DNA of 47,038 nucleotides from Gammaproteobacteria bacterium. GTDB taxonomy: Bacteria > Pseudomonadota > Gammaproteobacteria > Poriferisulfidales > Poriferisulfidaceae. A program made the translations under genes and the position numbers. The notes under the pieces are model-generated. The model saw only the letters and a program-made list of their open reading frames with translations, was not told the DNA's origin and did no database searches. This document shows positions 1-47,038 of this stretch, piece by piece; the first letter of the stretch is position 1, and every line of letters begins with the position of its first letter. The stretch is from the NCBI GenBank assembly GCA_026713705.1, contig JAPONY010000004.1:1-47038 (forward strand). Reading direction: 5' to 3'.

Positions 1-138
1 GCCGCGCCCGCCCGGCAACCGATCTGATAGAGGATTCATTATCAGACGAAAATGCCCAATCTACCGGGCTCAAACCGAAATCGCGACCCCTAAAGGCGGC
101 CTGATGAAGGAAAATCTAACAAATCTGACGTACACCCC

Positions 139-165
139 TTGAATTTCGACACTTCCTGATATACT
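139..165 (+). promoter_or_regulatory. Candidate sigma70 promoter of rpmE
   Basis: A TTGAAT hexamer at 139-144 and TATACT at 160-165 are separated by 15 bp, a little short of the usual 17. The start codon of rpmE is 33 bp after the -10 box. The upstream 138 bp show no gene I can support. Assignment is by pattern only. Confidence 0.4.
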
Positions 166-197
166 ACGCGCCCCGGTTAACCCCGGTCTTTACGAGT

Positions 198-398
198 ATG
201 GCAGCCAAAGACCACAACTATCACGACATCACGGTCGTCTGCGCCTGCGGCAATCGCTTTCAGACGCGCTCGACCTATGCCGAGGACGAGCTGCACGTAG
301 AGATTTGCTCGCACTGCCATCCGTTTTATACGGGCAAGCAGAAAATCCTGGAAACTGCAAAACAAGTCGACAAGTTCCGCAAGCGCTATGGCAGCTGA
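198..398 (+). CDS. rpmE: 50S ribosomal protein L31, zinc-binding form
   Basis: The 66-residue product is a full-length bacterial L31, a small protein of the large ribosomal subunit. Four cysteines (C15, C17, C37, C40) form the zinc ribbon of the zinc-containing C+ type. The HPFYTGKQK stretch and the C-terminal VDKFRKRY signature are diagnostic. Zinc-containing L31 copies can act as a cellular zinc reserve; that is family knowledge, not shown here. The gene follows a promoter-like pair of hexamers and its end overlaps the next gene by 11 bp, so the two are probably co-transcribed. Confidence 0.96.
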
Positions 399-1863
399 GC
401 CCGGCCAGCTTCCAACCCTTTCCTTTTTTCGAACTTTCTGGTTAACGCTGGCGCTCGGCGTGTCGGTGAGCGCCTGCGTGGGTGCCACGAACCCGGTAAC
501 CGGGGAGCGGGACTGGACGGTGGTCGACGAGCAGCGGGAACTGGAGCTCGGCCATGAGGCCCATCCGGGAATCCTGAACCTGTACGGCTACTACGACAAC
601 CCCAGGCTTCAGGAATACGTCTCGCAGGTTGGCCAGGCGCTGGTCCCGCACACGCACCGCCCGGAACTGGATTACCGTTTCACGGTGCTCGACACCCCGA
701 TGGTCAATGCACTGGCCACGCCCGGCTACGTTTACATCACGCGTGGCATGCTGGCCCTGCTCAATTCCGAAGCGGAACTGGCTGGTGTACTGGGACACGA
801 GCTGGCGCACATTACGGCGCGCCATACGGCCCAGAGGATCGGTCAGCAGCAGACGGTCGACATCATCAAACTGGTACTGGATGTGACTGTCGACAGCGCG
901 TTGGTCGACAACGCGGCGAACATTCTGGGGGAAGCACATCTCCGCGGCTACGGGCGCGAGAACGAACTGGAAGCGGACCGGCTGGGCGCACGCTATGCGG
1001 CGCTTGCCGGATACGACCCCGAAGCCCTGCTTGAGGTCATCCGCATCCTGAAGGATCAGGAATCCCACGAAATTAAGATGGCGAGGCAGGAGGGGCGTGA
1101 GCCGCAGGTCTATCACGGTCTCTTCGCCACGCACCCTGACAATGATGACCGCCTGCAGGAAGTGATCCGGGAGGCAAACCAGCACCGCTCCGGTTCGGAA
1201 GTGCTGGTGAGACGCGAGGAATACCTGCGCCATGTCGACGGCATGGCGATGGGTCCCGCCGAATTCGAGGGCGTGTTGCGCGGGCGCCATTTCTACCATC
1301 GAAACTACAACTTCACCCTTGCGTTCCCGGAGGGATGGGAGTCCCAAAACTTTCCGGACCGCTTGATCGCGCAAGCGCCGGGCCGGGACATGCAGATCCG
1401 ATTGACCTTGGTTGAGCGGAATGCCCGGCAGCCTTCCTGCGATTTTCTACACCGGCGATTCGAGAATTTGGCTCAGTTGAGGGTTCGTGCGACGGAAGGG
1501 TTTTCCGGATGTCAGGCACGGGTTTGGGATGACCGGTCTGCGGCGGACATCCTGGTTTTGGAGCATTCTCCCGGGATTTTCCTGATCGCGGCCGCGCAAT
1601 CGGGTCGGCCGGAAGCATTTCGGCGCTATGCGGGGGCTGTACAAGAGACATTCCAGAGCCTGAGGCCGATGACAAAGGCCGAATACGATGCGGCCCGGCC
1701 GCCCAAGTTGCGGGTCGTTGAGGCCAAAGTGGGAGACACCTACGCCGCTTATGCCGAGGGTGCCGATTGGGATCCATACCCCGAGGACCAGTTGAGGCTT
1801 TTCAATGCGGCGTATCCGTCAGGAGAACCGATCCCGGGGAAACCGGTCAAAACCATACACTGA
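388..1863 (+). CDS. M48-family zinc metalloprotease, predicted lipoprotein
   Basis: This 491-residue protein starts with a hydrophobic signal ending in a VSAC lipobox (C30), so it is predicted to be an outer-membrane lipoprotein facing the periplasm. The M48 zinc site is complete: HELAH at 137-141 and the ENELEAD segment at 191-197 that supplies the third ligand (E193). The protease part resembles BepA/LoiP-type quality-control peptidases, which cut misassembled envelope proteins. The C-terminal half (about 280-491) does not look like the TPR domain of BepA and I do not recognise it. The ATG at 388 overlaps rpmE by 11 bp and lacks a clear Shine-Dalgarno site, so translation may be coupled. 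Family certain, substrate unknown. Confidence 0.88.
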
Positions 1864-1924
1864 CGCCTTACCCCGGATATGCTGGCAACACGGAGGAGTC
1901 ATAGCGATAAATTAGAATGTGCGT

Positions 1925-2242
1925 ATGAGTTCCACCGAATACATTCTCGCCATGACTACGGTTTCCAGTGAACCGCAAGCGCGGGACCTCGCGCGGCAAC
2001 TGATCGAGAATCGCTTGGCCGCCTGCGTCAACCAGATCCACGTCGCCTCCACCTACCGATGGAAGGGGACACTGGAAGAAGAACCGGAAATCCTTTTACT
2101 GATCAAGACCACCCGCGCCCGGCAGGCGGACCTGCAGGAGGCTTTGCTGGAAACCCATCCTTACGAACTGCCGGAATTCATCACTCTTCCCCTTACGGGC
2201 GGCTCGGAGCCGTATCTGAAATGGCTGCAAGACTCCGTCTGA
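1925..2242 (+). CDS. cutA: Divalent-cation tolerance protein CutA
   Basis: The 105-residue product is a full-length CutA1, a small trimeric cytosolic protein with a ferredoxin-like fold linked to copper tolerance. Signature segments visible are the LAACVNQ stretch, the YRWKG strand, the KTTR segment and the YELPEFI segment near the C terminus. A GTG six bases upstream (1919) is an alternative start, but the ATG gives the usual N terminus and neither has a strong ribosome-binding site. The end overlaps the start of dsbD by 22 bp. cutA beside dsbD is a common enterobacterial and gammaproteobacterial pairing and suggests a shared envelope or metal/redox role. Confidence 0.93.
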   Translation: MSSTEYILAMTTVSSEPQARDLARQLIENRLAACVNQIHVASTYRWKGTLEEEPEILLLIKTTRARQADLQEALLETHPYELPEFITLPLTGGSEPYLKWLQDSV

Positions 2243-4023
2243 TCGTTCTGTTGCCATGGCTGGTGGCATTGCCGGCCGGGGCGGTGGACCTGTTTGGTTC
2301 GGGGGAACAGGAGTTTCTGCATCCGGACGAAGCATTCGTCCTGACCGTGATGGCCGAGGATTCGGAGAGGTTCCAAGCGTCTTTCAGGGTGGCTGAGGGG
2401 TACTACCTGTACCGGGACAAGACCAGTTTTTCCATCGCCGGACATGATGCCGGGCTGATGCCGTATCAACTGCCGTCAGGCCTTGTCAAGGATGACCCGC
2501 TGTTCGGCAAGGTTCAGACGTGGTCGGGCGATGTTGCGGTGGATTTGCGTCTGGCCAAGGCATTGGCCGGTTCGGACGGGATTTCGCTGGTTGCAAATTA
2601 TCAGGGTTGCGCTGAACAGGGGGTTTGCTACCCGCCCCAGACTAAGACTCTTAAAGTGGGGATGACGGCTTCCGCGTCAGAACCGCCCCGTCCTCCCGAA
2701 TCGGACACTTATGGCGGCATACTGTCGCGAGCTGACCAGATTGCCAAGGATCTGGCGGACGAGACCCTGTCCTGGAGTTTCCTCGTGTTCGCAGGGTTTG
2801 GCCTGTTGCTGGCATTCACTCCGTGCGTGCTGCCGATGATTCCGATTCTGGCCGGAGTGATCGCGGGTGCCAATGCGGATACTGCCCGTGCCCTTCGCCT
2901 GTCGTTGGTTTACGTGCTGGCGATGGCGGCCACCTATGCGGTACTCGGGGTAATCATCGGCCTGACTGGAGCCAACCTCCAGGCGTATATGCAGAATGTC
3001 TGGGTGATTGGCGGTTTCGTGCTGATCCTCATCCTGCTGGCCTTTTCGATGTTCGGAGTTTATGACTTCCGTATGCCGGCGGCCCTTCATAACTTCCTGC
3101 ATCAGGTCGGGGAGAGATTTGTGGGCAGCGGCAGTTATCTGAGTGCCGCGGTCATGGGCCTTCTCGGGGCGTTGGTGGCTAGCCCCTGTGTCTCGCCGCC
3201 TTTGGTGGGAGCCTTGATTCACATCGCCGATACCGGAAACGCAGTGCATGGCGCAGTCAGCCTGTTTGGAATGGGATTGGGATTGGGGCTGCCGCTGCTG
3301 GTGTTCGGCGGTTTCGAAGGACGTCTCATGCCGCATTCGGGGCCTTGGATGGTGCGGATCAAAGCGGTATTCGGCGTGCTGTTGCTGGCGCTTTCGATCT
3401 GGATGCTGGATCGGGTGGTGCCCGGGCAAGTGACGCTGGGATTGAGCGGGCTACTGTTGCTGTTGCTTGGCATGATCTTACATGCTGTCGAATCCCTGCC
3501 TCCGGATGCCAACACGATGAGTCGTCTTGGCAGGGGTGTGGGGCTGGCGTTTCTCATTTACGGTGGGGTCCTGCTGGTGGGAGCAGCCACCGGTGGCGAC
3601 AGCTTGCTGCGGCCTTGGGCGCATTTCACGAATCCCTCGGGATCGGTCGAGTCGTCGGTGGAATTCCGGCCCATCAAGACCGTGGCGGACATGGACCGGG
3701 AGTTGGCAGCCGCGAAGGGACAGCCGGTGCTGGTCGATTTTTATGCCGACTGGTGCGTGACCTGCCGAGAACTCGATATGTTCACGTTTTCCGATCCCGA
3801 CGTTCAGGCACGGATGCGCCGCTTCACGCTTTTGAAAGCCGACGTCACAGCCAACGACGAGGCCGATAAAGAACTGCTTGATTCATTGGGCTTGTTCGGG
3901 CCGCCCGCGATCATCTTCTACACGACCGGGGGAGAAGAACTGCGTGCGTTCAGGACCGTCAGCTATGTCCCAGCACCAAAATTCGCCGCGATGTTGGACG
4001 AGGTGCTTGAATTCTCTGAATAG
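2221..4023 (+). CDS. dsbD: Thiol:disulfide interchange protein DsbD
   Basis: The 600-residue inner-membrane protein passes electrons from cytoplasmic thioredoxin to periplasmic thiol-disulfide carriers. All three catalytic domains are present: an N-terminal periplasmic domain with C130 and C136, a transmembrane domain with the buried pair C202 (TPCVLPM) and C323 (SPCVSPP), and a C-terminal thioredoxin-like domain with the CVTC active site (C512, C515). I chose the ATG at 2221 because it is followed directly by a good signal peptide ending in PAGA. The open frame extends to 2059, but that extension only overlaps cutA in another frame. Translation is likely coupled to cutA through the 22-bp overlap. 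Confidence 0.95.
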   Translation: MAARLRLIVLLPWLVALPAGAVDLFGSGEQEFLHPDEAFVLTVMAEDSERFQASFRVAEGYYLYRDKTSFSIAGHDAGLMPYQLPSGLVKDDPLFGKVQTWSGDVAVDLRLAKALAGSDGISLVANYQGCAEQGVCYPPQTKTLKVGMTASASEPPRPPESDTYGGILSRADQIAKDLADETLSWSFLVFAGFGLLLAFTPCVLPMIPILAGVIAGANADTARALRLSLVYVLAMAATYAVLGVIIGLTGANLQAYMQNVWVIGGFVLILILLAFSMFGVYDFRMPAALHNFLHQVGERFVGSGSYLSAAVMGLLGALVASPCVSPPLVGALIHIADTGNAVHGAVSLFGMGLGLGLPLLVFGGFEGRLMPHSGPWMVRIKAVFGVLLLALSIWMLDRVVPGQVTLGLSGLLLLLLGMILHAVESLPPDANTMSRLGRGVGLAFLIYGGVLLVGAATGGDSLLRPWAHFTNPSGSVESSVEFRPIKTVADMDRELAAAKGQPVLVDFYADWCVTCRELDMFTFSDPDVQARMRRFTLLKADVTANDEADKELLDSLGLFGPPAIIFYTTGGEELRAFRTVSYVPAPKFAAMLDEVLEFSE

Positions 4024-4135
4024 TGCCTATTTCATCTTATTTTCCTCTATTTAACGTCAAAGTAACAGCAAAAGTCAGTTTTTTACATTTCATGGTAAAC
4101 TTGGCGCCGTTCAGGCAAACAAATTCAGGTTTCAC

Positions 4136-4582
4136 ATGTCACGCATTCTGGTTCTAAACGGACCCAATCTCAACCTTCTCGGGACCCGCGAGCCGGAGAT
4201 CTATGGCTCGGCTTCTCTGGAAGAGATCATGGAGGAGGTCGGGGCGCATGCGGTACAGCACGACTGCACCATCGAAACCCTTCAGTCCAATTCCGAGGGA
4301 GAACTGGTGAGCCGGATTCACCAGGCACGGGAGGACAAGGTGGAATTCATCCTGTTCAACCCGGGGGCTTATACGCACACCAGCATTGCGCTTCGGGACG
4401 CGTTACTCGGAACTTCGATCCCGTTCATTGAGATCCATCTCTCGAACATTTTCGCGCGCGAGGAGTTTCGGCAGGTGTCCTACCTGTCCGACATTGCGAT
4501 CGGTGTGATTTCCGGTCTCGGGGCGCAAGGCTATGTGCTGGCGCTACAGGCGGCCGTGGCCTGGCTGGAGAAGAACGCCTGA
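4136..4582 (+). CDS. aroQ: Type II 3-dehydroquinate dehydratase
   Basis: The 148-residue protein is a full-length type II dehydroquinase. It forms a dodecameric cytosolic enzyme that removes water from 3-dehydroquinate in the shikimate pathway. The N-terminal [18 protein letters not shown] block with its catalytic Tyr and Arg, the NPGAYTHTS segment and the EIHLSNI segment with the active-site His are all present. The 112-bp gap after dsbD probably holds its promoter. Its TGA shares a base with the ATG of accB, the widespread aroQ-accB-accC arrangement of gammaproteobacteria. Confidence 0.97.
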
Positions 4583-5040
4583 TGGATTTGCGGAAGATCA
4601 AGAGCCTGATCCAGCTGCTGGAGGAGTCCGACATTGCGGAGATCGAGATCTCCGAAGGCGAGGAATCGGTTCGCATTAGCCGAACCGGCCCCGCTGCAGC
4701 TCCTGCACCCCAAGTCCATGTCCCCGTATCTGCTGCTGTTCCGGCTGCGGCCACCGAGCCTTCCCCCGATTCCGCGGAGGAACCGCCCGGAGACGACCTT
4801 CCGGCAGGGCACCGGGTCGTGTCTCCGATGGTCGGGACGTTCTATACCGCCCCCTCTCCGGGTGCAAATTCCTTTGTTAGTGTGGGGGACCAGGTTGCGG
4901 AAGGCGACACCTTGTGCATCGTGGAGGCCATGAAGATGCTGAACCGGATCGAAGCCGACAAGGCGGGAGTAGTCCGGGCCATTCTGGTCGAAAATGCGAC
5001 GCCCGTCGAATACGGACAGGCACTGGTCATCATCGGCTGA
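4582..5040 (+). CDS. accB: Biotin carboxyl carrier protein of acetyl-CoA carboxylase
   Basis: AccB is the 152-residue swinging-arm subunit that carries carboxybiotin between AccC and the AccAD transferase in fatty-acid synthesis. The biotinylation motif EAMKM is present with K118 as the modified lysine. It follows the usual order of an N-terminal helical region, a Pro/Ala-rich linker (about residues 35-70) and a C-terminal biotinyl domain that includes the VSPMVGTFY thumb region. Its start overlaps the aroQ stop by one base and accC begins 6 bp after its end, so the three genes are almost certainly one operon. Confidence 0.97.
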
Positions 5041-5046
5041 AAGGCG

Positions 5047-6396
5047 GTGCTGGAAAAAGTCCTGATCGCTAATCGCGGGGAAATCGCCCTGCGCATCCTG
5101 CGGGCCTGCCGGGACCTCGGAGTCCGAACCGTGGCGGTGCACTCCGAAGTGGATCGAGATCTTCTGCATGTTCGGTTGGCAGATGAGTCCGTCTGCATTG
5201 GCCCCGCGGATTCCCAGCAGAGCTACCTGAACATTCCCGCCATCATTTCGGCGGCCGAAGTCACGAATGCCGACGCTATTCATCCAGGTTACGGCTTTCT
5301 TTCGGAAAATGCGGATTTTGCCGAACGCGTGGAGTCCAGTGGTTTTATCTTCGTGGGGCCGCAGGCGCAGAACATTCGCGAAATGGGCGACAAGGCGGCG
5401 GCCCGTAAAGCGGCTTCGGCATCCGGTCTCCCGTGCGTGCCGGGCAGCGACGGGGAACTGACGGATGATCTCGACGATAGCAAGGCGCAGGCCCGCGAGG
5501 TGGGCTACCCGGTCCTGATCAAGGCAACGGCAGGCGGGGGTGGGCGCGGGATGCGAGTGGTTCGAGAGGAAGCGGAACTGGAAGAGGCTTTGGAGCTGAC
5601 CCGGGCTGAAGCGCAGGGGGCCTTTGGCAACGGAGCGGTATATCTGGAGAAATTCCTGGATCACCCCCGGCACATCGAGTTCCAGGTGCTGGCCGACGCC
5701 CATGGCGAGGCCATCCATCTTGCCGAACGCGATTGCTCGGTGCAGCGCCGCCACCAGAAGGTCATCGAAGAATCTCCGGCACCCGGCATCACGGAGCAGC
5801 AGCGCGAGGAATTGGGTGGGCGAGTGGTCGCCGCCTGCAAGAAGATGAATTACCGAAGCGTGGGCACATTCGAATTTCTGTACCAGGATGGAGAGTTCTA
5901 CTTCATCGAGATGAACACCCGGATCCAAGTCGAACACCCGGTGACCGAGATGGTTACCGGTATTGATTTGGTACGCCACCAGTTGCTGGTGGCGCAAGGT
6001 GAACCGCTATCCATCAAGCAGTCTGAAGTGCGTTTACGGGGACATGCGGTGGAATGCCGAATCAATGCGGAAGATCCGAAAACCTTTCTGCCGCAACCCG
6101 GCAGGGTGACGCATTTCCACAGCCCCGGCGGGCCTGGCGTGCGCATGGACACGCATCTGTATACCGGCTATACCGTGCCACCCAACTACGATTCCATGAT
6201 CGGCAAGGTAGTGGCGCATGCACGGGACCGCACCGTCGCCTTGCGTCGGATGAATCGCGCCTTGGCGGAACTGGTAGTCGAAGGAATCCGCACGAATGTG
6301 CCGCTTCATCAGGAACTCTTGGAAGACTCACAGTTCCAGGAGGGAGGAGTCAACATCCATTTTCTCGAGAATCGTGCCGCCGCGGCCGAAGAGTAA
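5047..6396 (+). CDS. accC: Biotin carboxylase subunit of acetyl-CoA carboxylase
   Basis: The 449-residue ATP-grasp enzyme uses ATP and bicarbonate to carboxylate biotin on AccB. The N-terminal [11 protein letters not shown] block, the glycine-rich ATP lid (GGGGRGMR), the [11 protein letters not shown] segment and the [13 protein letters not shown] catalytic block are all intact and the length is normal. The start is a GTG placed 6 bp after accB, with an AAGG-like sequence just upstream. Its TAA overlaps the ATG of a small downstream ORF. In many relatives prmA follows accC; that gene is not found here. Confidence 0.97.
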
Positions 6397-6653
6397 TGCG
6401 GGGGTTCGTGCCACCGGACCCGGAGACTTCCGCATCAGGCACTCATTACGCGATCATTCAGGCACCACACCGGAACCGCCGGCGTTTTCCAGCCGGGATC
6501 GTGGAAATCGTGGAAGATTCCGAAACAGCAATCCGGCAGGCGAAAGATCAGGCCAATTGCCACGCAGCTCAAGTTCTGGGGCCGTCAAAGTCCTCTGAAG
6601 GACAATACCTGTACTACCTGATCGAGTGGCTGGACAACTCCGACCCGACTTGA
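6396..6653 (+). CDS. Small hypothetical protein coupled to accC
   Basis: An 85-residue ORF whose ATG shares a base with the accC stop codon, so it is read by coupled translation if it is real. I do not recognise a named family. The sequence has a proline-rich start, a HYAIIQAPH strand-like segment, an acidic helix and a YYLIEWLD end, which looks like a small folded cytosolic protein rather than random coding. It has no signal peptide or cysteine pair and only one Cys. The next gene converges on it after 12 bp. A fully out-of-frame coincidence cannot be excluded, but the tight overlap favours a gene. Confidence 0.6.
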   Translation: MRGFVPPDPETSASGTHYAIIQAPHRNRRRFPAGIVEIVEDSETAIRQAKDQANCHAAQVLGPSKSSEGQYLYYLIEWLDNSDPT

Positions 6654-6665
6654 TTCGCTTCGGCG

Positions 6666-7523
6666 TCAAGCGGCGGCGTCAGTCTCCGGTGCCTCGTTCA
6701 ACAGAGAAGCCCAATTATGGTCGGGGTCGCCGATCACTAAAAAGGGCGGATTGATCAAGCTTTCTTTCCTGTTATAGCGGAGCGGTTGCAGTTTCCAGTC
6801 GAGAAGTTGTCCCCCGGCTTCCTCCACAATGCATTGGGCGGCTGCCGTGTCCCATTCGCTGGTCGAACCGCAGCGCGGATACAGATCCAGGCTTCCTTCG
6901 GCAACCTGACAACTTTTGAGCGAGCTTCCGACCCGTTTTTCCTGATGCGGCCCGAGCCGCCTGAGGAATTGTTGCACCTCGGGTCGTGCGTGGCTGAAAC
7001 TGATCGCCACGACGGAGGAGCCATCGGTGGGATAGGGACGGCTGTGTATGGCGGCAGGGGCTTCTTCTCCGTGAATTCGCCAAGTCCCGCCGCCGCGGTG
7101 CGCGTAGTAGAGGAGGTTTAGGGCGGGAGCCCCGATCACGCCCAGAACGGCCTGCTGTTGGTGAATCAGGGCGATGTTGACGGTGAATTCCTTGCTCTGC
7201 CTGAGCAATTCCCGTGTGCCGTCCAAGGGGTCGACCAGCCAGTAGGTTTCCCATTCTCGACGGGCTTCCCAGGTGGGAAGGACGGGATTTTCCTCTGACA
7301 ATACCGGCCAATGCTCATCCAGTGCCTCCAAGCGCTCGAAAATGCATTGGTGTGCCGCTAGGTCGGCCGTAGTGACCGGTGAGCGGTCGGCCTTCTCGTG
7401 GACCTCGTAGCCCGTGCGGCAGACTTCCAGAATGCGTGCGCCAGCGTCTATGGCGACCTGCCTTATTTCGGGCAGGAGTTGGGCAAGCTGTTCGGAATCC
7501 ATCGGGGGTGCGGCGGGATGCAT
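6666..7523 (-). CDS. cysQ: 3'(2'),5'-bisphosphate nucleotidase CysQ
   Basis: The 285-residue protein belongs to the inositol-monophosphatase superfamily. CysQ removes 3'-phosphoadenosine 5'-phosphate formed during sulfate assimilation and needs magnesium. The metal-binding motifs are visible: the SEEN segment (E78) and WLVDPLDGTRE (DPLDGT at 98-103), followed by the C-terminal STSEWDTAAAQ block. The first ATG is used as start; an alternative ATG seven codons later has no better ribosome-binding site. It is divergent from yrfG across about 64 bp. Relatives often have nudE between cysQ and yrfG; it is absent here. A role in supplying sulfur metabolism to the phosphorothioation genes further along is possible only as speculation. 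Confidence 0.94.
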   Translation of the reverse strand: MHPAAPPMDSEQLAQLLPEIRQVAIDAGARILEVCRTGYEVHEKADRSPVTTADLAAHQCIFERLEALDEHWPVLSEENPVLPTWEARREWETYWLVDPLDGTRELLRQSKEFTVNIALIHQQQAVLGVIGAPALNLLYYAHRGGGTWRIHGEEAPAAIHSRPYPTDGSSVVAISFSHARPEVQQFLRRLGPHQEKRVGSSLKSCQVAEGSLDLYPRCGSTSEWDTAAAQCIVEEAGGQLLDWKLQPLRYNRKESLINPPFLVIGDPDHNWASLLNEAPETDAAA

Positions 7524-7587
7524 TATCCTAACAAATCTCCACAGGGAGGAGGTGTAAAATCCGATATTTAGGGTTTGGGCTGTTTAC

Positions 7588-8253
7588 ATGATCGACTGGG
7601 ATGCCATCGATACCGTCTTTCTGGACATGGACGGGACATTGCTGGATTTGCGGTTCGACTCTCACTTCTGGTATCACCACCTGCCGCAGCGTTTCGCAGA
7701 GGCCTACGGGCTGGAATTCTCGGAAGCGCAGGAGAATCTGACGGCCCGCTACCGCGAGATGCGGGGCACCCTGCAATGGTATTGCGCAGATTACTGGAGC
7801 GAGGAGCTGGGTTTGGACGTGACTGCCCTCAAGCATGAAATCCGGCACCGCGTGACGCGTATGCCGCATGTCGAGGAATTCTTAGGCCGGGTCAATGACA
7901 GTGGCAGGCCTTGCTACCTCGTAACCAACGCGCATCCCAAGTTCGTCGATATCAAACTGGAAGAATCCCAGATTCGCCCTTATTTCCGGCAGGTCATCAG
8001 TTCCCATGAGTTTCAAGCGCCTAAGGAAAGTCCAGAATTCTGGAAGATCTTGAGGGGCGTGGTGGAGCACGAACCTGCCCGGACCCTTATGGTGGACGAC
8101 GACCTGAATGTTCTGGAACACGCGGAGGCCGCCGGTATCGGCTGCCTGCTCACGGTCCGGCAGCCGGACAGCGGTCAACCGGAACGGGGACAACTGGCGT
8201 ATCCGGCGATCCGGGACTTTTCCGACATCATGCCGCCGAGGCCGGCTGCTTGA
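7588..8253 (+). CDS. yrfG: HAD-superfamily GMP/IMP nucleotidase YrfG
   Basis: The 221-residue protein is a haloacid dehalogenase-type phosphatase of the YrfG group, which dephosphorylates purine nucleotides such as GMP and IMP. HAD motif I is DMDGTLLDL with D13 and D15 as nucleophile and acid; motif II is the LVTNAHP segment, motif III lies at PKESPEFW, and the MVDDD segment is motif IV. The GTLQWYC and YWSEELGLD segments of the cap match YrfG. It is divergent from cysQ, as in many gammaproteobacteria. Confidence 0.92.
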   Translation: MIDWDAIDTVFLDMDGTLLDLRFDSHFWYHHLPQRFAEAYGLEFSEAQENLTARYREMRGTLQWYCADYWSEELGLDVTALKHEIRHRVTRMPHVEEFLGRVNDSGRPCYLVTNAHPKFVDIKLEESQIRPYFRQVISSHEFQAPKESPEFWKILRGVVEHEPARTLMVDDDLNVLEHAEAAGIGCLLTVRQPDSGQPERGQLAYPAIRDFSDIMPPRPAA

Positions 8254-8301
8254 AAATTTGCTTGCTGCCGGCTTCAATAACCCTCACTAAAAACTAATAC
8301 T

Positions 8302-8324
8302 TCAATATCAAATTGAGATATAAT
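8302..8324 (+). promoter_or_regulatory. Promoter and inverted-repeat operator candidate of the AbiE-like pair
   Basis: The AT-rich 105-bp gap before the AbiEi-like gene contains a TATAAT box at 8319-8324. Just upstream is a perfect inverted repeat of TCAAT (8302-8306) and ATTGA (8312-8316). TTGAG recurs at 8313, 8331 and 8343. AbiEi antitoxins are known to repress their own promoter through inverted repeats, so this is a plausible operator. No good -35 box was found. Confidence 0.45.
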
Positions 8325-8358
8325 GATTTATTGAGTATTTAGTTGAGGTTTCGGCGAT

Positions 8359-9630
8359 ATGGCCGAGAGAAAAGCTGGCCGACGTGCCGAGGCTGCGATT
8401 GTGGCCGTGCTCCCTCATGCTGTCCGGGTCCAGTGCGACTACGAGGGTGGTCGTTCGGCTGACCTCACGGTCAACGGGATCGGGATCAATGTGAAGTGGC
8501 TTGGCGAAGGAGGGTTACGCCAGGCTCGCGAATTGATTGCCAACAGGGAAAACCTCCCGGATGTCGCGGTGGCGCGGCGCATGTCGCCCGGCTCCCGTGA
8601 AGCGCTCTCGGCCGCGGGCATCGGATGGGTGGACGAGACTGGTGCTGCGGAGATCGCTCTGGATTCACTAATCGTTTCCAGGAGTGGCCGCCCGGTCGAG
8701 ATTGTGGACAAACCTCCGCACTGGACGCCTTCCGTTCTCGCGGCTGCTGAGGCATTGTTTTGCGGGAAGCAGGCCACCGTGGAAGCCATACAGGAAGCGA
8801 CGGGACTTTCTATTGGCAGTTCGAGCAATGCGCTGCGCACTCTTGTTGATCTCGAATTGTTGAGTTCGGAATCCCGCCGCGGTCGTAACTCCGCACGGCA
8901 GATGACGGACCCGGAACGCTTGATGGATGAATACGCGGCCGCCGCGGCATCGATGACGACAACGCTCCAGCTTGCTGCCGGAGGGGTCTGGCACGATTTG
9001 GAAGAGGGGCTGAGGAAAATCGACCGGCTCTGGAAAAGCGCGAAAGTCGCGTGGGCCGCCACGGGCGCCGCAGCCGCATCGGTGCTTGCGCCCTATCTCA
9101 CCCGGATTTCGGTGGCCGAAGTCTATGTGGACGCGGCGACAATTGCCGAACTTGAATCAGTGGCGGCAAAGGCCGATTTGAAACCGATCGAAGGGGGACG
9201 AGTGATCCTGCGTCCATTTCCGACGGTTGCGACCCGTAAACTCATGGATGAACAAAATGGCTTGCGCCATGCTCCATGGCCCCGTGTGTATGCTGATTTG
9301 CGTGTTGCTGGAGTCAGGGGAGAGGATGCAGCCGAGCATCTTTGGGAAACTGTGTGGGAGCCAATTGAATTTGAGAACGTTGAGGAAATTGAAGTAGTGG
9401 AATATGAATGTGACAATCTATATGCTGAGGTCACATTCAATATATTTGGGAAAAAGTATAGACAAAAATTGCAGGTAACCGAAGGTCCAGTCCTGCCGGA
9501 CCGTTCATATTGGATGAAGAATAAAGGTAAAGAGATAAAAAATGCGTTGGGACTTTTACTGAATCGGCACGAAGAATTGGCGAGCAATCCTCATATATTC
9601 GAGGCGATTGCAAAGATGCGGAAGGATTGA
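8359..9630 (+). CDS. AbiEi-like antitoxin/regulator with a C-terminal extension
   Basis: A 423-residue protein resembling the AbiEi_2-type antitoxins of type IV toxin-antitoxin systems, which act as transcriptional repressors and neutralise a nucleotidyltransferase toxin. Residues 1-110 contain a compact alpha/beta region ending with a GIGWVDETGAAEI segment typical of the family. Residues 122-190 read as a winged helix-turn-helix (EAIQEATGL...SNALRTLVDLELL). Residues 200-330 form the C-terminal regulatory half. Beyond about residue 334 the DNA becomes clearly AT-richer and encodes an extra Lys/Glu-rich domain of about 90 residues that I do not recognise. The TGA overlaps the ATG of the next gene. 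Family assignment is good, toxin neutralisation is inferred from context. Confidence 0.72.
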   Translation: MAERKAGRRAEAAIVAVLPHAVRVQCDYEGGRSADLTVNGIGINVKWLGEGGLRQARELIANRENLPDVAVARRMSPGSREALSAAGIGWVDETGAAEIALDSLIVSRSGRPVEIVDKPPHWTPSVLAAAEALFCGKQATVEAIQEATGLSIGSSSNALRTLVDLELLSSESRRGRNSARQMTDPERLMDEYAAAAASMTTTLQLAAGGVWHDLEEGLRKIDRLWKSAKVAWAATGAAAASVLAPYLTRISVAEVYVDAATIAELESVAAKADLKPIEGGRVILRPFPTVATRKLMDEQNGLRHAPWPRVYADLRVAGVRGEDAAEHLWETVWEPIEFENVEEIEVVEYECDNLYAEVTFNIFGKKYRQKLQVTEGPVLPDRSYWMKNKGKEIKNALGLLLNRHEELASNPHIFEAIAKMRKD

Positions 9631-10505
9631 TGATGTCTCGTCCCGACAAAGCTAATCTCGTTGGGACGGAAACAGGGTTTATCCGTTCTCGGCCAGCGCG
9701 TGCGGTAGCGGAAAAGGCGCTGGTCCGCATCGTTCATCACTACGGCAAACGGCCGGAATTCGTTGTGCTCGGAGGGTTGGTTCCAGAGTGGCTATGTAGC
9801 GATAGCGAATTCCAGCATGCGGGAACGGTTGATGTGGATGTGCAGATCGATCTGGAAATCGCATGCGGGGAAGTCAACGCCTTACGTTTGGAGAGGGCGC
9901 TCCGTAATGCCGAGTTTTTCCCCGAAGGAAATCAGGTTTGGCGCTGGATTTCGAACCAATCCGGATCTTCGAGTATCGTCAAGCTTGAATTGCTGGCCGA
10001 TCTCCAGGATAGGCCGGCAAACACGGAATTTATCCTCAAAGGATGTTCGGATTTAGGCGCGGTCAACCTTCGCGGGACGGGGTTTGCGTCGCGCGACACT
10101 GAAGTGCGTGAACTGGAGGCCAGGGTCAGCGGGGTGATGCATCATGTCGAAGTGAACGTGACCGGTTTGGCTGGCTTTTTGCTTGCTAAAGTTGAAGCGG
10201 CTTTTTCGAGGCGCGGGGCCAAAGATTGGTACGACATAGCATTTGTGCTTCTGCATAGTAATGCTGGAGGGCCATCGGAGGTGGCGAGATTGGTGTACAA
10301 GCGCTTCGGGGATGAAATTGACGCTGTGCATTCAGCGCTCAATGATTTAGAAGGAAATTTTTCAGACCCAGGCGCACAGGGCCCGAAAGCTTACGCGGAG
10401 CAGATGCAAATTGACCATCCAGCTCTTGACGTTAAGGTGCTCAAGGCAGATGCCGTCATTGCTGTTGGGGAGTTCTGCCGGATTTTGAGGGATGACTCTA
10501 ATTGA
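9630..10505 (+). CDS. AbiEii-like nucleotidyltransferase toxin
   Basis: A 291-residue protein with the MNT-fold signature of AbiEii/AbiGii toxins: a GG pair at 48-49 followed by T66-V-D68-V-D70, the metal-binding Asp pair. A C-terminal KDWYDIAFVLLH segment resembles the lysine/aspartate helix seen in the same family. AbiEii toxins transfer nucleotides to RNA and stop growth after phage infection. I used the ATG at 9630 that overlaps the stop of the AbiEi-like gene, since GGAAGG lies 3-8 bases upstream; ATG 9633 is almost equally placed. Overlap with the upstream gene indicates coupled synthesis of antitoxin before toxin. The next gene converges after only 24 bp. Confidence 0.75.
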   Translation: MMSRPDKANLVGTETGFIRSRPARAVAEKALVRIVHHYGKRPEFVVLGGLVPEWLCSDSEFQHAGTVDVDVQIDLEIACGEVNALRLERALRNAEFFPEGNQVWRWISNQSGSSSIVKLELLADLQDRPANTEFILKGCSDLGAVNLRGTGFASRDTEVRELEARVSGVMHHVEVNVTGLAGFLLAKVEAAFSRRGAKDWYDIAFVLLHSNAGGPSEVARLVYKRFGDEIDAVHSALNDLEGNFSDPGAQGPKAYAEQMQIDHPALDVKVLKADAVIAVGEFCRILRDDSN

Positions 10506-10529
10506 ACTCTTTTCCTTTTCAGAGATTGC

Positions 10530-10940
10530 CTAGCCCCGCTCCCATCGTTTGAAGCGTTTTCTGCAGTATTTAAGAAGGCTTTCGTAATCCGGGAAGTACA
10601 GGTCGAATCCTTCCTCGGGTGGTTGGTCGTATTCGCAGAAATCGTTGCTGTGGTCGCGGCAAATTTGTGGTCGGACTTCGTAAATCCCGCAACGTCCATC
10701 TTCCTGCAGATGCTTGCAGGTGGTCTCGAACATCACGGTCCAGCCATCGGAGTCCTTGTAAACACTGACTTGGTCGTGCGAGACCTGCCAGAGCAGGTGC
10801 TCGTAGTCGTATTTGGATCGGGGCGTGTCGATTTCTTGGGTGACGTAGTGGCAGCACAGGGAATTGGTGCAGAAGTCACACTTGTTCTCCGGAGTCATCT
10901 TGACGCCTTCGGCGATCACCGGAATGGAAATGGCTGGCAT
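10530..10940 (-). CDS. YkgJ-family cysteine-cluster protein
   Basis: A 136-residue cytosolic protein rich in cysteines arranged as in the YkgJ/CxxCxxCC family: a CDFCTNSLCC block near the N terminus, then CKHL..GRCGIYEVRPQICRDH in the middle and further Cys towards the end. The family binds zinc or an iron-sulfur cluster; its role is unknown. I placed the start at 10940 because AGGAGA lies at the right distance, whereas the frame also opens to 10979. Its ATG overlaps the stop of the upstream MbcA-like gene by one base, so it ends a three-gene operon. Confidence 0.82.
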   Translation of the reverse strand: MPAISIPVIAEGVKMTPENKCDFCTNSLCCHYVTQEIDTPRSKYDYEHLLWQVSHDQVSVYKDSDGWTVMFETTCKHLQEDGRCGIYEVRPQICRDHSNDFCEYDQPPEEGFDLYFPDYESLLKYCRKRFKRWERG

Positions 10941-11341
10941 CACTCGTTCTCCTGTGATCGCCTCCAGGAGAACGAACAATCCAGTTCAGCCCGCACCCGG
11001 CACAGGCCGTTGATACCGTCCTCCAGCATCAGCGACAGAGGTGTTCGTTTCCGGAACCGCCGGTGCGGCGTGACCAGCCAGCGCGCCCCGATACGGCTAT
11101 TGCGCGGAAAAGAGGTGCGCAGGGCGTCGGCGATGCCGACGATATGTTCCGCCCGCACTATCAAGGGTGGATCGTCCGGCAAGGCCTCGCCGCGGCGAAA
11201 GCGTTCAAGTTGCGTGCTGCGAGTTTTTTTCGGCAGTGCCAGAAGGGTCACGATTTCGTCCGAATTGAGTTGCCACTGATCAAGAACTGCCATAGCTTGG
11301 CGCGCCATCCTTACTCGTGATTCTTCCGACGCGGCGGTCAT
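10940..11341 (-). CDS. MbcA/ParS/Xre-like protein
   Basis: A 133-residue protein whose central part (helix-turn-helix-like QLNSDEIVTLLALPKK, then the RFRRGEALPDD segment, then IVRAEHIVGIADALR and a W-containing RWLVTPHR segment) resembles the MbcA/ParS/Xre antitoxin family. These proteins usually neutralise RES-domain toxins, but no RES partner is adjacent, so this may be a stand-alone regulator. The ATG overlaps the stop codon of the upstream small gene in an ATGA arrangement and the stop overlaps the start of the YkgJ-type gene. The longer open frame back to 11797 is out-of-frame with those neighbours and is not used. Confidence 0.68.
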   Translation of the reverse strand: MTAASEESRVRMARQAMAVLDQWQLNSDEIVTLLALPKKTRSTQLERFRRGEALPDDPPLIVRAEHIVGIADALRTSFPRNSRIGARWLVTPHRRFRKRTPLSLMLEDGINGLCRVRAELDCSFSWRRSQENE

Positions 11342-11613
11342 GAATCCAGTTTGCGTTTGCTGGTGGGCGCCTGGACGGTTTGGGTGGCTTTTGGCTCGTC
11401 CGCGTATCGGGGTCGCTCGCGGACGGATTCTCCTGCTTCTTTCATCAATTCCCTTTCCCGCGTGGAAATCAATGCAAACGCCTCTCGTATGTCTTGAAGA
11501 GTTTGTGGCGACAAAGGGTTTTTCATGCCTGGCTGCGGCGTGACTTCGCGCACTATTTGTGCCAGAATCTTGCGCATCACGACGAGAATTCGTTGTTCGA
11601 CAGAACGTTCCAT
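11338..11613 (-). CDS. Small helical conserved protein
   Basis: A 91-residue, mostly helical and charged protein with the segments VMRKILAQIVRE, a TPQPGMKNPLS turn and IREAFALISTRERELMKEAG. Proteins of this form are found beside MbcA-like and HspQ genes in other gammaproteobacteria and have sometimes been labelled as segregation/condensation-related without proof. I chose the ATG at 11613 over the longer frame because it gives a normal length; a further internal ATG at 11577 is possible. The gene starts a three-gene operon and is divergent from hspQ. Function unknown. Confidence 0.6.
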   Translation of the reverse strand: MERSVEQRILVVMRKILAQIVREVTPQPGMKNPLSPQTLQDIREAFALISTRERELMKEAGESVRERPRYADEPKATQTVQAPTSKRKLDS

Positions 11614-11672
11614 TTGCAGTACACCCAGAGACTTCTGCCAGTATAGCAAGCGCTAGAGATGAAATTGAAAGC

Positions 11673-11990
11673 ATGAGAGAAAGCCAAGCGAGATTTGCTC
11701 TTGGGCAACTAATCACCCATCGCCTGTTTGGATACCGGGGCGTGGTTTTCGATGTGGACCCGGTATTCCAGGGAAGCGACGAATGGTACGAACGCAATGC
11801 ACGGTCCAGGCCGCCTCGGGACCGTCCTTGGTATCGAGTGCTGGTCGACGGTCAACCACTGGAGACTTATGTGGCGGAGCGTAATCTGGAACCGGATGAG
11901 GAGTCACGCCCGATCCGACACCCGTTGGCCGACGAGATCTTTAGCGGGTTTTATGACGGGCAGTATGTTCTGCGTGAGCGGCACAACTAG
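11673..11990 (+). CDS. hspQ: Heat-shock protein HspQ
   Basis: A 105-residue HspQ (YccV-like) protein. It binds hemimethylated DNA and in E. coli acts as a specificity factor for Lon protease and DnaA turnover. Key features are the GQLITHRLFGYRGVV start, the DPVFQ segment, RPWYRVLVDG with its conserved Trp-Tyr and the YVAERNLEPD end. The ATG at 11673 is the first in frame that gives the family N terminus; the ORF could be extended upstream but that part is not conserved in HspQ. Divergent from the small helical gene, with a shared 59-bp promoter region. Confidence 0.93.
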   Translation: MRESQARFALGQLITHRLFGYRGVVFDVDPVFQGSDEWYERNARSRPPRDRPWYRVLVDGQPLETYVAERNLEPDEESRPIRHPLADEIFSGFYDGQYVLRERHN

Positions 11991-12044
11991 TGTGGTTATG
12001 GCAGTTTAGGGGGTGAAGCTCGCATAACGAATTTGTACTGGTGA

Positions 12045-12072
12045 TTGACTTGCGCAAGTGGTTTGATAAATT
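12045..12072 (+). promoter_or_regulatory. Candidate promoter of the FadL-family gene
   Basis: TTGACT at 12045-12050 and TAAATT at 12067-12072 are separated by 16 bp, with the start codon 46 bp further on. The -35 hexamer is close to consensus and the -10 is weak. Confidence 0.35.
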
Positions 12073-12117
12073 GAAAGAATCCTGTGTGTTGTATAGAAGT
12101 CCTATAGCGTCGATGTC

Positions 12118-13479
12118 ATGAAGAAATTTGTTGCTTTTTGGGTGTGTATGACTTGTACATTGGTTGTGTCAGACGCAATGGCAACGAATGGTTATTTTGC
12201 TCATGGATATGGAACAAAAAATAAAGGCATGTCAGGCGCAGGGGTCGCCCTACCGCAAGATACGATTGCAGCGGCAACGAATCCCGCGGGGATGGTTCAC
12301 CTTGGAGAAAGACTGGATGCCGGTTTAGCCATATTCAGCCCGCGACGAGACTATGAAAGCAGTGCCAGCCAGGCAAATGGCACAGGAGGCGCCTTTACGC
12401 TGGGTCCCGATGACATTCAAAGCGACCGCAATTATTTCCCGGTTCCTCATGTTGGATACAACTATCCGCTCGACTCGCAAAGTTCATTGGGGATCACGCT
12501 GTACGCAAATGGTGGAATGAATACGGTATGGAACGAAGGGTCCTCCACCTTCGATCCGGATGGGTCAGGGCCCAATCCGACGGAAACTTTCCCGGGAACT
12601 TATGGAGGGGGTGTTTCTGGGGTTGATTTGGCTCAGCTTTTCTTGGCGCTCACTTATTCTAGAAAGATCAATGAACAGCTTTCGTACGGAATCAGCCCGG
12701 TATTGGCGGTTCAGGCTTTTCGGATAAAAGGTTTGTCTTCATTTGCCCCATATACCGAAGACTTTGTGCGAAGCGATGGAGAGGTGCCGCCCAACGACCT
12801 GACCGATAACGGCAGGGATTTTTCGTTCGGTTATGGGGCAAGGGTTGGGATGCTTTGGAGCCCGACTTCTTATCTGTCCGTTGGCGCAGCCTATCAATCA
12901 CGGATTTTCATGACCGAGTTTGATGACTACGATAATTTGCTTGCAGAAGAGGGTGATTTCGATATTCCGCCTTCGATGACGATCGGTTTTGCTTTGAAAC
13001 GTACGAGTGGCTTAACGTTCGTATTCGACTTTCAGAAGATCTGGTACTTCAAAGTTGACTCAGTGGCAAATCCGATCGCGAATATTTTCGATTGTCCTAC
13101 GGCCGGTGGAACGGATCCGGAAAGTTGTCTCGGCGGCAGTAATGGAGCGGGCTTCGGCTGGGAGGACATGGAAGTGTATAGATTTGGGGTGCAGTGTCCG
13201 ATTGCTCCAGATCTGGAACTGCGTGCGGGCGCTAGTTTTGCCGAACACCCCATTGATCGGAGCGAAGTGTTGTTCAACATACTGGCTCCGGCCGTCGTGG
13301 AAAACCACTACACACTAGGGTTAACCAAAAAACTGTCTGGCGACCGAGAAGTCAATATAGCCGTGATGTATTCCCCGAGGGAAAGACAGGAAGGTCCGAA
13401 TCCATTCGACCCGACACAAACGATTGAAATTGAAATCTATCAATTTGACTTGGAAATAAGTTTTTCAAAAAGGTTCTAG
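12118..13479 (+). CDS. FadL/TodX-family outer-membrane transport protein
   Basis: A 453-residue protein with a Sec signal peptide (MKKFVAFWV start, cleavage likely after AMA at residue 22) leading into the NGYFAHGYGTKNKGMSGAG start that marks the FadL/OmpP1/TodX group. The rest reads as alternating beta strands ending in a Phe (ISFSKRF), as expected of an outer-membrane barrel. Family members pass hydrophobic compounds such as long-chain fatty acids or aromatic hydrocarbons into the cell. The insertion of acidic linker segments is normal. It is flanked on the left by hspQ and on the right by the AT-rich defence island; it is the last clearly chromosomal gene there. Confidence 0.9.
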   Translation: MKKFVAFWVCMTCTLVVSDAMATNGYFAHGYGTKNKGMSGAGVALPQDTIAAATNPAGMVHLGERLDAGLAIFSPRRDYESSASQANGTGGAFTLGPDDIQSDRNYFPVPHVGYNYPLDSQSSLGITLYANGGMNTVWNEGSSTFDPDGSGPNPTETFPGTYGGGVSGVDLAQLFLALTYSRKINEQLSYGISPVLAVQAFRIKGLSSFAPYTEDFVRSDGEVPPNDLTDNGRDFSFGYGARVGMLWSPTSYLSVGAAYQSRIFMTEFDDYDNLLAEEGDFDIPPSMTIGFALKRTSGLTFVFDFQKIWYFKVDSVANPIANIFDCPTAGGTDPESCLGGSNGAGFGWEDMEVYRFGVQCPIAPDLELRAGASFAEHPIDRSEVLFNILAPAVVENHYTLGLTKKLSGDREVNIAVMYSPRERQEGPNPFDPTQTIEIEIYQFDLEISFSKRF

Positions 13480-13705
13480 CCTGACTGAAAGGTTGATTTT
13501 GGCTGAAAGCAGCCATCCAGAATTGATATATACAAGCGGGTCCGAGGGGTTTCAGATGTTCTTAGGAATCTAGAGGAATTAGAATATTAAGAAGACCCCC
13601 CCGTTATACCGACTGGAAACCAACCCCATTTAAAGTGATGAAAAATTAAAACCTCAAAATATTTTTCCTCCAACACGCCCCCAACGTTTCAGATAGGCTA
13701 TGCAT

Positions 13706-15538
13706 ATGAATCAATCGAATGACTTGGTTTCCTTTTTACGTCACTACGGTCCCATCCCGGCTGGGGACAACATGTACGACGAGTTAATCCAGGCTGAAAT
13801 CGATCGGCATAAGATTGAACCTGCCATTCATATCAACCCGGCCAGACTGCGAGAGGTTCAGAAGAACTTTGAATCATCTGAGCCTAGTAACGTGATTTTG
13901 ACGGGCACGGCTGGGGACGGAAAGACTTACCACTGCCGACGTGTTTGGATGGATTTTGGAGGAGACTTCGAACGATGGAAAACGGGGGGAAAGATTGTTC
14001 AATTAATACTCCCTACCTCTGGGAAATTACTCACGATCGTGAAAGATCTGAGCGAGTTGACATTAAGCGAGAAAAACAACTTGCTTGCTGAACTAGCTAA
14101 TGCTGTGTCTGGTGCGAGCGAAAGCGGTGTTTATCTTGTGGCTGCCAATGATGGACAACTTCTCGCGAGTTGGCGTGATTGGTCTGATGCTCAAGATGAA
14201 GAAGCGCATAGAGTGTTTAAAACCATCGAGGATATGCTTGTCGGGGGACGGGTGACGGACGACACACTTAATCTAAATCTATACAACCTCAGCTGTCTGG
14301 ATGCATCCGAGCATTTTCAGGAGCTTGTCGAACAAATTGTTGAACACCCTCAGTGGTCACAATGTCAAGGCTGTGAATTGCTAAATGAAGACGGATCAAC
14401 AACCTGTCCTATTCGTATAAACCGGGAACGACTTCGCGGTGGGGAGAAAGAATCCACATTTCGCAGACGCCTCGGAGATTTGATGAAGCTCTCTCGCGCT
14501 AACCGTATGCATCTTCCTATCCGAGACCTTCTCCTCCTCGGCACAAACATTTTGTTAGGTGATCGGCAGGGACGGCAAATCTTATTAACTTGTCGAACAG
14601 CGAAAAACCGGGCGCAAATGAAAGATTATCGACTGACAAACCCTTATGCAAACGTGTTCGGGGTAAATCTTCCTGAACGCCAGCGACGACAATATCAAGT
14701 ATTCAATACACTTGAATCTTTTGGGATCGGGCGCGAAACCGATAATAAATTCGACAATTTGCTTATTTACGGTAGATATGGCGACTCAGAACTCTATAAC
14801 AAATTGGTTGCGATGGATGTTTATTACGGAGCACCGGCCTATGAACCATATTTGCGCGATTATCTAGAGGGCGCACGGGAGGAATTAGACGAGTTTATGA
14901 GAGCGCTGTCCCGACAGAGGCAACGTCTATTCTTTTCGTTGTCGGACAAAAATTTATTAGATCCGTGGAGACTAACTGTTTATCAGGCATCGGGCCGGTT
15001 CTTGGCATTTGTAGATGGTCTTGTGAATGGAGGTGATATATCTATAACAACAGAATTACTAGTGCGAGGACTGAACAGGGCGTTTTGCGGCATGATGATT
15101 GATGATGGAACAGAGTTATATCTTGCCTCTTCCGGTGGTGATGGACGCGGCCGAATCGCATCTCTTCTAAATTATGGTCTACCAACAACAAGACATCGAA
15201 GAGATCCTTACCTCCACTTTGCGCTTAGCGCAGACGAAGCAACACCATGCTTGCAGATCATTGATCCTGCAGATGATGGAGATGGTGTGGTTGATAGCCT
15301 TACGCTTCAACTTCCCCATTTTGAATATCTTATTCGTGTGGCAAGTGGGAGCTTGCCTGCAAGTTTTTCGCGCCAATGCAACGAGGATTTCCTCGATTTC
15401 AAATTGCGGTTAATCAAAAGACTTGATGATCTGATTGGAGAGGCACCCTCCGGTGATGAAGTCAATCTACAGGCACTAACCGTCGACGAGCGTGGCCGGG
15501 CCCATCCCGACAATATTCGTATCAGGGTGGGCACATGA
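13706..15538 (+). CDS. DptF/SspF-like P-loop ATPase, phosphorothioation-linked restriction
   Basis: A protein of about 610 residues with a P-loop (GTAGDGKT at 67-74) and a CQGC...TCPI cysteine group followed by an NRERL helix, as I recall for the DptF family of phosphorothioation-dependent restriction proteins. It is the first of three overlapping genes whose order and sizes (612, 509, 1782) fit DptF-DptG-DptH and the SspF-SspG-SspH module. The ATG at 13706 has AGATAGG at a suitable distance; an earlier ATG at 13700 is too close. The stop overlaps the next ATG in an ATGA tetranucleotide. Its partner genes for modification are sspA-D. Name is by similarity and context; the reaction is not known from sequence. 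Confidence 0.62.
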   Translation: MNQSNDLVSFLRHYGPIPAGDNMYDELIQAEIDRHKIEPAIHINPARLREVQKNFESSEPSNVILTGTAGDGKTYHCRRVWMDFGGDFERWKTGGKIVQLILPTSGKLLTIVKDLSELTLSEKNNLLAELANAVSGASESGVYLVAANDGQLLASWRDWSDAQDEEAHRVFKTIEDMLVGGRVTDDTLNLNLYNLSCLDASEHFQELVEQIVEHPQWSQCQGCELLNEDGSTTCPIRINRERLRGGEKESTFRRRLGDLMKLSRANRMHLPIRDLLLLGTNILLGDRQGRQILLTCRTAKNRAQMKDYRLTNPYANVFGVNLPERQRRQYQVFNTLESFGIGRETDNKFDNLLIYGRYGDSELYNKLVAMDVYYGAPAYEPYLRDYLEGAREELDEFMRALSRQRQRLFFSLSDKNLLDPWRLTVYQASGRFLAFVDGLVNGGDISITTELLVRGLNRAFCGMMIDDGTELYLASSGGDGRGRIASLLNYGLPTTRHRRDPYLHFALSADEATPCLQIIDPADDGDGVVDSLTLQLPHFEYLIRVASGSLPASFSRQCNEDFLDFKLRLIKRLDDLIGEAPSGDEVNLQALTVDERGRAHPDNIRIRVGT

Positions 15539-17064
15539 AGATGCGTCTTGAAGCTCCTGCGAAATATCGAAGCGATGTTAATGTTTGGGTTGATGAAGCA
15601 ATTTGGGGTCACCGCTTGTATAACGACCAAACACCGTGGTTGGTATTTCTCGAATTTCTCGCGGTCTTTCAATCAAGAAACGCTGAGGGTAAAGCGCTGA
15701 ATGAAATTCGACGTGACGGCGTGCATGAATCATTTACCTACCACATACCACGTCTGATTCCATTACGACAGTTGATTTTTAACAACCCCCACATTCGGCA
15801 TGTGGAGGAGATTCAACAATTTGATTCCGAACGTTGGCGAGCTTGGCTAAAGGCATTTTTTACAGACGATGACTTCAGTTATTTACAAGAACGTTTCGGG
15901 TCATTCGCGCGCCTCGCCCGTGTGGTGGAATTCTTCCAGACGACTGCCATCGAACCACATCGTCAGCGTCGATGGAGTTCCCGTTTTTTATTTCCTTATG
16001 GTCCTAATTGTCTCTACGCAGACTTGCCTGCAAATATTAATGGAAGCCCGGATCGCCGCTTTTTCGCACGGAGCGGTGAATTGCTCTACCTCATGCTTAA
16101 CCGGAGCGACAAAGGAGTAGAGATAGCCGAAAAAATTTCAGAAAAACTACTGCGGCAAGATGAAACGTGGAATCGTGTCATTCGAGCATTACTGCCAAAT
16201 GGATATCGAGTTGATTCGAACACTGTCTCAAGCAACATAGGTTACCTACCTTTTGCTGAGCGACCAGAATACGGAGAACTCGCAGAAACGTGGGTACGAC
16301 TCCTAAAACTAGATTTGGCAGGGGAAGTCCTACTTGATCCGTTAATGCGTCTCTCAGCTTTACACATGTTGCTTTATATGCTGCGGCGCGCCAATGAGGA
16401 AGTTGGTGACTCAAGGGAGCCTAGATTCGTACTAGATATTGCTTCACCGCAAAGGACCGCCTTGCTTGAGCTTTCAAAGGAAAATTTTAGAGCAAACCGA
16501 ATGCTTTCAGCGCGGGCGGTTCGTGCGCATGTTGAATCTGCCAAAGAAGATGAACGATGGCACTCTGCACTGAAAGCAAGAGTGCCGGCTGATGCTGTAA
16601 GAGAATATCTCATGGAGCGTTATGAGTGGCAACCAGATGAAAATTTACCTTCCGGCGATCCCGAGGTTATTTTTGAGGCACTCAGAGAATATGCGGAGAA
16701 GCGTCATCAGCAACATGTTGCAAAAGTTCATATGGAATGGACGCGGCAAATTGGTTTGGCAGTATCGCGCCGAAGTGTAGGAACCTGGTACTCACCGGAT
16801 GATTCACTACTCAAAGCACTTGTGATGTGTACAGTCGACGAAGGCCGTGAGGAATACCGCCGATTCCTAGCAAAACTGTATGATCGATTTCGGCTAGTGA
16901 TTGGGGCGAGCGAAGCCGAACGTGCGTTTGGATCCCTCCCAACCGATCAGAATGCCTTCATGCAGAATACGCAACGCTTGGAACAGCGCTTGAGGACGTT
17001 AGGGTTGCTGCGCCGTCTTTCTGATGACTGCGCCTATGTCGAAAACCCGTTTGGGAGCAATTGA
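15535..17064 (+). CDS. DptG/SspG-like protein, phosphorothioation-linked restriction
   Basis: A 509-residue protein without a P-loop or any other motif that I can name. It is soluble, rich in Arg and aromatic residues, and holds leucine-rich helical stretches towards the C terminus. It overlaps both neighbours (ATGA with the upstream gene, TGATG with the downstream one), so the three products are almost certainly made together. The place, the size and the lack of a recognisable domain fit the middle subunit (DptG/SspG) of the restriction module. No cysteine cluster and no signal peptide are seen. A different family in the same spot cannot be excluded. Confidence 0.55.
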   Translation: MKMRLEAPAKYRSDVNVWVDEAIWGHRLYNDQTPWLVFLEFLAVFQSRNAEGKALNEIRRDGVHESFTYHIPRLIPLRQLIFNNPHIRHVEEIQQFDSERWRAWLKAFFTDDDFSYLQERFGSFARLARVVEFFQTTAIEPHRQRRWSSRFLFPYGPNCLYADLPANINGSPDRRFFARSGELLYLMLNRSDKGVEIAEKISEKLLRQDETWNRVIRALLPNGYRVDSNTVSSNIGYLPFAERPEYGELAETWVRLLKLDLAGEVLLDPLMRLSALHMLLYMLRRANEEVGDSREPRFVLDIASPQRTALLELSKENFRANRMLSARAVRAHVESAKEDERWHSALKARVPADAVREYLMERYEWQPDENLPSGDPEVIFEALREYAEKRHQQHVAKVHMEWTRQIGLAVSRRSVGTWYSPDDSLLKALVMCTVDEGREEYRRFLAKLYDRFRLVIGASEAERAFGSLPTDQNAFMQNTQRLEQRLRTLGLLRRLSDDCAYVENPFGSN

Positions 17065-20000
17065 TGACAAGAAGTGAACTAATTGCGGCGGTAGCACTCG
17101 ACTTTATCAAGGCACATCTTGACCAAGAACCCGAAGGATCTTTACGCTTTTGCATGCTTGGGCTAGAGCCATCTTTCGTGTGTTCAATCGCACAGGCGGT
17201 ACTTGCGGATCCAGGAGTAGAAGCGATTGTCTTGGTCAAGATCTCGCCATTATTTGACCCGGAAAGTGTTCTACCCTCGGATGCGAGGAGTGAGGAATCT
17301 ATTACCCACTGGCGCCACTGCCGATTAGTAGATGGAACGCGTGCAGTACTTTTTGCTGCTTCGCAGGAAGAACTCCAACGTAATGACAAGAGCGTTGAAA
17401 AGATCACAAAGATTGAAACTGACACGCTGAGAACGTGCTACGAATCTTGGATTGATAAAGTTGGCCTGACATCTACTTATTTGGACAAGAGTAAGCGCGG
17501 CCATCTACTCACAGCTCTTCGATCTGCGAATCTTTCCCATGCCGCACGAACCATTGAGAGTTTTGCTGATTTCGTACTCGCAATATCGGATGGGATCATA
17601 ACAAGAGGGCTTCCCCTACAAAGAGCCATAGATAATGCTCTTCCAAGCCTCAAACTACCGCGTTACGCAGGGTATTTTGATCGTATACCGGAGAAGAAAC
17701 GCACAACAACTGCTGAATGGAACAAAAATTTTCAACACTTGCACAACCGGATACGGCCACTGCTCGTGCGGGAGACAGAGCGAGGAGAACCAATCCCCCG
17801 CGAACAACTTCGGGAAAATTTAAACAATATCATCGACTGTCTGACCGACACGGAGATCAGGGCTATACAAAATTTTCTTGATGCTGATCTGCGACCCGAT
17901 GATTGGTCTGATGAGCAGAAAGGTTTGGTTGATCTAGACTGGCGATCCATCTCAGAATTATTTGAAGGCATTTCTCAAAGTGCATCTGTACCTTTGGGAG
18001 AGCAGACGATCAAGTTCTTTGACGATGAATTTGACGATCAACTCGAAGATGAAGAGCGTGAACTACTCTCAAATGATTTCCCTAAAGAGCCGTCAGACGA
18101 TCTTCAGAGATTTTTCGAAACATACTGTGAGCACTTAGCAAGAGATAAGATGTTATCTAGCATGTGGGAACGATACATTTATCGTAATCCACAAACTTAT
18201 CGGGATTTTCTTGTTGGCTTGTTAGCAACACTGGATAGTTTACGCCGCCGTGTAAATGACGAAGATCTGTGTGAAAGAAAATTGATTGTGCGCATTCCTA
18301 ATGCACGTAAAAAGAGTTTTTGGCGCACGAAAAATTCGAAAGTCGTACGCTATTTCGCTTTCCGCTACAAAGGACTTGAAACGCTCCTGGGCAGTAATGT
18401 CAAATTTGAATTTGGCAAACTGTTGAAATTTTACTTCCCGCAAGCCGATAATGATCTAGCAAAGATAACTTCTGCTTCGAAAGACGCTCGATCTATTAAA
18501 TTTGAAGTGACACTTGATCCAGAAGGGGCAAAGGCCAAGCTTATATTTCATTGGGAAATTCCGGTTGATGCAATCGCTATGGCTTTGCCCGATGATTTGT
18601 TGAGTATTGCCAATCAAAATGAAGAATACGCCTTACTGCCAACAGCAGATATTGCAAGACAATCTGTGAGCGCTAAGGGTGGTATTCAGCGAATTGCGCT
18701 CAATGATGTCAATACGATTCGGGATGTTACTAACACAAACGATGGAAGACTTGTTGCACCTAATACAGAGAGCGGTAACAGAAGTGGAGCATTCCTAATC
18801 GCACTCGAGGAGATTGCGAACGTATTAGGGACACAAAGCACAAAGGCTATACAAGAAGTTTTTGGGTATTTTCTAACCACGTATACGAAGGCGATACGTG
18901 AGTGGGTTGCGCCTGATGGTTCCGGAGTTGCATCGGATGCTTTTATTGAGCAGGTCAATGCTTACGGCAAGCTCCTAAGTTGCCTTCTGAATCATGCTAG
19001 CAACGATCTCGCGCGGGAAAAGCTTTGGCAAGAAGTTTTGCGTCTTGGTGTCGCAAATGTTGGGGCTGGTGCTTTGGCAGCTATTGTCGCACCATGGCAC
19101 CCGATGCGGCTTGCCGAGATTGGTGCCAAAGCACACCAGACGGCTAAACTGATTAACGATGTGCTTGGAGCTGATGAGCACGATATTTTTCGAGCCGATC
19201 TACTGTTTGGTCAGGTACAGGCTGAACTTATCTCGAACTATTACCCAGAAGTCTGTGTTGGTTTTGACCAAGACCGGCCTGTACTCCTCGCAGCAGCCAA
19301 TACAGCATATGATTACACTCTTGCGGAACCACCACTGCGTAGAGCGCATCTAGATGGAGATGATGCCCTTGACATTGAACCAGGCGTAGCTGCTAAGGTT
19401 TTTGGCAATGTGGGCGAACAATATCTTAAACTCTTGCCCCATGAGCGCAGCAATTTCTCCATGGTTCTCTACAACGCTGAATCCAAAGCGTTGCCAAGCG
19501 CTCTTGCTTCCGAACTATCAAGCAAAGTGGAGCAGGAGAATGAACTGCAATGTGATTTGCTGCTGACGCATTCAGAACCCAAGCGTATCAGGCGTATCTA
19601 CGAGCAACAGAATGTCGCCGTGAGCGAGGAATCTGGATCAATCATGGCAAGCGAAGCTGCAAGAAATTTTCTTTCAAGGCTTCGTATTGGCTTTCTCGAC
19701 ACAGCCGACTTGCCCGATGGTGATGCTGACCGGGCTGTAGATATTGTGGCTCTCCAAGATGTCGTTGCGCGTAATGCAAAACTTGTGTGGAAGAGAGCGC
19801 CGAGTGATAGGTATCCCGAATTACTAGATCATGTTCCGGCGCGTTGGTCTCGGCGTCGCCCAATAGGATTGGCGGATACAGCGGCCTCCGTCTATCTTGT
19901 TTGTCCTGCACAGCCTCACCCGGGCCAAAATTATCTCAACTTAGTTCACGGTTTTCTTGAAGGAGACAATGCTCTTCCGGACAATGTTCTTCCTGCACGC

Positions 20001-22412
20001 GAAGTTAATTTTCGCGATAGCGATATTGGGGAGATTTTTCGACAGACACACAAGATTGGTGAGTGGGTTGTAAATTTCGACGAATTGGTCGATAGGCGGC
20101 TCTTGAGCAACAATGGAGTACAAGTTATTCGCCATGTCCATGATCGGCAAATTGATCACAATATTGTTGTCTCGACGACCTCCAAATCTAGACTTCTTCG
20201 TGTGCTCCTTAAAGAACGTCTTGAGGAACTTAATCCAGCGATTCTCGAAAGAGATGAAAAATTAGTAGATCGCTTGATTGAGCAGGCTAATGCGTTATCT
20301 GGACAAGTTGTTATGCGTGCGGCCCGTTACAGCCACTATGCTAACGAACTACTTGGCATAGTTTTGTCAATGGAGCAACTTCGTACGGGACTTGGAGGAA
20401 TGGACTTGCCGCTTGGCTGGTATTTCTTGGATGATTTTGCGGTCTGGTTTGGGCAGCGCGAAGAACAGATAGCAGACATTATGGCCATTGCGCCGCGCAT
20501 TGCGGATGGTGTACCGGTTTTAAAGGTCGCTATATCAGAAGCAAAATTTGTCGGCTCGCGTGGATATAGAACACAAGTAAAGAAATCTGCAAAACAGCTT
20601 GAAGAAACTGTAGCTCGTCTTGAAAGGGCACTCGACCCTAAGCACAAGCGGATTGACCGTGAAGTCTGGTTACATCGCCTAGGTGATTTCATGATCGAAG
20701 GTATGGGACCATTTGATCCGAATTTAATAAACAACTGGGATCTTCATAAATGGTCCGATGAAGTCCGGCAGGACAAAGTGTCCATTCAGATAGCAGGTTT
20801 CTCACATGTGTTTATTCACGACAATGAAGAAAACGTAGATGTGGGAGGGCCCATTCCCATGAAAGGCATGCCACACTGTTCGCAGCAAGTCTTTGACAAG
20901 ACTAGCGTGGTTAGATTGTTTCAGTCTTTCGCTGAGCAAAGTTCGGCATTAGTCGAGCAAACACCCCTCGAAAGGGAGGAATGGGCTGATGCACATGTGT
21001 CCTCTGGATCTACACTTGATAGTCCGCGCGACTATAACCAGTCTATTAGAGATCATTGCCCACAAGCAACTGAATTGGTGCCTACACCAGGCAACAACAC
21101 TGAAAAGTCAAAGCTAGCCGAACAATCGCAGCAAACTGGTTCCACCCTAGAAGACAAAAAAATACTACCTAGACCAGAACCTCGGACGGGAAATGCCGAA
21201 AATACAGTCGCGGATGAATTGTGGGAACAGTGGCCATCACGTCAACTTGTGGAGTGGATCAACTCTGGAGCCAATACGGATGCAGATGACCGGGATGTCA
21301 AAACTTGGCTTGATACAACGGTCAAAGCATTACAAAAAGCATTGCGCGGCTATGAGATGACCGCGGAACTCATAGGCGCGCGCCTAACACCTAATGCGGC
21401 ACTTGTGCGCTTTCGTGGCTCAGACGAACTTACTGTGCCAAAGGTTGAGAAGAAACGGCAAGAATTGCTTACTTCACATGCCATTGATGTTATTAGCGTG
21501 CTAGCAGCCCCAATGGAAATTATCATCATGGTAAAACGGCCGCGCCGGGCCATATTACATTTGCGCGACCTCTGGCGGCAACGTGAACTTCCCGCGACTG
21601 CACCTGAATCAAATGCAAGTCTGTTGCTTGGCGCAAAGGAATCAGATGGCGAGTTGTTATACCTGAATGTGGGCAATGAGTTTGGAGGTCATCAACCACA
21701 TGGGCCGCACACATTGATTGCTGGTGAAACAGGAAGCGGTAAGGGCGTCTTAGTACAGTCCCTTCTTCTGGACATTTGCGCAACTAATTCTCCCTCAAAA
21801 GCCCGTATTCGCATGATTGATCCTAAGGCTGGGATTGATTTTCCTTGGCTACACAATATGCCCCATTTAGAAGGCGATCTTATTACCGAACAGGATAAAG
21901 CAATTCATGCCCTGGAGGAGTTGGTTGCTGAAATGGAACGAAGAAACAGACTCTTAGCCAAAGCTGGTGTTACTAAGCTTGATAACTACAACCAAAAAGT
22001 AACACCATCAGAATATATTCCACGTATTTGGCTATTCCATGATGAGCTAGCGGACTGGATGATGATCAATGAGTATCGGGATGCTGTGGATCTGAATGCT
22101 AGTCGCCTTGGTGGAAAAGCGCGAGCTGCAGGAATTAGTCTCGTTCTGATTACGCAACGACCAGATAAAGATGTATTGCCAATGCAGCTTCGCGCAAACT
22201 TAACGAATCGGCTAGTTCTAAAAGTTGCCGACAAAAAAAACTCCATGATTGTCCTTGATGAGCCTGGTGCGGAACGGTTACTTGGCCGGGGTCATCTAGC
22301 AGCGAAATTGCCAGGAGAAGGCAGAGTTATATTAGTTCAAGTTCCTTTTGCTAGTGAGGATGAAATAAGTGAGTTAGCAGATGTCATAAAACGATCTTGG
22401 CACAAACTGTAA
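17064..22412 (+). CDS. DptH/SspH-like large FtsK/HerA-type ATPase
   Basis: A very large protein (1782 residues) with a C-terminal FtsK/HerA-like ATPase. The P-loop is GETGSGKG at residues 1554-1561, a MIDPKAGIDF strand follows, and LFHDELADWMM is the Walker B region, then an ITQRPDKDVLP segment with a sensor-like arrangement. The first 1500 residues are not recognised. Length and domain placement fit DptH, the largest subunit of the DptFGH restriction complex, and SspH of SspFGH. I use the ATG at 17064 with GGGAG six bases upstream, rather than the TTG at 17061. The base composition matches its two upstream partners. It should act on DNA, probably as a translocating or unwinding ATPase. Confidence 0.68.
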   Translation: MTRSELIAAVALDFIKAHLDQEPEGSLRFCMLGLEPSFVCSIAQAVLADPGVEAIVLVKISPLFDPESVLPSDARSEESITHWRHCRLVDGTRAVLFAASQEELQRNDKSVEKITKIETDTLRTCYESWIDKVGLTSTYLDKSKRGHLLTALRSANLSHAARTIESFADFVLAISDGIITRGLPLQRAIDNALPSLKLPRYAGYFDRIPEKKRTTTAEWNKNFQHLHNRIRPLLVRETERGEPIPREQLRENLNNIIDCLTDTEIRAIQNFLDADLRPDDWSDEQKGLVDLDWRSISELFEGISQSASVPLGEQTIKFFDDEFDDQLEDEERELLSNDFPKEPSDDLQRFFETYCEHLARDKMLSSMWERYIYRNPQTYRDFLVGLLATLDSLRRRVNDEDLCERKLIVRIPNARKKSFWRTKNSKVVRYFAFRYKGLETLLGSNVKFEFGKLLKFYFPQADNDLAKITSASKDARSIKFEVTLDPEGAKAKLIFHWEIPVDAIAMALPDDLLSIANQNEEYALLPTADIARQSVSAKGGIQRIALNDVNTIRDVTNTNDGRLVAPNTESGNRSGAFLIALEEIANVLGTQSTKAIQEVFGYFLTTYTKAIREWVAPDGSGVASDAFIEQVNAYGKLLSCLLNHASNDLAREKLWQEVLRLGVANVGAGALAAIVAPWHPMRLAEIGAKAHQTAKLINDVLGADEHDIFRADLLFGQVQAELISNYYPEVCVGFDQDRPVLLAAANTAYDYTLAEPPLRRAHLDGDDALDIEPGVAAKVFGNVGEQYLKLLPHERSNFSMVLYNAESKALPSALASELSSKVEQENELQCDLLLTHSEPKRIRRIYEQQNVAVSEESGSIMASEAARNFLSRLRIGFLDTADLPDGDADRAVDIVALQDVVARNAKLVWKRAPSDRYPELLDHVPARWSRRRPIGLADTAASVYLVCPAQPHPGQNYLNLVHGFLEGDNALPDNVLPAREVNFRDSDIGEIFRQTHKIGEWVVNFDELVDRRLLSNNGVQVIRHVHDRQIDHNIVVSTTSKSRLLRVLLKERLEELNPAILERDEKLVDRLIEQANALSGQVVMRAARYSHYANELLGIVLSMEQLRTGLGGMDLPLGWYFLDDFAVWFGQREEQIADIMAIAPRIADGVPVLKVAISEAKFVGSRGYRTQVKKSAKQLEETVARLERALDPKHKRIDREVWLHRLGDFMIEGMGPFDPNLINNWDLHKWSDEVRQDKVSIQIAGFSHVFIHDNEENVDVGGPIPMKGMPHCSQQVFDKTSVVRLFQSFAEQSSALVEQTPLEREEWADAHVSSGSTLDSPRDYNQSIRDHCPQATELVPTPGNNTEKSKLAEQSQQTGSTLEDKKILPRPEPRTGNAENTVADELWEQWPSRQLVEWINSGANTDADDRDVKTWLDTTVKALQKALRGYEMTAELIGARLTPNAALVRFRGSDELTVPKVEKKRQELLTSHAIDVISVLAAPMEIIIMVKRPRRAILHLRDLWRQRELPATAPESNASLLLGAKESDGELLYLNVGNEFGGHQPHGPHTLIAGETGSGKGVLVQSLLLDICATNSPSKARIRMIDPKAGIDFPWLHNMPHLEGDLITEQDKAIHALEELVAEMERRNRLLAKAGVTKLDNYNQKVTPSEYIPRIWLFHDELADWMMINEYRDAVDLNASRLGGKARAAGISLVLITQRPDKDVLPMQLRANLTNRLVLKVADKKNSMIVLDEPGAERLLGRGHLAAKLPGEGRVILVQVPFASEDEISELADVIKRSWHKL

Positions 22413-22475
22413 CACTTGGTCTGCCAAAGGATGATCGAGTGGATAAATAATTGATCTTACCCAATGTGGCGCCAA

Positions 22476-22493
22476 CTCTTACTAGAGTGAGAG
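22476..22493. terminator. Hairpin between convergent operons
   Basis: CTCTTAC (22476-22482), a TAGA loop and GTGAGAG (22487-22493) form a stem with one G-T pair in the 172-bp gap between the convergent FGH and sspDCB operons. No T tract follows, so a simple intrinsic terminator is doubtful. Confidence 0.3.
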
Positions 22494-22584
22494 GAGTACA
22501 GACATCTTGACTCAGCCTTGGTTTCTGATCAATTTCGGGGTACAAGATTCGTCTATCCGTGCAGCTGCGAGCGACATCTCTGAT

Positions 22585-23421
22585 TTACTTGTGGCAGGCA
22601 AGACATACTTTGGCGGTACCATACAGGTCGTCAATATCTATAGGTTCGCTGTCTGGTCTTAGTGGATTAGCCTGGTACTTGGCTCGTATTCTTTTCAGTC
22701 GGCGCTGGTGATCCGCCTTGATTTGTTCTACACGCTCAGGCCGCGCAAGGTCAGGAAGTGATTCGCCTTGGCTCCATGTGAATGGAGAGCCATTATTGAG
22801 GGCATCTTTCTCGTAGCTTATGGCCTGCTCGAAATATTCCGGATGCCTTTCCATCAATCGCACCCACTCTATCTTTTGCTGGAAGAAACAGAAAGTGCAA
22901 CCACTGCGGGTGCGCCACTCGTAATACTTGGGTAATCCTAAACCGGCACCTTCCAATATCTCGATTACGCCTGCCTTGTCAATTCCTGCTTCCTTGAGAG
23001 GAAGATGCACGATCAGATTGTCTTGTTTCGAGGCATAGCCCTCGCGATATTCCTCATCCGCACGAATAGCCACATAACTGCATACCTTCTCGCCGTTTTT
23101 AAGCCACGGTCTGACCCACTGTTCGAATGGACGAAGCTTTAGCTGCCGAGTGCACCAGCGGCTTTGCGGCGATGGCAAATAATTGTTGAATCTCTTGAGC
23201 CAGAAGTCAAAGTCCCGATCTGGATTCAGCCGCAGTATCGGCTTTCCCAAAAACCCCTCTAGCTCGATTAAAAATTCATAAACCTCCGGCAATTCTTTTC
23301 CTGTATCGGTAAAGAAATACTGAAGGTCAAGATTGGGGTGGCTCTGCCGCATGTAAATGGCAAGTGCGGCGCTGTCACGTCCCCCCGAGAGGCCGAGAAC
23401 GTGGTGCTCATTTATGGTCAT
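22585..23421 (-). CDS. sspD: SspD, PAPS-reductase-like ATP pyrophosphatase of DNA phosphorothioation
   Basis: A 278-residue protein of the PAPS reductase/DndC-like family. SspD activates the DNA backbone using ATP during sulfur insertion. The PP-loop SGGRDS lies at residues 12-17. Cysteine pairs suited to a cluster or zinc are C90 (RWCTRQ), C175 and C178 (GCTFC), and C273 and C276 (CLAC). The end of the protein keeps the CHK sequence. It begins two bases after the sspC stop and is the last gene of the sspBCD operon. I separate it from cytosolic CysH because of the extra C-terminal Cys pair and the sspC/sspB neighbours. Confidence 0.82.
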   Translation of the reverse strand: MTINEHHVLGLSGGRDSAALAIYMRQSHPNLDLQYFFTDTGKELPEVYEFLIELEGFLGKPILRLNPDRDFDFWLKRFNNYLPSPQSRWCTRQLKLRPFEQWVRPWLKNGEKVCSYVAIRADEEYREGYASKQDNLIVHLPLKEAGIDKAGVIEILEGAGLGLPKYYEWRTRSGCTFCFFQQKIEWVRLMERHPEYFEQAISYEKDALNNGSPFTWSQGESLPDLARPERVEQIKADHQRRLKRIRAKYQANPLRPDSEPIDIDDLYGTAKVCLACHK

Positions 23422-23423
23422 TA

Positions 23424-26400
23424 TTAAACCTGTTTCTCCTGTTTTTGAAGGTGTGGCTCGCTTGGTAACATTTTGAGATAGCGGGCGCTCAACTCGGTCA
23501 GTGTTGCGAGAATGATATGCCGTTGATCCTCCCCGCTATCGCGCAAAACCGATTCCAGGCGCTCAAACAGCAACTCCACCTTGTCACGATCAGTGTTCGC
23601 GATTTCAAATTCCTGGTGCCTTGTGCCAGATTCCCCTGGAAGGCCAGTCACAATCGCCAAAGCATGGCGTTTATCTTCTCTTCCCTTGACCCTGGCAAAT
23701 GCCTCTATGCGAACAAATTGTTGTGCCATCTCTGCAAGACACACTGAAGCCCGGTCAATATCGACATCCACCCAATCCTGGGCAGGTTTGTTGATCGCCA
23801 TGCCGGCAAAACTTTCCATGTCCATATCACTGCCTGTGAAGCCCGCCACTCTAATTACAAAAGCCTCAAGACGGTGATCGCCTGCTAGCCCCTTCACGTT
23901 TTCAGCACGGGCGCGCAATTCCTCCAGCATGGCAGAAGAAGAATTTGCTACCTGTAATTCCGTCAGTAGCAACTCCCTCAAGCGGCCAAGCATAGCCGGA
24001 TATGCTTGTCTTAATTCCGTCAAACCCTCACGAATTTGTTTCTCAATGGTGATAAGAGTTTTCTTGTTTCCAATTTGCCTGTTAGCACCGAATATGCGTG
24101 GAATGTCATCAAAGATCAATTTATTCGGATCTTTTGCGCTTTTGAATAGCTGGCGAACTTTTTGTGCATTTTTTGAAAGGTTCTGGGTTCGACCAACCCA
24201 TTCCGGCAATTGATCATAGATTGCCACTAGCCCTCGTGCCACATCAATAGGCTCAAGGTTAGGGAGCTCGTTATCGTTGTCTAAATCACGCACAATATCC
24301 GCCATGCCTGACAACAGCTGGCGAGATATTCCTGACAAATCCATCCATCGCAACCGAATATCCTCCGGATTCGTAGTCAGGCTGTCCATGTCTAGATCAG
24401 TAACTTGGGCTTGAAAAACCCCTTCTCGATAAAAAGCTAGTTTGTCGCGGTGGGACAGGAAAAATGCAACAAGAAAAACCGGGAGAAGCCCTTCTTTGAT
24501 GCCAAACGGAGGTTCGCGCCAAATCCTGTATATCTCGGATGCAGGCACTGTTTCTGTCTTGTGGTCTTCAAGATATTTCTCGGCCATCTTCCAAGCGGGC
24601 GCCAAATGATGCGGGTCTGCCTTGACACCAGATCCGGGAGGCATGAATCGCCAACCACGCCCTCTAGTATTACGATACAAGCGGGTACGCTCTAAAAGCG
24701 ATGCAAACAGTCCTGATTCTGCCGGAAATCCTGTGATGCCGAGTCGTGCCTTGCCTTCATGGAGCGCCATGCGTCGTAATAGCGCGTTGAGCCCCGCAAC
24801 AGCACTGGACGAAGGCTTTACACGCCCGAGTAGTTCATTGTGAATCTTAGGTGCTTTCTTGAAGCGTTCTGATGCCAGTTTAGATGCGAAGCCATTCAAG
24901 TCTGTGTACGAAAGTGACTTGGGCAACTTGAATGTAGGTCGGCCACAGTGCCATTGGGCGCTAGCAAACACTTTAGTCAGTTCTACTTCAAATTGCCCAT
25001 GAAGGGCTTCAATGCGTGCATAGATCTCTGCTCGGGCCACTCGGTCACCCAACAGTTCTGGCATTTCGTCGCGCACTTTTTCAAGTGCTAAGAGTTCACG
25101 TGCTAGCACGAACAGATTGGGAGCCCGTCCTGATGTGCCCACGACGATTTCCCATTTCTTGTTCTGGCTAACAGCACGTTGGCATATTTGGTCTCTGATA
25201 GCTAATGACTCGCTTTTTGCGGGGATAGCCAAAAAGAACGCACCAATTGCACCATGAGGCGGCTCATAACTCTTCACCATCTCATCCAAATTGGATAGTG
25301 TGGTAGCTATGACATCAAACCAGCGTAGTGCCCCTGTTTCGTGATAGTGTCGCTTAGCCACTACAGGTTGCAGTTTGGCAAAAGCTTCAATGGAAGAAAA
25401 ATCTATCTCTCCCACATCTCCCGACACTTCTTCAATAGCTTGGTCGATATCAAAGTCACTGCCTTCGAAAATCGCATAGGAATTAGAAAACTTCCGAAAA
25501 ATGATCAGTGACCATCCCTGCAAATCCTTCAAGGCACGCTTGATTTTGGCGATGCTGTGGGGTTGCAATGCTAGCACCAACAGTTGGCTGCTTGCGACCA
25601 ATCCTGATCCTCCCTTAAGCATGTCAACAAGCGCGATCGTTTTGAGCAACTGGAGGTGCAATTCTTTGTGCTCTTTAGCCTCGCACCGGTCCAGTGCATC
25701 AATCGCCAAAGCCCACCGGTGACCATCCGGGGACGCTAGGATAGATGGGCCGAGATTGAGACGCAGGTAATCCCAAAGAGCATCGGGACCATATAAATCT
25801 CCAGCTTCGGCCTCCCGGAGAAAATCTTGGAACCCCCTAGGTTCTGCAGAATTCAAGAACCCGAAAATGCTGCGTTGACTTTGCCCGAACCGACGTTGAG
25901 AAACTGGCCCAAGCAAGCAAGCTGTCACCGGGTGCAATGGCCAGCACTCCTCCAACATCTCGGCTAGTCTTAAAGGTGTGTGTTTCTGTATCTGCTCCGC
26001 CACATTTTTGGTCAATGCATCAAAGGTTTTCGGGCGATATCCTCCGTCACTTTCTATCGTGCTTCCGATCAGAACAATTTGTTCACTGCCGCTGACACTG
26101 ACAGACAGGTCCACAAACCTACCTTGGATTTTTGTCCATTCATCGCGCATCTCGCGCGAAAGCCGATGTGCGTATTCTCCGAACGACTGGTGAAGAACAC
26201 CAACAAAGATTAGTTGACCCTGACTGCGGGAAGCTAGTTCCGCGACCTGTTGGAACAGGTAGATGTCAGATCCTTTACCCGCTGCGGCTTCAAGGAATTT
26301 GCCCATTTCGTCCACAAACAAAATCAACCCTCCACTGGAACGAGGGCTCAAGGCTGAGATCTTTTTTAAAGCATCTAAAACCTTCTTCTCTTTCCATGTC

Positions 26401-26825
26401 CGAGGCTTTCTCCCACTCAAAAACCCGCTATCATTAATAGCCTCTCCTATCACCTGTTCCGGCCGTTCTTGCCTTCCGACCACTGGCAGGATGCGCCACC
26501 CTTTCTTACCGGGCGGAAGTGCTTTGTAAATGTGATTAGCTGTACGTTTCCCTACAATGGCCCTTGCACGATCCCTAGATTTTCCGTCACCTCCAAGTAG
26601 CGCGCTCAAAGTGACTACTAGACTTGACTTGCCACTGCCATAAGCACCCGTCCATGTGAACGCACCTTGCTTGTTTTCCAGTATGTGTTGCGCCATGGTT
26701 TTGAGCACCTCGGCAACAGACTGCGAGCAAATGAAGCCTTCCAGAGATTCCGGGTTTCCAATGTCAACATCGACCCGGATAGCGCGTTGAAAGCGACGGG
26801 CGACGCGAACGTGGTCAGACAGCAC
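23424..26825 (-). CDS. sspC: SspC, large P-loop ATPase of DNA phosphorothioation
   Basis: A protein of about 1133 residues with a P-loop (GAYGSGKSS at 60-68) and a Walker B strand (LILFVDEMGK at about 167-176) in its N-terminal third; the rest is helical and not recognised. SspC is the ATPase subunit of the single-stranded phosphorothioation complex. I selected the GTG at 26825, which follows AAGGGG at good spacing and overlaps sspB by 11 bases. The frame extends to a TTG at 26852, which lacks a ribosome-binding site. sspD follows after two bases. Together with sspB and sspD it gives the characteristic DUF4007-ATPase-PP-loop trio. Confidence 0.8.
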   Translation of the reverse strand: MLSDHVRVARRFQRAIRVDVDIGNPESLEGFICSQSVAEVLKTMAQHILENKQGAFTWTGAYGSGKSSLVVTLSALLGGDGKSRDRARAIVGKRTANHIYKALPPGKKGWRILPVVGRQERPEQVIGEAINDSGFLSGRKPRTWKEKKVLDALKKISALSPRSSGGLILFVDEMGKFLEAAAGKGSDIYLFQQVAELASRSQGQLIFVGVLHQSFGEYAHRLSREMRDEWTKIQGRFVDLSVSVSGSEQIVLIGSTIESDGGYRPKTFDALTKNVAEQIQKHTPLRLAEMLEECWPLHPVTACLLGPVSQRRFGQSQRSIFGFLNSAEPRGFQDFLREAEAGDLYGPDALWDYLRLNLGPSILASPDGHRWALAIDALDRCEAKEHKELHLQLLKTIALVDMLKGGSGLVASSQLLVLALQPHSIAKIKRALKDLQGWSLIIFRKFSNSYAIFEGSDFDIDQAIEEVSGDVGEIDFSSIEAFAKLQPVVAKRHYHETGALRWFDVIATTLSNLDEMVKSYEPPHGAIGAFFLAIPAKSESLAIRDQICQRAVSQNKKWEIVVGTSGRAPNLFVLARELLALEKVRDEMPELLGDRVARAEIYARIEALHGQFEVELTKVFASAQWHCGRPTFKLPKSLSYTDLNGFASKLASERFKKAPKIHNELLGRVKPSSSAVAGLNALLRRMALHEGKARLGITGFPAESGLFASLLERTRLYRNTRGRGWRFMPPGSGVKADPHHLAPAWKMAEKYLEDHKTETVPASEIYRIWREPPFGIKEGLLPVFLVAFFLSHRDKLAFYREGVFQAQVTDLDMDSLTTNPEDIRLRWMDLSGISRQLLSGMADIVRDLDNDNELPNLEPIDVARGLVAIYDQLPEWVGRTQNLSKNAQKVRQLFKSAKDPNKLIFDDIPRIFGANRQIGNKKTLITIEKQIREGLTELRQAYPAMLGRLRELLLTELQVANSSSAMLEELRARAENVKGLAGDHRLEAFVIRVAGFTGSDMDMESFAGMAINKPAQDWVDVDIDRASVCLAEMAQQFVRIEAFARVKGREDKRHALAIVTGLPGESGTRHQEFEIANTDRDKVELLFERLESVLRDSGEDQRHIILATLTELSARYLKMLPSEPHLQKQEKQV

Positions 26826-27786
26826 CGCTTCGCCCCTTGCGACGGTAATCAATCTTGATGAAACGCTGTGCTTTCTCGATATCCAAGTCGCAGGTACGCG
26901 TCAACTGTTTCAAGCCGGCAGATTCAGACCATCGGTAAAGTCCCTTGCTTGTTTCTTCAATCTTTGCGAGTCTGCCAACCATATCGTTCTCGTCAAGCAA
27001 AAATACTCTGCCAGGGGACCCCGGAGCATACATAAGAGACTCCAAAGATAGTGTTTGCGCTTCAAGGGAAAATTTCGACCAAAACTCGGTTACTGCCCAG
27101 CAGAACACTCCTGCGCCAAGCGTCCGTTTGCGGCCCCGCACGAACTGAAAATTATCACGCTTTCCATTGGATTTAATGAGGCCAAGTTCCGCCAGCGGCG
27201 ATTCTAGAGAGTCTTCGTAACTGCCATGCTTACGAATCGACTGTCGCACGTAGGTACGAACAAAGCACGCAACATCATTGCGGATAGTTGTTATAGAGGC
27301 GCGAGACCAGCTTCGATCCTTAGCAAGTCTGCAGAGCCCATTGACCAACTGGTCCCGGCCAAAGTATGTGGCCGGATAGTAATTGAACGCCCAGAACCAT
27401 GTGGTTTTCTGTGGTCGACTGCTTAGTTTCCAGTGAAGTACCCATAATGTGGTTGGATCCTCCATATATGGGTCAAATCCACTCTCGTCATCGAACAGCA
27501 AGCATCCAAAATTTGTAGCCTCTGTGACGATACGGCCCTCTCTCGATGTGTCTCTGATTACATCGGTCACTGAAGCCCAATGACGCATTGAGGACACCAT
27601 GTTTTTCCCGATCCCGAACCTAGCTCCAGCATCTTCTGACAGGAATATGGATTTAGTCTCAAGACAACTCTCTGACTCCTGCACAGCGTCAAACGCTTTC
27701 TTCAACCACCCGTAGCGGAGCGGAAAAGTCTCGTGGCCCGACAATTGCGGCCTATAATCATCAGCATAGAGTGGTCCCCGATGCAT
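26815..27786 (-). CDS. sspB: SspB, DUF4007 protein of DNA phosphorothioation
   Basis: A 323-residue protein with the DUF4007 signature near the start (LSGHETFPLRYGWLKKAF, residues 15-32), followed by the GIGKNMV.SMRHW helix-turn region. In published Ssp systems SspB is a DNA nickase that opens the strand for sulfur exchange. It starts the minus-strand operon sspB-sspC-sspD, and is divergent from sspA across 144 bp. Only a weak Shine-Dalgarno is seen before the ATG at 27786. DUF4007 followed by a large ATPase and a PP-loop protein is specific enough to name it. Confidence 0.83.
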   Translation of the reverse strand: MHRGPLYADDYRPQLSGHETFPLRYGWLKKAFDAVQESESCLETKSIFLSEDAGARFGIGKNMVSSMRHWASVTDVIRDTSREGRIVTEATNFGCLLFDDESGFDPYMEDPTTLWVLHWKLSSRPQKTTWFWAFNYYPATYFGRDQLVNGLCRLAKDRSWSRASITTIRNDVACFVRTYVRQSIRKHGSYEDSLESPLAELGLIKSNGKRDNFQFVRGRKRTLGAGVFCWAVTEFWSKFSLEAQTLSLESLMYAPGSPGRVFLLDENDMVGRLAKIEETSKGLYRWSESAGLKQLTRTCDLDIEKAQRFIKIDYRRKGRSGAV

Positions 27787-27854
27787 TTCGAAGCTCGTTA
27801 GTCAGGGGGAATCTGTCCCCACATTACCCTCCCTTTAGGAGAATGTCAAAGTCT

Positions 27855-27877
27855 AAACTGGAAGATTCGTCCAGTTT
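27855..27877. promoter_or_regulatory. Perfect inverted repeat in the sspA-sspB divergent promoter region
   Basis: AAACTGGA (27855-27862) and TCCAGTTT (27870-27877) are perfect inverted 8-bp arms separated by 7 bp. The site lies midway between the starts of sspA (27931) and sspB (27786). A TAGAAT at 27901-27906 could serve as -10 for sspA. A second shorter dyad, GGGGA-ATCTG-TCCCC, sits nearer sspB at about 27802-27816. The size suits a dimeric repressor, but no regulator gene is found in the ssp cluster. Confidence 0.5.
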
Positions 27878-27930
27878 CAGGAAAATCAGACAGTTGGGAG
27901 TAGAATGTATGCACAACTTTCAGCATCGGG

Positions 27931-29124
27931 ATGAAAGCGGTGGATAGCCGAACAATAATTTATTCGGATTATCAAGCAACTACGCCACTTGATCCACTTG
28001 TCGTAGAAAAAATGAATCCCTTGTGGAGTGATTCATTCGGTAACCCGCACTCCAGCGACCACATTGTTGGATGGCAAGCAGCAAAAGTCGTAACCGCCGC
28101 AACCGAGTCAATCGCTACTCTGATCGGAGCTGGTCCTGATGAAGTGATTTTCACATCTGGAGCAACGGAAGCAAATAATCTTGCGCTCCTAGGTCTCGCC
28201 CGCCGCACCATAAAGAAGCGACACCGAATACTCGTCAGTGCTATTGAGCACAAAAGTATATTGGAAACTGCGCAGACATTGGAGAAGCAGATGGGATTTA
28301 CCGTTGACACGATTCCAGTGGACAAGCAGGGAAGAATAGATTTAGGTGCACTTGAAAGACTGCTTGACGAGACGGTTCTCGTTGTGTCGGCTATGGCTGT
28401 CAACAATGAAATTGGGACCATCCAGGACATCCCGAAGATTGCATCGCTTTTGGAATCACACGGTATCCTGTTCCACTGCGATGCGGCACAAGCACCATCT
28501 GCCATGGACTTGCGTGACATCGCAACACATACTGATCTCGCGAGCTTGTCGGCTCATAAAATCTACGGTCCTCAGGGTATCGGTGCGTTATATATCCGTC
28601 GGGACATACAGAATCAAGTTGAGCCATTGATTTACGGTGGAAGCCAGCAGGAGGGATTACGCTCCGGCACCGTTCCAGTTGCGCTGTGTGCGGGAATGGG
28701 AGCGGCCTGCGATATTCTGACTTCCCCGGACATTACTGAGGAACGAATGAGGGTCGCTAAATACCGTGATACATTTGTGGAATTGTTACAGGACAGTTCT
28801 TTCCCCGTCATCGTCAACGGTCCTGATGTGGAAAATCGTCACCCCGGCAATACGAACCTTCAATTTCCTAACTTTGACGCTCATGAAATTCTCGCAGCCC
28901 TACAACCGTGGTTAGCAGCATCTACAGGCTCGGCTTGTACGTCAGGGACCCCCCAACCCTCGCATGTGCTTAACGCGATTGGCCTTACAAAAGATCAAAG
29001 TAAATCCTCCATGCGCTTCAGTTTCGGACGTTTTACTTCCAATGACGAGATTGAAAAAGCAGCATTACTCGTTCATGGAACTCTTGACCATTTAGAAAGT
29101 GAGAGTTACAAGAAATCTGCTTGA
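27931..29124 (+). CDS. sspA: SspA, cysteine desulfurase of DNA phosphorothioation
   Basis: A 397-residue PLP enzyme of the NifS/IscS/DndA family, which takes sulfur from L-cysteine. K210 in SAHKIYGPQG binds PLP, and C336 in the STGSACTSG loop carries the persulfide. Other family marks are the FTSGATEANN segment and HCDAAQA. It is divergent from sspB, the usual arrangement for the Ssp system, and provides sulfur for the SspBCD complex. A general IscS-type role cannot be excluded from sequence alone, but no isc scaffold genes are near. The ATG at 27931 is preceded by ATCGGG; a GTG at 27940 is an alternative. The tRNA-Phe fragment starts 85 bases after the stop. Confidence 0.88.
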   Translation: MKAVDSRTIIYSDYQATTPLDPLVVEKMNPLWSDSFGNPHSSDHIVGWQAAKVVTAATESIATLIGAGPDEVIFTSGATEANNLALLGLARRTIKKRHRILVSAIEHKSILETAQTLEKQMGFTVDTIPVDKQGRIDLGALERLLDETVLVVSAMAVNNEIGTIQDIPKIASLLESHGILFHCDAAQAPSAMDLRDIATHTDLASLSAHKIYGPQGIGALYIRRDIQNQVEPLIYGGSQQEGLRSGTVPVALCAGMGAACDILTSPDITEERMRVAKYRDTFVELLQDSSFPVIVNGPDVENRHPGNTNLQFPNFDAHEILAALQPWLAASTGSACTSGTPQPSHVLNAIGLTKDQSKSSMRFSFGRFTSNDEIEKAALLVHGTLDHLESESYKKSA

Positions 29125-29209
29125 CTCAAAGTTGAATCTCAAGAGGCCATGGTTCATCAAAAGCTATACCTATACTCCATAAATTATTCTGCTAGGGGAT
29201 TGATAGGGG

Positions 29210-29255
29210 TGGTGGCCAGGAACGGAATCGAACCGCCGACACGGGGATTTTCAGT
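29210..29255. repeat. Direct repeat of the tRNA-Phe 3' part (distal attachment site)
   Basis: 46 bp matching 33813-33858 with one mismatch (A instead of G at 29221). It contains the CCA end, acceptor strand, T arm and part of the anticodon loop of tRNA-Phe, in the same orientation as the intact gene. The match stops inside the anticodon loop. It reads as an attachment-site copy left by site-specific integration into tRNA-Phe. Confidence 0.85.
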
Positions 29256-29341
29256 ATAGGATATTCCCCACGAGGGAGATCTAAAAACCTCTTTTTTAAC
29301 CCCTACATTTCATCCTCTTCGTTGCAAAAGGAATCGTAGAT

Positions 29342-29761
29342 TTGTCTTGGTTAAGACTCTCTATACTGCTGCTATTGGTGCCGCTCTTAAGTGCTGCCGA
29401 TTTGGCCGATGAACTAGCCGACTTAACCGGTTACGTCATTCTCTCGTCCGAAAGAATTGACGATTTCGAAGGATGCGAGTACGGAAAAATCGTCCAGTTT
29501 GATTCACGAGCATTCGTTACGTGCGAAGAGTATGGTTACCAGTATGCATATAGCGCTGACGCTGTAATCTTGGTCCGGCATCTTGGAGCCGGAGGGCGCT
29601 TTAGTTGCAAAATGGCAGTTGAGGACGAGATATACGATATTGACTGTAATGACTATGTGAGCCGGCACATAGCTATTTTGCGGTCCTTTCGGGATAAGGG
29701 GGATGAAAGAATGCGTGCTTACGCTGACAGAATATTGCAAACACTAGGGGTACAAAAATAG
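29342..29761 (+). CDS. Small secreted hypothetical protein
   Basis: A 139-residue product starting at a TTG, with AAAGGAA about nine bases upstream. The first 18 residues form a good Sec signal peptide (leucine-rich core, cleavage near LLSA-AD). The mature part has four Cys (in FEGCEYG, VTCEEYG, FSCKM and IDCND segments), so two disulfides are possible in the periplasm. It lies just inside the left attachment repeat and points towards the ubiquitin-like operon from the other strand. I recognise no named family. Base composition is similar to its neighbours in the island. Confidence 0.6.
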   Translation: MSWLRLSILLLLVPLLSAADLADELADLTGYVILSSERIDDFEGCEYGKIVQFDSRAFVTCEEYGYQYAYSADAVILVRHLGAGGRFSCKMAVEDEIYDIDCNDYVSRHIAILRSFRDKGDERMRAYADRILQTLGVQK

Positions 29762-29845
29762 TCCTCACATCACAAGGGAGGTAAGTAAAAAAGTCGTTGC
29801 AACTCAATATCCGAGGCATCGCAAATCTGGAATTTGGTGCAAGCA

Positions 29846-30241
29846 CTATATTTGAAACTTTATGTTTGGCAAGGGTTTCATGCCAGTATCTTCGCACCAG
29901 TTGATACGGCCTTTCTTGATCCAGAAATGTGCGTAAGAACCATCAAGTTGTCGTACTGATGGGGTGATAGTTGGGCGCTGCAAAAAGTCGATCAAAACAT
30001 TCCATCGAGGCCTGTGGTTTGGCATGAGAGACAGTTGAATAACTTCATTGCTGTCAGCTGGGCAGCGAAAGTAAGCCCATTTCGGGAACCCTGAGCTTTC
30101 GACGACATAAATCAAACCAACTTCAAGATTGCTTGGAGACGGATGGTCGGCGACGATTCGGACGAGAAGGTCCGGCACGGGAATAATCTGTAACCGGATT
30201 AACAATGTCCGGCAGAATGCCCGGAAAGCTTTCTTCATCAA
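29846..30241 (-). CDS. DUF6527-family protein of the ubiquitin-like operon
   Basis: A 131-residue protein with features I recognise from DUF6527: the KWAYFRCP strand, VIQLSLMP, RPRW, a TITPSVRQ segment and the HFWIKKGRINWC end. The family occurs at the ends of bacterial ubiquitin-like operons next to E1-like genes. Where some relatives, as I recall them, have a CPCGC-type metal knot after the FRC, this one reads FRCPADSNE, so a metal site may be incomplete. It overlaps the end of the JAB-E1 gene by four bases and is the last gene of the operon. Its role is unknown; a processing or ligase-like job is possible. Confidence 0.72.
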   Translation of the reverse strand: MMKKAFRAFCRTLLIRLQIIPVPDLLVRIVADHPSPSNLEVGLIYVVESSGFPKWAYFRCPADSNEVIQLSLMPNHRPRWNVLIDFLQRPTITPSVRQLDGSYAHFWIKKGRINWCEDTGMKPLPNIKFQI

Positions 30242-31659
30242 TCGATTCTCCCAAGAAATGGCTCAGTGTCACCTCGACCCCAGACTGTTTCATTGGCACA
30301 AATGGGACAAGCCGTGTGAGGCTTGTGGCCAGGTCTGCGGTCTTCGCCAAGGTGAAATTTTCGGACACGGTTTGCGATTGCCCCATCAAGGCCACGAAAA
30401 CCCTGCAGGCGATGGATAAGTTCGTTAACAGCCATACAGGCAAGCTCCGTGGTGAAGGTAATGACGGCGGGGTTAGGGTTAGCTTCGCCTATCACGTAAG
30501 CTTCGGCTTTACGCTGTTCATATTCATCCGGGTCGCTGCGGCGCATCGCCTCGGTTCGTGCAATCTCGGAGTCGATAACGCTGCGGCATAGCAAACAGGT
30601 GTGTCGTGGGCCGAGAACAGTTACACGGCCGTCCAAGGCCGTAAAAGACGGGGGAGATCCGTTGTTCAATTCGATTGCAAGGCCGATGTCGATTACTGGC
30701 GTAATGTAGTAATAGGCAAACCGGTTAAGGAACAAGCGGCCTTCGTGATCATCGGTACAGCCAAATATGACATCACAGGACCGAAGTGGGTCACGACATT
30801 CCGGATCGGCGACCCATGCTTCAATCGGAATGGCCCTGATGCCGAGACCCATTTCCGAAATGGTGCGAGCAACAACCTTAGCTTTGGGTCGCATCGCATC
30901 GGCATCGGCCTGACGTGCACCATGGAGGCGATTCAAATTGGTTCGGTCAACGATATCATTATCGATAAGCAAGAGTTGACCGGCGCCAAGTCGTGCGAGT
31001 AGCATTGCGAGTGCACTACCGGTGCCGCCGCAGCCGACAATACCAATCCGCATTTTCTGGAAATCACTGTTTAAGGCATCTCCAAAAGCAAGCGCTTGTC
31101 TATGCAGGGCGGGAATTGATACCCCCTGGTCACGGTTGGGATAGTGGAACTGGTAGTCGATCCCAATGGTGCGTATCATGTCCAGCCGTTCATAGGAATT
31201 CTTTTTGGGTTTCAGCCAAACACGCCCGATGAGTTGCCCGTCAGTTGTTAGGATCAGGCTGATAAGGTTTGTACTTCCACCATTTCGATTGACTGCCATC
31301 TGGATGAGGTCAGGTTCGTTTTGATTGTCTTGTTCCGAGAACCAAGGCATAGCACTTGGGTGGTTATGGACAATGCCAATGACCTGGTTGTTGGCGGCAG
31401 CTTCTTTGAGAGTGTGGACATAAGACACAGTACTCCAAGTAACGAGATGTGGTGTTGATTCAATGACCTGATCATCGGGTACAGGGATAACACGGACAAC
31501 CAAAAACTTTTGGTGAGCGTGTCTGCCCCATGGTTCGTGTCTGACCACTGCGCGATTGCAGAGGATATAGGCGGCGTGTTCGCGACCGTCTACTCGCAAA
31601 AGATGATCTTTCAATTGAGCGAGATGTTCGTCGCGGAGTGTCAGGCTGTAGGTGGTCAT
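30238..31659 (-). CDS. JAB deubiquitinase-like/E1 ThiF-like fusion protein
   Basis: A 473-residue fusion. Residues 1-160 are a JAB/MPN metalloprotease domain with the full JAMM motif: E27, H98-N-H100-P-S102, S108 and D111. Residues 190-470 are an E1/ThiF/MoeB-like adenylating domain with the nucleotide loop GCGGTG (209-214), an acidic LIDNDIVD strand, NLNR, and a DVIFGCTDDHEGR segment. Two CxxC pairs (CLLC at 355-358, CPIC at 451-454) are suited to structural zinc. One protein thus can adenylate a ubiquitin-like C terminus and cleave isopeptide bonds. It overlaps the E2-like gene and DUF6527 gene by four bases each. No cysteine outside these motifs is an obvious E1 catalytic one. Confidence 0.9.
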   Translation of the reverse strand: MTTYSLTLRDEHLAQLKDHLLRVDGREHAAYILCNRAVVRHEPWGRHAHQKFLVVRVIPVPDDQVIESTPHLVTWSTVSYVHTLKEAAANNQVIGIVHNHPSAMPWFSEQDNQNEPDLIQMAVNRNGGSTNLISLILTTDGQLIGRVWLKPKKNSYERLDMIRTIGIDYQFHYPNRDQGVSIPALHRQALAFGDALNSDFQKMRIGIVGCGGTGSALAMLLARLGAGQLLLIDNDIVDRTNLNRLHGARQADADAMRPKAKVVARTISEMGLGIRAIPIEAWVADPECRDPLRSCDVIFGCTDDHEGRLFLNRFAYYYITPVIDIGLAIELNNGSPPSFTALDGRVTVLGPRHTCLLCRSVIDSEIARTEAMRRSDPDEYEQRKAEAYVIGEANPNPAVITFTTELACMAVNELIHRLQGFRGLDGAIANRVRKFHLGEDRRPGHKPHTACPICANETVWGRGDTEPFLGRID

Positions 31660-32036
31660 CGTGTAATCTCCCAGGCATATTCAATCCGCTTAATCATGGT
31701 CCAGATGCCATCAATCCCAGGCCGCCAATCATTATTGTGGCGAGACCACCGTTGCCATTTTTGGCCACCAAAGTTGAATGGCTGGTCAGCCTGAGGTGGA
31801 TATAGCTTTGTTGCCACCGACTTGACCCAAGGCAATAAATAAAACATATCAGGGGCTACATCTGCATAGCCTCGCGGAAGTTGAATTAATACGTCAACTT
31901 CTTCTTGGTCAAAGCGGCCAACGGGTAACGACTGCTCTTTGAGAATCACCGCTTTTTTGCCATTGTCCTCAACCTCTTCGAAGGATATGCCCTTCGAGAT
32001 CAAGTATTCACGGTCACGGTCTGGTAAAAAGTTCAA
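31656..32036 (-). CDS. E2/UBC-like protein (Prok-E2_E type) without cysteine
   Basis: A 126-residue protein resembling prokaryotic E2 family E: the LPDRDREYL start, VDVLIQLPRGYADVAPDMFYL core, the KWQRWSRH segment and the WRPGIDGIWTMI helix. E2 enzymes normally carry the ubiquitin-like protein on a Cys; this product contains no Cys at all, so it cannot form a thioester itself. I placed the start at a TTG, seven bases after a GGAAGGG ribosome-binding site inside the last codons of the Ubl gene. The frame is open upstream to 32252, but that part only overlaps the Ubl gene in another frame. The stop overlaps the JAB-E1 start. Confidence 0.82.
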   Translation of the reverse strand: MNFLPDRDREYLISKGISFEEVEDNGKKAVILKEQSLPVGRFDQEEVDVLIQLPRGYADVAPDMFYLLPWVKSVATKLYPPQADQPFNFGGQKWQRWSRHNNDWRPGIDGIWTMIKRIEYAWEITR

Positions 32037-32050
32037 GCGGCTACCCTTCC
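32034..32050 (-). promoter_or_regulatory. Ribosome-binding site deciding the TTG start of the E2-like gene
   Basis: On the minus strand GGAAGGG (32050-32044) lies in the last codons of the Ubl gene, seven bases before TTG (32036-32034). It fixes the E2-like start just after the Ubl stop (32043-32041) and predicts coupled translation. Confidence 0.6.
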
Positions 32051-32295
32051 GTGGTGGTTTTCTTTCCTGTGAAGAAACGTTTCTCACCCGGCTTGTCAAG
32101 ATCGACACTGTCGTCATTCTTGATCGGAACGTCTTCGGGTCCCGGCACATCTTGCCAAGCATCGTAGGTGTTGGGGTCGACGCCAGCGAGTTCTTTGATT
32201 TCGAGGCCCGTGATAGACGGTTTAGGCCATTCGTGTTGCTTTTGGTCAACAATGATCTCGAATGGCTTGTCGTGGTAATCGTTCTTGTTAGTCAT
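32041..32295 (-). CDS. Single-domain multiubiquitin-family Ubl protein
   Basis: An 84-residue member of the bacterial multiubiquitin (Multi_ubiq) family. A beta-grasp fold is expected; visible marks are the SITGLEIKELAGVD helix-strand segment, TYDAWQDVPGPEDVPI and the FFTGKK tail. Family members often carry several repeats; this one has a single domain. The protein ends with TTTEG and then the stop, so a C-terminal Gly is exposed without processing, as required for adenylation by an E1. It lies between the DUF2188 gene and the E2-like gene. The ORF starts at an ATG with AGGAGA upstream. Substrates of conjugation are unknown. Confidence 0.87.
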   Translation of the reverse strand: MTNKNDYHDKPFEIIVDQKQHEWPKPSITGLEIKELAGVDPNTYDAWQDVPGPEDVPIKNDDSVDLDKPGEKRFFTGKKTTTEG

Positions 32296-32313
32296 GAGAT
32301 TAGTCTCCTTGGG

Positions 32314-32541
32314 TTAGCCCTTCGGGGGGAAGGGGTCGTTGCCGTGCGAGTCACGTTCGCGGATGCGACCGTTACGGCCGTGTATAAAAAGTTCTGAGTG
32401 CTGATTTTGTGCGATTTCCCGCGCGCGACTGATGGCCTCGCGTTGGGTATCGTGTACAGAGGAAGCTTGGTCGCTTCCAGCGGGTTTCACCGCCCAGCCG
32501 TCCTTGTGGGGAACCACATGTTGATCTCTTCCTTTTTTCAT
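32314..32541 (-). CDS. DUF2188 small protein
   Basis: A 75-residue protein with the DUF2188 pattern: HVVPHKDGWAVK near the start, a central helix (REAISRAREIA) and the SELFIHGRNGRIRERDSHG end. DUF2188 proteins are small cytosolic proteins of unknown function that often accompany mobile or defence genes. The ATG at 32541 is preceded by a strong GAGGAGG site, so I did not use the longer frame back to 32604. It is the first gene of the ubiquitin-like operon and the Ubl gene follows after 18 bases. Confidence 0.8.
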   Translation of the reverse strand: MKKGRDQHVVPHKDGWAVKPAGSDQASSVHDTQREAISRAREIAQNQHSELFIHGRNGRIRERDSHGNDPFPPKG

Positions 32542-32586
32542 TTCAATTTCCTCCTCATTGGGATTGGGATAGCATATCCGCTTATC

Positions 32587-32598
32587 CGCTAAATAGCG
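32587..32598. promoter_or_regulatory. Operator candidate before the ubiquitin-like operon
   Basis: CGCTA-AA-TAGCG is a perfect inverted repeat in the 114-bp gap between the ImmA-like gene and the DUF2188 gene. On the minus strand its half-site reads ACGCTA, the same hexamer found at the Xre promoter (33745-33760). Control of both promoters by the Xre protein is an inference. Confidence 0.4.
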
Positions 32599-32655
32599 TA
32601 ACACAGATTCGAAAAGGGTACAAGTGGAACTTCAGACATACTAGATTGTGGACTC

Positions 32656-33378
32656 TTAGACGCTAGAAAGCGCTTGGCCAGTGGTAACTTCGGTAAGAGA
32701 ACCGAGTTTTAGAAGGCGAATGCGGGCAGCATCTTCGGATACTTGAAATGTAGTTTGCACGGAATGGATAAGGGCACGCCCTTGTGGGTCGTCGACATTA
32801 ATCGCTCCACAGAGTTCCTCCGTTTTTTGGTGGTCTTTGACAATTTTCTGAATCTGGGAAATGGGCATGAGCAGTGCGCCACACGCATAACCTGCCTGCC
32901 ACTCCATCCAGTCGGCCTGAGTAGAGTCAAGTATGCTTTCACGCTTGCAGATTTGGGTGTCTGCATTTGAGGCGCACCCTAAAAGATCAGGAGGGGCCTG
33001 CCCGAGCTCCCAAAGATAAGCATGGAAGTGAACATGACCGTATTCGTGGGTGAGGGTGGTTCGTAGTCGGTTTTCGCGCCTGCCGTCTCCAGCCAGCGCT
33101 GCCGAAATTTTTACTAATGGCTTATGACCAGTGCGAAAAATAGTGAGGCCTTCAACTCCCGAACCATAAGGTGAAAGATCTGCATAAAGATCAAGACTTT
33201 CAGTATCGCGTTCAATCAAACGGGTTAAGTCGCCTGTTGAAATAGGAAAACGTAATTCACCGTTGCGGTCTTTGAGGAAAGAGTTAATTATGCCTTCACA
33301 TTCTTGATCCAATTCTTCAGGTTTGTAGTGTGGGCGTTGCAAAAATCTGCCTGTGCGGTCGGAGACATATTTAACCAT
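32656..33378 (-). CDS. ImmA/IrrE-family metallopeptidase
   Basis: A 240-residue protein with the zinc motif HEYGH (in LTHEYGHVHFH) and the C-terminal DWMEWQAGYACGALLMP segment typical of ImmA/IrrE peptidases. These cytosolic proteases cleave or disable a partner Xre repressor in response to stress or DNA damage. Its ATG shares a base with the stop of the Xre-like gene directly upstream, the usual arrangement of such pairs. Its likely target is that regulator, and through it the operon that follows. It is read from the same strand as the ubiquitin-like operon but separated from it by 114 bp with an own promoter candidate. Confidence 0.88.
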   Translation of the reverse strand: MVKYVSDRTGRFLQRPHYKPEELDQECEGIINSFLKDRNGELRFPISTGDLTRLIERDTESLDLYADLSPYGSGVEGLTIFRTGHKPLVKISAALAGDGRRENRLRTTLTHEYGHVHFHAYLWELGQAPPDLLGCASNADTQICKRESILDSTQADWMEWQAGYACGALLMPISQIQKIVKDHQKTEELCGAINVDDPQGRALIHSVQTTFQVSEDAARIRLLKLGSLTEVTTGQALSSV

Positions 33379-33713
33379 CAGCGAGACCTCTCTTTGCTTG
33401 ACGTGCGTCGAAAAGCAACCATCCCCGCTGTGAAATCTTTTTCAGAAAGTTTTTTCCCCCTAGAGTTTTGGAGAAACCGACCGGCAAGATAAGCAAGCCA
33501 TTCTGCATCAAGGTCTAGGGCTTGGGCAAATTGTTTAACCATGCGATCAGATGAAGGATGTCGGCGATCATGTTCAATGTCGTTTAAGTATTGCGGAGAG
33601 ATCGGGCATCCATCTTCTTTTTGTATGTGCGCGACGAGATCTTTTAGTGTCCAATTTTTTTCTTTCCTAGCGTTGCTGATGGCACGACCGAATGTTTTGG
33701 GGTCTGAATGCAT
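33378..33713 (-). CDS. Xre-family helix-turn-helix regulator
   Basis: A 111-residue DNA-binding protein. Residues 8-70 form a Cro/C1-type helix-turn-helix (FGRAISNARKEKNW, LKDLVAHI, PQYLNDIEHDRRHPS). The C-terminal part is basic and short. The ATG at 33713 follows AGAGG with five bases between. It overlaps the ImmA-like gene by one base, and a perfect dyad (33745-33760) lies just upstream of it. Such a pair usually forms a repressor with its inactivating peptidase. It is transcribed away from tRNA-Phe. Confidence 0.87.
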   Translation of the reverse strand: MHSDPKTFGRAISNARKEKNWTLKDLVAHIQKEDGCPISPQYLNDIEHDRRHPSSDRMVKQFAQALDLDAEWLAYLAGRFLQNSRGKKLSEKDFTAGMVAFRRTSSKERSR

Positions 33714-33744
33714 GTAACCTCTATCATTAATTACGCAACTGCTG

Positions 33745-33760
33745 TACGCAGATTAGCGTA
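33745..33760. promoter_or_regulatory. Operator candidate at the Xre promoter
   Basis: TACGC-AGATTA-GCGTA is a perfect inverted repeat 32 bp upstream of the Xre start. On the minus strand TATACG, a possible -10 box, overlaps its edge, and a TTGACT lies 15 bp upstream. Autoregulation by the Xre protein is inferred. Confidence 0.5.
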
Positions 33761-33812
33761 TAACATTTGCTTGGTCTAGTCAATCGGAAGAAATGTACGT
33801 CTAATTGAAAAA

Positions 33813-33858
33813 TGGTGGCCAGGGACGGAATCGAACCGCCGACACGGGGATTTTCAGT
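33813..33858. repeat. Direct repeat, proximal copy within tRNA-Phe
   Basis: The 3' part of the tRNA-Phe gene, from the CCA end into the anticodon loop, which recurs at 29210-29255 with one mismatch. Confidence 0.85.
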
Positions 33859-33888
33859 CCCCTGCTCTACCGACTGAGCTACCTGGCC
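33813..33888 (-). tRNA. tRNA-Phe (GAA anticodon)
   Basis: A 76-nt intact gene with CCA encoded. The acceptor stem pairs GGCCAGG with CCTGGCC, the D arm is GCTC/GAGC, the anticodon stem GGGGA/TCCCC encloses CTGAAAA with anticodon GAA, and the T arm carries TTCGATT. Upstream is a TATAAT (33921-33926 read as ATTATA on plus) followed by a GC-rich discriminator, as is common for stable RNA promoters. The 3' half also serves as the attachment repeat of the island at 29210-33858. Confidence 0.97.
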
Positions 33889-33920
33889 TTGATCTGGAAA
33901 CCCGCAAGCAGGCGCGCGGC

Positions 33921-33926
33921 ATTATA
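33921..33926 (-). promoter_or_regulatory. -10 box of tRNA-Phe
   Basis: TATAAT on the minus strand, 32 bp before the tRNA, followed by a GCCGCGCGCC discriminator typical of stringently controlled stable-RNA promoters. No good -35 hexamer was found at 16-18 bp. Confidence 0.5.
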
Positions 33927-33948
33927 CAGGGCAGCACGTGTGTTTTGC

Positions 33949-34899
33949 CTATTCTTTTGTCAAACGCAGGTGCATCTCTTTGGTTGCCGCGACCAAAGCG
34001 GTGGTGATGCCTTGCTCCAGCGCCGAATGGCCCGCTTCGGCCACCAGGTCCAGACGCGAATCCGGCCAGGCATGATGTAACGCGAAGGCTTGGTCGATGG
34101 GGCAGACAACGTCGTATCGACCGTGCACCAGGATACCTGGGATTCCGGCCAGCTTTCCGACTTGTTCCAGCAGGTGATTCTCCGGCAGGAAAATCCGGTT
34201 GACGAAATAATGGCATTCGATGCGTGCCAGGCTGAGCGCCATGTGCGGGTCGCTGAACGCTTCCAGGACCTTGGCGTTGTGTTGCAGGTTCGAGCACCGC
34301 CCCTCCCAGATGGACCAGGCCTTGGCTGCCTTCATGCACATCAGTTCGTCGGGGCCGGTGAGTCGGCTGTGGTAGGCCTGCATCAGATCACCACGTTCCG
34401 CCTCCGGGATGGGGTCCAGGAAATCGCGCCAGTAGTCGGGAAAAATCTTGTCTGCGCCTTCCTGGTAGAACCACAGGAGATCAGGGTGCCGGCACAGGAA
34501 GATGCCACGCAGGATCAGGCCCAATACCCGCTTGGAGTGGGTCTCGGCATAAGCCAGTCCCAAAGTTGATCCCCAAGAGCCGCCGAACACCACCCACTGC
34601 TCAATGCCCAACTCCTCACGAATTTTTTCGATGTCGTCGACCAAGTGAGCCGTAGTGTTGTCGGTCAGGTCCGCATGAGGCGTCGAACGTCCGGAGCCGC
34701 GCTGATCGAACAGCACCACCCGGTAAAGTTCCGGGTCGAAAAACTGGCGATGATAATCCTCGCAGCCGGCACCGGGGCCGCCGTGCAAAAATACTACGGG
34801 CAATCCTTCCGGGCTGCCGCATTCCTCCACATGCAGTTCATGTCGTCCATCGACCTGCAGGCGGCGGGTCGCGTAGGGTCGGATGGCGGGATACAACAT
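33949..34899 (-). CDS. pip: Proline iminopeptidase
   Basis: A 316-residue alpha/beta hydrolase of family S33 that removes N-terminal proline from peptides in the cytosol. HGGPG at 39-43 forms the oxyanion region, GGSWGSTL carries the nucleophile S108, and HGRYDVVCP and AGHSALE supply the Asp and His. The length and the start at 34899 are normal. It lies next to the tRNA-Phe gene outside the island and is divergent from the acyltransferase gene, and looks like ordinary chromosomal DNA by base composition. Confidence 0.95.
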   Translation of the reverse strand: MLYPAIRPYATRRLQVDGRHELHVEECGSPEGLPVVFLHGGPGAGCEDYHRQFFDPELYRVVLFDQRGSGRSTPHADLTDNTTAHLVDDIEKIREELGIEQWVVFGGSWGSTLGLAYAETHSKRVLGLILRGIFLCRHPDLLWFYQEGADKIFPDYWRDFLDPIPEAERGDLMQAYHSRLTGPDELMCMKAAKAWSIWEGRCSNLQHNAKVLEAFSDPHMALSLARIECHYFVNRIFLPENHLLEQVGKLAGIPGILVHGRYDVVCPIDQAFALHHAWPDSRLDLVAEAGHSALEQGITTALVAATKEMHLRLTKE

Positions 34900-34951
34900 C
34901 AGGGCTGTAGAGAGCTAGCTTAATTCTATACTTCGCCGTGAGGCTGATCAG

Positions 34952-35833
34952 ATGTCCGTACTTGATTCGCGTTTTTCTCTGTGGTTGTTGCGACTCCTTT
35001 CGTGGGTGCCGTTGCCCCTGTTGCGCCTTTTGGGTGCCCTTGTGGGGCTTTGGATCGGCTACGTGCCGGGTCGCCGGTTTGAGATTTGCTTGACGAACGT
35101 GAGGTTGTGTTACCCGGAGAAAGACGAGGTTTGGCAGCAGAGCGTAGCCCGAAAGAGCCTGATCCATGAGGCTCGCACCTTGCTGGAGATGCCTCGCTTG
35201 TGGCGCTTGTCGCCCGACAAAATCGAATCTCTGGCGGTTCGAGTGTCGGGATATGATCTGTTAGAGCAGGCGCAGGGTAAGGGGATTATCCTGGTTACGC
35301 CGCATTTCGGGAACTGGGAGTTCAGCGGCCTGTACCTGACCGGGCACGTCACCATATACAGCATGTATCGCCCGCTGAGGCACCGGATCATCGACGACTT
35401 CGTGCGGCAGGGCCGGCAGCACACCGGAGCGATTTTGGCTCCTACGGATACAACCGGTGTGCGTCTGCTTCTGCGGGCGCTTCAGGAGTGCCATGCGGTT
35501 GGCATCCTTCCGGATCATGTCCCGCGCCGTAAAGAGGACGGCGTCATGGCGCCATTCTTCGGAGTTCCGGCAAACACGGGGGTGCTGGTTTCCCGCCTGG
35601 CCCGGCGGCAGGATGTTGTGGTGCTCCTGATGCAGGCGCGTCGCTGTCGCGGAGGATTCCATGTTTCGTTCCATGTGGCTGACCCGCGTGTCTACTCTCG
35701 TGATCGAGGAGAGGCTGCGGCGGGTATCAATGCCATGGTGGAGGCGGCCATCGCCGAGGACGTGGCCCAGTATTGGTGGAGTTACCCGCGCTTTCGAAAG
35801 CGGCTGATCCAGCCAGAATCGCTTTATCCGTAA
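34952..35833 (+). CDS. LpxL/HtrB-family lipid A acyltransferase
   Basis: A 293-residue inner-membrane-associated acyltransferase. A hydrophobic segment (about 8-38) anchors the N terminus. The HX4E catalytic motif is HFGNWE at 118-123, with the YSMYRPL segment, the ILPDHVPRR segment and PFFGVPANT following, as in LpxL/LpxM late acyltransferases that add lauroyl or myristoyl chains to lipid A. Which of the two it is cannot be told here. It is divergent from pip and converges on the methyltransferase gene with a gap of only 4 bp. Confidence 0.88.
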   Translation: MSVLDSRFSLWLLRLLSWVPLPLLRLLGALVGLWIGYVPGRRFEICLTNVRLCYPEKDEVWQQSVARKSLIHEARTLLEMPRLWRLSPDKIESLAVRVSGYDLLEQAQGKGIILVTPHFGNWEFSGLYLTGHVTIYSMYRPLRHRIIDDFVRQGRQHTGAILAPTDTTGVRLLLRALQECHAVGILPDHVPRRKEDGVMAPFFGVPANTGVLVSRLARRQDVVVLLMQARRCRGGFHVSFHVADPRVYSRDRGEAAAGINAMVEAAIAEDVAQYWWSYPRFRKRLIQPESLYP

Positions 35834-35837
35834 ACGT

Positions 35838-36371
35838 CTATCGGCGTGCGACCAGTTGCGCCTGTCCGTCCTGTTCGAGAGAGTGGAGAATTTCCCAGTT
35901 TTCGCAATATCCGGATAGTTCCCCGGGACGCAGCAGAAAGTCGGGGTTGCGGGGTCCCGGGCCGGAGTGGCCGACCAGGAAGGTCTGGTAATAGAGCAGT
36001 CCCCCCGAGCGTACCGCGGCAAGCAGGGCCGGCATCAAACCGCGATCCAAGAAATGGCTGACCACCAGCAGGTCAAACTGTTCCGCCTCCGGCGGTTCGA
36101 GCACAATATCCCGGACTTCGGCCTGAATGGCGAGGTGATGTTTTTCCGCTTCCGCGCACAGGTACCGGATCCCGGTCTCGGAGTAGTCCCAGGCATGGAC
36201 GGTCAGTCCTCGGTGTGCCAGCCATAGCGCATTGCCACCCCGCCCACAGGCAAGATCCAGCGCCTGTCCCTGCTGCGGCAGGTGCTCGGAGTGCTGTCGC
36301 AAGACCGCGCAGGCTTGGGGTTCGTTCAGGACCTCGCGATGGCGAGTGTCCCAGAGATCCGGTGAGCCCAT
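35838..36371 (-). CDS. Class I SAM-dependent methyltransferase
   Basis: A 177-residue methyltransferase of the TehB/UbiE-like Rossmann type. Motif I is LDLACGRGGNALWLA, an Asp (HAWDYSETG) at the second strand holds the ribose, and FDLLVVSHFLDRG is motif IV. The N-terminal WDTRHREV segment matches small tellurite-resistance-like methyltransferases. The ATG overlaps the trkH stop by one base (TAATG), so it belongs to the trk operon. The substrate is not known. The longer frame upstream only covers trkH in another frame. Confidence 0.82.
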   Translation of the reverse strand: MGSPDLWDTRHREVLNEPQACAVLRQHSEHLPQQGQALDLACGRGGNALWLAHRGLTVHAWDYSETGIRYLCAEAEKHHLAIQAEVRDIVLEPPEAEQFDLLVVSHFLDRGLMPALLAAVRSGGLLYYQTFLVGHSGPGPRNPDFLLRPGELSGYCENWEILHSLEQDGQAQLVARR

Positions 36372-37837
36372 TACCGGCGCCAGAACGCCGGGGTCAGGAT
36401 TACCAGCAGGGTGAAGACTTCCAGGCGACCGAATATCATGCTGGCGCACAACAGCCATTTGCCGAAGTCGCTGACCGAGGCGTAGTTTTGGCTGACTTCT
36501 CCAAGTCCGGGGCCCAGGTTGTTGAGGGTGGCACCCACCGCCGAGAACGCGCTGACCTGGTCCAGGCCGGTCATCATCAACAGCAGGAAAAGGACAGTGA
36601 ATGTGGTGATATAGGCGGCGAAAAACCCCCAAACCGACTGCAGGGCACTCTGCGTCATCACGCGGTCTCCGACCCGAACCGTGACTTGCACGGTGGGGTG
36701 GATGATTCGATACAGTTCCTTCCCGCTATGCTTGACCATCAGCAAAAAGCGGATCACCTTCATCCCGCCGCCGGTGGAGCCGGCGCAGCCGCCGATGAAA
36801 CTGGCAAGCAACAGCAGCGTGGAAACGAAGGCAGGCCAGTGGTCGTAGCCGGTGGTGGTGAAGCCGGTGGTGGTAGCAATTGACACGGTCTGGAACAGTC
36901 CGTGGCGCACGGTTTCGAGGGGATCGCTGTAGAAAGAGGTGGCCCACAGGTAACTAATGCAGATGGCGCCCACCGAAGCCAATACCAGGGCATAGGTCCG
37001 GAATTCCCCGTTTCGGCTGTACGGCTGCAGGCTGCGCCGGCTCAGGGCGAGGTAATGCAGCCCGAAGTTCGCGCCCGCCATGATCATGAAAATGATCGCG
37101 ATCATTTCGATCAAGGCGCTGTCAAAATAACCGAGATTTGCGTCGTGGGTGGAAAAGCCGCCGATGGCTATGGTGGAGAATGCATGGCAGATGGCATCCA
37201 GCGGGCTCATGCCGGCCCCCCAGTACGCGAGCCCACAGGCCGCGGTCAGGGCGAAGTACAGATACCAGAGAACCTTGGCTGTTTCAGCGATGCGCGGAGT
37301 CAGGCGCCGTTCGGTCAAGGAGTGCGGCGCTTCGGCCTGGACCAGTTGCACGCCGCCCATGCCGACCAGGGGCAGGATTGCCACCGCCAGCACGATGATG
37401 CCGAGGCCGCCGGCCCACTGCAGGAACTGGCGGTAAAACAGGATGGAGGAGGGCATGTCGTCCAGGCCCGACAACACGGTTGCGCCGGTCGTGGTCAACC
37501 CAGAGACCGCTTCGAACACGGCATCGGTTCCGCTGAGTTGTAGGTAGGGAGAAACGTACAAGGGGATGGAGCCGGCCAGCCCCAGGCCGATCCAGAACAA
37601 TGAAACGACCACAAACCCGTCTCGCAGCCGCAGCGGCTGTCGGCGTGGGGCACGGTGTGCGGCCTGAACCCACAAGGCGGTGCCGAGAAGGAACAGCAAG
37701 AAGAATGCGTACAGGAACGAGAAGGCCTCGCCGTCGTCCACAATCAGGCTCAAGGCCAAGGGCGGCAACATGCCGAGGCTGAAAAATGTCAGCAGGTAGC
37801 CGAGCAGGCGCTGGACAACCCGATACTGGATAGGCAT
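36371..37837 (-). CDS. trkH: Trk potassium uptake protein TrkH
   Basis: The 488-residue inner-membrane potassium channel subunit. It has the repeated membrane-pore-membrane units of TrkH, with filter-like segments such as GLTTTGATV, AFSTIAIGGFSTH, TTTGFTTTGY and SAVGATLNNLGPG. TrkA lies three bases upstream and should gate it by NAD(H)/ATP binding. The methyltransferase gene overlaps its stop. The start at 37837 gives the standard N-terminal MPIQYRVVQRLLGY. Confidence 0.95.
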   Translation of the reverse strand: MPIQYRVVQRLLGYLLTFFSLGMLPPLALSLIVDDGEAFSFLYAFFLLFLLGTALWVQAAHRAPRRQPLRLRDGFVVVSLFWIGLGLAGSIPLYVSPYLQLSGTDAVFEAVSGLTTTGATVLSGLDDMPSSILFYRQFLQWAGGLGIIVLAVAILPLVGMGGVQLVQAEAPHSLTERRLTPRIAETAKVLWYLYFALTAACGLAYWGAGMSPLDAICHAFSTIAIGGFSTHDANLGYFDSALIEMIAIIFMIMAGANFGLHYLALSRRSLQPYSRNGEFRTYALVLASVGAICISYLWATSFYSDPLETVRHGLFQTVSIATTTGFTTTGYDHWPAFVSTLLLLASFIGGCAGSTGGGMKVIRFLLMVKHSGKELYRIIHPTVQVTVRVGDRVMTQSALQSVWGFFAAYITTFTVLFLLLMMTGLDQVSAFSAVGATLNNLGPGLGEVSQNYASVSDFGKWLLCASMIFGRLEVFTLLVILTPAFWRR

Positions 37838-37840
37838 GGG

Positions 37841-39202
37841 TCAGAAAAATGTAGCGCTGACCTGGAACAGTCGCTCGACATCCTTCAGGTATCGCTTGTC
37901 GCTGATGAACAAGATCACGTGGTCGTCGGGTTTGATCGTGGTGAGCGCGTTCGGCAGAATCATTTCGCCGTCGCGAACCAGTGCGGCGATGTCGACGCTG
38001 GCCGGCAGATTGAGTTGTCCGATCGGCTGGCCGATTGCGGCCGCCGTGTGATGGGCCTTGGCTTCCAGTGCTTCAGCGCGTCCGCGCCGCAGTGAGTGTA
38101 CCGCCAGAACATCGCCTCGACGGATGTGTGTCAACAGTTCGCTCAGCGTGGCTTGCTGGGGGGAGACCGCGATGTCGATGGAGCGTTCGATCAGGTCGAT
38201 GTAGGAGGGACGGTTGATCAGGGCGATCGTGGTGGGCACACCCATGCGTTTGGCCTGCATGGCCGACAGGATGTTGGCTTCCTCGTTATTGGTCAATGCA
38301 CAGAAGACATCCATATCCCGGAGGTTCTCGTCCAGTAGCAACTTGTCGTCCGTCGCGTCTCCCTGGAGCACCGTTGCCCGGGTCAACTGCTCCGACAAGT
38401 AGCGCGCGCGGTATTCATTGTGCTCGATGATCTTGACGTGGCAGTCCGATTCCAGCTGCGCTGCGACACCGTGGCCGACATTGCCGCCCCCTGCAATCAG
38501 CACATGACGGCTCCGGCCGGGCTGGGCCCGCAGTTTTTCCACGACGGTATTGAGCTGGTCCGTGCGCGTGAGGACGAAGATTTCGTCATGCGCCTTGAGG
38601 CGCAGTTCAGGATCCGGCTTCAGGGCCTGCTGGTCGCGGTAGACGGCGGCCACGTGCAACTGGACGTCGGGGATGCTGTGGTGTAGGTCAAGCAGATTGC
38701 GGCCGGCAGCCGGAGCACCGGGGGAGATGCGGACCACGGCAAGCTGCGCCAAACCATCTGCGAATTCAAGTACCTGGAGCGCACCGGGTCGACGGATCAG
38801 TCGCTCGACGCTGCGCGCGGCGATCTGCTCCGGGCTGATCAGGACGTCGATGGGCAGGGCTTCCGTCATGAACAGGTTGCCATGTATCAGGTATTCCGAA
38901 GCCCGTACCCGGGCGATTCGCTGGGGCGTGTTGAACAGGCTGTAGGCGACCTGGCAGGCGATCATGTTGACCTCGTCGCTCCGGGTCAGCGCTACCAGCA
39001 TGTCGGCGTCTTCGGCACCGGCCTGCTGCAGGATGTTGGGGTGCGCCCCATTGCCGCACAGGGTGCGCAAGTCGACGCGGTTGCCGACGTTGCTCAGGTT
39101 CCGTTCTTCCAGGTCGACCAGCGTGATTTCGTTGTTTTCCTGCGCCAGTCCGATGGCCAGTGAACTGCCGATCCGGCCCGCTCCGAGAATGATGATTTTC
39201 AT
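37841..39202 (-). CDS. trkA: Trk system peripheral protein TrkA
   Basis: The 453-residue cytosolic RCK protein that regulates TrkH. Two Rossmann-type NAD-binding units are visible: ILGAGRIGSSLA at the N terminus and AGGGNVGHGVAAQLE in the second half, each followed by a TrkA-C domain, as is usual for the full-length gammaproteobacterial form. The gene lies 25 bp downstream of ntrX and three bases upstream of trkH. ntrYX-trkAH is a known gene order in several proteobacteria. Confidence 0.95.
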   Translation of the reverse strand: MKIIILGAGRIGSSLAIGLAQENNEITLVDLEERNLSNVGNRVDLRTLCGNGAHPNILQQAGAEDADMLVALTRSDEVNMIACQVAYSLFNTPQRIARVRASEYLIHGNLFMTEALPIDVLISPEQIAARSVERLIRRPGALQVLEFADGLAQLAVVRISPGAPAAGRNLLDLHHSIPDVQLHVAAVYRDQQALKPDPELRLKAHDEIFVLTRTDQLNTVVEKLRAQPGRSRHVLIAGGGNVGHGVAAQLESDCHVKIIEHNEYRARYLSEQLTRATVLQGDATDDKLLLDENLRDMDVFCALTNNEEANILSAMQAKRMGVPTTIALINRPSYIDLIERSIDIAVSPQQATLSELLTHIRRGDVLAVHSLRRGRAEALEAKAHHTAAAIGQPIGQLNLPASVDIAALVRDGEMILPNALTTIKPDDHVILFISDKRYLKDVERLFQVSATFF

Positions 39203-39227
39203 GTGTCGAAAAGAGCTTGGACCCTGC

Positions 39228-40577
39228 TCAATTGGAGGGTTCCCGCGGGCGTTCGATGCCGAGGTCGCGCAACTTCCGGTACAGGTAGGTCCGCTCCATG
39301 TGGGTGCTGTCGGACAGTCGCTTCATGCTGCCCCCGCTTTGTTCGATTTGAAATTGGTAGTACATCTGCTCGAACCGGGCTCGGGCTTCCCGATAGGGGA
39401 GTCCCATCAGGTTTTCCAGTCCCCCGGGGAGGGTATCGCTCTGCGGTGCCGGGTGCAGCAGATGGTCGACTTCCACCAGGCCGACTTCGGCTCCGTCCCC
39501 GCTGATCAGGAGTTGATAGACAAGGCGGCGCAGTTCATGCATGTTGTCTGGCCAGTCGTACTTGCACAGTGCCTCCATCACATTCGGTGGAAAACTGCGC
39601 ATGGGCAGATTTTCCCGCGCACAGTAACGGGCGGCGTAGTGCTCGATCAATTCCGGAATGTCCCGGGTCCGTTCGCGCAATGGCGGGAGCACCAGCGTGT
39701 AGGGTGCCAGCTGGGCATACAGCGCGGGGTCCAGAATATTTGAGGCCAGTGCCATTTCGGGTCTCTGGTGCAGGGTGGCGATGAGCTGTACGTCGATGGG
39801 TGTCGCGGTGCCGTTTCCTTGCAGGAGGTGGCGGTTTTCAAGCACGGAGAGCAGGCGTTTCTGGGTTTTGACCGTCAGCTGATCCAGCGGGTTCATGAAC
39901 AGGGTGCCGCCATGTGCCTCGAGTAGCAGACAGGTCCCGTTGTTCGGGGTTTCTTCCAGTAGTCGCTGGTTCAGGTTTTGGCCGCTGCCGATGACAAGCT
40001 GCCAGTGATGGCGGGTGCCGTTGTAGTGGATGTGGTTGGCGAGTGCCAGGAATTCGCAACCAGGTTCGCCGAGGATCAGGACCGGGTTCCCGTCGTCGCC
40101 GAACGCTTGCGCTTGCTCCCGCAAGCGGCGGATCTCCGGGCTGTTGCCGACCAGCTGCTCGGTGGCGGCCGAATCTTCGGATAGGATCCGGTTTTGCTGG
40201 CGCAGGCGATAGGTTTCCAGCGCCCGCGACACGCTCAGCAGCAACTTGTCCATGGCGAAAGGCTTTTCCAGGTAATGCCAAGCCCCAAGCCGGGTGGCCT
40301 CCAACGCGGTTTCGATGTTGCCGTGCCCGGACATCATGAGGATAGGAAATTCCGGGGCGTCATCATGGCGCCATGACCTGAGCAGGCTCATCCCGTCCTC
40401 ACCCGGCATCCAGATGTCCAGCAGCGCCAAGTCTACCGGTTGTTGACGAACAAGTTTGCGGGCAGCAGAGGCGGAATCGGCTTGCAGGACCCGGTAGTCG
40501 TGATCGGACAGGATATCTCGGATCTGAGCCCGGATATCGGACTCGTCATCGATGATCAGGATGGTTTCGCGACTCAT
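39228..40577 (-). CDS. ntrX: NtrX-like response regulator with degenerate AAA+ domain
   Basis: A 449-residue NtrX-type regulator: receiver domain at 1-120 (phosphoacceptor D54 in LLDIWMPGEDG), AAA+ region at about 143-360 and a C-terminal helix-turn-helix near 415-440. The AAA+ part is damaged for a sigma54 activator. The Walker A site reads GEPGCEFL (170-177) with no Lys, the Walker B region reads GGTLFMNPLD (223-232) with Asn in place of the catalytic acidic residue, and no GAFTGA loop is visible. The second half of the domain (RERTRDIPELIEHY) is kept. Its ATG overlaps the ntrY stop in an ATGA. It may act as a DNA-binding regulator independent of ATP hydrolysis. The start is the ATG at 40577; the frame extends to 40646 inside ntrY. 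Confidence 0.88.
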   Translation of the reverse strand: MSRETILIIDDESDIRAQIRDILSDHDYRVLQADSASAARKLVRQQPVDLALLDIWMPGEDGMSLLRSWRHDDAPEFPILMMSGHGNIETALEATRLGAWHYLEKPFAMDKLLLSVSRALETYRLRQQNRILSEDSAATEQLVGNSPEIRRLREQAQAFGDDGNPVLILGEPGCEFLALANHIHYNGTRHHWQLVIGSGQNLNQRLLEETPNNGTCLLLEAHGGTLFMNPLDQLTVKTQKRLLSVLENRHLLQGNGTATPIDVQLIATLHQRPEMALASNILDPALYAQLAPYTLVLPPLRERTRDIPELIEHYAARYCARENLPMRSFPPNVMEALCKYDWPDNMHELRRLVYQLLISGDGAEVGLVEVDHLLHPAPQSDTLPGGLENLMGLPYREARARFEQMYYQFQIEQSGGSMKRLSDSTHMERTYLYRKLRDLGIERPREPSN

Positions 40578-42844
40578 GCCACAGCTGCTTGGCTCTGAAC
40601 TTCTTGCGAAGGCTCTGGGGATGCGTCGAACTCGATTTCCACGCATCCGCCTCCCGTCGGGTCATTGTATACGCGAATCCGCCCTTGGTGATCCTCCGTG
40701 ATCCGGTACACCACGGCAAGCCCCAGGCCGTTTCCGCTGGGTTTTGTGGTGACGTAGGGCTCGAAGGCCCGGGCAATGATCTCCGGCGCAAAGCCGGGCC
40801 CGGTATCCCGCACTTTCAGGGTGACTACGCCTTCCTGCATCTCGGTGCTTAGGATGATGGTGCCCTCCGTTTGCTCTTCCTGGGCTTCCAGTGCGTTCTT
40901 GATGAGATTGTGCAGCAACTGGCGGATACGTCCCGGATCTCCATGGATCCAGGCGGGAGCCTCGCTCAGTTCAGCACGAATAGAGATTTTGGATTTATTT
41001 TCTATGTACAAATCAAGGATTTCCGTGCTCAAGGCGTTCAGATCCAGTAATTCCGGTGTGAAGCGGGCGGCAGAGTATTCGCTGAATTCGTCGATCATGG
41101 ATTTCATTGATTCCACCTGCCGTACGATGGTCTGCGTGGCGCGTTGCAGGATCTCGGAATCTTCCGTGGCGAGGTGAGGCTGGATGCGGTTCTGCATCCG
41201 TTCGACCGAGAGGCGAATGGGGGTCAGCGGGTTCTTGATCTCGTGAGCCAGCCGCCGGGCCACCTCGCCCCAAGCCGCTTGACGCTGCGCCTGTTGCAGG
41301 TCCGTGATGTCCTCGAATAACACCACGTAACCGGCACCCTGCGGCAACTGTGCGCCATGACAATGCAGCACCTTGAGTTCGTTGTTGATCTGCAATTGCC
41401 GCCGGAGGTCGGTGACACTGTATTGTTGGCGATCCATTAGATCCCACAGTGGTTCCAGCTGGGGATGCTCCTGGCGCAGGACAGAAAGAGGCTGTTTGAT
41501 GTAATGCTCGATATTCAGGTTCAGGATAGAACCGGCGGCTTGGTTGGCGGTAATCACCTCACCGCGGTCGTCGACGCTAATGACGCCGGAGGACAGGTGC
41601 TCAAGGACCGTGTGCAGATAGGTATGCTGCTGTTCGATCATCAGGCGGCGGGTTTCCGCCACGTACCGGGCGTTAGCCAGGCGTTCGATCATGTCATTGT
41701 AGGAATGCACCATCTGGCCCAATTCGTCGCGACGTCCGGCCGGAAGGCGCTGGCTGTATTCGCCGGCCGCCACGGCCTCGATTCCGCGCGCAAGTTCCGA
41801 AATCGGCGACAGGATTCGCTGAGCCGAGTACAGGGCTGCCCACATCGCGAACAGGAGTCCCAGCAGGAGTGCCAGGGACATCACGAAGGTGAGGCTGTAC
41901 TTCAAGGGGTCACGCTGTTCCAGGAGTGACTGGTAAGTGACGGAGGCCTTTTCGACGCTGTCAGTCAGGCCGAGCATGTATTCCGACACCGGGTACAGGA
42001 TCTGCAGGGTCAGGAGCAGTTCCTGATTCGTTAGAGGCAGTTCCTGATCCAGAGTCAGGGACAGCTCTTGGTCCAGGGTCAGAGGCAGGGGCAGCCCCTG
42101 ATCCGTCAGGGACAGTTCCCGATTGACTGATGGGACCTGCATCAGAATGCGGATAATCGTGCCATGCTCCGGGTGTTCTTCCCGAGCCATGTAGATGCCG
42201 CTTTCGCTTTCCTTCAGCAACTGTAGCTGGGCCTCGCCTGGCAGGTCCGGCAGGATATCCGACACTTCTCCCTGGGAGGCAATGATCTTGTTGTTTGAAT
42301 CCAGCAAAGTCGCTTCCAGCGCACCCGTTTGAACGACCAAGTTATGCATGCGTACAACCATCGCCTCGGGATCGCTGATATCGACGGGTTCCTGCAACAG
42401 GCGCTCTGCCTGCGCACTCCGCTCCCGCATTTGCATGTCGATCGAGGTTCGGCTTAATTCCATCGCCTTGTTCAAGGTGTCGTCAACGCCCACATCGAAC
42501 CAGCTGTCGATGCCGCTGGAAATCAGCCACACCGAGAAACCAAACACCATCGCAGTCGGAATCAATGTAAAACTGGCGAACATGCCGGACATGCGCAGCG
42601 ACAAGCGTGATCCGGCCTCGCGGCGGCGCAGCCTCTGGATCAAGCGGGAAAGGCTGAGACCGATCAATGCCAGAAGCGTCAGGGCCAGCACGCCGTTGAA
42701 ACCTGCCACCCACCATTGCCAACGGTGGAAATGACCGGAACTTTGGGTCGCCTCGGCCATAATGGCCAGCGAACCGACCAGCAGCAGGAACATGCCGATG
42801 ACCGGCCAAGGGCCGGCCAGGAACCATCTCAGGGCAGGTGCCAT
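40574..42844 (-). CDS. ntrY: NtrY-like sensor histidine kinase
   Basis: A 756-residue membrane kinase. Order: two transmembrane segments near 12-32 and 50-66, a third near 88-110, a sensor region (about 110-315), a transmembrane helix near 318-340, a HAMP domain (about 340-395), a PAS domain (about 405-515), the H box with H534 (RLAHEIKNP) and a catalytic ATPase domain (NLIKNALEA, DTGPGFAP, GNGLGLA). It phosphorylates the NtrX-like partner encoded just downstream, with which it overlaps. A run of degenerate 7-8-residue units rich in Leu-Thr-Asp-Gln-Glu lies at 243-280 in the sensor region. The first 16 bases overlap the DUF4390 gene. Confidence 0.93.
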   Translation of the reverse strand: MAPALRWFLAGPWPVIGMFLLLVGSLAIMAEATQSSGHFHRWQWWVAGFNGVLALTLLALIGLSLSRLIQRLRRREAGSRLSLRMSGMFASFTLIPTAMVFGFSVWLISSGIDSWFDVGVDDTLNKAMELSRTSIDMQMRERSAQAERLLQEPVDISDPEAMVVRMHNLVVQTGALEATLLDSNNKIIASQGEVSDILPDLPGEAQLQLLKESESGIYMAREEHPEHGTIIRILMQVPSVNRELSLTDQGLPLPLTLDQELSLTLDQELPLTNQELLLTLQILYPVSEYMLGLTDSVEKASVTYQSLLEQRDPLKYSLTFVMSLALLLGLLFAMWAALYSAQRILSPISELARGIEAVAAGEYSQRLPAGRRDELGQMVHSYNDMIERLANARYVAETRRLMIEQQHTYLHTVLEHLSSGVISVDDRGEVITANQAAGSILNLNIEHYIKQPLSVLRQEHPQLEPLWDLMDRQQYSVTDLRRQLQINNELKVLHCHGAQLPQGAGYVVLFEDITDLQQAQRQAAWGEVARRLAHEIKNPLTPIRLSVERMQNRIQPHLATEDSEILQRATQTIVRQVESMKSMIDEFSEYSAARFTPELLDLNALSTEILDLYIENKSKISIRAELSEAPAWIHGDPGRIRQLLHNLIKNALEAQEEQTEGTIILSTEMQEGVVTLKVRDTGPGFAPEIIARAFEPYVTTKPSGNGLGLAVVYRITEDHQGRIRVYNDPTGGGCVEIEFDASPEPSQEVQSQAAVA
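42005..42118. repeat. Degenerate tandem repeat in the ntrY sensor region
   Basis: About five imperfect copies of a 21-24-bp unit, encoding variants of ELSLTLDQ (ELSLTDQ, LTLDQ, ELSLTLDQ, ELPLTNQ, ELLLTLQ). The copies keep the reading frame. Such short in-frame repeats can gain or lose units by slippage. Confidence 0.6.
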
Positions 42845-43380
42845 CGGACTGCTCCACTTTGCCAGTCCAGGGGCTGGCTTCGGGCCGACCCGATCGAGGG
42901 TGCCATGGGCATCGGGTTGGCGTAGAGGCGTGCCCGTACTTCACCTTGGTATTGCTCGAGTTCTGGCAGCAGCCAGTCGAGGCGTGTCACCGGTATGGCG
43001 TTCAGCACCCGAAGTCGGGACAAGGCATCGGCCAGGTTCGGAAGAGTCTGTTGTTCCTGCTGATTGACGCGGGCGACCTGGTAGACGTTGTGCAGGGGAT
43101 CATACGAGAGGCGTTGGAGGATATGAAGGCGGCCGACCGGCTGCTGGCCGAACAGGGGACGCTTTTGAGCCAGGGTGATTTCGATTTCCAGCCAGATTTC
43201 CCCGCGCAAAAGCGCGCGTGGAATCTCGGATCCGGAATCGTCGATTTCCAGTTCCAGGTCCAACAACACGGTTTGCGCGGCTTGATGGCTCGTGACGGAG
43301 GCAAGAGCCAGCTCCGCCCGGGCTGGACTGACGCACAGCAGTACGCCGAAAAGCAGCAGCGGAAGCCAGAATGCGCGCAT
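42829..43380 (-). CDS. DUF4390-family secreted protein
   Basis: A 183-residue protein with a signal peptide ending in SPARA near residue 22. The rest is a mixed alpha/beta protein with few cysteines and the FGQQPVGRLHILQRLSYD segment of DUF4390. The family lies between fmt/rsmB and ntrY in many gammaproteobacteria; its function is unknown. I used the ATG at 43380 because it opens the signal peptide; the frame to 43440 adds an unlikely segment. Its end overlaps the ntrY start by 16 bp, so they are co-transcribed. Confidence 0.82.
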   Translation of the reverse strand: MRAFWLPLLLFGVLLCVSPARAELALASVTSHQAAQTVLLDLELEIDDSGSEIPRALLRGEIWLEIEITLAQKRPLFGQQPVGRLHILQRLSYDPLHNVYQVARVNQQEQQTLPNLADALSRLRVLNAIPVTRLDWLLPELEQYQGEVRARLYANPMPMAPSIGSARSQPLDWQSGAVRWHLP

Positions 43381-43432
43381 AAAAGATTTTCCGTGTCCCA
43401 AACATCCGTAGTGTAACAATCCCGACACCTTG

Positions 43433-44365
43433 TTACGCAAGCTGCAGACCCGTCAGGGGACGGGCATTGCAGAAGTCCTGCGCGGACATCCGCCGCCCAC
43501 CGGCCCGTTGCAGCTCGGCGATTTGCACCTGTCCCTCGCCGCATGCAACCCACAAGCCGGTTGGATCGCAACGCAACACCTTACCTGCCGGCTCGGCGGT
43601 CTGCGTCGAGTGCGCTTGCGCCTGCCACAGCCGCAGGGTTTCGTCGCCACACCGGGTGGTGGCGACCGGATGAGGATTGAAGGCGCGGATCTTGGCCGCG
43701 ATTCGAGTGGCCGGATTGGCCCAGTCAATAGGGGCCTCGTTCTTGCGGAGGGCAGGCGCATGACAGGCCTGCGTCTCGTCCTGCGGTTGTCGTGCCGGGT
43801 GCTTCGGGTCGAAGTCGGACAAGTACCGCAACAGCAAATCGGCGCCCAACGGGGCCAGCCGGGCTCGGGCCGAGGCCGCGGTCTCGTCGGGAGCGAAAGG
43901 AATGGCTTCCTGGGCCAGGATGTCGCCGGTATCCAAGCCCGCATCCATGAGCATGATGGTGCAGCCGCCTGTCGAATCACCGGCTTCGACAGCACGCGCT
44001 ATCGGTGCCGCTCCGCGCCATCGCGGAAGCAGAGACGCATGGATGTTCAGGCTGCCGCCCGGGCACAGCCAAAGCCAGGATTCGGGAATCAGCCGCCCGA
44101 AATCCGCCACCACTAGGGCATCCGCATGGTGCGACGCAAGTTCATCGCATACTGAAGCGTCCAGCGCGTCCGGTCGCAGTAGCGGCAGGCTCGCGCCCAA
44201 GGCGATTTCCGAGACGGGAGTAGGGCGCAACTTCAGACGCCGACCAGCTGGTCGGTCCGGTTGCGACAGGACTGCACAGAGAGTATGGTTACTGGCCTGC
44301 AGGCTCTCGAGCGCCGCCGCGCCGAAAGGCCCGCTCCCGGCGAAGATCAGCCGCAGGGAAGCCAC
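43433..44365 (-). CDS. fmt: Methionyl-tRNA formyltransferase
   Basis: The 310-residue enzyme puts a formyl group on initiator Met-tRNA from 10-formyl-tetrahydrofolate. LIFAGSGPFG opens the Rossmann fold, LSQPDRPAGR holds the tRNA loop region, and the NIHASLLPRWRGAAPI block (about 107-122) with N107 and H109 is the catalytic signature; D144 lies in LMDAGLDTGDI. The start is a GTG at 44365, the only candidate of normal length. def lies 10 bp upstream. The rsmB gene that commonly follows fmt is missing. Confidence 0.95.
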   Translation of the reverse strand: MASLRLIFAGSGPFGAAALESLQASNHTLCAVLSQPDRPAGRRLKLRPTPVSEIALGASLPLLRPDALDASVCDELASHHADALVVADFGRLIPESWLWLCPGGSLNIHASLLPRWRGAAPIARAVEAGDSTGGCTIMLMDAGLDTGDILAQEAIPFAPDETAASARARLAPLGADLLLRYLSDFDPKHPARQPQDETQACHAPALRKNEAPIDWANPATRIAAKIRAFNPHPVATTRCGDETLRLWQAQAHSTQTAEPAGKVLRCDPTGLWVACGEGQVQIAELQRAGGRRMSAQDFCNARPLTGLQLA

Positions 44366-44375
44366 GGGATGGGAA

Positions 44376-44921
44376 TCAGGCGTGAATGTAGGACTCCGGG
44401 CGTTGGGTCCGCTTCGGAAGTTGCCCGGTGCGCGCCAGTTTCCGCAGTTTTTCAGCCACGCGTTCGCGCTTGAATGGTGAGAGGTAGTCGACGAACAGTT
44501 TTCCGTTGAGATGGTCGATCTCGTGCTGGATGCAAACGGCGAGCAGGTCGTCGGCCTCGATCTCGAATTCCTCGCCTTTCTCGTTCAGGGCGCGGCAGCG
44601 GATCTTCTCGGCGCGTTGCACCAGTGCCCGGAATTCCGGGACCGACAAGCAGCCTTCTTCCATTTCCTCGGTGCCTTCGGTTTCGAGGATCTCCGGATTG
44701 ATCAGGCACATCGGTTCGCTGCCGTCCTCGCTGAGGTCGATGACCACGATGCGCTGCGGGATGTTGACCTGTACAGCCGCCAGGCCGATCCCGAATTCGT
44801 CGTACATGGTCTCCAGCATGTCGGAGACAATGCGCCGGGTCTCGTCCGTTACTTCGGCAACGGGCTTGGCCACCGTGCGCAGGCGCGGGTCCGGAAAGCA
44901 GAGGACTTCAAGTTTTGCCAT
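44376..44921 (-). CDS. def: Peptide deformylase
   Basis: The 181-residue iron/zinc enzyme removes the formyl group from new proteins. All three motifs are intact: GIGLAAVQ (44-51), EGCLSVPE (89-96, metal ligand C91) and HEIDH (133-137, ligands H133 and H137). I used the ATG at 44921 rather than a TTG five codons upstream because MAKLEVL is the usual start. It forms an operon with fmt. The length is slightly above the usual 168-170 residues, with a basic C-terminal tail. Confidence 0.96.
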
Positions 44922-44998
44922 GTTTTTGCAGCGCAATCTCTCTTAACAATTATATGGGTTTTGACACATCAGGATTCAATGTGGCAGGTAAGGGCAGG

Positions 44999-46040
44999 TT
45001 AGAAGCTGTAGCGCATCGAAAAGTTCACTTGTTTTGCCTTGGTGTCCGTAACTTTCGTGTCGCCGCGGCTCACCCGGGATTCCGCATAGTTGAAGCCGAG
45101 GTTCGCTGACAGCCCTCGCGCAAGGTCGTACTGGACCCCAAGCGCGGCCGAGGCTTCGTGGCCGCTTTCGATTTCGCCGTAATGTCCCTCGACCGAGACG
45201 GTCAGGACGCCGGTTTTTGTGCGCATGCCGGTCGAAACGTACCACCGCTCGACGTTCAGGCCGTCTGAGTCGAGATACTCGTAGCCCGCGCCGAGATCCC
45301 ACATTGTGCTGCCGTAAATCATTTCACCGACCCCGCTGAAGGCGGAGGTGCTGAATGTTCGGGAGCCGTCGGCGGAGACATACTCGCTATCGGTGTAGCG
45401 TGCGGTCAGCCGGTAGTCACGGGTCCCGGTCGGACGCTGGTACACGGCTCCGAAATCGAAGTTTTCGTCCTCATCCATCATGCCGCTGAACACCCACGGT
45501 CCGAACCGGACGAAATAACCACCGCCGTCATCCTCCAGGCCGCCGAAGACGTTGTCAAAGGCCAGCATCGCGTTGCCGGCGCCGCGCAGGCGGCGCGTCT
45601 GCTCGCGCACGACTCCCGAGATGTTCCCGACCAGCACGGTGCCCCAGTAGCTGCCGACCGAAAATGCCACGTTGTCCGTATATTTGGTTGTCCGGTCCTG
45701 ACACGAAAGTCCGGTCGGAGACGTACTGTCCGAAGTACGTCAGGGCGACCCGCCAGCGATTGGGCAGCTGTGTTCGGGCACTGAACTGGACGTTGCCGAT
45801 GAAGTCCGCGTCGGTTGCCTGGTCTCCTTCCAGATCGAAGTTCACGGGCGCGTCCAGAAGCCCGGTGAGTACCAGTGTTACGTCGCCGACCTCGACCGCA
45901 AGGGGTTCTTCAAGTGAAGACAAGCTTTCGTAGTTGAGGGAAATATCCTGTGCCAAGACGGGAGGAGTTGCGCCGAAAAGGCCAGCAGTGAGGATCGCCG
46001 CAAGGTGCAAAACCTGCGGAAGTTTTCTTCCGGTTGCCAT
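44999..46040 (-). pseudogene. Outer-membrane beta-barrel protein gene broken by a frameshift
   Basis: One gene split over two frames. The 5' part (46040 to about 45685) has a signal peptide ending in VLAQD and barrel strands such as FIGNVQFSARTQLP. The 3' part, from about 45690 down to 44999, continues in the other frame with AFSVGSYWGTVLVG and many amphipathic strands, ending in the Phe of VNFSMRYSF typical of outer-membrane barrels. The frames would join near 45680-45695 if one base were removed in AACCAAA. The intact protein would be about 347 residues. A sequencing error rather than a mutation is possible. I recognise it as a porin-like protein only. Confidence 0.72.
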
Positions 46041-46043
46041 GAT

Positions 46044-46766
46044 TCAGGTCTTTCTGGGGAAGGTCGAGTGGAATGCCTGCCGGGCAAGGGCGCGGCCGGC
46101 GTCCATGGCTTTGCTGTCGTCGACGTCCCAGTGGACGCCTCCGTAGATACGGCTGAGCCCGTTTTCTTCGGCCATGTGGCTCAGGCTGGTCCAGTGCCGG
46201 GTGACGCCCCTCAACTGCGGCCAGATCACCTCGTCGGGCGAGCGGCCGGAGAAGGCAACGTCGTCGCGGCCGTAGATCAACGCGATCATCTCGGCGGCTG
46301 CGGCACCGAAAGTGCTGTGGCCCGAGGTGTAGGAGGGGAATTCGGGGGTCGGGATGTAGCTTCGCCAATCGGGCTGAAGGACGACTCTTGGATCCGGGTT
46401 GTTGAATTTCGGGGCCCGCACGCGGATCGCGCTTTCCGGGCGGAGCACGTCGTAGTGGTATTTTGTATCCCATGCGCAGATCGAGGAGTCGCACTGCGTC
46501 ATGCCGATCAGGGCGAAGGCACGGGCGAGCTCGATGAAGCTGAGGTTCCGTTCCTGCAGCAGCTGCACGGCGATATAGAGGAAATGCCCCGGCGGCGTGA
46601 TGCCCCAAGGCCCGTCCTCCCAGAACAGGGCGATTTCCGACTGGTCGGCGGTCCGCAGGGTGCTGTCTTCTCCCCCGAGGCGGCGGGCGGAGTCGAATGC
46701 CTCAGCAAATTCCGGGCTTGCCGGATCATAGAATTCGGTACAGCGGAACTGCGCGCAGCCTTTCAT
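46044..46766 (-). pseudogene. Truncated vanadium-dependent haloperoxidase-like (PAP2) gene
   Basis: A 240-residue reading frame with the conserved PAP2/vanadate site: KYHYDVLRPESA, PSYTSGHSTFG and SRIYGGVHWDVDD supply the Lys, Arg, Ser-Gly-His and Arg/His ligands. Complete vanadium haloperoxidases are about 400 residues or more, and their N-terminal helical half is missing here. The frame remains open upstream to a TGA near 46917 but has no start codon there, and it encodes plausible family sequence (a GQIKPW segment) directly before the Met at 46766. The gene is therefore probably a 5'-deleted remnant. It is separated by only three bases from the broken barrel gene. Confidence 0.7.
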
Positions 46767-46935
46767 GGTCCACGGCTTGATCTGACCGTGTCCTGGAAAC
46801 AGGCCGCGGTCGAAAGAGGGGAAAGCCGGGCCTGGGCTGGCGCTGTAGAACGGAGCGGTGGGGCGCCAGCGAAGCGCGTCCGTGCGTCTCGGTCTAGGTA
46901 GTCGTCCCTGAAGTATTCATAACGAGTTGATTTTA

Positions 46936-46964
46936 TTGACTTAAAAGCCGTTTTTTCGTATAAT
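46936..46964 (+). promoter_or_regulatory. Near-consensus sigma70 promoter leading out of the window
   Basis: TTGACT (46936-46941), a 17-bp spacer and TATAAT (46959-46964) on the plus strand. The spacing is ideal and only one base of the two hexamers departs from consensus. It points to a gene starting near 47010. Confidence 0.75.
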
Positions 46965-47009
46965 GAATCGCAAGAAAACCCGGCCGTTTGGCCCGATTCC
47001 CTGCAAACC

Positions 47010-47038
47010 ATGATGCCGAAAAAGCCCGACAATGCCCC
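47010..47038 (+). CDS. Possible start of a gene cut by the window edge
   Basis: Two adjacent ATG codons at 47010 and 47013 begin a frame reading MMPKKPDNA up to the end of the window, 46 bp after the strong promoter. No Shine-Dalgarno is evident and nine residues do not allow identification. The gene should continue beyond the window. Confidence 0.35.

Follow-up and report, generated by a model that had tools for sequence, protein, structure and literature searches.

How does a lineage drop sigma54 and yet keep one member of the sigma54-activator family? The question is raised by the ntrX gene (Table 1) in a 47,038-nucleotide stretch of gammaproteobacterial DNA, hereafter the window (contig JAPONY010000004.1). 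We compared the genome of the window (G000) with four congeners carrying ntrX (G001–G004), a further congener (G005) in which no ntrX match was found at E ≤ 1e-60, and a genome from another family of the same order (G007). The congener genomes are drafts, 95–98% complete except for G005 (76%), and G004 is a single 1.59-Mb contig; genomes in this genus are small.

An NtrX protein with a dead AAA+ domain

Pfam recognised the receiver (Response_reg, 97.8 bits) and AAA_lid_14 (56.2 bits), and matched the sigma54-interaction domain weakly at 56–59 bits (Sigma54_activ_2, 59.3; Sigma54_activat, 56.3). The best NCBIfam model was NF051870 (NtrX), with 301 bits over residues 5–441; as this lies below the curated cut-off of 600, the protein is not named NtrX by that model. 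The receiver retains the D10/D11 acidic pair, Asp54, Ser83 and Lys105. The helix-turn-helix (HTH) was recognised by alignment (ERTYLYRKLRDL against ERTHLYRKLRxL), HTH_8 being uncalled by Pfam even at E ≤ 1 and called in 4/4 relatives tested. Receiver residues and HTH signature were intact in 6/6 genomes inspected (G000–G004, G007).

The middle domain was examined in two alignments, one setting this NtrX beside 29 further NtrX or bEBP proteins and one of 126 distinct NtrX sequences with three bEBPs. The Walker A motif GEPGTGKELVA has become GEPGCEFLALA, the Lys being substituted and not merely shifted, and Walker B has changed from LFLDE to LFMNP. The GAFTGA region is deleted, and in place of FREDL..RL stands LDPALYAQLA, with both arginine fingers gone. 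Here we take the second Arg in FREDL..R to be the second arginine finger, the finger positions being assigned partly from general knowledge, and the Arg of GNxRE to be sensor II. The roles of Walker A, the Walker B Glu, the arginine fingers and the L1 loop in bEBPs are set out in a review (PMC7175178).

The preliminary description of this locus had reported a dead AAA+ domain, from the absence of the Walker A Lys, the Walker B acidic residue and GAFTGA, beside a retained receiver and DNA-binding domain. Alignment confirms these absences, and the two flanking domains are indeed kept, the receiver by Pfam and the HTH by alignment. The loss goes further than was claimed, as both arginine fingers and the sensor-II Arg are also missing. 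Aligning NtrX of related genomes, as had been proposed, showed the loss to be common to 4/4 congeners with the gene, which share all motif changes at 92–93% protein identity. No intact motifs were placed elsewhere in the protein by the alignments. A frameshift or assembly artefact is ruled out, because G001–G004 carry the same changes in open frames without stops, and all five genomes thus agree in frame and in these residues.

Table 1 Features of the ntrX locus in the window
Feature	Position	Strand	Evidence
ntrX (REC + pseudo-AAA+ + Fis-type HTH response regulator, 449 aa)	39228..40577	minus	ORF, Pfam, NCBIfam, alignment; syntenic in G001–G004
Receiver domain, residues 1–122	40212..40577	minus	Pfam; dN/dS 0.02–0.06
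Phosphoacceptor Asp54 codon	40416–40418	minus	receiver residue inspection
Pseudo-AAA+ alpha/beta core, residues 140–300	39678..40160	minus	Pfam, alignment, predicted fold; dN/dS 0.04–0.09
Former Walker A, residues 170–180, GEPGCEFLALA (Gly-Lys replaced)	40038..40070	minus	alignment
Missing L1 loop (GAFTGA) site, residues about 208–216	39930..39956	minus	alignment
Former Walker B, residues 224–234, GTLFMNPLDQL (Asp-Glu to Asn-Pro)	39876..39908	minus	alignment
Former arginine-finger segment, residues 282–291, LDPALYAQLA	39705..39734	minus	alignment
AAA+ lid, residues 301–378	39444..39677	minus	Pfam, alignment
Former sensor-II motif, WPGNVREL to WPDNMHEL, sensor-II Arg lost	39531–39554	minus	alignment
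Fis-type helix-turn-helix, residues 393–442	39252..39401	minus	alignment; dN/dS 0.02–0.09
ntrY, membrane histidine kinase, 4-bp overlap with ntrX	40574..42844	minus	ORF and profile match; H, N, G1, G2 boxes intact
plrP-like DUF4390 gene, start codon uncertain	42829..43440	minus	PF14334, 53 bits
fmt	43433..44365	minus	profile match
def, ORF upstream start; ATG of MAKLEVL at 44921	44376..44936	minus	ORF and profile match
TATAAT, sigma70-type -10 match upstream of def	44949..44954	minus	upstream-region comparison, present in 5/5 genomes
trkA, 25 bp after ntrX	37841..39202	minus	ORF and profile match; synteny
trkH	36371..37837	minus	ORF and profile match; synteny

Graded loss of ATPase residues across NtrX

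The NtrX set was drawn from relatives' genomes and 80 named loci by similarity to the NtrX of the window or to profile A1, and is not a random sample. It held 162 sequences, of which 27 failed a C-terminal NtrX signature and 9 were removed as duplicates, leaving 126 distinct sequences. Those removed by the signature include L074 and L081, whose position is NtrX-like and in which GAFTGA is likewise missing, as well as L085, whose loop reads GAFAGA. Each protein was scored for six residues: Walker A Lys, Walker B Asp and Glu, two arginine fingers and sensor-II Arg.

GAFTGA was found in none of the 126 orthologues (0/126), the 26 alphaproteobacterial ones included, yet NtrX proteins are annotated as nitrogen-assimilation activators of sigma54, which this loop contacts. 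All six ATPase residues were present in 26/26 alphaproteobacterial NtrX, which thus differ from the NtrX of the window in keeping Walker A, Walker B, both fingers and sensor II, compared with 7/100 of the others. These 100 rows are nearly all gammaproteobacterial and include four of the genus and one Burkholderiales metagenome-assembled genome (MAG). Among them the Walker A position holds Lys in 69 and Arg in 23 more, Walker B retains Asp in 44 and Glu in 57, and the first finger, second finger and sensor II are kept in 86, 12 and 81, respectively. The genus rows score 0 in three cases and 1 in one (G004, with an Arg at the second-finger position), and the Burkholderiales protein (L090) scores 0. 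The more residues are lost, the less the AAA+ domain resembles the family relative to the receiver (Spearman 0.61); the AAA/REC identity ratio is 0.52–0.53 in the genus, against a median of 0.77 in the other 96 rows.

Judged from these aligned residues, the genus is the end of a gradient from an intact to a wholly dead ATPase and no lone oddity. The rarity of a dead AAA+ domain implied in the preliminary description does not hold, with the loop absent throughout and ATPase decay widespread among gamma-like NtrX. Loss of GAFTGA in NtrX and loss of the AAA+ domain in betaproteobacterial NtrX are already reported: a table in PMC5744179 gives the Thioalkalivibrio protein as lacking the loop, a passage of PMC10274813 says the same of Caulobacter NtrX, and part of PMC13001219 describes beta NtrX without the domain altogether. 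The protein of the window therefore sits between the ATPase-bearing alpha NtrX and the domain-less beta NtrX. No report of graded ATPase loss in NtrX was found in the literature searched, and the graded gamma-like proteins form a natural gradient in which to study the role that an AAA+ domain retains in a regulator after losing its motor.

The Burkholderiales MAG (L090, 6001–7224) encodes a 418-aa NtrX with a dead-looking AAA+ domain (GTPGCAFEACA, RDV; best Pfam match PF14532, 118 bits). This domain looks to have died independently, and is a possible intermediate toward the AAA+-less beta NtrX. We do not claim a sister relation of this protein to the genus, as our quick NtrX tree, in which the stem branch of the genus is long (1.69), warns of long branches meeting.

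Sigma54 and other activators in the genus

No rpoN was found by PF04552 in 6/6 genomes of the genus (G000–G005) or in G007, nor by PF04963 in the same seven genomes. As controls, PF04552 detects rpoN in E. coli, 34/55 relatives and 308/370 genomes of the class. No other sigma54-activator protein (bEBP) was found in G000–G004. PF00158 matched only NtrX and ClpB in G000, and besides NtrX gave comparable weak second matches or none in G001–G004; in G007 it matched NtrX (score 1) and two further proteins weakly. As far as sequence models can tell, the sole bEBP-family protein recognised in the genus and in G007 is thus an NtrX from which most or all ATPase residues have gone. The statement that this regulator is unable to serve as a normal sigma54 activator has strong support, with all its ATPase and sigma54-contact elements gone and rpoN and other bEBPs not found in G000–G004.

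One strong PF00158 match in G005 was not counted as a counter-example. It lies in a contig-end ORF (G005:C78, L173 4843–6000, minus strand) that joins part of an ABC-transporter ATPase to a canonical, GAFTGA-bearing bEBP, and was taken as a likely misassembly.

A strong NtrX match without detected rpoN was seen in few genomes (G000, G001, G057, G100, G195, G217, G259 and G308). In two of these, G100 and G217, NtrX keeps 5/6 residues; as these genomes have 13 and 11 PF00158 matches, rpoN may have escaped their draft assemblies. G057 (L145, L169), which is 99% complete and has no rpoN by both models, encodes an NtrX scoring 3 along with two further proteins that match PF00158 strongly.

Loss of sigma54 as the simple cause of AAA+ decay was rejected, since erosion is strong (1/6) in NtrX proteins L012, L019, L020, L021 and L024 despite rpoN in the genome, and is not strong in G100 and G217. 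The likelier order is that NtrX was uncoupled from sigma54 before rpoN was lost. The GAFTGA loop would already have been absent from NtrX, as in all examined; the ATPase residues would then have drifted in gammaproteobacteria that still had sigma54; and lastly, when rpoN and the bEBPs disappeared from the genus, NtrX would have been the only one kept because it had ceased to depend on sigma54.

Selection and predicted fold of the dead domain

Selection was estimated by domain from the seven congener pairs whose dS exceeded 0.3. The AAA+ core (residues 140–300) gave dN/dS of 0.044–0.088, the receiver 0.018–0.060 and the HTH 0.020–0.091, with looser values in the lid (0.061–0.165) and in linker 379–392 (up to 0.39). 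Measured against G000, the neighbouring genes gave 0.085–0.153 (fmt), 0.084–0.136 (ntrY), 0.059–0.101 (def) and 0.043–0.052 (trkA), so that the core equals or falls below fmt, def and ntrY. No indels occur in the first 448 codons of ntrX across five genomes.

The AlphaFold2 model, built from a 45-row alignment, has a pLDDT of 88.9 and a pTM of 0.60; the AAA+ core and lid are complete and the placement of the domains relative to one another is uncertain. Among the Foldseek matches listed, the best were three Brucella NtrX entries, one with ADP, one with ATP and one whose title names no nucleotide. VIA-align superposed the model on the AAA+ domain of FlrC with Z 27.2 and an rmsd of 1.8 over 234 residues. 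Pfam, predicted structure and fold matches agree on a bEBP-type AAA+ fold. Strong purifying selection and a normal predicted fold argue that the dead core is kept as a scaffold, which is the best reading of a dead motor whose modelled fold appears intact and constrained.

A putative ATP-independent regulator of sigma70 promoters

We consider it likely that NtrX is an NtrY-phosphorylated, ATP-independent regulator of sigma70-type promoters with a pseudo-AAA+ middle domain. It would be the response regulator of an NtrY–NtrX(–PlrP) two-component system, its middle domain probably keeping the bEBP fold after losing every element for ATP binding, ATP hydrolysis and sigma54 contact. NtrY would phosphorylate Asp54 of the receiver, which may change, by way of the AAA+/lid scaffold, how dimers or oligomers pack, and the C-terminal HTH would then bind DNA, activating or repressing sigma70-type promoters without ATP. 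We infer the phospho-control of DNA binding and the sigma70 promoters, as well as the order of events given above and any target gene.

The nearest structural likeness is to Brucella abortus NtrX (PDB 5m7n, 5m7o and 5m7p), which, at 31–32% identity, shares domain order, fold (VIA-align Z 28.9 over 427 residues) and the partner NtrY. The Brucella protein differs in having been crystallised with ATP and with ADP, according to the PDB titles. For function, the closest parallels are GAFTGA-less regulators of sigma70 promoters, the Rhodobacter capsulatus NtrC and VpsR type, with which the NtrX of the window shares the lost L1 loop and a kept receiver. Passages of PMC10274813 describe NtrC of R. capsulatus and Caulobacter as lacking the L1 loop and serving sigma70-type promoters, and similar action is presumed here. 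They also set the two apart, as R. capsulatus NtrC needs ATP binding and Caulobacter NtrC keeps the needed AAA+ residues, whereas the NtrX of the window has no ATP site left. Vibrio cholerae VpsR (PDB 7v2b; fold match Z 25.0) is, in the same passages (which print both VspR and VpsR), a GAFTGA-less bEBP that works at sigma70 promoters without ATP; it binds c-di-GMP (PDB title), whereas the genus yielded no GGDEF protein. A further precedent is Ehrlichia NtrX, which part of PMC9937504 places in a cell whose sigma factors are sigma70 and sigma32 alone, without sigma54. The earlier suggestion that NtrX may act as a sigma70 regulator can be upheld as the likeliest mode by elimination and precedent (PMC10274813, in part).

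Gene cluster, promoters and potassium uptake

The genes are transcribed in the order def, fmt, DUF4390 (plrP-like), ntrY, ntrX, trkA and trkH, which is the same in 4/4 congeners checked. The H, N, G1 and G2 boxes of NtrY are present in G000–G003; in our pattern check the N-box was unmatched in G004, as were the H- and N-boxes in G007. Among relatives, ntrY adjoins ntrX in 41/44 loci. A comparable cluster, rsmB-plrP-plrS-plrR-trkA-trkH with a DUF4390 partner, is described for Bordetella in part of PMC13001219, where genetics suggest that the DUF4390 protein PlrP restrains phosphatase activity of the NtrY-type kinase. Beta NtrX/PlrR differs in lacking the AAA+ domain, of which the NtrX of the window keeps the fold, and the cluster in the window is without rsmB. 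This gene, usual in the cluster of other gammaproteobacteria, is missing between fmt and plrP (about 43433) in G000–G004, the fmt–ntrX distance being 2.9 kb here against about 4 kb in other gammas. The rsmB model matches only over its first 120 positions in these five genomes, probably to nusB.

The preliminary description had also proposed comparing sigma54 and sigma70 sites in the targets of NtrX. No sigma54 -24/-12 site with up to one mismatch was found in the window (0 against 1.9 expected). The TATAAT before def, present in five genomes, fits sigma70-type transcription of the cluster start. A two-hexamer consensus promoter scan of the window found one match against 2.0 expected and did not pick up this TATAAT. 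The NtrX pattern GCAn9TGC, proposed for Rhodobacter, Brucella, Sinorhizobium and Neisseria in part of PMC7240162, occurs 23 times in the window against 19.3 expected, which is no enrichment. It is absent upstream of mraZ in 6/6 genomes. The mraZ upstream regions of five congeners (L181–L185) carry repeated TGGAAT/TGGAAA boxes just upstream of the gene, presumably MraZ's own operator.

Coupling to K+ uptake through trkAH had been suggested as well, and the adjacency is real; K+ control did not find similar backing, gene order being its sole basis. That NtrX chiefly regulates its own cluster and K+ uptake is in our view unlikely. The kept cluster order and the 3–25 bp gaps flanking trkA in the window favour it, as does a promoter probably shared by plrR, trkA and trkH inside plrS of Bordetella (PMC13001219, in part), but co-transcription differs from regulation. 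NtrX-type sites upstream of def and within 300 bp upstream of ntrX and trkA were isolated single-genome matches, none conserved in five. Among loci with enough flank, trkA follows ntrX in 28/48 gamma-like and 7/25 alpha cases; the link is old and common, being found in 28 of the 48 whatever the AAA+ state, and optional, being found in only that many. In Bordetella, part of PMC13001219 reports that trkAH can be deleted without the persistence defect seen in a plrS mutant.

Alternative roles and fates of the pseudo-AAA+ domain

The dead domain might have gone beyond a scaffold and become a pseudoenzyme with a novel function, serving as a rigid platform for oligomerisation or protein docking that evolved after the break with sigma54. 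We give this extension only a modest chance; candidates for docking would be RNA polymerase–sigma70, NtrY or some metabolite that is not c-di-GMP. If true, such a platform gave a two-component regulator that made loss of the whole sigma54 system possible.

Rather less probable is repurposing of the domain as a ligand sensor, by analogy with c-di-GMP on FleQ and VpsR, which would make NtrX a two-input regulator. Structures of both proteins are among the Foldseek matches listed, constraint is strong, and residues 146–187 around the former Walker A are invariant across five genomes; with 14% of sites variable, however, 42 unchanged residues in a row are not unusual enough to count alone. A VpsR/FleQ-like c-di-GMP input is unlikely because no GGDEF domain was matched in 6/6 genomes by a search that was positive in 8/14 controls, and no alternative ligand is proposed.

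We regard it as very unlikely that the domain is decaying like a pseudogene, free of selection after sigma54 loss and heading for deletion as in beta NtrX (PMC13001219, in part). Such a fate would agree with the missing rpoN and bEBPs, with the AAA+ domain being the least conserved part of the protein against gamma relatives and with the long stem branch; it is largely refuted by a core dN/dS as low as that of the housekeeping neighbours, and further opposed by the indel-free frame and the confident, intact predicted fold. Partial relaxation in the looser lid and linker is possible.

That sigma54 is present but missed in gaps of these drafts, with NtrX serving it non-canonically, is barely credible: a GAFTGA-less Caulobacter NtrC does raise sigma54-dependent transcripts when its HTH is mutated (PMC12421884, in part), but two models found no rpoN in 6/6 genomes, the single-contig G004 included, and neither another bEBP-like protein nor -24/-12 sites in the window were detected.

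Other features of the window

PADLOC identified an Ssp-type phosphorothioation defence locus at 13700–27786, with SspF, SspG and SspH on the plus strand and SspD, SspC and SspB on the minus strand. It is followed by a class-V aminotransferase (27931–29124, plus strand), perhaps a desulfurase partner. Next to the Ssp locus lies a two-gene ubiquitin-like operon (30238–32252, minus strand) of a Prok-E2 family E protein (31656–32252) and a ThiF E1 with a JAB domain (30238–31659), which resembles a bacterial E2-E1-JAB defence cassette. On the same strand, 32656–33713 holds an XRE-type HTH gene and then an ImmA/IrrE-like (Peptidase_M78) gene with a one-base overlap, and 46044–46766 encodes a PAP2/vanadium-haloperoxidase-like protein.
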